A stretch of 35,298 nucleotides of DNA from a virus. The DNA lies in the IMG/VR virus record IMGVR_UViG_3300028780_000013, positions 1 through 35,298 of that record, one strand, 5' to 3'. The notes beneath the pieces were generated by a model. The model searched no databases. It was not told the DNA's origin and saw nothing but the letters and a program-made list of their open reading frames with translations. Below are positions 1 through 35,298 of this stretch, one piece after another. Both the position numbers and the translations under genes were made by a program. Every line of letters begins with the position of its first letter. Position 1 is the first letter of the stretch.

Positions 1-140
1 ACATACATCCTGAGGTACTGTTTCCTGAGCCTCCAGTGCCAGTAGGCGGCCCTGATGCCTATATTGCCGTACCAGAGGGCCAGAATTACCCAGCAGAGGC
101 AGGAAGAGGCGAATACGGGGTCACTAAACGAATGTGTCAT
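1..140 (-). CDS. Small membrane protein, cut by window edge
   Basis: The frame opens with ATG at 140, inside the end of the upstream gene (stop at 124), and runs off the left edge. A GAGG motif sits 7 bases before the ATG. The visible 46 residues start MTHSFSDPVF, followed by a hydrophobic stretch (about residues 10-31) and then a basic, aromatic tail (HWRLRKQYLRMY). This fits a single membrane segment with a positively charged cytoplasmic end. The family is not recognised and the C-terminus is unseen. Confidence 0.5.
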   Translation of the reverse strand, partial: MTHSFSDPVFASSCLCWVILALWYGNIGIRAAYWHWRLRKQYLRMY

Positions 141-456
141 TGAGGAACCTCACTTCCTCGTCGATAGCGTCCTGTCGATCTTCATAGGTGCCGGGGAGAA
201 TGGGACCACCGATGGGTGCAAGGTTGATGCGCCAGTCGCATGGCCACATCCGAGTGAACTCCGCTAGACTGGACTGACGGGAGCAGACCGAACGAAGACC
301 GTGAAACATCACGCGCAAGAGAGGGTTAGCCGGTTCTACGTGCGATGCACGCTTCACTACCGTCTCCGGTGTGATGAAGGGCTTACTGTGCTCATCGACG
401 AGAAACTTGATCTCGCCGTCTTCGTCTACTGTGATGGTCACGGTCTTGTCGGTCAT
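124..456 (-). CDS. Hypothetical protein with DUF2997-like N-terminus
   Basis: 110 residues from ATG at 456, one base after the stop of the upstream gene, which suggests coupled translation. The N-terminus (TVTITVDEDGEIKFLVDE) has the paired-strand pattern of DUF2997 proteins and resembles the start of the gene at 827-1009. The C-terminal part, with FTRMWPCDWRINL and then GGPILPGTY, resembles a common phage protein of unknown role. It may be a DUF2997-like domain fused to that phage domain. It sits downstream of the ATPase/Ycf35-like gene set. Function unknown. Confidence 0.75.
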   Translation of the reverse strand: MTDKTVTITVDEDGEIKFLVDEHSKPFITPETVVKRASHVEPANPLLRVMFHGLRSVCSRQSSLAEFTRMWPCDWRINLAPIGGPILPGTYEDRQDAIDEEVRFLNDTFV

Positions 457-457
457 C

Positions 458-775
458 TTATTTGCCCGCCTTCTTCGTCCGCGACTTCGAGCGACGGTGC
501 TGCTTCGCGGGCTTCTGGTTGGGCTTGCCGGGGTGCTTCTCGTGCCACAGCTTGCGGACAAGGGCCTCGACGGTTGCACGGTCAGCGGGGTCAAGCTCCA
601 TCGCACGCGGGTGATTGATTTCCTCCGCGATGGAGGCAAGGATGGCGGCCTGAAGCCGGGGCTTCTTGGCGGCGTTCTGAAGCTTCTTGACTTGGTTCGG
701 ATCAACCACCTGATCGATGGTTAGCTTGGGCAGGTATCCGATACGGCGGAGACGACGGGCGAGTGATACTGGCAT
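458..775 (-). CDS. Hypothetical basic protein
   Basis: 105 residues, starting MPVSLARRLRRIGYLPKL. The middle is helical, with charged and Leu/Ala-rich segments, and the last 25 residues are strongly basic (QKPAKQHRRSKSRTKKAGK). The basic tail suggests nucleic-acid or acidic-partner binding, but this is inference. Its stop is one base from the ATG of the next gene at 456, so the two are probably translated together. Confidence 0.7.
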   Translation of the reverse strand: MPVSLARRLRRIGYLPKLTIDQVVDPNQVKKLQNAAKKPRLQAAILASIAEEINHPRAMELDPADRATVEALVRKLWHEKHPGKPNQKPAKQHRRSKSRTKKAGK

Positions 776-826
776 GGTCTAGTCCTTTGCAGGTTAGGTT
801 GGTTCAGAGTGAGGTTGAAGTGTGCC

Positions 827-1009
827 TTACTTAGCGCACACTGTTGTGGTTGTCGTCGTCCGGTACTCAGGCTTTTTCTGCCGGTGAGTGACCTTAGAAC
901 CTTTGGTGAGGGTGTCCATCACTGCTGCACATCCTACACCCTTGAAGCCGTCGAGTTCAACACTAATCTCGCCGTTCTCATCGATTTCAATCGTGGCAAA
1001 CTTTGCCAT
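827..1009 (-). CDS. DUF2997-like small protein
   Basis: 60 residues with a clear AAGGAGG ribosome binding site. The sequence starts MAKFATIEIDENGEISVE, then has a conserved-looking GFKGVGCAAVMDTL segment. This matches the layout of DUF2997 proteins: two strands, then a G-x-G-C turn and a helix. In cyanobacteria DUF2997 genes are found next to Ycf35 (DUF1257) genes; here the neighbour at 1022-1477 is such a gene, 12 bases away. The Thr-rich basic tail (EYRTTTTTTVCAK) is unusual. Molecular function is unknown. Confidence 0.75.
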   Translation of the reverse strand: MAKFATIEIDENGEISVELDGFKGVGCAAVMDTLTKGSKVTHRQKKPEYRTTTTTTVCAK

Positions 1010-1021
1010 GTCGCGGCCTCC

Positions 1022-1477
1022 TTAGGCGATTGCGTACTTGTACTGGGTGACTTTCTTGCCGTTGCGCTCGACCTGCTTATTCACCACAAGCTTGTAGCCA
1101 GCTTTCTTGGCGTTGGCGAAGACGAACTGCTTCGAGTACTCCTGCTTCACACTCTTGAGCCAGCCTGCGTTGTGCCGGGTAGAGTCGAAGTCGGAGATGA
1201 TGGCAGAGTAGGTGCCGTCCGCATTACGGGTGAACCCGATGTCGTTTGACGAAGAGCCTACCTGCTTGCGGCGGATGATGATGTCGGCCTTCATCGCTTT
1301 GGCGGGGTTGGTGGTATGGCCTACGCCATCCAGTGTGCGGTAGTCCCCTTGGTAGCCGACGAGGGGCTGAGGATTGCCGATGTGGTCTTCCACCTCGGTG
1401 TACCCCATCTCGAACAACGCGGCCAGCAATACCTTGCCATCGTTGAAAGTTGTTGCGGCTGTTGCGTACTCACTCAT
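1022..1477 (-). CDS. Ycf35/DUF1257-like protein
   Basis: 151 residues. Features of the DUF1257 (Ycf35) family are visible: an N-terminal helix with LLAALFEMGYTEVEDH, then VGYQGDYR, a strand ADIIIRRKQ, the DIGFTRNADGTYSAII pair of strands, and a C-terminal half with EYSKQFVFANAKKAGYKLV. The known family is found in plastids, cyanobacteria and some phages; its biochemical role is not established. Here it lies between a DUF2997-like gene and, further upstream, a Ycf46-like ATPase, the usual association. A promoter at 1504-1532 is just upstream, with an AAGGAG site before the ATG. Confidence 0.85.
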   Translation of the reverse strand: MSEYATAATTFNDGKVLLAALFEMGYTEVEDHIGNPQPLVGYQGDYRTLDGVGHTTNPAKAMKADIIIRRKQVGSSSNDIGFTRNADGTYSAIISDFDSTRHNAGWLKSVKQEYSKQFVFANAKKAGYKLVVNKQVERNGKKVTQYKYAIA

Positions 1478-1503
1478 GCTGCTCTCCTTGGTAGTGCGTA
1501 TTC

Positions 1504-1532
1504 AGTACATCATACTGCGGGGTGCATGTCAA
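1504..1532 (-). promoter_or_regulatory. Sigma70-type promoter for the Ycf35-like unit
   Basis: On the minus strand a perfect TTGACA (-35) at 1527-1532 is followed after 17 bases by TGTACT (-10) at 1504-1509. The predicted start lies about 20 bases before the ATG at 1477. The -10 is a poor match, so strength is uncertain. Confidence 0.5.
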
Positions 1533-1565
1533 CGCCTAAAATGACATGCAACCCAACTAGTTAGC

Positions 1566-2027
1566 CTACACCTCGACCGTGACTTTCAGTGCCTTGCCGC
1601 CCACGCTTACACGCTTGCGGCCACCTAGTTTCTGCGCCTTGTCTGCTTCCTCTTCCGTGGGGTGGCCGTAGGCTTCTAGGTTGTTCCCACTGCCGTAGAT
1701 GTTGAAGTACACGTCCTTGGTCTCGACCTTCATGAACAGGTCACGAGAGTCCCACGTCCTATTTTCGTAGGCGTCAGCCCTCCCTTCGATAGTACGCTGG
1801 ATAAGGGTATTATAACCTCTATCCTCCAGAACTCCTGCCAAAGGAAACTTCCCGGCGTTCTTGAAGATCGTAAGCTGTGTGACTTCCTTACCCTCACCTG
1901 TGACCACCGGTTTACCGGCTAGTGCTGCTGTGAGGTCAAACGGCGTCATGCCTTCTGGCAATGGCCCGGATGATTGAGATGTAAAGCTCACGCTCTTGCT
2001 GATAGGATCGCTTATGTCTGGCTGCAT
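1566..2027 (-). CDS. Hypothetical phage protein
   Basis: 153 residues. After a Ser-rich leader it has MTPFDLTAALAGKPVVTGEG, VTQLTIFKNAGKFPLAGVLE and a C-terminal segment with RDLFMKVETKDVYFNIYG. A short FDL..AL.G.PVVT..GK.V domain of this kind is common in phage genomes and looks like a small beta-rich fold; no activity is known. It lies between the membrane protein at 2047-2253 and the Ycf35-like unit. Confidence 0.8.
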   Translation of the reverse strand: MQPDISDPISKSVSFTSQSSGPLPEGMTPFDLTAALAGKPVVTGEGKEVTQLTIFKNAGKFPLAGVLEDRGYNTLIQRTIEGRADAYENRTWDSRDLFMKVETKDVYFNIYGSGNNLEAYGHPTEEEADKAQKLGGRKRVSVGGKALKVTVEV

Positions 2028-2046
2028 GGTGTCCTCCTTGGACGGG

Positions 2047-2253
2047 TTAGAGATTCAGGCTGGTGATGGTTGAGTCGATGGCCTTTTGCTCACGGTTCTT
2101 ACGCCACGAGTTGAAACGTTGAAGGAACTCTGGGCCGCCACTAATAGCGTACCACAAGTAAAAGAACGTTATTATGGGACCGACAACGAAGTAGAAGAGA
2201 CCCCAGCCTATCGCCACGTGCATGAGGTCTCGTAGTGTGATGGCGTGGCCCAT
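2047..2253 (-). CDS. Small membrane protein
   Basis: 68 residues. A hydrophobic stretch at about residues 12-38 (VAIGWGLFYFVVGPIITFFY) predicts one long or two short membrane segments; the C-terminal tail is charged (RKNREQKAI). The ATG overlaps the stop of the ATPase gene in the arrangement TAATG, so it is probably translationally coupled to it. It may anchor or accompany the ATPase, but no family is recognised. Confidence 0.75.
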   Translation of the reverse strand: MGHAITLRDLMHVAIGWGLFYFVVGPIITFFYLWYAISGGPEFLQRFNSWRKNREQKAIDSTITSLNL

Positions 2254-3830
2254 TAGTCCCTGATCTTTCTACCTGAACCCGCGAAGACGGGGCCGGTGAT
2301 GTCGCTGTTATCCTTACGCGTGGTCTCATCGTGGTAGTAGGTGCCCACCTTGGATGCACTCAGATAGCGTCCAGATGCCTCTAGGCGCGTCTTCTCAAGT
2401 GTGGCGGCGTCAGAGATGGCTGACGGTACGATGTACGTTGCAGCCTTCGCCAGTGTCCAGTTGAGCATGTCTGCCTTCTTGCAGCAGTCACGAATCTCAG
2501 CGCCCGTCCAGTTCTCGCTCGGTGGGTTCGGTTCGTCGTTGACGAGTCCGTGGTTGCGGCGTTGGATGGCCCAGATTTCATCGCGCTCTGACGCATTCGG
2601 AGAGTCAAAGAAGAACTTGACGAGAGAGAAGCGGCGGCGAAGCTCAGGCGGTAGGTTGGCGATGCCGTTGCAGGTAGCGATGCAGAGCACGTTGCCACTG
2701 CTGATGGCGTCGATGGTCTTGGTCGCGGTGCGCAGGTTGTGGCCAGAGTTACCGACGTGCATGTCTTGCATGGCGGCGATGTCGAAGACGATGACGGGCT
2801 TGTTGTAGGTGGCTCCCAGACTCTTGGCCAGTTGCGACTTGGACACGCCGGGGATGCCGATGCTCAGCGCACCATTGACGCCCTTGTCTTCCATCCACGA
2901 GAGGATGATACCGTTCATTTCCGTCTTGGTGCCCGACGAGTCCGTACCGTTACCGGCCATCTGCTTCTCGATCTCGTCGATGAAGAGGATGACTTCAGGC
3001 GCGTTCTTGCCGGTCATGACGGCCCGGTAGAACTCTTTGGCACTCTCGATGCCTCCGATGTCATCCAGCGTCTCCTTGCCCTTGTAGACGGTCAGGCCGG
3101 GGGTAGCGTTGATGATCTGGCGCTTGCGCTCCCAGAGGTCGGTGATGCTGAGGGTGCCTTTACGGATGGACTCCTTCTCCTTGCCCGGTATCTTCTCAGT
3201 GGTCAGGCACATCGCGGTCGCCTGATCTGCACTGAAGGACGAGAGACCGATGAGCGCGTCGACTGCCGACTTCTCGATGTCGGTGGTCAGAGATGCCTCG
3301 GCGTTCGCGCTCTTGAACGTATTGCGTACGATCACCGCAAGCTCTTCACGTGTGGGCAGTGGTTCATCAAGCACAAGCACGTCCGTCTGAAGCTCGATGG
3401 GCAGAGTCGCGCCGGGTGTGCTGACGAGCACGAGCATGTTACCCACGTTCTTGTAGATGTCTCGCAGGTTCCACACGGCCTGTACGTTGGTGGGGTCACC
3501 CCAGAGCAGATGCGCGTTAGAGATAAACACGATCATGTCGCTGACGCCATCCGTCTCCAGAGCCTTCAGTGTCTCAGGCAACTGTACCGTCTCAGGTGTC
3601 TCAAGTCCGGCCTTCGCCATGAGTGTGGCGTATGCTTCCTTGCTGGCCTTGGTGTTGTTCATTGGCAGGAGACCGTGGACAGAATCCCAGATGAGCATAG
3701 GCGTGCTATCGAGGGTGCCGTTCAGTGCTGCACTGATATTGCGGGTGAGTCCCTTGGCATCGAACGTACGCATGTTGATGATGGGAGTGGAGACGCGGCG
3801 GGCGGCCTTGAACTGTTGGATGAAATCCAT
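2253..3830 (-). CDS. Ycf46-like AAA+ ATPase with rearranged core
   Basis: 525 residues. The N-terminal half (about 1-240) resembles the degenerate NTPase half of Ycf46: LIWDSVHGLLPMN near 46-58, DMIVFISNAHLLW near 98-110, VLVLDEPLPTREEL near 151-164. The C-terminal half begins LDDIGGIESAKEF (255-267). The Walker B strand VILFIDE (280-286) comes before the Walker A loop GIPGVSKS (325-332), which is followed by a beta-2 strand VIVFD, sensor 1 (CIATCNG, N388), an arginine-finger RRR (398-400) and a sensor 2 region GAEIR (443-447). In ordinary AAA+ proteins Walker A precedes Walker B, so the core appears permuted. The P-loop is also atypical, with Ser where the last Gly of GxxxxGKS is expected. 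Probably an ATP-driven remodelling enzyme acting with the Ycf35/DUF2997-like proteins downstream. Confidence 0.88.
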   Translation of the reverse strand: MDFIQQFKAARRVSTPIINMRTFDAKGLTRNISAALNGTLDSTPMLIWDSVHGLLPMNNTKASKEAYATLMAKAGLETPETVQLPETLKALETDGVSDMIVFISNAHLLWGDPTNVQAVWNLRDIYKNVGNMLVLVSTPGATLPIELQTDVLVLDEPLPTREELAVIVRNTFKSANAEASLTTDIEKSAVDALIGLSSFSADQATAMCLTTEKIPGKEKESIRKGTLSITDLWERKRQIINATPGLTVYKGKETLDDIGGIESAKEFYRAVMTGKNAPEVILFIDEIEKQMAGNGTDSSGTKTEMNGIILSWMEDKGVNGALSIGIPGVSKSQLAKSLGATYNKPVIVFDIAAMQDMHVGNSGHNLRTATKTIDAISSGNVLCIATCNGIANLPPELRRRFSLVKFFFDSPNASERDEIWAIQRRNHGLVNDEPNPPSENWTGAEIRDCCKKADMLNWTLAKAATYIVPSAISDAATLEKTRLEASGRYLSASKVGTYYHDETTRKDNSDITGPVFAGSGRKIRD

Positions 3831-3871
3831 AATGGGTGAGGCTCCTTTTCAGGTACGGTTGAGTTACTTTC

Positions 3872-4057
3872 CTAAGGATACAGAACGATCTCTTCGGTGT
3901 CAACAAAATAATCAGGCCCAGCTTCGGCCACATCTCGGAACTTTTGTTCCACCTCTTGAGGTGTAGAGCGTAACAGGCTTACGATCACGCGCTGTGCATC
4001 CAGCAGCTTATCAGTATACCCGTCACGCGCTACTGCCTCGGCCCACACGCTGCTCAT
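3872..4057 (-). CDS. Small hypothetical protein
   Basis: 61 residues, acidic, helical in the middle (TDKLLDAQRVIVSLLRST, EVEQKFRDVAEA). The ATG overlaps the stop of the upstream gene as ATGA, arguing that the start is right and that translation is coupled. Function not recognised. Confidence 0.65.
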   Translation of the reverse strand: MSSVWAEAVARDGYTDKLLDAQRVIVSLLRSTPQEVEQKFRDVAEAGPDYFVDTEEIVLYP

Positions 4058-4620
4058 GGTGCTGTGGTGTTTGGGTTTTCACCCTTGGGGAACCACCCGT
4101 TAGCACGAAGGTTGTAGGCTGTGATGTACTTCAGGCCCGTGCTGCCGTCCTTCTTGTGCAAACGCACGATGTACTCGCCCACCTCAGGTGCTCTCGATCT
4201 GCGCTGGTTCGCTGGGAGTATGCTGCTCTGAGTGACGGCCTCAAGCACGCCGGACTCTGACGGTGTTGCCAGTACCCACGTACGCGGTCCGTATACGCTG
4301 CGGTATACTTGGGCCGGGTCTTGCCCTAAGTACTTGCGCTGTGTCGTCCACCGCTGAAAGATTGTGCCCAGAGGTGCCGGTGCGCCTGCGCCCTCGATTG
4401 CGGCGGCCTCTTCAGCCTGTATACGTGCGACCATGGCCACGTTGACCTGCTCCCATAGGTGGTTGATCGTAGGCCCATAGATGCGCTCAAGCTCTGCGTC
4501 TATGATGCGCCGGGACACATCCATTAGCTTGGTGCGTACCTTGTCACGGGCCTGCATTGCTGCCCACTTCATCGTCTCGCGCTGTGCCTCTGCGCGTCTA
4601 AGCTCTTCATTCCGTGGCAT
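4054..4620 (-). CDS. Hypothetical protein
   Basis: 188 residues from ATG at 4620, chosen because GAGGAG precedes it; a longer frame extends upstream over the previous gene. Residues 1-80 are charged and probably helical (EELRRAEAQRETMKWAA). A C-terminal part with TWVLATPSES, VGEYIVRLHKKDGST and YITAYNLRANGWFP looks like a small beta-rich fold. No catalytic motif is visible. Overlaps its neighbours by a few bases on both sides. Confidence 0.75.
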   Translation of the reverse strand: MPRNEELRRAEAQRETMKWAAMQARDKVRTKLMDVSRRIIDAELERIYGPTINHLWEQVNVAMVARIQAEEAAAIEGAGAPAPLGTIFQRWTTQRKYLGQDPAQVYRSVYGPRTWVLATPSESGVLEAVTQSSILPANQRRSRAPEVGEYIVRLHKKDGSTGLKYITAYNLRANGWFPKGENPNTTAP

Positions 4621-4621
4621 A

Positions 4622-5002
4622 TTAGCTCCTCGCTGGTATTCCCTTGCGTGAAAGTGTAATCTCCGCTGTTGCGTATCCACCGCTCATATTGCCCGGGGGT
4701 GGATACCCTACTTTGGTGATGTTGTAAATGACTTCGCCGTCGTCCATAGTGCGCTCCCATAGCTGGTAGCCGTGCAGTAGTGCCCGCGTGTCGCTAACTC
4801 GATTCCATAGGCCCGGTACTAGCTGATAGCCTAAGAACGTGGCCAGCATCCTGAGGTACTGCTCTGCATCTGTGACGGTGCCCAGCTCTGTCGCGGGCTG
4901 CGTCGGAGCGTGCAGGGACATCTCGCCGTCATTGAAGATGGCCAGTTGCGCCTGACCGTTCGTTACTACAAATTCATGCGCTGTGCTTCTGACAGTCCCC
5001 AC
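4622..5002 (-). CDS. Hypothetical protein, GTG start
   Basis: 126 residues. The start is GTG at 5002, overlapping the stop of the upstream gene as TAGTG; no ATG is available before residue 28. The first 30 residues form strands (EFVVTNGQAQLAIFNDGEMSL), then a helix with DAEQYLRMLATFLGYQLV. No motif of known activity. One base separates its stop from the ATG of the next gene. Confidence 0.7.
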   Translation of the reverse strand: MGTVRSTAHEFVVTNGQAQLAIFNDGEMSLHAPTQPATELGTVTDAEQYLRMLATFLGYQLVPGLWNRVSDTRALLHGYQLWERTMDDGEVIYNITKVGYPPPGNMSGGYATAEITLSRKGIPARS

Positions 5003-5283
5003 TATATCAGCTCACTTTCTACCGGGGTGCGTGTGACGAGCACGGCCTTCTGGTTGTTGAGTGCTTTGATGAACTCCGCGATGTTGCGCACGTACCCGAT
5101 GCGCGTGTTGTGATACGGGCCTTCTGGTACCAGTATCTCGATCACCAGACTATTCTCGCTGGTGCCATCCCAGACGCCCGACGCGCTGAAGATGGTGTAG
5201 GCGCTGAAGTAGTGACCCACCTCGACCTTGATCCGGTCAAGGTTCAAGTCTTCCGTCCATATTCTTACTAGTGTGCCGTTCAT
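5002..5283 (-). CDS. Hypothetical protein
   Basis: 93 residues, beginning MNGTLVRIWTEDLNLDRIK and mostly strand-forming, with a C-terminal helix (NIAEFIKALNNQK). An AAGGAG site precedes the ATG. No family recognised. First gene of a three- to four-gene overlapping set running leftward. Confidence 0.7.
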   Translation of the reverse strand: MNGTLVRIWTEDLNLDRIKVEVGHYFSAYTIFSASGVWDGTSENSLVIEILVPEGPYHNTRIGYVRNIAEFIKALNNQKAVLVTRTPVESELI

Positions 5284-5357
5284 ACCGCTCCTTTGTGATG
5301 CTGGGATAAGCTTACATTATGACGGCCCCTGTTGTCAAGGGCCGCCAGCATCTAAGT

Positions 5358-5669
5358 TTATACCACTGTTTCGTGTGACTGATTCACTGCCACGCCCGCT
5401 ATTTCGTAGCGTTCGATGCGGCACTCTTCGCCATCGCTCAGGTACATGCCAAACACTGCGTTACCTAGTGCGCTGGGATTGCACCCGAACCCGCCAGCGG
5501 CAAGGAACCGTCTATCTAGCATCTGCTGATATGCCGGTGCCAATGCTGCCTTGCGCACCACCACTACTTTGCCCGCGTAGTGTTCTGAACTGCTGCCGGG
5601 GACTACCGCGTTTATTTCGGCCTGCTCTGGTGTATCCTCTGTCACTGTTTGCTTCTTGGTACGTGCCAT
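5358..5669 (-). CDS. Hypothetical protein
   Basis: 103 residues. Basic N-terminus (MARTKKQTV), acidic stretch, then VVVVRKAALAPAYQQMLDRR, GGFGCNP and a C-terminal strand pair CRIERYEIAGVAVNQ. No motif of known function. Ends 74 bases before the next leftward gene start. Confidence 0.65.
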   Translation of the reverse strand: MARTKKQTVTEDTPEQAEINAVVPGSSSEHYAGKVVVVRKAALAPAYQQMLDRRFLAAGGFGCNPSALGNAVFGMYLSDGEECRIERYEIAGVAVNQSHETVV

Positions 5670-5727
5670 ACTGGTCTCGATTCCGCGCTGTGTGCGCTGG
5701 TTATGGTGCGCTGAGGGTACCGCACCC

Positions 5728-6153
5728 CTATACTAGCGGGTGCGCCTTGACGAAGTCATGCTGCTCCTTCTCTTCGCCGTAGCTGCTGTAGTCGTCTTCC
5801 TCCCTGAACGTCTCCTTCTCCGCTTCCTCCTGAGTGAACTCGTTACGGTGGAGATACGAACGGCCAAACTCTGCCAGTGCCACGGCATAGGCGGCCTTTG
5901 CCTCAGTGCATTTGACGCACGCGGCGATTACTTCGCTGCTATCGTAACGGTGCTCTTCACACTCTTCAGTCGTGTTGTAATCGAACTGCGATTGAAACGC
6001 ATCGCACCCGCTACAGGAACCGTACGAACCGTGAACCCAATACGCTTTACCCTCAAAGCGTACAGATGCCCACCAGTCCCCCTGATAGCTGCCAAACGTC
6101 TCGTACTCCACAACTTCCGCTCCTGCTGCTTCCATCGCTGACTTGTAACCCAT
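5728..6153 (-). CDS. Hypothetical phage protein with Cys motifs
   Basis: 141 residues. The centre has GSYQGDWWASVRF, then VHGSYGSCSGCDAFQ, and later CVKC. A G-D-(W/F) strand followed by a C-x-x-C-(D/A)F motif is a recurring pattern in small phage proteins of unknown role; compare the product of 17124-17483, which has a similar strand-then-CSCYG layout. The Cys pairs could bind a metal. The C-terminal third is strongly acidic. One of the 19-base leader repeats lies just upstream (6164-6182). Confidence 0.75.
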   Translation of the reverse strand: MGYKSAMEAAGAEVVEYETFGSYQGDWWASVRFEGKAYWVHGSYGSCSGCDAFQSQFDYNTTEECEEHRYDSSEVIAACVKCTEAKAAYAVALAEFGRSYLHRNEFTQEEAEKETFREEDDYSSYGEEKEQHDFVKAHPLV

Positions 6154-6163
6154 ACATCCTCCT

Positions 6164-6182
6164 TTGCGCTGGTGTCGCGCTG
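6164..6182 (-). repeat. 19-base leader repeat, copy 1 of 3
   Basis: TTGCGCTGGTGTCGCGCTG on the plus strand, occurring identically at 6164-6182, 6446-6464 and 6704-6722. Read on the coding strand it ends just before the GGAG ribosome binding site of the following gene in each case. Confidence 0.9.
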
Positions 6183-6233
6183 ATACTCCTGATTATACCA
6201 CACTGCAAAGCTGCCCGGTGGGTTACCCCTAGG

Positions 6234-6428
6234 CTAAAGGGTATAGAGGAACCTGGGTACCGTGCGGGCAGCATTCCACTTGTTGATAAGCTGGTGTGCC
6301 TCAAGTTGTGCCATCCCACCTAACAGAGATGGGAATAGGCCCGCCTGTAGATAATGGTCTTCGCTGAATGCCACGATTGACACGCGGCCTGTCTGTAGAT
6401 TCTGCCGTTTGAAGGTCTTATACCGCAT
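6234..6428 (-). CDS. Small hypothetical protein
   Basis: 64 residues (starts MRYKTFKRQNLQTGRV) with an AAGGAG site 9 bases before the ATG. Strands first, then a helix (MAQLEAHQLINKWN). Possibly a small phage accessory protein; no family recognised. Confidence 0.6.
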   Translation of the reverse strand: MRYKTFKRQNLQTGRVSIVAFSEDHYLQAGLFPSLLGGMAQLEAHQLINKWNAARTVPRFLYTL

Positions 6429-6445
6429 CTGTAAAGCTCCTTTTG

Positions 6446-6464
6446 TTGCGCTGGTGTCGCGCTG
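6446..6464 (-). repeat. 19-base leader repeat, copy 2 of 3
   Basis: Identical to 6164-6182. It begins directly after the stop codon (6465-6467) of the upstream gene and ends at the ribosome binding site for the gene starting at 6428. Confidence 0.9.
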
Positions 6465-6689
6465 TTAGTTGCACGTTGATTGTAACACTTCGCTACCGTC
6501 CGCACGTTCGCAGAGGTACGGAGTGCAAAGATATTGTTTCTTAGCTGCTATCCCTAGCAGCTTAGCGCCTTTGGTTTGCGCCTCAAACATGGTACTTGCG
6601 TAGACTTCGCATCTACCCTTTGGGGATGTAACGATATACCCACAAAGGCCCGCATCCAAAGGCCCGCGTATTGCTTTGATATCCAACAT
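6465..6689 (-). CDS. Small hypothetical protein
   Basis: 74 residues from ATG at 6689, preceded by AAGGAG; the frame is open upstream but lacks a ribosome binding site there. It starts MLDIKAIRGPLDAGLCG and carries four Cys, two in LCTPYLCERADG. Function not recognised. Confidence 0.65.
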   Translation of the reverse strand: MLDIKAIRGPLDAGLCGYIVTSPKGRCEVYASTMFEAQTKGAKLLGIAAKKQYLCTPYLCERADGSEVLQSTCN

Positions 6690-6703
6690 GGTAACACTCT
6701 CCT

Positions 6704-6722
6704 TTGCGCTGGTGTCGCGCTG
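6704..6722 (-). repeat. 19-base leader repeat, copy 3 of 3
   Basis: Identical to 6164-6182, placed directly before the ribosome binding site of the gene starting at 6689. Confidence 0.9.
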
Positions 6723-6744
6723 GTAGTTGCCGTTATCGGCAGCT

Positions 6745-6825
6745 TTACCATCTCCTTGTGACGTACGCAATACAGCCAACAAATACGGCCACGATAACGA
6801 AGTCTATCCACTGAATCGGACTCAT
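6745..6825 (-). CDS. 26-residue membrane peptide
   Basis: ATG at 6825 with a GGAGAATA ribosome binding site lying in the end of the upstream gene (stop at 6827). The product starts MSPIQWIDFVIVAVFVG and ends YVTRRW: one short membrane segment with a basic end. The good ribosome binding site and spacing support translation. Function unknown. Confidence 0.5.
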   Translation of the reverse strand: MSPIQWIDFVIVAVFVGCIAYVTRRW

Positions 6826-6826
6826 A

Positions 6827-7468
6827 TTATTCTCCTTTGCCACGCACTACAATCCAACAAATAGCCTGTAACTCCGCTGGTTCGAATCCCAACTTTGCAG
6901 CTACATTCTGGTACGCCTTTTCAAGCGTATCGTATGCGTAACCCGGACGCGTAGCAGCTTGCACAAGTCGCGCTGTTTCCTCTGCTATTTGTTCGTCTGT
7001 TGCGCCTTTGGGTAATCGGGCCTTGCATCCTGCTGCACGTGCGGCCCAAACGTCACAAGTGACGCGCTGTAAGTCTCCGCATAGGTTGGCATAGAATCGT
7101 GTAACCTTCGGACCTGAGACGCGCTGTAAACTATCCCCATTAGCGATATCCCACGCCTTGTCTATGTTTCGATTTAGGCCCGCCATCACGGGGACAATGC
7201 GCGAACCAGAGTCAAAGGCCCGCGCAATCTTGCGTACTCCTATCAAGTTTTCTTGCCACGTGCAACGTGGAGATAATACCGCGCATATAGCAGCGGCCCG
7301 TTCCATCCCCCAAAGGCTAACGTACTGCGACAATTGCGCTTTTGCATAGGGATACCACGCCTTACCCTCTACAATCTGCGATGCGTTCGCACGGGCAAAG
7401 GTGGCCAGTATATGCCGTTCATACTTTTGTTGCAGCTTGAGATACTTGAGGTGCGTTTTAGATGCCAT
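6827..7468 (-). CDS. Conserved-looking phage protein, possible DNA-binding enzyme
   Basis: 213 residues from ATG at 7468, which overlaps the stop of the upstream zinc-finger gene as TGATG; this settles the start. Features: an N-terminal helix, AWYPYAKAQL, a segment CAVLSPRCTWQENLIGVRK, then SGPKVTRFYANLCGDLQ, VTCDVWAARAAG and a C-terminal FEPAELQAICWIVVRGKG. The order (helices, G-P-K-V-x-x-F-Y, strand with a conserved Asp followed by WAARAAG) resembles a widespread phage family and is loosely reminiscent of helix-hairpin-helix DNA glycosylases, where an Asp follows the hairpin. That functional link is inference. Confidence 0.8.
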   Translation of the reverse strand: MASKTHLKYLKLQQKYERHILATFARANASQIVEGKAWYPYAKAQLSQYVSLWGMERAAAICAVLSPRCTWQENLIGVRKIARAFDSGSRIVPVMAGLNRNIDKAWDIANGDSLQRVSGPKVTRFYANLCGDLQRVTCDVWAARAAGCKARLPKGATDEQIAEETARLVQAATRPGYAYDTLEKAYQNVAAKLGFEPAELQAICWIVVRGKGE

Positions 7469-7629
7469 CACACACCAACCTTTTTTACGAGTCCACTTCC
7501 GCCACACTTAGAGCACGTGTTACTAGACTCCTTCAAACTACTACCGTACCCGTTACAGTGCGGGCACTGGCTGTATCCATACTTTTGAGGGTCTAGCATA
7601 ATTTTTATGTCTAACATAGAATCATGCAT
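7468..7629 (-). CDS. Small DnaJ-type zinc-finger protein
   Basis: 53 residues, starting MHDSMLDIKIM with GGAGA 6-10 bases upstream. It contains CPHCNGYG (22-29) and CSKCGGSG (39-46), the paired CxxCxGxG motif of the DnaJ cysteine-rich zinc-binding domain, in a protein with nothing else. Such mini-DnaJ fingers occur in many phages and may bind proteins or nucleic acid. The stop overlaps the next ATG. Confidence 0.75.
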   Translation of the reverse strand: MHDSMLDIKIMLDPQKYGYSQCPHCNGYGSSLKESSNTCSKCGGSGLVKKVGV

Positions 7630-7658
7630 TGTTGCGTCTCCTTTAGCCTATATGCTCC

Positions 7659-7719
7659 TTTGAGGGTACCGGATGAATGATACCCTCAAAGCAACATGCG
7701 GGCCTTTGTAGCGGCCCGC
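7659..7719. repeat. Two consecutive stem-loops between genes
   Basis: TTTGAGGGTA at 7659-7668 pairs with TACCCTCAAA at 7681-7690 (10 base pairs, 12-base loop). GCGGGCC at 7698-7704 pairs with GGCCCGC at 7713-7719 (7 base pairs, 8-base loop). They fill the gap between the stop at 7727 and the next ATG at 7629. Neither has a T-run, so they may be attenuator or processing structures rather than plain terminators. Confidence 0.6.
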
Positions 7720-7726
7720 TATGCCG

Positions 7727-8248
7727 TTAGTAGCGTACGACTAGGTTAGCAAGGTTAGGCGCAAACTCAGGCAAGGCCAACAATTCGGGGTAATTCTCCA
7801 CCAGATACCCCACAACAAAGGCCCTTTGGTCTGCCGGAAAATCATTGTGCTGAATGAAAAACTCACCTTGCCCGATTACTTCAGCCACAATCAACGCAAT
7901 CCACCGCGCTTTGTCATACAAAGACGGCCCGTCTAACGCGAGTACCTGAGTAGCTTGCAAGGATGCGGCCCGTTTCTCACCCTCAAACGTAAAATCCGCA
8001 TTGGCTAGAATGTGGCAAGCATCATGCCATGCACGAAATTGCCAATTTGTAACGGGTGAACCAAAGATGGTTTTATCAGAGTGATTTACATTGATTTTGA
8101 TGCGGCCCGTTGCCTCAAAGTCGCTCTTCATCTCTGCGAAGTCTGCGTAATCAGACGCAGTATAGGAGATGGCCTTAGGTGCGAGTAAAGAAACGATGTA
8201 GTCGAAGGTTGGATCAATTCCGCCAATTGCTACGCCTGTATCGAACAT
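7727..8248 (-). CDS. Hypothetical protein
   Basis: 173 residues with a GGAG site before ATG 8248. Mainly helical. A histidine-rich segment WQFRAWHDACHILAN near residue 70-84 could form part of a metal site. The C-terminal part (WIALIVAEVIGQGEFFIQH, FVVGYLVENYPELLALPEF) is hydrophobic helical but not clearly transmembrane. Driven by the promoter at 8285-8313. Confidence 0.75.
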   Translation of the reverse strand: MFDTGVAIGGIDPTFDYIVSLLAPKAISYTASDYADFAEMKSDFEATGRIKINVNHSDKTIFGSPVTNWQFRAWHDACHILANADFTFEGEKRAASLQATQVLALDGPSLYDKARWIALIVAEVIGQGEFFIQHNDFPADQRAFVVGYLVENYPELLALPEFAPNLANLVVRY

Positions 8249-8284
8249 TGTGTTACTCCTTTGGGTGAAATACGGTACTCGTTT

Positions 8285-8313
8285 AGACTACGTGAATAGG
8301 AAAAACGTGTCAA
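8285..8313 (-). promoter_or_regulatory. Sigma70-type promoter
   Basis: Minus strand TTGACA at 8308-8313, 17-base spacer, TAGTCT at 8285-8290. The -35 lies directly after the stop codon of the upstream gene (8315). It shares GCTTGACACGTTT with the promoter at 8993-9022. Confidence 0.6.
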
Positions 8314-8314
8314 G

Positions 8315-8959
8315 CTACCTTTTGCGATAGATGAAAATTGTTACCATACGAGTTACTTTCGTTGACGTGTACGTGTCATAATCCGCCGCTACCGTCCAAC
8401 CATCCAAGGGAAGATTGCGCGTAATGGCCTTGATTTTAGCGCGTATTTGTCTATCAGTTGCGGCCTTAGACTCACCCACATACACGCGATTGTAAATTAA
8501 ATTCATGGCCAACATCGTGCTCTTTTTTCCATTGCGCAGGAAACTCGCAAGGTTCGAAAGAATCACAGTATCACGCGCAACTAACTCCATCGTGTTAGTC
8601 GTGTCAAGGTAGAAAAGGCCCTTGTGGAATGGTGCGAGTTTGGCAAACGTGGCGAATCCATCGCCCTTATAAAACAGAGTACCGGGGTGATGCTTATTCA
8701 CGGCCCGTTCGATGTTTTGCCAGTTTACAGCAACAAAGCGATTGCCGAAATAGTGTGACCATTGCGCAATATCATTGGACGGGTGAGTTTTGCCGTTATC
8801 TACGCACGATGCAAGCGTAATGCATACATCGTCTGTATTGCGGGCCGCCAAACGTTGACGTGTTTTGTCGATTACTAGATTGCGGTACATCGATAGGACG
8901 CGGGCACGATGTTCGAATTTCACCAGATTGTTATAACCGTGATTCTTATCAATTCGCAT
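8315..8959 (-). CDS. Hypothetical protein
   Basis: 214 residues, basic. Starts MRIDKNHGYNNLVKFEHRAR, with mixed helix/strand: FVAVNWQNIERAV, GLFYLDTTNTMELVARD, RVYVGESKAATDRQIRAKI and a C-terminal strand TRMVTIFIYRKR. The middle strand-Asp-Thr-Thr pattern is a little like nucleotide-modifying enzymes but no defining motif is present. Preceded by GGAG and by a promoter at 8993-9022. Confidence 0.7.
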   Translation of the reverse strand: MRIDKNHGYNNLVKFEHRARVLSMYRNLVIDKTRQRLAARNTDDVCITLASCVDNGKTHPSNDIAQWSHYFGNRFVAVNWQNIERAVNKHHPGTLFYKGDGFATFAKLAPFHKGLFYLDTTNTMELVARDTVILSNLASFLRNGKKSTMLAMNLIYNRVYVGESKAATDRQIRAKIKAITRNLPLDGWTVAADYDTYTSTKVTRMVTIFIYRKR

Positions 8960-8992
8960 GTTGCACTCCTATATGAATTTGACTACTTAGAT

Positions 8993-9022
8993 AGTCTAAT
9001 CGAAACGAGAGAAACGTGTCAA
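8993..9022 (-). promoter_or_regulatory. Sigma70-type promoter
   Basis: Minus strand TTGACA at 9017-9022, 18-base spacer, TAGACT at 8993-8998. It overlaps the last codons of the upstream gene. The leader after it contains AGTAGTCAAATTCATA, nearly repeated in the leader at 10030-10052. Confidence 0.6.
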
Positions 9023-9243
9023 GCTTTTTTGTCAGTTGCACGTGAACCGATGAAGTTAGACTCAGGGCACGCGGCCCGCCGTCTCTCGTTCATCGCGTCC
9101 ACAAAGGCCCGTGATGCATCTATCTGAGGTGCAAGCGTATCAGGTACGGGCCTAGGGTTAGGCGCATCATTGAAATACCGCACGATTGACGCAAGGATAA
9201 AAGCGAAGTTGGTGAAAATCACAAGGCCCGTAACGGTATGCAT
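9019..9243 (-). CDS. Small membrane protein
   Basis: 74 residues from ATG at 9243; a GTG at 9255 is an alternative adding four residues. Starts MHTVTGLVIFTNFAFILASI, one predicted membrane segment, then a Pro-rich linker (NDAPNPRPVPD) and an arginine-rich helix. It lies immediately after the stop of the previous gene (9248). Could be a small envelope-associated phage protein; no family recognised. Confidence 0.6.
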   Translation of the reverse strand: MHTVTGLVIFTNFAFILASIVRYFNDAPNPRPVPDTLAPQIDASRAFVDAMNERRRAACPESNFIGSRATDKKA

Positions 9244-9247
9244 TGGA

Positions 9248-9415
9248 CTATTCACCCACGTAAACTAGTTCGTTTGCTGAAGTAATAGGGAGAATCGGCC
9301 CAACCTTGCCCGCCGATTGCATGATTGATAGGCCCGCCTTTTCAAGCAATCGGCCATTGGGTGAGATGCGGAAATAATCGCCTGTGCGGAGAGATGCGAA
9401 AGGTACTTGAGTCAT
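9248..9415 (-). CDS. 55-residue hypothetical protein
   Basis: ATG at 9415 preceded by the leader AAGGAGCTTACGCA, which is identical in front of the genes starting at 9573 and 10024. Product starts MTQVPFASLRTGDYFRISP and ends ANELVYVGE, with the look of a small beta-barrel (PFASLRTGDYFRI, then GRLLEKAG). Similar 50-60-residue phage proteins are common. Function unknown. Confidence 0.65.
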   Translation of the reverse strand: MTQVPFASLRTGDYFRISPNGRLLEKAGLSIMQSAGKVGPILPITSANELVYVGE

Positions 9416-9438
9416 TGCGTAAGCTCCTTTATCTAGGG

Positions 9439-9573
9439 TTAGTAACGTTCAATCGAAACAACATGGTTATCGTCCATAAGGTCAGACGCGATGCGGTTGG
9501 CAACGGCGAGAGAATCAGCCCAATACTCATGCAACTCTTCGCTATACCAGTAGTGAAATTCAACCTTATACAT
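9439..9573 (-). CDS. 44-residue hypothetical protein
   Basis: ATG at 9573 with the AAGGAGCTTACGCA leader. The product begins MYKVEFHYWYSEELHEYW and continues into a helix ADSLAVANRIASDLM and a strand NHVVSIERY, a compact beta-alpha-beta arrangement. Function unknown. Confidence 0.65.
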   Translation of the reverse strand: MYKVEFHYWYSEELHEYWADSLAVANRIASDLMDDNHVVSIERY

Positions 9574-9649
9574 TGCGTAAGCTCCTTGTGAAGTTTGATT
9601 GCAGAGACAGAATAGCACGGGGGACTGTGGAAAACATCCCCCATTCGGG

Positions 9650-10024
9650 TTACTTCTCTTTTTTGCCGTATACCGCATCTAACAGACAAGTTTGCGCCTT
9701 GTCTATGTAATCGCGGGCCTTGTTTGCACTAACCCATCCCGCTGTTTCAGCGTCGCACGCGCTATTAGGCGCATTTAGGATATCCCCCCATATCGATGTT
9801 AGTTCATCATTGGCAACGGTTAGGGGATTCTCAGGGATACGTGTATCAACGTACTCCTTACGGTATGACTCCGCCTCTAAGGTTGTCCCAAAGTCGTGGC
9901 CAACCTGAAACGGCTTATCTTGTTTGATGGCCTTGCGAATCCCGCGATTTAGTTCTCTTTTGTTGCGTACGGGATACGTTGTGCCGATACCGGGGGAGTG
10001 AAAAACTGTAATCGAATAGGCCAT
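9650..10024 (-). CDS. Hypothetical protein
   Basis: 124 residues, starting MAYSITVFHSPGIGTTYPV. N-terminal strands, then basic helix (RELNRGIRKAIKQDK), and a C-terminal helical region (AETAGWVSANKARDYIDKAQ). The AAGGAGCTTACGCA leader precedes its ATG. First gene leftward of the non-coding stretch, with a possible promoter at 10058-10085. Confidence 0.7.
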   Translation of the reverse strand: MAYSITVFHSPGIGTTYPVRNKRELNRGIRKAIKQDKPFQVGHDFGTTLEAESYRKEYVDTRIPENPLTVANDELTSIWGDILNAPNSACDAETAGWVSANKARDYIDKAQTCLLDAVYGKKEK

Positions 10025-10057
10025 TGCGTAAGCTCCTTATGAATTGACTACTCGATA

Positions 10058-10085
10058 AGCCTATCATGAGACGGCCCGCGTGCAA
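10058..10085 (-). promoter_or_regulatory. Possible sigma70-type promoter
   Basis: Minus strand TTGCAC at 10080-10085, 16-base spacer, TAGGCT at 10058-10063, followed by AGTAGTCAATTCATAAGGAG. The downstream leader matches the one after the 8993-9022 promoter, which supports it although both boxes are imperfect. Confidence 0.4.
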
Positions 10086-10649
10086 CATCTATTTTTAGAT
10101 TTGTTTATCCCACGTTTGGGTGAGCATCTGAGATTTAGCGCGTATCAATATATAGAGCAAAATCGTGCGAATGCCTAGCAATTACAAGGCCAAACGAGTT
10201 TTCCTACCACATTTGAAAACTGTGGAAAACGCATTAGACGGCCTACACGCGGCCCGCGTTTCGTCAAGCTAGGGTAAGACGTTCGATTTTTCCGATAGCG
10301 TGGCGGGCCTGCTAGGTGGCAAGGATTCAATTTCACTTTCGCCTTTTGTTCGCCCTAAAAGAGCATAAAAAGCGAAGATGCGGCCCGTAACTCCTTTAGA
10401 ATTGCATACGCACCTATTAGCGTCTCAATTCATCTTTTTTCATCTCAAATGCAGACTTTGGCCCGTCACGTGCTGCCAGCAAGTCGAGTGCCAAACACCG
10501 GGCAGTTGTCAAGTTTTATGTCAGAAAAATGCGGCGATATCCTAACGTCCAATTGCGTACTGTATACGCCTATAGACCAAAGGCCCGCCGCATTGCGAAG
10601 CTTGAGACGCTATAGAGCATAGGCGAATGACAATCGCTAATCTTCATTT

Positions 10650-10717
10650 GTCTATCTCCAGATGAACGGCCCATCATTGTCTGTCTATCCCTGAATGAAC
10701 AAAGCCTATCGTCTATC
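10650..10717 (+). repeat. Iteron-like direct repeats
   Basis: GTCTATC occurs at 10650-10656, 10683-10689 and 10711-10717; the first two are part of a longer similarity (GTCTATC, then an imperfect 5-base stretch, then ATGAAC). A fourth GTCTATC is near 10847. Spacing is about 33 and 28 bases. Confidence 0.5.
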
Positions 10718-11030
10718 CTGATACACGTATCCACAATCTTTCACCTATGCGGTATCAGTTGCCAATATGATATTAGGCCCATCATGCGACCAAGGAGACA
10801 TAGAGAGATGAGACCAACACAAGGAGACAACCAAGGCCACCTAAGGCCCGTCTATCTCCATAGGCCAATGCCTCTAATCCCCTATAAGACAATCAAAGCC
10901 ATAGCGCCTTTGTATTGCTTGCCTATGCTCTTCTATCGCGTCTCTAAGGCGTATCAAATACGCAAGCTTTTGTATCAGTTAGGCGATAGGCCACGCTATT
11001 CCGCCACTCGCACGCACGGCCCGCCAGACA

Positions 11031-11042
11031 CGTATTTATACG
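11031..11042. repeat. 12-base palindrome, copy 1 of 3
   Basis: CGTATTTATACG, the reverse complement of CGTATAAATACG found at 11634-11645 and 11699-11710. Copies 1 and 3 are both followed by TTTGT. These could be protein-binding operators at the edges of the non-coding stretch. Confidence 0.6.
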
Positions 11043-11524
11043 TTTGTCTGCAATTCCCCATAATGCAGACTGCATAGATAAGACTAATTATTTCAACAAC
11101 TTACGATACCCTGATCGTGTAAGTCGTTTGGTATGTTAGGGGTATGGCCAGTTGTTCATGTGATGCGTGTCAGTGTAGCCGTAAGTCGTTGATAACACAG
11201 GGGATAGGGTGTCAAACCAACCCTCTCGACAGGCCATGCCGGGGAGTCCGCCCGGTACCGGCACGCCAGCTCAAGCTGGTGCGGCCAGAGCCACTAGCAA
11301 ACCCTTGTCAGTACAAGGGCCTACCTCCTGCCACCTCCCCAGCCGACCTACAGCAACACCCCTCAACCAATCGGTTGAATAGGTACCCTTATAGGGGGTC
11401 ATATCCGGCTACAGGGTGGTAGGGAGGTATGAGACGCTAATAGGATGCCTCGTCCTGAGGCTGGCATGGGGGTACACGGGGCTGATGAGTATAGGGAGGT
11501 AGGATGGTACCATTTCGGATAGCA

Positions 11525-11590
11525 AAAAGCACCTAGGGCATCCTGACACAGTGTCCCCAGAAAGGGGGTGTCTCAAGAACCTAGGTGCTT
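11525..11590 (-). terminator. Leftward intrinsic terminator with elaborate stem
   Basis: On the minus strand AAGCACCTAGG pairs with CCTAGGTGCTT (11 base pairs; plus-strand arms 11527-11537 and 11580-11590), and the second arm runs into a T-run (CTTTTTGC). Inside the loop a further stem (GACAC/GTGTC and CCCC/GGGG) is visible. It lies about 140 bases after the stop of the last leftward gene (11727). Confidence 0.7.
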
Positions 11591-11633
11591 CGCTTGGGGC
11601 ATATCGCCCAGAACGCCGTAGTCTAGCCACGGG

Positions 11634-11645
11634 CGTATAAATACG
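11634..11645. repeat. 12-base palindrome, copy 2 of 3
   Basis: CGTATAAATACG, between the leftward terminator and the stop at 11727. Confidence 0.6.
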
Positions 11646-11698
11646 TCTTACAGCTCTCCTCCGCCCAGAGGACAGCAGGCGTATTCAATCTTGGTCAG

Positions 11699-11710
11699 CG
11701 TATAAATACG
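11699..11710. repeat. 12-base palindrome, copy 3 of 3
   Basis: CGTATAAATACG followed by TTTGT, 17 bases from the stop codon of the gene at 11727-11936. Confidence 0.6.
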
Positions 11711-11726
11711 TTTGTACGTTTCTGTT

Positions 11727-11936
11727 CTACTTCTCCCAGAGGTCGAAGGTCTCGTTCAGTCTCTTGGCGATGCTCTGCTTGGTGGCTACCACGGCTGACT
11801 GAGCCACTCGTTGTGGGCCGATAATCTCCAACATTTCAAGGGTTGCCGGGGGTATGGGTCCGGGTACTTCCAGCTCGGACTCTACGACGGCCAGTGCGAT
11901 CTCTCGGGCCTTAGCTACGGTGATCTCTCTGCTCAT
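11727..11936 (-). CDS. Small helical hypothetical protein
   Basis: 69 residues, MSREITVAKAREIALAVV..., almost wholly helical with a Pro-rich turn (EVPGPIPPATLEML). AAGGAG precedes the ATG. Its start overlaps the stop of the upstream gene (ATGA). Last gene of a leftward run that ends at the terminator 11525-11590. Function unknown. Confidence 0.7.
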   Translation of the reverse strand: MSREITVAKAREIALAVVESELEVPGPIPPATLEMLEIIGPQRVAQSAVVATKQSIAKRLNETFDLWEK

Positions 11937-12127
11937 AGTTCTCCTTTCGGTAGGGCTTTAGAAAAGGCTTCCGGCCAGTCGTAGCGTTCCCTCATCTGGT
12001 CGGCGGTCGGGGTGATCCTGAAGGCGGATTGGAAGAGGGGTGACTTGGCGGTCGGTCGCGGCGGCCAGTCGTTCAGGGTCTCGGCTATGTCAGGAGTGAG
12101 GCACTTACTGGGGCACTTGGCACTCAT
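11933..12127 (-). CDS. Small hypothetical protein
   Basis: 64 residues beginning MSAKCPSKCLTPDIAETLN, with an early CxxxC. Pro-rich middle. ATGA overlaps with both neighbours indicate a translationally coupled set. No family recognised. Confidence 0.65.
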   Translation of the reverse strand: MSAKCPSKCLTPDIAETLNDWPPRPTAKSPLFQSAFRITPTADQMRERYDWPEAFSKALPKGEL

Positions 12128-12480
12128 AACCCGGCACCGTCCGGCTGCTCCTTGGAGTTGTATCGATCAATCTCTGCCTCTGGTAGACCAATGCCCCTGT
12201 ACTTGTTCTCCCGGCTGAAGGGTGGCTTCTTGCCGCCGTAGGGGTTGGTGTACATATAAGGCCACTTGGCTGCAACCTTAGTCCTGCCGGGGATCGGATC
12301 GGACCATGATAGTGCTACGGTGAATCCTAGGTCAGACAGGAGCTTGTACCGGTCCATGGCAGTGAACAGGCCTACGTCCATAGCCTTGGTGCTGCGTGCC
12401 CACGTAGGAAATTTTCGGTGGCCTGCCCAGTACCATACGGTGAACCGTTGGCCCAGTACCTTTGCTCCTGTCTGAGTCAT
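12124..12480 (-). CDS. Hypothetical protein
   Basis: 118 residues from ATG at 12480, with GAGGAG upstream; the longer open frame upstream lies over the previous gene. Begins MTQTGAKVLGQRFTVWYWAGH; later MDRYKLLSDLGFTVALSWSDP and a Pro/Lys/Tyr-rich C-terminus. Mixed alpha/beta, no activity recognised. Confidence 0.7.
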   Translation of the reverse strand: MTQTGAKVLGQRFTVWYWAGHRKFPTWARSTKAMDVGLFTAMDRYKLLSDLGFTVALSWSDPIPGRTKVAAKWPYMYTNPYGGKKPPFSRENKYRGIGLPEAEIDRYNSKEQPDGAGL

Positions 12481-12481
12481 C

Positions 12482-12703
12482 TCAGTACTTCTCCTCGGCC
12501 TGAGCCATCTGTTTGAACTTGTTGGGTGTGTCGGTGAGGGCGTTGGGTTCGTACCCGGAGTGCATCCCACAGACCTTGCAGTAAGAGAACATGTGGGCAC
12601 GTCCCTCTTCAGTTCCCCATACGCGGACTTGGATGTCCTTGGGCAGGCAGTCCGGGCGGCAGTGACGCGCACCCGGATTCGCGGCTTTGGTCTTTTCGAA
12701 CAA
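12482..12703 (-). CDS. Putative zinc-binding protein, likely TTG start
   Basis: About 73 residues. CRPDC and, 28 residues on, CKVCG suggest one zinc site. No ATG exists near the expected start: the frame is open upstream but there it is the Thr/Pro-rich shadow of the acidic gene at 12705. The likely start is TTG at 12703, one base after the upstream stop (TAACTTG), implying reinitiation. A longer start at 12841 or a +1 frameshift from the upstream gene are alternatives. Confidence 0.6.
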   Translation of the reverse strand: MFEKTKAANPGARHCRPDCLPKDIQVRVWGTEEGRAHMFSYCKVCGMHSGYEPNALTDTPNKFKQMAQAEEKY

Positions 12704-12704
12704 G

Positions 12705-13181
12705 TTAGTAGAGTCCCGAGTTGTCGCCGTTGTCCGTGTCGGTGGTACCGAAGTGGGGGTTGCCGTCGTCGGAGAAGGCGTCGTGAGCTGCTTGGTCGGC
12801 GTCTTCGAGTCCTTGGCGGTAGGCCGCGTTGATGCGTACATCCGACTCAGGCACGTAGATCAGGTCGCCGTCTTCGTCCTCGTCGAGAACGTAGTTGTTC
12901 ACGTCGGCGTAGATGCCAAGCTGCTCTTCGGTCGAGGACGCGATGGAGTCCAAGGTGTCTGCTACTTCGGCCACGTGCTGAGCGATATGCTCGGCTCCGT
13001 CGAGTGTGGCGTGTACCTGTGCGTGGAGAAGTTCCAGCTCGGTCTCCTTCAGCTCGTTCGACTTGGCCAACTGCGCGGCGAGTTCAAACAAAGCACCGAC
13101 CTGAGCTGCGGCGATGTAGCCCTCACGGTCTTCGGAGGCTCTAACGTTGGTGACAGTGATGAAGGTGTTCTGCATTTCCAT
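12705..13181 (-). CDS. Acidic hypothetical protein
   Basis: 158 residues from ATG at 13181 (MEMQNTFITVTNV); an ATG at 13253 would add 24 residues and overlap the upstream gene, and neither has a good ribosome binding site. N-terminal strand region, long helix (residues 25-90, FELAAQLAKSNELKETELE), and an acidic C-terminus (LDEDEDGDLIYVPESD). No catalytic motif. Might bind a basic partner or mimic DNA charge; this is inference. Confidence 0.65.
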   Translation of the reverse strand: MEMQNTFITVTNVRASEDREGYIAAAQVGALFELAAQLAKSNELKETELELLHAQVHATLDGAEHIAQHVAEVADTLDSIASSTEEQLGIYADVNNYVLDEDEDGDLIYVPESDVRINAAYRQGLEDADQAAHDAFSDDGNPHFGTTDTDNGDNSGLY

Positions 13182-13227
13182 TACTTCTGCTGATGTACGC
13201 AAGGTGATCTCTTTTCTGGCCGGTGGC

Positions 13228-13584
13228 CTACTTCTGGTTTCTGCTACGCTCATGGTGACGGAAGATGATCTCCGCAGTTCTTGCTAAGATAGCTACCGGC
13301 CTCGTACCTTCGGCATCCCAGCTCTGGTCCTTCCAGCCTTCCGAGAAGCCTTCGACAGGGCAATTGCCACCGCTTGTTTTTGTGGCTTCCCGGCTGCCTT
13401 CTCGGTCTTTATATTCGATGATATGGTGGATTGTGATGTTCCGGTCTTTAGTGGCATCGCCCTTCTCCTGTTGTTGCGCATCCTCGCGCAAAATCTTACT
13501 GAGTACTATGGAGCTGGAAGCCGGAATGAATCCATTGGTCCGTACAGCCTCCAGAAGCTCTCGGTGCTTTTCACTCATTCCCAT
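13228..13584 (-). CDS. Hypothetical protein containing a nested gene
   Basis: 118 residues, starting MGMSEKHRELLEAVRTNGF. The first 42 residues look like real coding sequence (helix, then SSSIVLSKILRED). From there the same DNA also encodes the small gene 13293-13457 in another frame, and the remaining sequence of this frame (IHHIIEYKDREGS, AILARTAEIIF) is less convincing. It may be a full gene overlapping another, or a shorter gene whose frame happens to stay open. Confidence 0.5.
   Translation of the reverse strand: MGMSEKHRELLEAVRTNGFIPASSSIVLSKILREDAQQQEKGDATKDRNITIHHIIEYKDREGSREATKTSGGNCPVEGFSEGWKDQSWDAEGTRPVAILARTAEIIFRHHERSRNQK
13293..13457 (-). CDS. Small conserved phage protein (TISSNIKTE family)
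   Basis: 54 residues from ATG at 13457 with AGGAGAAGG upstream. The sequence MPLKTGTSQSTISSNIKTE and then GKPQKQAVAIALSKA matches a short basic protein found across many phages and prophages; I recognise the pattern but know of no proven function. It lies wholly inside the frame of 13228-13584. Confidence 0.75.
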   Translation of the reverse strand: MPLKTGTSQSTISSNIKTEKAAGKPQKQAVAIALSKASRKAGRTRAGMPKVRGR

Positions 13585-13599
13585 TTCTGAATAGTACTC

Positions 13600-13944
13600 C
13601 TATTCGTCCAATCCGTCAAGCTCTCTGTTTACCTGCTCGTTGTTGAACTTGGTGTACACCTTCTGGCCGTCGAACTCGACCACATTGTCCTCGAAGGGAC
13701 TCTCCGCGCCGGGGCCGTAGATGGAAGGACCGAATACGTGCATAAGTTGGTACAGGGACATCTCGTGGTAGCCGTCCGAGTCCGGCACTATGACCTGCAA
13801 CGGATGGCGCTGCTTTATGCTAGGCGCTTTCTGTTTCAGAGCTTGGTAGCCCTGTTGCAGGTACCTGTAATAGATTTCCAGACCAATCGTGTTGAGACGG
13901 ACGCGCACGTAGTCATTGGTGTTGTACTTGTGATACTCAGGCAT
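13600..13944 (-). CDS. Hypothetical phage protein
   Basis: 114 residues. Starts MPEYHKYNTNDYVRVRLNTIG; later MSLYQLMHVFGPSIYGPGAESPFEDN. A Y-V-(K/R)-V-x-L-T/N start followed by a helix Q-L-(W/M)-x-x-(M/V)-F-G and PF is a pattern shared by many small phage proteins of unknown function. Its start overlaps the end of the upstream gene. Confidence 0.75.
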   Translation of the reverse strand: MPEYHKYNTNDYVRVRLNTIGLEIYYRYLQQGYQALKQKAPSIKQRHPLQVIVPDSDGYHEMSLYQLMHVFGPSIYGPGAESPFEDNVVEFDGQKVYTKFNNEQVNRELDGLDE

Positions 13945-14170
13945 CTAAGATGCTCCTCTTTACCAGTGTGGGTTTGTGGAGAGGGCGGGCATCCTCGACA
14001 CCCGCCTCTTCCATTTGTTTTGCCCAACGCTTCTCAGCGTCCTGCCAGCAGTACACAGGAGACTTGATGAGGACGAACGCGTCGGTGTACGCGACTACCT
14101 GCTTACAATCCACGCAGCGTAGCTCACGCGAAGGCTCAGCTACAAAGTCGTCCTCGATCTCCTGTCCCAT
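13937..14170 (-). CDS. Small protein with one CxxC motif
   Basis: 77 residues, MGQEIEDDFVAEPSRELRCVDC... A CVDCKQ motif near residue 19 and a second Cys in PVYCWQDA suggest a metal site. C-terminal helical, basic. Stop overlaps the next ATG by eight bases. Function unknown. Confidence 0.65.
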   Translation of the reverse strand: MGQEIEDDFVAEPSRELRCVDCKQVVAYTDAFVLIKSPVYCWQDAEKRWAKQMEEAGVEDARPLHKPTLVKRSILDA

Positions 14171-14171
14171 A

Positions 14172-14450
14172 TTACTTGCCGACCTTTGTCGTGGCCAACA
14201 GGCCCAGTGCGCCGGTCAGGGCGATCTTCCCCAGCGCCTCGCGGATGCCCGCAAGCTGCTCGGCTACGACGAGGGTGGCGAGAATCTGCCGACCAACACG
14301 CCCTTCGAGGGTTTCGTCCTCGTCTGCAATGAAGCCTTTGGACTCTGCCGTCGCGTGCTGCAACGTCACTTCATGGCGGCCCAGTGCGCGTACATCTTCC
14401 ACGCTACGTGCCTTCGGTCCTACTGCTCCTGTTGCGCTCTGCTCGTTCAT
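14172..14450 (-). CDS. Small hypothetical protein
   Basis: 92 residues from the second of two adjacent ATGs (14450), which has the better distance to AAGGAGCT. Long helical middle (RVGRQILATLVVAEQLAGI) and a hydrophobic C-terminus (IALTGALGLLATTKVGK). Possibly membrane-associated at its end. No family recognised. Confidence 0.65.
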   Translation of the reverse strand: MNEQSATGAVGPKARSVEDVRALGRHEVTLQHATAESKGFIADEDETLEGRVGRQILATLVVAEQLAGIREALGKIALTGALGLLATTKVGK

Positions 14451-14479
14451 CATAGCTCCTTGTTCACGTTCGTGAATGG

Positions 14480-14674
14480 TTAGATTTCGTGGTAGGCGAA
14501 AACTTCGTCTCTCTTCGCCGCGTCGTAGCCCCTGATCCATACAGAGGCCATTCCTTCGCGTTCCTTGGTACCTAGGCGCTGCCGGACGACCGTTGCCGGG
14601 GGAATCTTAGTCCAGCCACGTTGGAACGCCGCATAGCCCAATTCCCAGACTTCGTTGTCCGAAGGCTCAGACAG
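14480..14674 (-). CDS. Small protein, likely CTG or other non-ATG start
   Basis: About 64 residues: SEPSDNEVWELGYAAFQRG..., then GMASVWIRGYDAAKRDE. The Asn/Glu-Val-Trp-x-x-G-x-x-A-F-x-x-G pattern and a second G-Y-x-A repeat look like a real small phage domain. The frame is open upstream only as a Thr-rich shadow of the acidic gene. The most likely start is CTG at 14674, one base after the upstream stop (TAACCTG); compare 12703. Confidence 0.55.
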   Translation of the reverse strand: MSEPSDNEVWELGYAAFQRGWTKIPPATVVRQRLGTKEREGMASVWIRGYDAAKRDEVFAYHEI

Positions 14675-14675
14675 G

Positions 14676-14945
14676 TTAGTACTCGTCGTCGATGTCGGAG
14701 TCGTCAAGATCATCCTCGTCTTCATCGTCCCAGAAGTCATCGTCGTCGTCGTCGTAGAAGTCGTCATCCTCGTCTTCGTCGTCCTCATCGCAATCGTGGA
14801 TGTAGTCGTCGTCGAGACTGTCATCGTCTTCGACAATGATGTCGTTCTTCTCGTCGAAGTCATCATCGGGTAAGGGTGTCACACCGGCCAGCATCGCCGG
14901 GGTAGGGGTGCGATCAATCGACTCTTCGAACATCAAACCTGCCAT
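14676..14945 (-). CDS. Extremely acidic protein
   Basis: 89 residues from ATG at 14945, preceded by AGGAG. Residues 1-30 are ordinary (MAGLMFEESIDRTPTPAM); from about residue 33 to the end Asp and Glu dominate, with runs such as DEDDEDEDDDFYDDDDDDF. The charge and repeat-like composition recall DNA-mimic or histone-like-protein-binding phage proteins, but low-complexity tails also occur without such a role. Promoter at 14995-15023. Confidence 0.7.
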   Translation of the reverse strand: MAGLMFEESIDRTPTPAMLAGVTPLPDDDFDEKNDIIVEDDDSLDDDYIHDCDEDDEDEDDDFYDDDDDDFWDDEDEDDLDDSDIDDEY

Positions 14946-14994
14946 AAGACTCCTAGGTGAAAATTTTGGGTTGTGCTGCATGGACGCTTAGTAC

Positions 14995-15023
14995 ACAGTA
15001 CACGGTCGTGCGGTGAATGTCAA
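14995..15023 (-). promoter_or_regulatory. Sigma70-type promoter
   Basis: Minus strand TTGACA at 15018-15023, 17-base spacer, TACTGT at 14995-15000. It probably drives the leftward set from 14945 to 11727. The 11-base sequence GTACTGTGTAC at the -10 recurs at 35120-35130. Confidence 0.6.
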
Positions 15024-15025
15024 GC

Positions 15026-15226
15026 CTATTCGTCGCGGAATCTGCGGTGATTAGAACTGACGCGGGCCTCGACTACGGGTATGGCCTTGGTCCTCTCCAA
15101 CCCCGGTATGGGTAGATCGTAGATCGACTGCATCTTGGACGTGTACTCCTTCACGCCCGCCATCGGGTCGTATGCGAGGAAGAAGTCGCTTGCATCTCCC
15201 CAATGTCCGTAGCTCTTCGGTGGCAT
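15026..15226 (-). CDS. Small hypothetical phage protein
   Basis: 66 residues from ATG at 15226, chosen for AAGGAGAAG upstream. MPPKSYGHWGDASDFFLAYD..., later IYDLPIPGLERTKAIPVVEARV. Mixed structure; function unknown. Confidence 0.65.
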   Translation of the reverse strand: MPPKSYGHWGDASDFFLAYDPMAGVKEYTSKMQSIYDLPIPGLERTKAIPVVEARVSSNHRRFRDE

Positions 15227-15266
15227 CTGCTTCTCCTTGATTCTCTTCTCGCGTGCTAGACTAAGC

Positions 15267-16529
15267 TCAGTCGGCCTCACGGAACTTCCTACCTTCCCCG
15301 CTCGGCGCGGCGGCTACGAGGTGCTGGTGATATGTACAGAAGCGTACCACATCCTCCCCGGTCGCGTCAAACTCTTCGAGCTGGGCGACGGCTATAGGAG
15401 TAGTGACATCGAGCTTTGTGTCAGGACACTGGTCGCAGAAGAAGGTGTACGTGGTACGCTTCGACGGAGAGTACGCGATCTTGCCCCTGAATGTCACATG
15501 CATGTTACCCATCGCGCCTAGCTTCATGATGAACCGTTGACCGGCCTGCGATCCAAAATCCCCGCGATCCTTGACGTACTTGGCTGCCTCAGGCTTTAGA
15601 GCTTTGAGCTGCGCAGCAGAGGGGCCATCTCCCCAATCAGCGTCCTCTATACCCTCAAAGTTAGGTGGCACGAGTATATACTTAGGTTCCAAGGGCATGA
15701 CCGACTTGCCCTGTAACGACTGGACAGCCTGCTTGATGCCCGCGACCGTCAGCACAGTACCGTCGTTCTTAGTGATCGTTCCGGTGTTCTGGATGACGCC
15801 ACCATACTTCTTTATGTACTCCAGCTTTTGTTTCTCTTCGCTGGCCAGCTTCTCCTTCTCCTGCGTAGCCTGAAAGGACTTGAGCTTCATCCAGTACTGC
15901 TCGACTAGGTACTTGGCGTTGGGAGCGTTCTCTGCTATCGCCTTGTCCATCTCCTTCTTGTCTTTGTCGAGTTGGTCCGCGAGGAGTTTGCTGGTATTGA
16001 CGTTGAGAGGGGAGCTGTACTTGCTCTGAATGCCGTTGTCGAACCCGGCTATGCTACTTGTGTCCACCAGTGTAGACAAACTGTTGTCAACGATGCCCGC
16101 GCCTATCGCAGACAGTGCTGCACTGCCACCTAGCAGACCACTGTAGGCACCACTGAGCTGTTGGGCCAAGCTCGTCTGCTGCTGAAGTACTTGAAACGCG
16201 CTGTCGGGTAATTTGGGCGCATTCATTATCGCTAGATGCTTCTCCCAGTTGTTCACGATCTGCATGACGATCTCAGCAATGGTATTCACAACCTGTTCGG
16301 GATGGCTAAGTGCGAGGTCGTAATTGTTGATCGTCGCGTGACCGATAACCAACGGATTGGTTGGGTCAGAGATATTGGCCTTCGTTACACGGATCGTTGT
16401 CGTCGGCTCTGCGACGTTGGGCGTGATCGTGTATTCGTATCCGTTCTTCGGCAATAAAAGACCGGCCAGTTTATCAGACTGGTCGGCCCATTTTTTCACG
16501 AAGGTGTAGTCAGCAAGAGCCTGTGCCAC
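15267..16529 (-). CDS. Hypothetical 420-residue protein
   Basis: 420 residues. Residues 1-100 alternate strands and a helix (TTTIRVTKANI, VNTIAEIVMQIVNNWEK). Residues 110-145 are Ala/Gly/Ser-rich (LSGAYSGLLGGSAALSAIGAG). Residues 185-240 are strongly helical and charged, likely coiled coil (DKDKKEMDKAIAE, EKEKLASEEKQKLEYIKK). Near the C-terminus is CDQC with a later Cys and His, a possible zinc site. Could be a structural or morphogenesis protein; no family recognised. Confidence 0.75.
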   Translation of the reverse strand: MAQALADYTFVKKWADQSDKLAGLLLPKNGYEYTITPNVAEPTTTIRVTKANISDPTNPLVIGHATINNYDLALSHPEQVVNTIAEIVMQIVNNWEKHLAIMNAPKLPDSAFQVLQQQTSLAQQLSGAYSGLLGGSAALSAIGAGIVDNSLSTLVDTSSIAGFDNGIQSKYSSPLNVNTSKLLADQLDKDKKEMDKAIAENAPNAKYLVEQYWMKLKSFQATQEKEKLASEEKQKLEYIKKYGGVIQNTGTITKNDGTVLTVAGIKQAVQSLQGKSVMPLEPKYILVPPNFEGIEDADWGDGPSAAQLKALKPEAAKYVKDRGDFGSQAGQRFIMKLGAMGNMHVTFRGKIAYSPSKRTTYTFFCDQCPDTKLDVTTPIAVAQLEEFDATGEDVVRFCTYHQHLVAAAPSGEGRKFREAD

Positions 16530-16530
16530 G

Positions 16531-17124
16531 TTACCTCTTTAGGTTGTACTCGGCTAGACGAAGGCGTTCCCGCTCAATTCGTGCGTTGTTCTTGCGCTCC
16601 ATGAGAGCGTACACAGTGTCCAGTGATACCGGGGTGAAGTTGTTGGCATCGACGCCTACATCCATCGACAGAAGGTCCGGCGCGTATGCAAGCTCACCGT
16701 GCGAATGTCCGTAGAGCTGGATCGATCCCTTATGAGAATCCCTCCAGACGCGGCCCGCGTAGTGATCGAGCACGATGCGCTTCTGACTGATGGGCCTCAG
16801 GAACACGCGCTCTTCTACTGACTCGAACAACCGTGCGATGAAGGCGTTAGATTCCAACAGCTCTTCGTGGTTGCCCTTGACGTATCGATGCGCCCCATTC
16901 AACCGGCTCATGATGTACTCTGCCTTATCGTAGCCCAGAGTTCTCCAGAACATATCGCCAAGGTGCCAAACGGTGTCGCCATCTTTCACGACATCGTTGT
17001 GGCGCTCGATCAATCCCTCGGTCATACCGTCGAGAGAAGTCCAAGGGCGTGCCTTCTCCACACGCCCCCAGCCTAGCATCGCATTCTCGTGCCCGTGGTG
17101 CTCGTCTGCGGTAAAGAAGTCCAT
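16531..17124 (-). CDS. Metallophosphoesterase
   Basis: 197 residues with the calcineurin-like motif series: D-x-H in TADEHHGH (D7, H9), WHLGDMFW (D57), KGNHE (N85, H86), LDHYAG (H121) and YGHSHG (H140, H142). Such enzymes use two metal ions to hydrolyse phosphomono- or diesters; small phage members are often linked to nucleic-acid repair or RNA-end metabolism, but the substrate cannot be read here. The stop is one base from the 420-residue gene and the start overlaps the upstream stop as TAATG. Confidence 0.9.
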   Translation of the reverse strand: MDFFTADEHHGHENAMLGWGRVEKARPWTSLDGMTEGLIERHNDVVKDGDTVWHLGDMFWRTLGYDKAEYIMSRLNGAHRYVKGNHEELLESNAFIARLFESVEERVFLRPISQKRIVLDHYAGRVWRDSHKGSIQLYGHSHGELAYAPDLLSMDVGVDANNFTPVSLDTVYALMERKNNARIERERLRLAEYNLKR

Positions 17125-17483
17125 TACGCTGCCGCCGAGTTCTCAGCTACGATCTCGTGCAGCCGTGTGGTTGCCGCTTCACCTTCGTACGAGTAGCCTC
17201 CGAAGTTCTTCATCGCCAGTGCGGTGATGCTGGTCTCTTCGAGTTCCCACTGATCCTCAAGGCCGTAACAAGAGCAGTGGCCGCCGTTGACTTCGAAGAA
17301 CTTGCCGTCCTTGCGAACAAGGACGAAAGCCTCTCCGTCGTAGCTGCCGTAGCCGTACCACGCCATCAGAATCTCGCCACCTTCAAGGGCTGACGCATCC
17401 ACGTTGAAGTTGCTCAGTACGTCTTCCTTGCTGGAAAAATCACCGATGTAGTTCTTGTCCTGTACTGCGGTCTCTTCAGACAT
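17124..17483 (-). CDS. Conserved phage protein with CSCYG motif
   Basis: 119 residues. GGEILMAWYGYGSYDGEAFVLV is followed by DGKFFEVNGGHCSCYGLED, then QWELEETS. This strand pair plus HCSCYGLE...W.(L/P)E is a widespread phage pattern of unknown function. An AAGGAG site precedes the ATG. Compare 5728-6153, which has a similar strand followed by CSGCDAF. Confidence 0.8.
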   Translation of the reverse strand: MSEETAVQDKNYIGDFSSKEDVLSNFNVDASALEGGEILMAWYGYGSYDGEAFVLVRKDGKFFEVNGGHCSCYGLEDQWELEETSITALAMKNFGGYSYEGEAATTRLHEIVAENSAAA

Positions 17484-17612
17484 TTGTAGCTCCTTGTGTT
17501 ACTAAATTTGACTCATGCTCACGTGTGAAATGGACGGGTGGCATTGCGACCCTGCTAGGGTATCCACCTATGTGACGGCTGTGTCCACCTTTAGGGTGGC
17601 CGCCCATCTCGA

Positions 17613-18431
17613 TTACTTGCCTTCTAGGATCAACGGCACCTTAGCGTCGTTGAAGATACAGCGGGAGTTAGGGTTGGCGCAAGCATTAGCCTGCATCTTG
17701 ACGCGCTCCAGTTGGATGAACTGATCGGGCGAGAGGCCCATCTGGTTTCGGTAAGCGTTGTCAGCTTCAGCGCGGGAAAGCTCGGCGGCTTTACGTGAGT
17801 CCTCAGCCAGTTTGCGCTGCGCCTCGGTGTTGACGCGCTGCTCTTGCGCAGCAGTCTCTACACGCTGGTGCTTGATGAGGTCAGGTGGGTTGGCCTTGCC
17901 GATGGTCACGCGGACCACATGCACGGGAATCTTGGTGGCCACAATGTAGTCACTCAGGTTCTTCGTGACCTCCTGCTCGATCACCTCGATGGCTGACGAC
18001 TTGATGGCAGTCTCGTTAGAGTCGTACTTCTTGGCCGACTGGCGCACGTAGTTCTGGAACTGGCGCTGGATGTTGTTGGGGTACCACGCCTCACCAAAGT
18101 TCTTGATGAGCTTCACAGAGTCATCAACTTGGACGATGAGCTGTGGATCGAACTCCAAAGGCACGCCGTCGCTGGACATCAAGTCCTTCAGGTCTTCCGT
18201 GACTGCGATGGGCTGCATGTTGACAAAGATGGCTGAGGTGGTGGGCGCTGTGAACGTCAGGCCGGTCTTCACAGGCGTATCATCTACACCGCCGTGTCCG
18301 AAGATCAGTGGCTTCTCGACGAGTACGGCTTCAAAGCCGTTGTTTGGGGACACAGTATTACATCCCAGAGTCGCCAGAGTTACCAACGAGGCCAGTACCA
18401 GAATTGCTAACAGAATATATCCGCGCTTCAT
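17613..18431 (-). CDS. SPFH/Band 7-domain lipoprotein
   Basis: 272 residues. An N-terminal signal ends in a lipobox (TLGC, C24), so the mature protein is probably a lipoprotein at the membrane. The body shows the SPFH (prohibitin/stomatin) pattern: GFEAVLVEKPLIFGHGG, PLEFDPQLIVQVDDS, NNIQRQFQNYVRQSAKKY and VVRVTIGKANPPDLI, then a charged helix (QEQRVNTEAQRKLAEDSRKAAELSRAE shortened here) typical of the oligomer-forming coil. Prohibitin-like proteins are known in phages; they may scaffold or protect the membrane during infection. Confidence 0.85.
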   Translation of the reverse strand: MKRGYILLAILVLASLVTLATLGCNTVSPNNGFEAVLVEKPLIFGHGGVDDTPVKTGLTFTAPTTSAIFVNMQPIAVTEDLKDLMSSDGVPLEFDPQLIVQVDDSVKLIKNFGEAWYPNNIQRQFQNYVRQSAKKYDSNETAIKSSAIEVIEQEVTKNLSDYIVATKIPVHVVRVTIGKANPPDLIKHQRVETAAQEQRVNTEAQRKLAEDSRKAAELSRAEADNAYRNQMGLSPDQFIQLERVKMQANACANPNSRCIFNDAKVPLILEGK

Positions 18432-18466
18432 AAATCTCCCTGTGTTACCGGTTTAGTTACAGAACT

Positions 18467-18542
18467 TGGTTGCGGGAGATGGATTTGAACCACCGACCTT
18501 CGGATTATGAGTCCGCTGCTCTACCAACTGAGCTATCCCGCC
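18467..18542 (-). tRNA. tRNA with CAT anticodon (Met, or Ile if modified)
   Basis: 76 bases including an encoded CCA. D arm GCTC/GAGC, anticodon loop CTCATAA, T arm GGTGG/CCATC. The first acceptor pair would be G-A, so the end is slightly open. The anticodon stem lacks the three G-C pairs of an initiator. Whether it is elongator Met or lysidine-modified Ile cannot be told from sequence. A strong promoter lies at 18562-18590. Confidence 0.9.
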
Positions 18543-18561
18543 AAACGCATCTTGTTTTCGT

Positions 18562-18590
18562 ATTGTAAACCTGATGCTTCAAAAAGTCAA
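18562..18590 (-). promoter_or_regulatory. Strong sigma70-type promoter for tRNA-Met
   Basis: Minus strand TTGACT at 18585-18590, 17-base spacer, TACAAT at 18562-18567; the tRNA begins 19 bases after the -10. Confidence 0.75.
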
Positions 18591-18679
18591 CAACTTCACG
18601 CAAGCTGTCAGCTCCCCATTCTGTCTTTTATTTGGATGGCTCATGAAGACGGGGATAAGAACGTTGAGCCAGCTTGAAA

Positions 18680-18767
18680 TGGTCGGGGAGACAGGACTCG
18701 CTCTTACGAGGTATACCTGCACTATACCGGCCCCCATGGGCCGTGCGTCTATTTGCGCCACTCCCCG
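18680..18767 (-). pseudogene. Decayed tRNA-Pro-like gene
   Basis: 88 bases. A perfect acceptor stem (CGGGGAG with CTCCCCG), A discriminator and CCA are kept, as is a T-stem pair (GCAGG with CCTGT). The D loop is shortened, the anticodon stem (CGGCC...GCCGG) no longer pairs in a seven-base-loop register, and the T loop is expanded to about 20 bases. The remnant ATGGGG suggests an original GGG anticodon (Pro). Its first 19 bases overlap the end of the HNH gene (stop 18749). Confidence 0.6.
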
Positions 18768-19150
18768 GCTTGTCGAGTAAGTAAGTCTTCCTCTTCCATG
18801 TGACAATTAGCACACAGTAGATCACACTTATCCAACTCTGTCTTGACGGTCTCCCAAGGCTTAGTGTATGCCCTGCAAAGATCAAAGTTTTTGCTGGCAG
18901 GACTAAGGTGATGAAATCCTAAAGCCCTGATGCATCTATCGTAACCACAGGCGACACATTTGCCACCCTTATACTCAACCATACGCCGTTTGATCTCATT
19001 CCTACGTCTATTGGCATTGCAGGAATTGCAAATATGTCGTTTGTGCCCCTTAGCACGGTCGTACACATACTCTCGACCACAGTTGCATTTGGTTGTGAGA
19101 GAAGGAGTTGAACCTTCAACCTCTCGCTTATCGAGCGATTGCTCTGCCAT
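18749..19150 (-). CDS. HNH endonuclease inside the tRNA cluster
   Basis: 133 residues if read from ATG 19150. A zinc ribbon (CNCGRE, CNSCN), then CVACGYD, the HNH segment FHHLSPASK and CANCH give a typical small HNH nuclease of the free-standing homing type. The frame has no start between the tRNA-Ile and the zinc ribbon, so the ATG lies inside tRNA-Ile (19090-19164), and the stop lies inside the decayed tRNA-Pro. A GTG further in would remove the first Cys pair. Confidence 0.75.
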   Translation of the reverse strand: MAEQSLDKREVEGSTPSLTTKCNCGREYVYDRAKGHKRHICNSCNANRRRNEIKRRMVEYKGGKCVACGYDRCIRALGFHHLSPASKNFDLCRAYTKPWETVKTELDKCDLLCANCHMEEEDLLTRQAGEWRK

Positions 19151-19164
19151 TGAGCTACCTCACA
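19090..19164 (-). tRNA. tRNA-Ile (GAT) with C at position 33
   Basis: 75 bases with encoded CCA. Acceptor TGTGAGG/TCTCACA, D arm GCTC/GAGC, T arm GAAGG-TTCAACT-CCTTC. The anticodon stem ATCGC/GCGAG leaves a loop TCGATAA, giving anticodon GAT and C at position 33 where U is nearly universal. Its 3' half overlaps the start of the HNH frame. Confidence 0.85.
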
Positions 19165-19169
19165 ACAAT

Positions 19170-19310
19170 CTAAAAGCCGTACGCCTTGAGCGCTCGACGT
19201 TTGTAGAAGAACTGATACACTCGATACGCGAGGTATCCCAGCGCCAGCGCCGTAACAGATGCGCCAACCAGAAGGAAGAAGAATGCGAGTAACAGAATCA
19301 GGAGAGCCAT
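19170..19310 (-). CDS. 46-residue membrane protein
   Basis: ATG at 19310, overlapping the stop of the upstream membrane-protein gene (19298). MALLILLLAFFFLLVGAS and a further hydrophobic stretch to residue 27, then a basic aromatic tail (YRVYQFFYKRRALKAYGF). A single membrane helix with cationic C-terminus; together with its neighbour it could be part of a lysis or superinfection function, but no lysin is seen here. Confidence 0.6.
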   Translation of the reverse strand: MALLILLLAFFFLLVGASVTALALGYLAYRVYQFFYKRRALKAYGF

Positions 19311-19576
19311 TTACCGTCGTCTTTCTTTTTCTTGCTGCGTACCTTATCGATCTCGTCGATAACGGAACCCACTATTGCGAAGATCAACGCTGCCAGAATA
19401 AACAGCAACGACAGTGCCACCAGTACCGATATCGGTCCCCACAGGGGTATGAACACAATCCACCATGAATGCGGGAAGAACCCAGCAAGTTTAGCGACGA
19501 CAAAAATCAAGGTCAAAATAGAGAAGAACGGAAACGAACTCTTGCCGCCTTTTACCAACTGCTCTTGTCCAGACAT
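19298..19576 (-). CDS. Membrane protein, two segments
   Basis: 92 residues with AAGGAGATGT before the ATG. Two predicted membrane segments (about 17-35 and 38-70: SILTLIFVVAKLAGFF, SWWIVFIPLWGPI, ALSLLFILAALIFAIVG) and a very basic tail (RSKKKKDDGK). The size and topology are like phage membrane proteins of the TM-helix families, possibly holin-like; not proven. Confidence 0.75.
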   Translation of the reverse strand: MSGQEQLVKGGKSSFPFFSILTLIFVVAKLAGFFPHSWWIVFIPLWGPISVLVALSLLFILAALIFAIVGSVIDEIDKVRSKKKKDDGKWLS

Positions 19577-19639
19577 ACATCTCCTTTATAAACCCTCGCC
19601 AGTGACAACCCCAATCACCCGCCGACCGACCCCATGAAA

Positions 19640-19990
19640 ATCCATTCGTCAGCCTTCCCACGTAAATGTTTAGACTGGGGGATCGCTCCCCCTTCTGTTG
19701 CTAGGCCCGTCAAGAGGCCCCAGCGGTTATTAGGCCGCAAGTAGCTGTGCTGCAACAACGCTCTTGCGAACGCTGAAACGGACACGGCTGTGGCTGACAC
19801 TTTCGGTGACAGTTCTTTTTTTCCAGCAGTCAAGGTCGCTAGGCACCTGCACAGTCCACTCTTCTATCTGTATCCGTCGAAGCCGTGACATCCCCGTATG
19901 CGGTACGCTTACGAGATTGTTTTGGTGGAGATGGCGAGAGTCGAACTCGCGTCCGTCTACCGACTTTGGAGCTTCATACCATGCGTAACT
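19640..19990 (-). ncRNA. ssrA: Circularly permuted tmRNA
   Basis: On the minus strand the 3' (acceptor) piece comes first: a T arm GCGAG-TTCGACT-CTCGC (19934-19950), acceptor strand CATCTCC (19927-19933), A and CCA (19923-19926). After a 27-base spacer the 5' piece starts at 19895 with GGGGATGTCACGGCTTCGAC, the tmRNA signature. GGGGATG pairs with CATCTCC over seven positions including G3-U70, the alanine identity pair. The tag frame ends ...GCA GCA CAG CTA CTT GCG GCC TAA TAA (AAQLLAA, stop at 19730-19732); the resume codon cannot be fixed by eye. A GGGGGA/TCCCCC hairpin follows. The outer ends are approximate. Confidence 0.88.
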
Positions 19991-19996
19991 TTTTGA

Positions 19997-20025
19997 ATTG
20001 TATCAAACTTGATCGGTCTTGTCAA
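19997..20025 (-). promoter_or_regulatory. Strong sigma70-type promoter for tmRNA
   Basis: Minus strand TTGACA at 20020-20025, exactly 17 bases, TACAAT at 19997-20002. It lies in the last codons of the gene at 20003-20314 and would start transcription about 5 bases before the tmRNA acceptor piece. Confidence 0.8.
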
Positions 20026-20314
20026 CCTTCGGTTTGCAGAAACCTCTATAGTCTCTGGGGTATCCCTTACCTGCGTTGTGTTCGACTGTTTTCAGTGTAC
20101 AGTACTCGGATAGTTCTGTCAAGCACTTTGGATCGAAAACTGTTTCGGGTCCGGGGTGGAACGTGTACTTCCGCCAGTGTGGGAACCACTTGATGATTCC
20201 CAGTGCAGCGCCGGTCTTAGACATCACGTCAAAGACGTGGGTAGTGCCGCCTTTACGGGCCTTCCCCACATCCTTGAACAGGAGATATTCGCCGCGCTCC
20301 CATAGACTGTCCAT
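20003..20314 (-). CDS. Small conserved phage protein
   Basis: 103 residues from ATG at 20314 (MDSLWERGEYLLFKDVG), with GAGCGA just upstream; the longer start at 20356 overlaps the previous gene. The middle SKTGAALGIIKWFPHWRKY and FHPGPETVFDPKCLTEL match a short protein common to phages and bacteria that resembles a strand-rich fold with a W-R-x-Y-x-F-x-P segment. Function unknown. Confidence 0.75.
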   Translation of the reverse strand: MDSLWERGEYLLFKDVGKARKGGTTHVFDVMSKTGAALGIIKWFPHWRKYTFHPGPETVFDPKCLTELSEYCTLKTVEHNAGKGYPRDYRGFCKPKVDKTDQV

Positions 20315-20322
20315 TCGCTCGA

Positions 20323-20475
20323 TCAATATGTCACCACGTAGACGATGGCTGCACACAGTAGCCAGTAGACCGTCTGCTTCCAGTTCTTATCTGAAGCGTA
20401 CACTGCCGCTGCTGCGAAGTCAAGTGCGATCATGACGTTCGGTATAAGGTGCGGATTGATATGAGGCATCTTCAT
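20323..20475 (-). CDS. 50-residue membrane protein
   Basis: ATG at 20475 overlaps the stop of the DNA polymerase as ATGA, so it is coupled to it. MKMPHINPHLIPNVMIALDF, then AAAVYA, NWKQTVYWLL and AIVYVVTY: two short hydrophobic helices split by a charged turn. Small phage proteins of this N-x-x-M-I-x-L-D...DW(K/R)xTxYW type are frequent; role unknown. Confidence 0.7.
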   Translation of the reverse strand: MKMPHINPHLIPNVMIALDFAAAAVYASDKNWKQTVYWLLCAAIVYVVTY

Positions 20476-23168
20476 TTTTTCCAACACTCCGCGATGTTCG
20501 AATCGAACTCCATGACCACTGCTGTCATCTTCACCGCTGCGGCCCGCTTGAATGCGTCACCGATCAGCTTTGCTACCTCAGTGGCTTTGTGCTTAGGACA
20601 TTGTACCACAAGCTCGTCATGCACCATCTTGATGAGACGCGCACGGAAGGTGGGAAGAGTATGCCACAGGTACGGCACTCCGTCCTTGTCGAACCCACAA
20701 CCGCCCGCCAGCTTGATGATCGTGGCGTTCGTACCCTGAATGGCGTGGTTCTTTCCTTGGCGCTCGATAGAGCCTGACATCGCGCCCATTGCCTTACCGA
20801 TCTCTTTCTGAGTCGGCTGGTTGTGCTCGATGAACCACAGCTCTTCTTTGTCCGGCTTGCGGTTGTTGTTCTTGACGAAGAGGTCGTACTTCAATTGTGC
20901 CTCTTCAGGTGACAATCTCAGCTTCTCTTCGTTGTCAACCTTCGCCTTCTCCTTCGCACGATCCCACGTGGGGTCTGGGAAGAGACGACGCCGACCGTAC
21001 ATATCGAACGAGCGTTTCTTCATGTAGGCATTCTTGCCAGACTGCTCAAGGTATGCCCAGATGCGCGGGAACTTCTTGGAGTGCAGCTCCATCAGCTCAG
21101 CGGCCTTCTCGACCGTCTTGCCGATTGATTGCGCGAGTTTGCTTGGGCCGCCGCCGTACGCCAGCAGGAAGTTCGTGCTCTTGTTTTCGTTCCTCAGCTC
21201 AGCGTGTCCTTTGCATTTGCACTTCTGCCGCGCCGGTTCGCCGTTCTCTTTTTTCGCATAGTACTTGCAGCCGGGTTCAGTAAGGACTACCCAGCCCTGC
21301 TCGTGCAGAATCTCAGTGCCTACAGAGTGAACGTCCTCGCCGCGACCGAAAGCACCGATCCACACCGGGTCTTGTGCCAGCTCCGCGATGATACGAAGCT
21401 CCGCGCCGGACATATCGGCGGTGATGATTACATACTCTTCTGCGTGGGTGTTACAAAGCTCTCCGCAGGCGGAGCACCTAAATCCGGGCACAGAGAAGTC
21501 CGCAACATAGATGCCCTCACGAGGAGGCGCGTCAGCATTGCAGCAATCAGAAACACGTATGGACTCGTTAGGAGGATCAGCAATAAAACAGGAGCGAACT
21601 GCTTCGTCCTGCGGTAGGTTCTGGCCATTAGGTTTCTCCGATGAGGAACGCCCAGTCTCAGCATCGTACTGGTTGTAGACGCAATGCAGACGCCCGTCGC
21701 CGGGGTGCAACCACCCTTCCTCTTTGCATGGCTTGCCCGTCCACTCTGTAGCCCACTGGTATCCGTACGTCCCGATCTCCTTGGAAAGAGTGTGAAGCTT
21801 ACGGATTGAACCGCAGATAGCGAAACCCTTGGCCTCATACTTCGCCAGTGTGTCATCGTCGCACTTCTTCATCGACTTGAGGCCCTTGATCTCTTGTAGG
21901 GCCGCTAATAGCTGGGAATCGCTACTGTAGTTGATGAGTGCTGCGCCTTCGCACTTGGCGGCGAGGTTTTTGATCTTCGTCCGCTTCTTTTTCATGTCGC
22001 TGTGCTCGGTCTTCAGCGTCTCCTTCAAGTCCTTACGCTGTTGCTCAAGCAGAGCCTTTTGCATTTCGAGGTGCGCCATCGCCGCAGTGTCGCCCGCCTT
22101 CTTGTAGACCGCGATCTGTTTCTTCAGCTCCAGCTCAGCCGGGGAGACGACGTTGAACGCCTTCCACTGCGCTTCCTTCGCATCGATCTCAGCATCAGTA
22201 TTTATGTCGTACTTGCTGCCGACGAGAGGGATGAAGTACGGGTCGAGCGAGTCGCTATAGAGCGCGGTCAGCTCGGCTATCTTGCCGTCGATACGCTTGC
22301 GCCACTTCTCCTTGTCCATGCGCTCACCGTGGATGTGCATGTCCTCGAACATGCCGATGGCGTCATTCTCGATCTGGACAATCTCGTTGAGATTGTCGCC
22401 CATGACGATAGGCTCGTTGCTGGAGTTCTTAGGCTCAAGGTTCTCCATGAACTTGGCCATCGGGCTGCCCTTCTCTTTGAGAGTCTTCAGGCGAATGCCG
22501 GACGCGACGACCTTCTGGGCCATCATGATGTTCAGTGGGAACCGCGTATCGAGTGCGGCGTATTTGATCTGACCCGGCTCAAGCACTGCGTCGAGAGTGA
22601 ACGATTCCTGATACTGTTTGTCCACAGTCTTTCGGAAGTAACGCTCCATCATCTCGTTCATGGAGTAGTAGCCGTAGTCCTTCATCGAGTGCGCCCCGGC
22701 CCAGATGCACTTCTCCGCCATCGAGCAATCGTAGTAGTTGTACGTGCGCAGGCCGAAGTTCCAGTAGAAGGTCATGTACTCGAAGCCGAGATTCACGCCG
22801 ACCTTCAGGAAGTTTCGAGAGCACAACACAGGCTCCAATATGAGCATCAACTCTTTGAGCTTTGGAGGAAGGTTCGCGCCGTACTGACCTTGGCATGAGA
22901 AGAGTAGGTTCGGATCGTTGTCGCAGAAGGGCAAGAGGTCGATCACGTACTGCTCGACGTTGTTACCAAACTGGACAGTACGGCAGCGCCGGAAGAAGTA
23001 GTCCTTCAACGGGGTCGTTTCAACGTCCCATCCGAGTACACCTTTGTCGTTCGCTTGGACACGCGCAAAGAAATCCTGAAGAGAAGCAAGCTCTTCGAGG
23101 CTCTGGATGAAAGTAACTTTGAGTGGGGGCGTGAGTGTTTCTATGTCAATCGGGGTGATTGGCTGCAA
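20472..23168 (-). CDS. polA: Family A DNA polymerase with 3'-5' exonuclease
   Basis: 898 residues. The N-terminal exonuclease motif is GWDVETTPL (D48, E50). The polymerase motif A is ITADMSGAELRII (D585; Gly where Gln is usual in DYSQIELR), motif B is the R...K..NFLLAYGGG segment near 660-677, motif C is MVHDELVV (H850, D851, E852). A charged coiled stretch lies near 320-400. It would copy the phage genome. The first in-frame start is TTG at 23168, with no good ribosome binding site; the AGGAG upstream instead faces an ATG followed at once by TGA. Promoter at 23265-23293 gives an untranslated leader of about 90 bases. Confidence 0.95.
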   Translation of the reverse strand: MQPITPIDIETLTPPLKVTFIQSLEELASLQDFFARVQANDKGVLGWDVETTPLKDYFFRRCRTVQFGNNVEQYVIDLLPFCDNDPNLLFSCQGQYGANLPPKLKELMLILEPVLCSRNFLKVGVNLGFEYMTFYWNFGLRTYNYYDCSMAEKCIWAGAHSMKDYGYYSMNEMMERYFRKTVDKQYQESFTLDAVLEPGQIKYAALDTRFPLNIMMAQKVVASGIRLKTLKEKGSPMAKFMENLEPKNSSNEPIVMGDNLNEIVQIENDAIGMFEDMHIHGERMDKEKWRKRIDGKIAELTALYSDSLDPYFIPLVGSKYDINTDAEIDAKEAQWKAFNVVSPAELELKKQIAVYKKAGDTAAMAHLEMQKALLEQQRKDLKETLKTEHSDMKKKRTKIKNLAAKCEGAALINYSSDSQLLAALQEIKGLKSMKKCDDDTLAKYEAKGFAICGSIRKLHTLSKEIGTYGYQWATEWTGKPCKEEGWLHPGDGRLHCVYNQYDAETGRSSSEKPNGQNLPQDEAVRSCFIADPPNESIRVSDCCNADAPPREGIYVADFSVPGFRCSACGELCNTHAEEYVIITADMSGAELRIIAELAQDPVWIGAFGRGEDVHSVGTEILHEQGWVVLTEPGCKYYAKKENGEPARQKCKCKGHAELRNENKSTNFLLAYGGGPSKLAQSIGKTVEKAAELMELHSKKFPRIWAYLEQSGKNAYMKKRSFDMYGRRRLFPDPTWDRAKEKAKVDNEEKLRLSPEEAQLKYDLFVKNNNRKPDKEELWFIEHNQPTQKEIGKAMGAMSGSIERQGKNHAIQGTNATIIKLAGGCGFDKDGVPYLWHTLPTFRARLIKMVHDELVVQCPKHKATEVAKLIGDAFKRAAAVKMTAVVMEFDSNIAECWKK

Positions 23169-23264
23169 TTCTTCAATTCAGTTCACATCGCTCCTACCGG
23201 TCCCGTTCAGAAAAAGTGGTATAGTTTTTCTAAATCCCTGCCGGTGATCTTTGCGACTGTTCAT

Positions 23265-23293
23265 AGTGTAGCAAACAACCATTGACTTGTCAA
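23265..23293 (-). promoter_or_regulatory. Leftward promoter for DNA polymerase
   Basis: Minus strand TTGACA at 23288-23293, 17-base spacer, TACACT at 23265-23270. Its -35 abuts the -35 of the rightward promoter (23282-23287); together they form the palindrome TTGACTTGTCAA. Confidence 0.75.
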
Positions 23294-23310
23294 GCGGTCT
23301 GTGATACATT
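23282..23310 (+). promoter_or_regulatory. Rightward promoter for RNase H, leaderless
   Basis: TTGACT at 23282-23287, 17-base spacer, TACATT at 23305-23310. The ATG of RNase H begins at 23317, so transcription would start at or next to the ATG. No ribosome binding site is seen. Confidence 0.7.
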
Positions 23311-23316
23311 AGACTC

Positions 23317-23796
23317 ATGGCACATTTCGTCTTACACTTCGATGGGTCTTGCTGGCCCAACCCCGGTGGCACCGCCGCGTGGGGCTTCGTACTCAAAGAG
23401 TTCAACCGCGCCGACGCGCTCCCTCGCCTGATCTTCAAGAACTCAGGCGTAACTGGTACGAATCCAGTGATGAGCAACAACGTCGCTGAGTTCGACGCGC
23501 TCTATTACGGCCTCGAATACCTGTCAGCGCATCTTGAGCAGCGTGTCAAGTCCGGCAGTGTGGAACCAGATACGTTGACAGTGTACGGCGACTCACAGCT
23601 CGTTGTCAACATGATGAGCGGCATCTGGAGTCCGAAGAAGGACAAGCTCTACTACCCATTCTGGCGTAAGGCGTTCAACGCGCACGCCGATCTGGAAGTC
23701 CTGAAGGGTCTCTCCATCGACTACACGTGGATTCCGCGAGAGCAGAATACCGAGTGCGACGATCTGTCCAAAGAACACAATCACGCACCTCTTTGA
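23317..23796 (+). CDS. rnhA: Ribonuclease H type I
   Basis: 159 residues with the RNase HI catalytic set: FDGSCWPNPGG (D9), NNVAEFDALYYGL (E58), VYGDSQLVVN (D92) and a C-terminal Asp near 148 in TECDDLS. It cleaves RNA in RNA-DNA hybrids and would remove primers during phage replication, fitting its position beside the polymerase. Short for the family in that the basic handle is absent. First gene of the rightward half, apparently leaderless. Confidence 0.93.
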   Translation: MAHFVLHFDGSCWPNPGGTAAWGFVLKEFNRADALPRLIFKNSGVTGTNPVMSNNVAEFDALYYGLEYLSAHLEQRVKSGSVEPDTLTVYGDSQLVVNMMSGIWSPKKDKLYYPFWRKAFNAHADLEVLKGLSIDYTWIPREQNTECDDLSKEHNHAPL

Positions 23797-23817
23797 TTCT
23801 AAAGGGAATAAAAGGGG

Positions 23818-23846
23818 TTGACAGATAGTCATCCACATGCTACACT
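23818..23846 (+). promoter_or_regulatory. Rightward promoter
   Basis: TTGACA at 23818-23823, 17-base spacer, TACACT at 23841-23846. The -10 region GCTACACTAGTATT is nearly repeated at the promoter 24315-24342. Confidence 0.7.
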
Positions 23847-23852
23847 AGTATT

Positions 23853-23933
23853 TGTTTCAATCGACGGGAGACAACCGTCAAGACAGCATCACGTACGAAC
23901 AACGCAACAGGGTTCTGCTAACAAGCAGTTTTC
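23853..23933 (+). ncRNA. Possible short RNA between promoter and terminator
   Basis: About 80 bases from the predicted start of the 23818 promoter to a hairpin CTGCT-AACA-AGCAG followed by TTTTC (23916-23934). No open frame with a ribosome binding site lies within it, so the product would be a small RNA or a decoy leader. Ends are approximate. Confidence 0.4.
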
Positions 23934-23934
23934 T
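23916..23934 (+). terminator. Intrinsic terminator
   Basis: CTGCT-AACA-AGCAG at 23916-23929 followed by TTTTC. The stem is only five pairs, so it may be partial. From here to 24314 I see no gene; a 28-codon frame at 24118 (MEYQLIVHKA...) has no ribosome binding site. Confidence 0.5.
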
Positions 23935-24314
23935 AGGGAACGGGTGGGTAGTATCCCACATTTCATGATGATTCGCATGATCTTACCGGCATAACGTCCT
24001 AGTCTTCACAAGTCCTTACAAACAAAAACCTTAGCACAGCGCACATCCAGACAGCGTACTAATGACTCAATTCGAAGTTTGAGGGGGTCAAGCAGGGGAC
24101 TGGGTGTGGTTTTAGGCATGGAATACCAACTGATTGTCCACAAAGCTTCATTGGAAATCGCCACAGTGTCTAGTAGAGGTGCAATAGCACAGACCAGATG
24201 GTGATAGATGGAGTAAGGACAGGGGATATGCCGGAGGTGTACCCACTAAAGTCAAGCATTACAACACAGAAGATTTATTCACCTGTAGAATCAATGACTT
24301 GAGACACCCACGTA

Positions 24315-24342
24315 TTGACTTTCGAAAAAAGGGTGCTACACT
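24315..24342 (+). promoter_or_regulatory. Rightward promoter with structured leader
   Basis: TTGACT at 24315-24320, 16-base spacer, TACACT at 24337-24342, then a leader of about 130 bases before the ATG at 24480. The leader contains GAGGG/CCCTC, CTCCTAGGAG, and an outer GTGGG/CCCAC pair, so it probably folds and may regulate translation. Confidence 0.65.
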
Positions 24343-24479
24343 GGTATTAGACAGTTGAGGGAAAGAAGCCCTCCAAGAGTCACGAGATAGGCGAGTGGGC
24401 CTCCTCCTAGGAGCTGTAAAGCCCTACCCACCGCCGTTATTTGAAAGCGTATCAAGTACGTGAGGAGCAAGGAGATACA

Positions 24480-24980
24480 ATGCCACAGGCACCCGCAGCA
24501 GGAAACACCGTCGCAAGTCTAAGACCAGTACCCGTCCAGCACGCGATCAAACTTCCCGTTGCTCAACAGACCGTAGCGCAGAAGGTCGAAGCAGAAGTCA
24601 AGCACGTCGGTCAGGTAGTCGAGACCGCAGTACAGCACGTCATCCACCCTACCGCAGAAGTGGCAAAGGTTGAGACTGAAGCCAAGGCTGATGCAGCCAA
24701 GGTCGAAGCTGATGTGAAGACTGAGGCCGTGAAGGTTGAAGCCGCAGTAGCAGCGCCGGTCACCGCAGTGAAGACTGTTGTCCAGCATGTTGAGGCCGCA
24801 TCCAAGACTGACCTAGAGGCACTCATTGCCCGCGTCAAGGCTCTTGAGACCGCCGCAGCAAAGCCGGTTGCAGCCGTCAAGACCGCAGTATCTAGCGTGT
24901 CTGCTGACGTTGAAGCTCGTGTTGCTGACATCGAAGCGAAGATCGCTAATTACAATACTCGTTCTGGGCAGAAAATCTAA
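24480..24980 (+). CDS. Ala/Val/Lys-rich coiled-coil protein
   Basis: 166 residues from ATG at 24480 with AAGGAGATACA upstream. After a Pro-rich start (MPQAPAAGNTVASLRPVPV) it is almost wholly helical with heptad-like repeats (KVEAEVKHVGQVVETAVQ, KVETEAKADAAKVEADVK, ASKTDLEALIARVKALE). Likely an elongated coiled coil, possibly structural or virion-associated. The composition resembles decoration or apolipoprotein-like phage helices, but no family is recognised. Confidence 0.7.
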   Translation: MPQAPAAGNTVASLRPVPVQHAIKLPVAQQTVAQKVEAEVKHVGQVVETAVQHVIHPTAEVAKVETEAKADAAKVEADVKTEAVKVEAAVAAPVTAVKTVVQHVEAASKTDLEALIARVKALETAAAKPVAAVKTAVSSVSADVEARVADIEAKIANYNTRSGQKI

Positions 24981-24986
24981 GCTCAT

Positions 24987-25110
24987 TTGCGGGTAGCTCA
25001 GCGGTAGAGCATTCGGCTGTGCGAGATGTGGAACGCCACGCTCCAGTGCAACTCTGGAATCTCGAAAAGTAACCGAACGGTCGCTGGTTCGATCCCAGCC
25101 CCGTGAGCCA
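24987..25110 (+). tRNA. tRNA-Asn (GTT) interrupted by a 49-base insertion
   Basis: Acceptor TTGCGGG/CCCGTGA, G discriminator, encoded CCA, D arm GCTC/GAGC, T arm GCTGG-TTCGATC-CCAGC, anticodon stem TTCGG/CCGAA. Between CTGT (25017-25020) and TAA (25070-25072) are 49 extra bases (25021-25069). Without them the loop is CTGTTAA, anticodon GTT. A one-base shifted removal would give GTG (His), but the U1-A72 pair and G73 favour Asn. The insert folds as CGAGAT/ATCTCG closing two hairpins (GTGG/CCAC and TCCAG/CTGGA). Too short for a group I or II intron. Confidence 0.8.
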
Positions 25111-25254
25111 TTTTCTAACACGTCTGTCGGTACGCGCTCCGCGCAACCGTCCATCCCCGCCTGCGATGTAAAAATCGGGCACACATTCGCGCTACGGCGC
25201 TAACCCCCGGCTTCGCGGTCGCAAGACTCCTCCGGGGAGACATTAGATTCAAGT
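25111..25254 (+). other. Hairpin-rich spacer between tRNA genes
   Basis: No gene. Visible pairs: CGGT-AC-GCGC...GCGC-A-ACCG near 25128-25149, and CCCCGG with CCGGGG around 25206-25237. It ends in the shared leader ACATTAGATTCAAGTG (25240-25255). It may be a processing spacer or a decayed RNA gene. Confidence 0.5.
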
Positions 25255-25255
25255 G
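25240..25255 (+). repeat. Shared pre-tRNA leader, copy 1
   Basis: ACATTAGATTCAAGTG immediately before and into the first base of tRNA-Ala; identical at 27670-27685 before tRNA-Leu. Both copies follow a stem-loop. Confidence 0.9.
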
Positions 25256-25329
25256 GGCGTGTAGCTCAGCGGGAGAGCAACTGCTTTGCAAGCAGAAGGT
25301 CAAGGGTTCAATCCCCTTCTTGTCCACCA
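25255..25329 (+). tRNA. tRNA-Ala (TGC)
   Basis: 75 bases with encoded CCA. Acceptor GGGCGTG with CTTGTCC includes G3-U70, the alanine identity pair. D arm GCTC/GAGC, anticodon loop TTTGCAA, T arm AAGGG-TTCAATC-CCCTT. A hairpin TATTAG...CTAATA follows at 25330-25363. Confidence 0.93.
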
Positions 25330-25415
25330 TATTAGCGTAGCCGTCGTCCTACGGGACGCCTAATAGAGCTACCATACCGGTGAATGCCGGTACCTTTCTA
25401 GGGGCCAACAACGCG

Positions 25416-25904
25416 ATGTCGAATCGAGTAAAACTCAAAAAGAGCCAGCTCGATTATTTCCGCAAGCTGGCTCGTAAGTCCGACAAAGAGATCATGGCCT
25501 ACCTCGTTGGTGAGGTGAAAGCCAAAGACTTGATTGTCATTGATAGCTTCGAGTACACCAAGGATTACCACACGCAGACAGAGCAGCAGGTCTCGTGGTA
25601 CGTCACGGAGTATAACAAAGTTAGAGAACGTGCTGAGGAGCGCGGGAAGAGCGTCATTGGTTACATACACACGCACCCACAATGGGACGCGGTGATGTCT
25701 CCGGTTGACTATGAAGGATGTGTGCGCGATATGCACCCGTTGTGCGGGATCACTTCCGTCAACAAGGGCAAGACGCGGACACGCTTCTGGGTCATGGACA
25801 GCTCACTTCCCTGTGATGTGATCTATGTCGAAGAAAAACGAAGTTCTAAAACGAAACGAAGTGGCCCTGAAGCAGCCGAAGCTGGTCAGGATCAGGGACT
25901 ATAA
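25416..25904 (+). CDS. JAMM/MPN-type metalloprotease
   Basis: 162 residues from ATG at 25416; a GTG at 25380 is in frame but unsupported. The JAMM signature is complete: Glu in LVGEV (E33) and HTHPQWDAVMSPVD (H85, H87, S95, D98), the zinc ligands and catalytic Ser of deubiquitinase-like proteases. Phage JAMM proteins include the lambda K tail-assembly protein, normally with a second NlpC/P60 domain; here the domain stands alone. The last 80 bases overlap the next gene, giving a Lys/Ser/Gly-rich tail that may be dispensable. Confidence 0.88.
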   Translation: MSNRVKLKKSQLDYFRKLARKSDKEIMAYLVGEVKAKDLIVIDSFEYTKDYHTQTEQQVSWYVTEYNKVRERAEERGKSVIGYIHTHPQWDAVMSPVDYEGCVRDMHPLCGITSVNKGKTRTRFWVMDSSLPCDVIYVEEKRSSKTKRSGPEAAEAGQDQGL

Positions 25905-26223
25905 CACTGTTCTGGCGACGATCATCAAGGATGAGCGCCTGAGCGGTAACCGCCGCCTGCTGGCCGCATTGCTGGGCAAGCACTTCTCAATTGGAAACAA
26001 GAACGGCAAAGCAGTGCCGATGACCGAACAAGAGGCCAAGGACAAGGAATTGCTCTACAGCATCCTGTTGACCCAGTTCGGCAACCCTAAAGTCATTCAA
26101 TGGTTAGACGCCGAAGACACAGAGACACTTCCGCCACCTACCAAGATCGAGGCTGAGGCTTCGGAGAATATCCGAACCGTCTTCGAAGCACTGCTTGCCC
26201 CTTCTAAAAAGGCCGGTGAATAA
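25825..26223 (+). CDS. Hypothetical protein
   Basis: 132 residues starting MSKKNEVLKRNEVALKQ, overlapping the end of the JAMM gene by 80 bases in another frame. Helical: ERLSGNRRLLAALLGKHF, KDKELLYSILLTQFGNPKV, then an acidic Pro-rich C-terminus. Ribosome binding site weak, so the real start may be a little downstream. Its stop overlaps the next ATG. Confidence 0.65.
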   Translation: MSKKNEVLKRNEVALKQPKLVRIRDYNTVLATIIKDERLSGNRRLLAALLGKHFSIGNKNGKAVPMTEQEAKDKELLYSILLTQFGNPKVIQWLDAEDTETLPPPTKIEAEASENIRTVFEALLAPSKKAGE

Positions 26224-26447
26224 TGCAGCCATTCAAGGTGCTACCCGAGGACGCGAAGAACTTCGCAAAGGTGTGGACGTACAAGGGACTTCAAATCCCT
26301 ATGGACGATATTCACATGCAGTTCGCCACCGACTACGCCAACGTAGTCCTGAACAGTTTTGTGCAGCAGACGCTACAGGCGTCAGCAGCCAAGCAGAAAG
26401 CAGCGGAAGAGGCTAAGGCCAAACCACTGGTAGCACTGACCGACTAA
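26223..26447 (+). CDS. Small hypothetical protein
   Basis: 74 residues, MQPFKVLPEDAKNFAKVW..., ending in a long Ala/Lys/Gln helix (QQTLQASAAKQKAAEEAKAK). Start overlaps the upstream stop (TAATG-type), end overlaps the next start (TAATG). Function unknown. Confidence 0.7.
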   Translation: MQPFKVLPEDAKNFAKVWTYKGLQIPMDDIHMQFATDYANVVLNSFVQQTLQASAAKQKAAEEAKAKPLVALTD

Positions 26448-26764
26448 TGAACATCGACGTAACGCAAGTACCGGGTTTGAACGGGGTGACTTATGTGCCG
26501 TACCAACAGCCAACCGTCTGCCCCGGATGCGGACGATGTAATCACTGCGGACGAGCGTATCCAGAAGTTGCGCCAGCGTATCCGTACTATCCGCAACCTC
26601 AAATCACGTGGTCGGCCCAAGGCGGTCAGTCCACCCTCGCCCAAGGCGGTCAGTCCACCCTCGCCCAAGGCGGTCAGTCCACCCTCGCAAACACGCAAGC
26701 GACTGGCGAAGTGTTTTATCGAAGCAGTCAGCAACTTTTACAAGGAGATGTAAAGAGTCAGTAG
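26447..26764 (+). CDS. Small CPGCG protein with three-copy peptide repeat
   Basis: 105 residues. MNIDVTQVPGLNGVTYVPYQ, then CPGCGRCNHCG and a Pro/Tyr-rich segment (AYPEVAPAYPYYPQPQ) give a pattern seen in small phage proteins near head genes; two CxxC pairs can bind one metal. Residues 58-81 are three exact copies of QGGQSTLA from a 24-base tandem repeat. The repeat also keeps other frames open, which are not believed. Confidence 0.7.
   Translation: MNIDVTQVPGLNGVTYVPYQQPTVCPGCGRCNHCGRAYPEVAPAYPYYPQPQITWSAQGGQSTLAQGGQSTLAQGGQSTLANTQATGEVFYRSSQQLLQGDVKSQ
26618..26689 (+). repeat. 24-base tandem repeat, three copies
   Basis: Three consecutive near-identical 24-base units starting CAAGGCGGTCAGTCC. 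The period is a multiple of three, so copy number can change without a frameshift; the last unit differs only in its final base. Confidence 0.9.
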
Positions 26765-26955
26765 AAGGTAAGAAGCTTGGAGTAGACCACGATCATTCGT
26801 GCTGTCCCGGTAAATTTTCATGTGGCAAGTGTGTGCGAGGTCTGCTTTGCCACAACTGCAACGCAATGCTGGGAATGGCTAAGGACGAACTGTCAAGATT
26901 GAAAAGTGGTGTAGAGTATTTGGAGAGATATGCTATATCAAAGGCCAACATTTAG
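26756..26955 (+). pseudogene. Endonuclease VII-like fragment
   Basis: The frame encodes LGVDHDHSCCPGKF, then GKCVRGLLCHNCNAMLGMAK and a C-terminal helix: the HNH/zinc half of T4 endonuclease VII-type (recombination endonuclease) proteins. The upstream half with the first CxxC pair is missing and no start codon with a ribosome binding site precedes it; the frame merges into the repeat of the previous gene. Probably a degraded homing-type or recombination nuclease. Confidence 0.6.
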
Positions 26956-26971
26956 CTGCCCAGCAGCAGGG

Positions 26972-27076
26972 TTGAAAACGACTGATAAGAATTGGGATCG
27001 TGCTTTCTTGAGCGCGGATGAGTTCCGCCAGAAGTACGGCGAGACCCCGGACGGCCAGAAGGTTACTACAGCATGA
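26972..27076 (+). CDS. 34-residue protein, TTG start
   Basis: TTG at 26972 after CAGCAGCAGGG; product MKTTDKNWDRAFLSADEFRQ..., ending GQKVTTA. The stop overlaps the next ATG (ATGA), which supports it. Acidic/basic mixed helix; function unknown. Confidence 0.4.
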   Translation: MKTTDKNWDRAFLSADEFRQKYGETPDGQKVTTA

Positions 27077-27549
27077 TCGCGCTCCTGATACTCGTGCTCA
27101 TTGTGGGCCTTGTCATCAGGACTCACAAACGCAACAGGCACCACCGCGACAGAGAACGAACCGTCGCAATTGAAATACTTTGGAGAACAACCATGTCAGC
27201 ACCTATTGTGAATACTGTAACCATTGTTGCTACAAATGATGTCCTTGCCATCGTGCAGGGAGTTCAGGCAAATGGTGAGACTTCCCTCGGAGTCGTAACT
27301 GCTGCCTCTTGGAGCATCGACGACGCTGCGGTCGCAACGCTGGTAGAGAACACTGACTTCAGTGCTACCGTCACCGCCGTAGCCGTTGGTACCGCCAACA
27401 TCACCGCAACAGCCACGATCACCGATCCAGATGGCACCGTGCTCAACCTCGTTGGCACTGGCGTCATCACCGTGACCATCAACGCGAAGGGTGTACGCAC
27501 CGCCTCCGTTGAGATTCTGTTTACGAGCGCCCCGAGCATCCCAGCCTAA
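27073..27549 (+). CDS. Ig-like (Big_2) protein with optional membrane anchor
   Basis: 158 residues from ATG 27073, or 118 from ATG 27193, which has GGAGAACAACC upstream. The long form adds a membrane segment (MIALLILVLIVGLVIRTHKR) and a basic linker. The shared part has the Big_2/Ig-like strand pattern: VTIVATNDVLAIVQGVQA, ASWSIDDAAVATLVENTDF, ATVTAVAVGTANITA, and a C-terminal strand GVITVTINAKG. Such domains decorate capsids and tails and bind carbohydrates. The internal start is the likelier main product. Confidence 0.75.
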   Translation: MIALLILVLIVGLVIRTHKRNRHHRDRERTVAIEILWRTTMSAPIVNTVTIVATNDVLAIVQGVQANGETSLGVVTAASWSIDDAAVATLVENTDFSATVTAVAVGTANITATATITDPDGTVLNLVGTGVITVTINAKGVRTASVEILFTSAPSIPA

Positions 27550-27554
27550 TTCAA

Positions 27555-27631
27555 CTGGGTGTAGCTCAGTCTGGTAGAGCTTCCGATCTGGAATCGGAAG
27601 GCCGTTCGTTCGAATCGAACCACCCAGACCA
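27555..27631 (+). tRNA. tRNA-Pro (TGG) with C at position 33
   Basis: 77 bases with encoded CCA. Acceptor CTGGGTG/CACCCAG, D arm GCTC/GAGC, T arm GTTCG-TTCGAAT-CGAAC, anticodon stem TCCGA/TCGGA. The seven-base loop is TCTGGAA, so the anticodon is TGG and position 33 is C, not U. Confidence 0.85.
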
Positions 27632-27669
27632 AACTGATAGGCCAGCCGAGAGCCATAGAATCTCGGCAC

Positions 27670-27685
27670 ACATTAGATTCAAGTG
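27670..27685 (+). repeat. Shared pre-tRNA leader, copy 2
   Basis: ACATTAGATTCAAGTG identical to 25240-25255, directly before tRNA-Leu and directly after a GCCGAGA/TCTCGGC stem-loop. Confidence 0.9.
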
Positions 27686-27769
27686 CTCCGTTGGCGGAAT
27701 TGGCAGACGCGCCGGTCTAAGAAGCCGGTGCCTTCGGGCGTGTGGGTTATACGCCCTCATGGAGTACCA
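27685..27769 (+). tRNA. tRNA-Leu (AAG or TAA), irregular
   Basis: 85 bases with encoded CCA and a long variable arm (GCC-TTCG-GGC), as in Leu tRNAs. D arm matches Leu (TGGCGGAATTGGCAGACGC). Stem CCGGT/GCCGG gives loop CTAAGAA (anticodon AAG); if the closing U-G pair is not formed the nine-base loop contains TCTAAGA (TAA, again preceded by C). The T loop is TTATACG, lacking the usual C56. Identity Leu is firm, anticodon less so. Confidence 0.8.
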
Positions 27770-27800
27770 TATCAGCCGTGAATACTTCCGGCGCAACACT

Positions 27801-27881
27801 GTGTACGTGGCTACTCTGGGAACCGTAGCAGCAGCCTGTGAAGCTGTCTTCTGGTGGATTCGACTTCCACCGTACACCCCA
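27801..27881 (+). tRNA. tRNA-His (GTG)
   Basis: 81 bases with encoded CCA. Acceptor GTGTACG/CGTACAC (seven pairs), C73 as in His tRNAs but T where G-1 is expected. D arm GCTAC/GTAGC with a long loop, anticodon loop CTGTGAA, T arm GTGGA-TTCGACT-TCCAC. It ends 12 bases before the phosphatase start codon. Confidence 0.88.
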
Positions 27882-27893
27882 TTCGGAGGCTGC

Positions 27894-28394
27894 ATGGAAA
27901 ACGTCATCGGCAGCTTGTACGTCGGTGACGATTCCGACTACCTCAAGATCAAAGGCAAGGACGGCTGGTCTGTCCTTCGTTGCTGCAAGGAAGGTCCGGG
28001 CGGTCATAGAGACACGCTTGGCTATGAATCTCTCGGAGCACCCAAAGGGGCGCATTACCTGTCAGTGGATCAACCCGGCAGACGGGCACTGAACTTCATT
28101 GACCCCCAAGACCCCCACTTCATTCCCAAAGAAATGGTGGAGCGCGGTCTTGAGTTCATCGATAAACGATTGGCGGCAGGCGACAAAGTTCTGGTCGCGT
28201 GTAACGCGGGTCACTCCCGTGGCCCAACAACGGCAATGCTCTACCTACGAGCAATAGGTGAACTAGCAGGTAATTTCATTCACTCCGAGAAAATATACCG
28301 TACACTGTACGCCAAGTATGACCCCGGCATCGGTATGCGGCAGTTTGCGAAGACCCATTGGGACTACTTCGCTGAGAAATTACGAAAGGCATAA
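27894..28394 (+). CDS. Dual-specificity-type protein phosphatase
   Basis: 166 residues from ATG at 27894 with GGAGG upstream; a longer frame runs back through tRNA-His. The PTP loop is ACNAGHSRG (C103, R109: C-x5-R) with Ala instead of the usual His before Cys; D70 or D73 could be the general acid. N-terminal MENVIGSLYVGDDSDY is like cyclin-dependent or dual-specificity phosphatases. It would remove phosphate from Ser/Thr/Tyr or from RNA 5' ends. It sits between the tRNAs and the packaging genes. Confidence 0.85.
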   Translation: MENVIGSLYVGDDSDYLKIKGKDGWSVLRCCKEGPGGHRDTLGYESLGAPKGAHYLSVDQPGRRALNFIDPQDPHFIPKEMVERGLEFIDKRLAAGDKVLVACNAGHSRGPTTAMLYLRAIGELAGNFIHSEKIYRTLYAKYDPGIGMRQFAKTHWDYFAEKLRKA

Positions 28395-28396
28395 CG

Positions 28397-28735
28397 ATGG
28401 GTTGGAAGCACGCAGTAGCGCACGATATGGCTGGCGACGGCGACAAGCCAAAGAAAGAGATCAGTCACGTTGTCTCGCGTAAGAGCGCGACACCGGGACA
28501 CGTAATCCACGAGCATCACCACACTCACCCCAGCCATCACCCGATGGAAGAGCACGTCACCAAGGGCGACGACGAGTTGGCAGCTCACTCTATGGCCACT
28601 ATGGGCACGCCGAACCCCGGCGAGGACACGAGCGATCCCGGCTCACCAGCTAACGCGGCACCCGCCGCAGGCGCAGCAGCTCCCCCAGCAGCAGGCTCAG
28701 GAGCACCCGCAGCATCTCCTATGGCAGGCATGTAA
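28397..28735 (+). CDS. His-rich and Ala/Pro-rich small protein
   Basis: 112 residues. MGWKHAVAHDMAGDGDKPKK, then HEHHHTHPSHHPMEEH (metal-binding potential) and a disordered Ala/Pro/Gly tail (PAAGAAAPPAAGSGAPAA). Such His-rich small proteins sit next to head genes in several phages; possibly a minor virion component. Its stop overlaps the next ATG. Confidence 0.7.
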   Translation: MGWKHAVAHDMAGDGDKPKKEISHVVSRKSATPGHVIHEHHHTHPSHHPMEEHVTKGDDELAAHSMATMGTPNPGEDTSDPGSPANAAPAAGAAAPPAAGSGAPAASPMAGM

Positions 28736-28944
28736 TGACAGATCACGAAGAGAAACCTATGCACAACGTCTCGTTGCATCGAGCGTTGTCCCATCTGAAC
28801 AAGGGCGGCCTGCACCGCGCTCTTGGCGTTCCAGAGGGCAAGACAATTCCGCACGACAAGTTGGAGAGCGCGAAGAACAGCGACAATCCACATACTCGTA
28901 AGATGGCACAATTCGCGGAAACAATGAACGGGTGGCATCACTAA
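28735..28944 (+). CDS. Small conserved phage protein
   Basis: 69 residues. LHRALGVPEGKTIPHDKLES and NPHTRKMAQFAETMNGWHH match a short family in phages near the terminase. Helical, basic. The stop lies 27 bases before terL; ribosomes reaching it could open the hairpin over the terL ribosome binding site. Confidence 0.75.
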   Translation: MTDHEEKPMHNVSLHRALSHLNKGGLHRALGVPEGKTIPHDKLESAKNSDNPHTRKMAQFAETMNGWHH

Positions 28945-28947
28945 TCT

Positions 28948-28971
28948 GATCCTCCCCATGATTGGAGGATC
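28948..28971 (+). promoter_or_regulatory. Hairpin covering the terL ribosome binding site
   Basis: GATCCTCC (28948-28955) pairs perfectly with GGAGGATC (28964-28971), loop CCATGATT. The second arm is the terL Shine-Dalgarno GGAGG and ends at the base before the ATG (28972). Eight pairs would hide the site unless opened by a translating ribosome or a protein. Confidence 0.75.
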
Positions 28972-31008
28972 ATGAAGCTTCAGAAACTACGAGACCTAAT
29001 CGCCTCGTGTAAGACGAACCCGAACTATCAGTTCCGTGAAACAAGTAACGAAGATATCCTCGCGTTGGCCAAGAAGAGCTTTTCGAAGCTCACTGACGGT
29101 CAGCGCGAGAAGGTTTATGCGTCATGGAAACGTGCGCTAGACATGAACAAGGAGGCGCTGGACGACTCAACCGGTGAGCTATTGCTCATCGCTCGATTCA
29201 TGGCCCAGACCAACCTGTTCTTCATGTGTCACCTGTTGGAAACCTACAACAAGGTCACCGTGAATACCCACGAAGAAATTTGCAACAAGTTTTTCGTGCA
29301 GAAGAACCCGACTTTCGTAACAGTAGAGAAGTTTGCCAACCAGTATACTGACCTCAAGGATCGAATGTTGCTAGTCCCACGAGGCGGGTTCAAATCTTCT
29401 ATCGACATTGCAGACGTGGTTCAGTGGGTGAGTTGCTACCCCGCGATTACCATTCTGATCCTGACGGGTGTGTTCGACCTCGCCAGTGACTTCCTCGGAG
29501 AAGTCAAGAACCACTTCACTCTCATAGAGTCGCAGAAGCTCGACACCAAGACCGGCAAGCCGGTACTCGTGCCCAAGCTCTTCTTCGACGAAGAGACAGA
29601 GGAATGGTCTGAAAGCATGTTCCAAACGTTGTTCCCTGAGCACTGTGTTCCTCCAGCCTCAGGCACTCAGTTCGAGTATCACTCCCCAGCGCAGGGCGAT
29701 CAGAAAGAGCCAACCGTGAAGGCCGCGTCCATCGGACAAGCCCTCGTCGGTAAGCACTTTGACGTGATGAAGCTGGACGACGTTATCACGAACGAGAACA
29801 GTCAAACCGTTGACCGTTTGAAGAAAATCGCTAAGCAGATCAGTATTGATCGAGCCATGCTTCACCCTTACGGATTCATGGACGTAATCGGCACGTGGTA
29901 CGACGAGAAGGACTACTACGGCGAGAAGATCAAGCAGCAGGAAACGTTCATCAAGGAAGAGGGTCTGTCGAACCTCATCACTGGCAGCGTTGACTCCGGG
30001 CGACTGAACATCGAGTACAAGACCAAGACCTACCTTCGAGCCGCAATGTGGCTCACCGATCAAGCGATCAAGGAAGGCAAGACCGACGTAGACGCCAAAG
30101 GTCCAGACTATGAACTCTGGTTCCCTGAGCGTCTGCCTTTTAGCTTTTTGTATGATGAGAGAAAGACGGACCCGGAAGGGTTCGCCATCAAGTACCTCAA
30201 CAACCCGAGAAAGATCAACCGTATCAAGTTCGAGCGTGCCCTTCTGATGAAGCGCACTATCCCGCACAACATGCTGCCGCCGCAAGGCGTCGTCGTGACG
30301 ACAGTAGACACAGCGTATTCAACAAAGTCATGGGCCGATTACACCGTTATCCTGACCACGCTGATATATGGCGGGCGTTTCTACATCCTCAACATGGTGC
30401 GCGGACGATTCAACGAGATCGAGCTGCCTGCGGTTATCGCCAACACAGCGTACAAATGGAAGCCTAAGCGAATCGCCATCGAAGACTCGGTGGGCGTGAA
30501 GTGGATGGGACGCGAACTCCGTCGAGAGATGGACAAGCTGCAAATCAGCATTCCGATTGAGTACTGCTCTCTGGGCCTCGGCAAGAAGTCTAACTCGAAA
30601 CAGATGAAAGCCAAGCCGGTACTCCGACTGCTTGGCGACGAGCGTATGTTCTTCCTCAACTCCTGCGAAGGGTTGAACGAACTCTACAACGAACTCGAAG
30701 CCTTCACGGGCACCAGCGACGACACACACGACGACATTATCTCCGCACTATCCCTATTGGTTGAGCAGTTCATCTCTTATGCCGATGTGGGATCGAAAGT
30801 GGACATGGTGAACTCGCAGTATGTTGCAGATCAACAGAACCACGAACGTCATCAACTCGTACACGGTATTGGCAAGTATGCTCACATGAACATAAAGGCC
30901 CAGCTCGTGAATGATGACAACCCGGTGACTGCGTTCCAGATCGACAACAGCCGTATGTTCCGCGATGAGCCAATGGGCACTGACCCGTTTGCCGATCTAT
31001 TCAACTAA
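28972..31008 (+). CDS. terL: Terminase large subunit
   Basis: 678 residues. The ATPase half has PRGGFKSS (136-143, a Walker A variant), and VMKLDD (265-270, Walker B). The nuclease half has VDTAY (D446), AIEDSVG (E504, D505) and SDDTHDDII (D583-D588), the RNase H-fold catalytic acids. It cuts concatemeric DNA and drives it into the prohead through the portal. Length and motif order fit tailed-phage TerL. Translation is probably gated by the hairpin at 28948-28971. Confidence 0.95.
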   Translation: MKLQKLRDLIASCKTNPNYQFRETSNEDILALAKKSFSKLTDGQREKVYASWKRALDMNKEALDDSTGELLLIARFMAQTNLFFMCHLLETYNKVTVNTHEEICNKFFVQKNPTFVTVEKFANQYTDLKDRMLLVPRGGFKSSIDIADVVQWVSCYPAITILILTGVFDLASDFLGEVKNHFTLIESQKLDTKTGKPVLVPKLFFDEETEEWSESMFQTLFPEHCVPPASGTQFEYHSPAQGDQKEPTVKAASIGQALVGKHFDVMKLDDVITNENSQTVDRLKKIAKQISIDRAMLHPYGFMDVIGTWYDEKDYYGEKIKQQETFIKEEGLSNLITGSVDSGRLNIEYKTKTYLRAAMWLTDQAIKEGKTDVDAKGPDYELWFPERLPFSFLYDERKTDPEGFAIKYLNNPRKINRIKFERALLMKRTIPHNMLPPQGVVVTTVDTAYSTKSWADYTVILTTLIYGGRFYILNMVRGRFNEIELPAVIANTAYKWKPKRIAIEDSVGVKWMGRELRREMDKLQISIPIEYCSLGLGKKSNSKQMKAKPVLRLLGDERMFFLNSCEGLNELYNELEAFTGTSDDTHDDIISALSLLVEQFISYADVGSKVDMVNSQYVADQQNHERHQLVHGIGKYAHMNIKAQLVNDDNPVTAFQIDNSRMFRDEPMGTDPFADLFN

Positions 31009-31016
31009 GGAGAAAC

Positions 31017-33146
31017 ATGGCTGAACTAAATGAAGCTCCGGGGATAGTCGCGGACGGTGTAGCACGTGAGACGCTTGACCCATTGGACTACGGCAAGGGT
31101 GGAACCCTCAAGACCCTAAACGCTGACCTAGCACTCGTGCTTGGAAGCGCCAGCAAAGCCGAAGCTTTCATCAGCGAGAAGCAGTGGAACCTCTTGTGGC
31201 GTGATGCCGACTTGCTCTACCAGTCGCCGCGCCCGATGTCAGTGTACGAGAACACATACGTCCTCGAACCTAACGTACAACGATTTACAGTAGCAAAGGT
31301 AGTGAACTCTGTCGTACCCTCTCTCTACAAGGGCCTGTTCTATGCAGACCCTCCGATGGTACTCCGACCGCGCTCAGGCACGAGTCAAGACACCATAGAT
31401 GCCAAGACCGTGCTCTTCAGCTATTTGCTGAACGACTGTGGATTCAAGACCGAAACCAAGTGGGGACTCGAACAGATGGCTTGCCTCGGCACCGGCATCT
31501 GGAAGTGGGGAGTTGACTACAAGGAAGTGGTAACGTGGGAACGCAAGTCCACTACGACCACGATCACTGGTGGTGTAGGACAGGATCAGGTCACGCAGAA
31601 AGTTCCTCTGGATGTACCCCCAGACGTGAAGCGTAAGTCCCGTGTTGTGCCGCGACCGTTCTTCGAGTCGCGCCCGATCAACAAGGTGTTCGTAGACCCG
31701 AAGTGCGATGTCGGGGATATCCGCAAAGCAGACTTCGTGATCGACGTTCGCTACATGGACTTCTACCAGCTCAACGATATCCGCGCAGCTCTCGAAGAGC
31801 TTCCCGAAGATCACCCGGACAAAGATGGGTGGGAGTTGCCGAAGTCTGAAGACGAGCTTCGCAAGTGGTGGTTCGCACCATCCGGCACGAACGTAGCACC
31901 AGTACTCGCCAGCGACACAATGGCGTACATGCGCGGTGCAGTTCACCATGCTGAAGAGATGAACATTCAGGTGACCCCTGACATGCTCTTCAAGAAGATG
32001 GAAGTGCTTGAGTATTGGGATAGAAACCGCAAGGTTCTTGTCATCGACCGCAAGAAAGTGATCTTCACCGGACAGAACAAGTTCGGCGTTATCCCGTTCC
32101 TCAGTGCAAACTGGTGGAACCGCGCCAAGGCATTCTACGGCATGGGCCTCGGCCTTATCGTCGGACAGAATCAGCGCGTCGACCAAGGCACCATCAACGC
32201 AATTCTGAAGATGCTGTCGTTCGGGATCAACCCGATCTATCTTCGCCAGCGCGACACAAACGCGCCGACGCAAATGATACGCACCGGGATCGGTAAGATT
32301 CTAACTGTGGACGGTATCGCCAAAGAAGCATATCACCTACTCGACACTCCTAAGGTTCCACCAGACATCTGGTCGGCCCTAAGCGAGTCAGAGAAGGCAA
32401 CCGAGTCCGCATCGGGCGCAGATCAAGCGCTCGTACAAGGCTCGTCATCCGGCCCCCGTTCTTCTATGGGGCGCACCGCAGGAGGCGCAGGCATCCTCGC
32501 AAGTGCAAGCGCGACTCGTCTCGACGGGCCGCTCGACAACTTCATCGAACAGGTGTTCAGCCCGTTCCTCTACATCCTCGACATGCTCGTCATGCGATAC
32601 CTATCAGACGCCGAGATTTATGCAGTACTGGGCGAAGAGATGGGCGACGACTACGAAGTAGACCTTGACCAGTTTCACGCGGCTAAGATCGAGTTCGAAG
32701 TACTGGCCGGTGCCGCGCTTGCGGCGAAACGCACAATGGCGCAGTCGATGACTCTCATCACACAGATTCTTGAGAACCCCCAGATTGTTGAATCTCTCGC
32801 TGACATCAACGAGGAGTACATCAACTGGAAGGAAATCGTCATGATGTGGATCGAGTCAACGGAGTGGAAGAACAAGAACGACATCATCAAGAAGATGACG
32901 CCGGAAATGAAACAGAAGCGTGCCGCTGCATCGCAGCAGGCGCAGGCCGCGTCCAAAGCCGCCGTTACTGCACAGAGCAACCAACAGAAGTTCCAGCAGA
33001 AGCAGCAGCTTGAAGACCAGTCTAACGACAATCGCATCAAGCGTGACTTGGTACGTGAGTCGTTCAAGGACAACGCTCAGAGTGAAGCGACCGAAGGGTT
33101 GCCGAGCACTGGCGGGTTGGAAGGACAACAGCCTACAGTTGCATAA
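31017..33146 (+). CDS. Portal protein
   Basis: 709 residues, AAGGAGAAAC before the ATG, eight bases after terL. Early segment RPMSVYENTYVLEPNVQRFT, VVNSVVPSLYKGLFYADPP; long helices near 480-560; Gln-rich coiled C-terminal tail (QQAQAASKAAVTAQSNQQKF). Position after TerL and before a scaffold-like gene, size, and the pattern of membrane-free alpha/beta wing and stem regions fit the portal ring of tailed phages. No sequence motif alone proves it. Confidence 0.85.
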   Translation: MAELNEAPGIVADGVARETLDPLDYGKGGTLKTLNADLALVLGSASKAEAFISEKQWNLLWRDADLLYQSPRPMSVYENTYVLEPNVQRFTVAKVVNSVVPSLYKGLFYADPPMVLRPRSGTSQDTIDAKTVLFSYLLNDCGFKTETKWGLEQMACLGTGIWKWGVDYKEVVTWERKSTTTTITGGVGQDQVTQKVPLDVPPDVKRKSRVVPRPFFESRPINKVFVDPKCDVGDIRKADFVIDVRYMDFYQLNDIRAALEELPEDHPDKDGWELPKSEDELRKWWFAPSGTNVAPVLASDTMAYMRGAVHHAEEMNIQVTPDMLFKKMEVLEYWDRNRKVLVIDRKKVIFTGQNKFGVIPFLSANWWNRAKAFYGMGLGLIVGQNQRVDQGTINAILKMLSFGINPIYLRQRDTNAPTQMIRTGIGKILTVDGIAKEAYHLLDTPKVPPDIWSALSESEKATESASGADQALVQGSSSGPRSSMGRTAGGAGILASASATRLDGPLDNFIEQVFSPFLYILDMLVMRYLSDAEIYAVLGEEMGDDYEVDLDQFHAAKIEFEVLAGAALAAKRTMAQSMTLITQILENPQIVESLADINEEYINWKEIVMMWIESTEWKNKNDIIKKMTPEMKQKRAAASQQAQAASKAAVTAQSNQQKFQQKQQLEDQSNDNRIKRDLVRESFKDNAQSEATEGLPSTGGLEGQQPTVA

Positions 33147-33233
33147 GACATGGATCGGTGTCTGCTTGGACCAGCAGAGTAAATGGGGGAGCACCCCAAC
33201 AGCCAAATTCCATATCACTGCCGGGGAGGGCTA

Positions 33234-33635
33234 GTGATCGAACGCAGCATTTCAAATTTCGTACCCATCCTTGTGTTAGCACCTCATGAGCAGGCGGAGA
33301 TTACGCAGACCATTTCTTCTGCTGGCTGGCGACATATACAGCGAATCTTCGATCATGAATGCACCAAGTTCATATTGGATACCATCAATACTCCGTCCGA
33401 AGATACAGAGGACGTGATCGAGAAACACCGATGCGCCAAGGTAGCAGCTCAGCTCTATGAAGGCGGCGTCCAGAGAATCAATAACGAAGTCGGTCAGTAC
33501 CTCGGCAGCCGCAAGGCCCTCGAAGTGCAGGCTGACGTAACAGACGGCGTGCTTCAGATGGGGCCGCCAGCAAGTACATCTGACGATCTACTTGAGTCTT
33601 CTGAGGAGGGGACGATCTTTGACCACTTTGAGTAA
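33234..33635 (+). CDS. Hypothetical head-region protein, GTG start
   Basis: 133 residues from GTG at 33234 with GGGGAGGG upstream. MIERSISNFVPILVLAPHEQ, then a helix EITQTISSAGWRHIQRIFDHE and a second helix NEVGQYLGSRKALEVQ. It lies between the portal and the scaffold-like gene, as head-completion or decoration genes often do. Function unknown. The last bases overlap the next gene. Confidence 0.7.
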   Translation: MIERSISNFVPILVLAPHEQAEITQTISSAGWRHIQRIFDHECTKFILDTINTPSEDTEDVIEKHRCAKVAAQLYEGGVQRINNEVGQYLGSRKALEVQADVTDGVLQMGPPASTSDDLLESSEEGTIFDHFE

Positions 33636-34695
33636 CGAACAAGAGAACGGCATTCCTTCGGACCTGCCAGAACTTCGCTTTGAGTATCAGCCGACTGACG
33701 AAGACAACCGTCCCATCGGCGGCAAGCAGGTCATCAAGTACCGCACGCAGGATGAGCTGAACCATAAGCTCGTCAAGCAGAACACTGAGCTTATCCGAAA
33801 ACTGCGAACAGAGACTCGCAACAACCGTCTGGGAATCCTAGACCAGCAGTCTATTGACGAGAGAGCACCGCGCAACGTCGCGGGTGTGCAGTTCAATCCG
33901 CGCACGCTAAGCGCCTCAGAGCGCCTAGAACTTTCCCAGCAGCTCCTAGACCCAGAAACGTTCGACAAGGCCACACAGACCATCGTGGAGGCTTCCTACG
34001 GCATCTCTGGCGAAGGTCTGCGCACCGTCATCTCTGACCTTCAGGGCAAGGTGGACAACGTACAGGCTCAGCGAGAAGTTGACATCTTCAAACGTCGCAA
34101 TCCCGAGTACGTAATTTGTCCCGAGAACATGCAGGCCATTATCGGCTGGATGGATCGTTACAACCTCGCGCCGGTCGCAGAGAACTTCGAGAAGGCTTAC
34201 CTGTTCCTCTTGGATCAGGGCGTATTGGTTACGTCGTTGGAAGTCGTAGAACTTCCCGTCTCTCCGGTAACACCGCCTAGCAATGTCGTGGGATTCACCG
34301 AGCAGCCTCCTGCCGATCCAAACGAGTACGTCGAACCGGCCCGCGTGGTCGAGACGCTTCCGATTGAGAACCAGCTTCCAGTCGAGCGCGTTGCTCCTAC
34401 CGAGCACCCGGCATTGGCTACAGAACCGCCTGTCGCGGCTAAGCCTGTTGCCTCAAGGGTTCCTACCGGCCTGAACAATGGCAACTCCCGCAGTGAGGGC
34501 GTAAGTGCTCCTGTAGGAAGTGACATCGTTTACGAGTTCAAGCAGTATGACGAGAAGGGAAATCAAGTCGGTCCCACGCGCACCTTCACCGGTATGCGTG
34601 CCATCGACGCGATGCCGCCCGACGAGTACAAGCGCCGTCTGCTGAGCGAGAAGGGATTCGCCGCTAAGGTTGAGAAGTTGATGAAGAAGGGCTAA
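33619..34695 (+). CDS. Putative scaffold/head-assembly protein, TTG start
   Basis: 358 residues from TTG at 33619, chosen because GAGGAGGGG lies 8 bases upstream; another TTG at 33592 is in frame. LRFEYQPTDEDNRPIGGKQV and VIKYRTQDELNHKLVKQN, followed by a long charged helix, are typical of a family found next to capsid genes. The second half is Pro-rich and disordered (PVERVAPTEHPALATEPPV), and the C-terminus returns to a helix (RRLLSEKGFAAKVEKLMKK). Consistent with a scaffold, not proven. Confidence 0.7.
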   Translation: MTTLSNEQENGIPSDLPELRFEYQPTDEDNRPIGGKQVIKYRTQDELNHKLVKQNTELIRKLRTETRNNRLGILDQQSIDERAPRNVAGVQFNPRTLSASERLELSQQLLDPETFDKATQTIVEASYGISGEGLRTVISDLQGKVDNVQAQREVDIFKRRNPEYVICPENMQAIIGWMDRYNLAPVAENFEKAYLFLLDQGVLVTSLEVVELPVSPVTPPSNVVGFTEQPPADPNEYVEPARVVETLPIENQLPVERVAPTEHPALATEPPVAAKPVASRVPTGLNNGNSRSEGVSAPVGSDIVYEFKQYDEKGNQVGPTRTFTGMRAIDAMPPDEYKRRLLSEKGFAAKVEKLMKKG

Positions 34696-35117
34696 TGGAC
34701 ATCAGGCTGGCGCTGCAATCTGAGACCGACTACCTAGTCGATCAAGTGGAGCGACTGTATCCTGACGACATCTGTCCGAAGCATCAGTTGCGCAAGATAC
34801 TTGCCTCCAACCCAGCGTGGGTCATCGTAGACAAACGCATCAAGGCGCACCTTATCTCGGAAGTCTCGAAAGGGACACCATACATCTGGAGTGTTGCAGT
34901 AGACCCTGACTATCGCAGACGGGGCGCTGCAACAACTCTCCTACAAGAATTTGAGAAGCACTACAAGCAGAGCTACGAAAGTGGCTGGCTGCATTGTAGA
35001 GTCGAGAACCCTGCACAGAAGCTTTACTTCGATCAGGGCTATCGCATCGCTTCCTTTGAACCAAACATTTACGGAGCACGACAGCATGGCGTGACCATGC
35101 GGAAACGCTTCGTCTGA
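34695..35117 (+). CDS. GNAT N-acetyltransferase
   Basis: 140 residues. ATG overlaps the scaffold-like gene stop (TAATG). The acetyl-CoA loop is VDPDYRRRGAATTLLQEFEK (R/Q-x-x-G-x-G/A variant), preceded by the strand YIWSVAV and followed by a C-terminal strand-rich part (YFDQGYRIASFEPNIYG). It moves an acetyl group from acetyl-CoA to an unknown target, possibly a virion protein given its place. Confidence 0.85.
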   Translation: MDIRLALQSETDYLVDQVERLYPDDICPKHQLRKILASNPAWVIVDKRIKAHLISEVSKGTPYIWSVAVDPDYRRRGAATTLLQEFEKHYKQSYESGWLHCRVENPAQKLYFDQGYRIASFEPNIYGARQHGVTMRKRFV

Positions 35118-35298
35118 AGTACTGTGTACAGTCCTGTCGGATTACAGGGAACGATACACCTTAGATATGTGCTGAGGAAAAGCCGGTCAGAGACCTTGAC
35201 CGCGCAATCGCAAACACTCGTCGGATTACGAGCAGAGGGATTGTCTTCACATAAAAGGCAGCGACACACTACTCATCATCTCTGGGAGGAGAAGGCGA
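35118..35298 (+). other. Non-coding leader ending in a strong ribosome binding site
   Basis: 181 bases without a gene. GTACTGTGTAC at 35120-35130 matches the sequence at the 14995 promoter. CTCG and CGAG near 35218-35232 can pair, and related TCCGAC/GTCGGA-type stretches suggest a folded leader. It ends GGGAGGAGAAGGCGA, a strong Shine-Dalgarno for a gene beginning just past the window, probably the major capsid protein given the order. Confidence 0.55.

Follow-up and report, generated by a model that had tools for sequence, protein, structure and literature searches.

A phage ATPase of Ycf46-like descent with Walker B ahead of Walker A: a probable block permutation of the AAA+ core

The window, by which we mean the whole stretch of DNA analysed, is 35,298 bases from an IMG/VR virus record and carries a gene for an ATPase, while its other genes are of the tailed-phage set (terminase, portal and family A DNA polymerase). 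An earlier sequence-only reading had placed the ATPase gene at 2253-3830; these coordinates were confirmed but the strand needed correction to minus. The features of the gene and of its neighbours are as follows:

2253-3830, minus strand: gene of the putatively permuted Ycf46-like AAA+ ATPase, 525 residues (Pfam AAA, 1.2e-10; AF2 pLDDT 91.6)
3045-3830, minus strand: N-terminal part, residues 1-262, a D1-like domain without a P-loop plus linker (normal-order N-domain HMM, 4.7e-31; whole-chain structural matches to p97/Cdc48 D1-D2)
2877-3005, minus strand: the block that appears to have moved, residues 276-318, strand b3 with Walker B VILFIDE (2973-2993) and helix a3 (normal-order Walker-B HMM, 1.1e-11)
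2697-2876, minus strand: residues 319-378, b1, P-loop GIPGVSKS (2835-2858), a1, b2 and a2 (normal-order Walker-A HMM, 7.7e-17)
2421-2696, minus strand: residues 379-470, b4 with sensor 1 (N388, 2667-2669), arginine finger R400 (2631-2633), b5 and the start of the lid (normal-order sensor-1 HMM, 1.2e-14)
1022-1477, minus strand: DUF1257 gene, presumably Ycf35-like, downstream of the ATPase (Pfam PF06868, 5.6e-12)
827-1009, minus strand: DUF2997 gene, downstream of the ATPase (Pfam PF11211, 1.4e-6)
124-705, minus strand: open reading frame with the small conserved neighbour family SP95 (family HMM 3.2e-29 on window ORF 127-720; no Pfam match above cut-off)

Elsewhere in the window there is a permuted tmRNA gene at 19730-19985 on the minus strand (Rfam RF04321, full-length model, 71.1 bits against a gathering threshold of 47, E 6.3e-12), for which ARAGORN reports a tmRNA* at 19524-20018 on the same strand with the odd tag GKADEWIFMGSVGG. 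An Rfam tRNA match over 121 bases at 24987-25107 on the plus strand is absent from the ARAGORN list and perhaps has a long arm or an intron, and a DUF7178 protein (Pfam, 1.2e-33) is encoded at 6827-7507 on the minus strand.

AAA+ cores normally run in the order Walker A, b2, Walker B, sensor 1. In the translation of the window gene VILFIDE lies at residues 280-286 and GIPGVSKS at 325-332, as the sequence-only reading had them, and ATCN (N388) and then RRRF (R400) follow the P-loop in the order claimed. HMMs were built for each of the three segments (Walker A, Walker B, sensor 1) from seven normal-order A4 proteins only; they matched the window protein in the order Walker B, Walker A, sensor 1 with the E-values listed above (each for one sequence); a second, weak sensor-1 match (0.0076) lies within its N domain. 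The same order, with every segment at E < 0.01 for one sequence, was found in 58 of 58 dereplicated permuted rows, window included (median E 7.5e-20 for Walker A, 1.2e-12 for Walker B and 3.5e-16 for sensor 1; worst E 7e-4, 1.1e-5 and 7.4e-8 respectively), so that Walker B comes first throughout and the claim that it precedes Walker A is borne out for the window protein and the whole set. It should be noted that there are two separate 58-row sets, alignment A3 and these dereplicated tree rows, which have 52 loci in common and both contain the window protein (P0001, L009). A conventional Walker A ahead of residue 280, on which that claim could have foundered, was sought with two patterns and is absent from the window protein: neither [GA]xxxxGK[ST] nor a looser variant that allows G, A or S ahead of the Lys occurs upstream of its Walker B. 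Among the 58 rows the first pattern matches one (L039) and the looser pattern has four matches in four rows, three of them in a GG-rich linker-helix stretch; all were judged to be chance, as was the one candidate for a second Walker B after Walker A (L020, 3.4 bits over 12 residues). The motif order of the Ycf46-like phage and plasmid ATPases is not that of the window protein, which derives from their family without being a canonical member of it.

The order might in principle be an artefact of misassembly or a frameshift, or a chance acidic motif might have been taken for Walker B. The gene is, however, a single open frame without stops, the protein is present at 100% identity in two IMG/VR contigs and at 99% in a third (all three of them longer contigs), and the cultured phage Tunturi_3 encodes a homologue at 51-52% identity, annotated plainly as ATPase, with identical motif order. 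As these near-identical contigs and Tunturi_3 carry the same order an assembly error is excluded, and with independent HMMs matching every segment significantly and the order repeated in 120 distinct proteins, an artefact of any kind has next to no chance of being the explanation. To Pfam the permuted proteins look like ordinary AAA members (PF00004 gives 42.3 bits on the window protein, against a curated cut-off of 21.2, and E ≤ 0.01 in 58 of 58 A3 rows). The antiphage ATPase IteA is the sole NCBIfam match listed, and identity with it was rejected because the score (5.2e-05, 22.6 bits) is far under the cut-off of 510; phmmer with the window protein alone against the PDB gave a best E of only 0.54.

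The sequence-only reading had suggested a search among metagenomic phage proteins, and there the order proved common to a large set. The first 81 loci classified comprised 75 permuted, four normal (the named phages L002-L005) and two that were left unassigned (L064 with a frame break, L081 cut), and after a scan for normal-order proteins the 192 loci held 84 permuted, 106 normal and five unassigned ORFs. Among 89 later loci, 80 from a viral scan (the best 80 of 159) and nine from genomes, 88 were permuted, many of them on contigs retrieved before; the ninth genome locus (L309) is cut before sensor 1, with Walker B still preceding Walker A. Counted together there are at least 172 permuted ORFs; compared over their final 300 residues, they represent at least 120 distinct proteins, which come from metagenomes, MAGs and a single cultured phage. 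Genomes were sampled from three phyla; a match at E ≤ 1e-60 turned up in 3 of the 396 genomes of the first, 2 of the 282 of the second and 9 of the 295 of the third (L309 among the nine), and in an overlapping sample of the first phylum 3 of 297 genomes gave E below 1e-190; in these samples the best three to five candidates per genome were scored and the centring genome was included where drawn. One MAG has four permuted copies. A first cellular scan with A1 yielded no relatives in 87 candidate stretches, and a scan with A2 yielded 17 loci. With the permuted query L018 the sole match at E ≤ 1e-20 among 50,697 phage records was Tunturi_3, and with the permuted query L076 the only plasmid records at that level were three from Manganitrophus, of which the one classified (L083) has normal order. 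A permuted copy with a broken frame in an Acidobacteria MAG (L072, P-loop GPPDAAKS) is perhaps decaying.

For phylogeny the N domain, Walker A block, Walker B block and the part from sensor 1 to the lid were aligned separately and then joined or re-ordered, so that homology of the segments is assumed in the trees. A quick tree in which 64 permuted rows stand with 89 normal ones, 153 in all, needs one change of order, and in it L083 adjoins the permuted clade. The careful tree was made from 58 permuted rows, 18 sister rows and, as outgroup, 38 other normal-order rows (114 altogether); omitted from it were 4-mer near-duplicates, broken or cut genes, ORFs whose N domain scored weakly, and L059, L072, L165, L178 and L183. 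In this tree support is 100/100 for the permuted clade, 98/94 for the sister and 100/100 for both together, and the stem of the permuted clade is long (1.0 changes per column). Since the permuted rows form one clade beside a normal-order Ycf46-like sister from phages and plasmids, the permuted order has one origin; neither tree requires more. The sister, the L083/L193 group from Candidatus Manganitrophus, Thermovibrio plasmids and IMG/VR phages, has a homologous N domain (the normal-order N-domain HMM matches 58 of 58 permuted rows, median E 2.8e-32) and the neighbours DUF1257, DUF2997 and DUF3150-like in common with the permuted clade, but in it b1-a1-b2-a2 precede b3-a3, whereas in the permuted clade the blocks are reversed. 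The loci retrieved with the Manganitrophus protein (L193-L219) have normal order in 26 of 27 loci, the gene of L216 being split into two ORFs. Unlike the window protein, the homologous Ycf46-like ATPases of Mycobacterium phage Firecracker (gp100), Rhizobium phages L338C and RHph_I4 and Streptococcus satellite phage Javan368 also have normal order (4 of 4).

Comparison with this normal-order, same-neighbour sister supports the earlier proposal of a Ycf46-like core whose strand-3 unit was shifted to a place ahead of strand 1. When the sequences are read by eye, the helix ends LKIVNSPYSRG, AVVDAFSPC and TWLNDHKSR of normal-order L193 lead into the strands VLLLGVPG, ILFIDE and VFVVATC, and in the window protein the same helices lead into other strands: VMTGKNAPE into VILFIDE, SWMEDKGVNG into ALSIGIPG and KTIDAISSGN into VLCIATC. 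A change from (b1-a1-b2-a2)(b3-a3) to (b3-a3)(b1-a1-b2-a2), with every cut just before a strand, is exactly the rearrangement that this comparison shows. Against the CDC48-type chain 6chs_H the family profile likewise aligns as three pieces that abut but are shuffled, query 298-350, 253-297 and 357-436 corresponding to chain 255-307, 309-353 and 354-439 (31.1, 6.0 and 15.4 bits, the Walker-B piece being weak alone). Changed-order pieces occur in both AAA domains of this chain, again with a weak Walker-B piece (6.0 and 8.6 bits); on chain 7wub_C the Walker-B piece is matched in just one of two domains. Duplication intermediates, recognisable by a single ORF in which Walker A or Walker B is matched twice at more than 12 bits, were absent from L001-L192, L193-L219 and L221-L309, so that any route proposed for the rearrangement is conjectural.

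The sequence-only reading depended on residues 280-286 being the Walker B strand. AF2 run on A3 (pLDDT 91.6, pTM 0.86) makes 280-284 a confident strand, in the series H262-273, E280-284, H301-316, E319-325, H331-341, E346-349, H361-377, E381-387 and E404-408. The sister control L193, modelled on A5 with 24 rows (pLDDT 83.7, pTM 0.69), has the same set of elements in normal order (H233-242, E250-255, H261-272, E277-279, H289-306, E309-313, H331-347, E352-358 and E376-380). Both models match p97/Cdc48 D1-D2 along the whole chain, and the window model has a predicted AAA+ fold, superposing on p97 D2 (3cf0_A) with Z 16.4 and rmsd 2.6 over 203 residues. Seven single-domain PDB chains were listed for both models, and on each of them the permuted model covers 26-40 residues fewer than the sister (203 against 243 on 3cf0_A, 214/249 on 6bmf_B, 200/226 on 6g2v, 201/232 on 4d82_B, 213/247 on 6oo2_C, 212/247 on 6ap1_B and 216/248 on 3d8b_A), with Z 16-17 versus 22-23, the two models also differing in length and confidence. 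This shortfall is near the size of the moved unit (43 residues) and agrees with a fold that may otherwise be unchanged; on two-domain p97/Cdc48 chains it is smaller and varied (416 versus 442 on 7lmz_C, 415 versus 431 on 9yrc_A). Foldseek whole-chain fits are loose (TMq 0.33-0.54 among the 50 matches listed), and the three best structural matches in BFVD are phage proteins named ycf46 (TMq 0.61, 0.68 and 0.58, loose fits at 9-13 A), a likeness to the Ycf46 family of cyanobacteria, plastids and phages, from which the window protein would differ in motif order.

A confident monomer model is compatible with exchange between identical subunits, and b3-a3 now directly follows the N-domain linker, so one might suppose that the moved unit completes the sheet of the neighbouring subunit and that the ATP site is assembled from two chains in a new way. 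The joints are, however, short: 0-2 residues separate the Walker B and Walker A profiles in 58 of 58 permuted rows, and 0-3 residues separate the Walker A and sensor-1 profiles in 57 of 58. Such a segment swap is in our estimation quite improbable, and folding within a single chain is the simpler reading because the joints are short. The exceptional row (L063, IMGVR_UViG_3300031772_000003) has an intein-like insert of about 160 residues exactly at sensor 1, which begins CLTGDT and ends HN before C; inteins favour conserved sites.

The P-loop GxxGx[GAS]K[ST] is present in 58 of 58 permuted rows, as are the sensor-1 Asn and the arginine-finger Arg (nine of them read by eye where the regular expression missed), and the acidic pair of Walker B is DE in 57 and EE in one. 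Throughout the 58 rows of A3 there is no variation at E286, K331, N388 or R400. The Ser that had been noted in place of the usual last Gly of the P-loop is indeed there in the window protein but is not a feature of the family, in which the residue before the Lys is G in 25 rows, A in 25 and S in 8. All 18 sister rows and the 24 rows of A5 have Gly here, so that among these sets the residue is relaxed only in the permuted clade; A or S in 33 of 58 permuted rows versus G in all sister rows suggests that ATP turnover may be weakened in the permuted clade. Carried further, the same replacement and the long stem branch of the clade could mean that the permuted domain binds nucleotide but is dead for hydrolysis, the permutation and the altered P-loop both marking loss of ATPase activity. 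We consider this unlikely, as the Walker B Glu, sensor-1 Asn, arginine-finger Arg and P-loop Lys are all kept, GxxGxGK[ST] is intact in 25 of 58 rows and RavA-type proteins also have Ala before the P-loop Lys.

The setting of the gene bears on what the protein does. On a contig with an identical ATPase (L010) a DUF3150-like gene follows; this label is tentative, as L076 passes the Pfam cut-off (2.8e-6), L018 matches weakly (0.034) and L046, L053, L310 and L010 have no match. Around the 58 permuted loci the neighbours are DUF3150-like (53), DUF1257 (48), DUF2997 (34), SP95 (22) and radical-SAM with Fer4_12 (9), around the 18 sister loci 12, 17, 17, 5 and 0 respectively, and around the 38 other normal-order loci 4, 11, 10, 1 and 6, all counted on dereplicated loci with unequal lengths of DNA around each gene and with some weak DUF1257 matches. 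DUF1257 was not seen at 10 of the 58 permuted loci within the flanking DNA at hand, and without dereplication it is counted at 70 of 84, repeated contigs and weak matches included. The neighbours DUF1257 and DUF2997 best mark the permuted-plus-sister group. That both groups have these neighbours in common argues for one and the same job in the permuted protein and its sister. Radical-SAM/Fer4_12 genes (L025, 5256-5921; L311, 3225-3797) lie beside both permuted and normal-order ATPases. A 4.7-Mb contig (L310, positions 447-16444) whose source belongs to the same phylum as the Nitrospira MAG G004 carries permuted ATPase, DUF1257 and DUF3150-like genes amid beta clamp, primase-like, helicase-like, ribonucleotide reductase and transposase genes. 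This is perhaps a replicon that has integrated, and the setting hints at a replication-linked role on mobile elements.

The reading that we favour, with a probability of roughly 80%, is that of a phage ATPase of Ycf46-like descent in which b3-a3, bearing Walker B, was transposed in front of b1. The order b1-a1-b2-a2, b3-a3, b4-b5-lid would have become b3-a3, b1-a1-b2-a2, b4-b5-lid in a single event, in the ancestor of a large clade of phages and mobile elements, probably through a tandem duplication within the gene and subsequent trimming. The five strands most likely still form the usual 5-1-4-3-2 sheet, and Walker A, Walker B, sensor 1 and the arginine finger of the neighbour would meet in space as they do in a normal AAA+ ring. 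The AAA fold and the two-domain layout are common to the window protein and to classic AAA ATPases such as p97/Cdc48 and Vps4, but these have normal order, whereas in the window protein the P-loop is missing from the first domain and the second domain is the permuted one. A degenerate N domain of D1 type joined to an active permuted domain would resemble a p97/Cdc48 subunit with the second ring alone active. The protein is probably an ATP-driven ring that remodels proteins or DNA-protein complexes, perhaps with the DUF1257, DUF2997 and DUF3150-like proteins encoded alongside as its partners; we hold the odds of such an ATP-driven remodelling role with the gene neighbours to be about even.

Natural alteration of motif order has a precedent in another P-loop class, the circularly permuted GTPases RsgA/YjeQ and RbgA/YlqF, in which the order is G4-G5-G1-G2-G3 for the RsgA type. 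These are likewise P-loop NTPases, but with other motifs and cut points and with the whole domain permuted, whereas in the window clade an inner block is swapped. No G4-G5-G1-G2-G3 GTPase profile is among the Pfam matches listed for the window protein or for A3.

A search of an open literature library, whose coverage leaves out most subscription papers and preprints, found no description of a permuted AAA+ core or an altered Walker order. In PMC7824862 and PMC10853773 'permuted' refers to methylases, in PMC538276 and PMC7617512 'circular permutation' occurs in reference titles only, and PMC10119929 concerns engineered P-loop prototypes; the main text of the paper on the Tunturi isolate (PMC11924767) has no occurrence of ATPase, AAA or Walker. 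It is, we believe, highly likely that this is a naturally block-permuted AAA+ core undescribed before, in which one old internal transposition of Walker B would have given rise to a large and still functional clade that keeps its ancestral neighbours.

Motif order is the basis of annotation, classification and mutational design across the AAA+ superfamily, and routine annotation conceals rearrangements of this kind (ordinary AAA in Pfam, simply ATPase for the Tunturi_3 copy). If the reading is true, the chain order of an AAA+ protein can be rewired without loss of the machine, and the order of its parts is less fixed than thought. The clade and its normal-order sister with the same neighbours would then constitute a natural experiment on rewiring of the P-loop fold, in which folding, allostery and ring mechanics could be compared between cousins.
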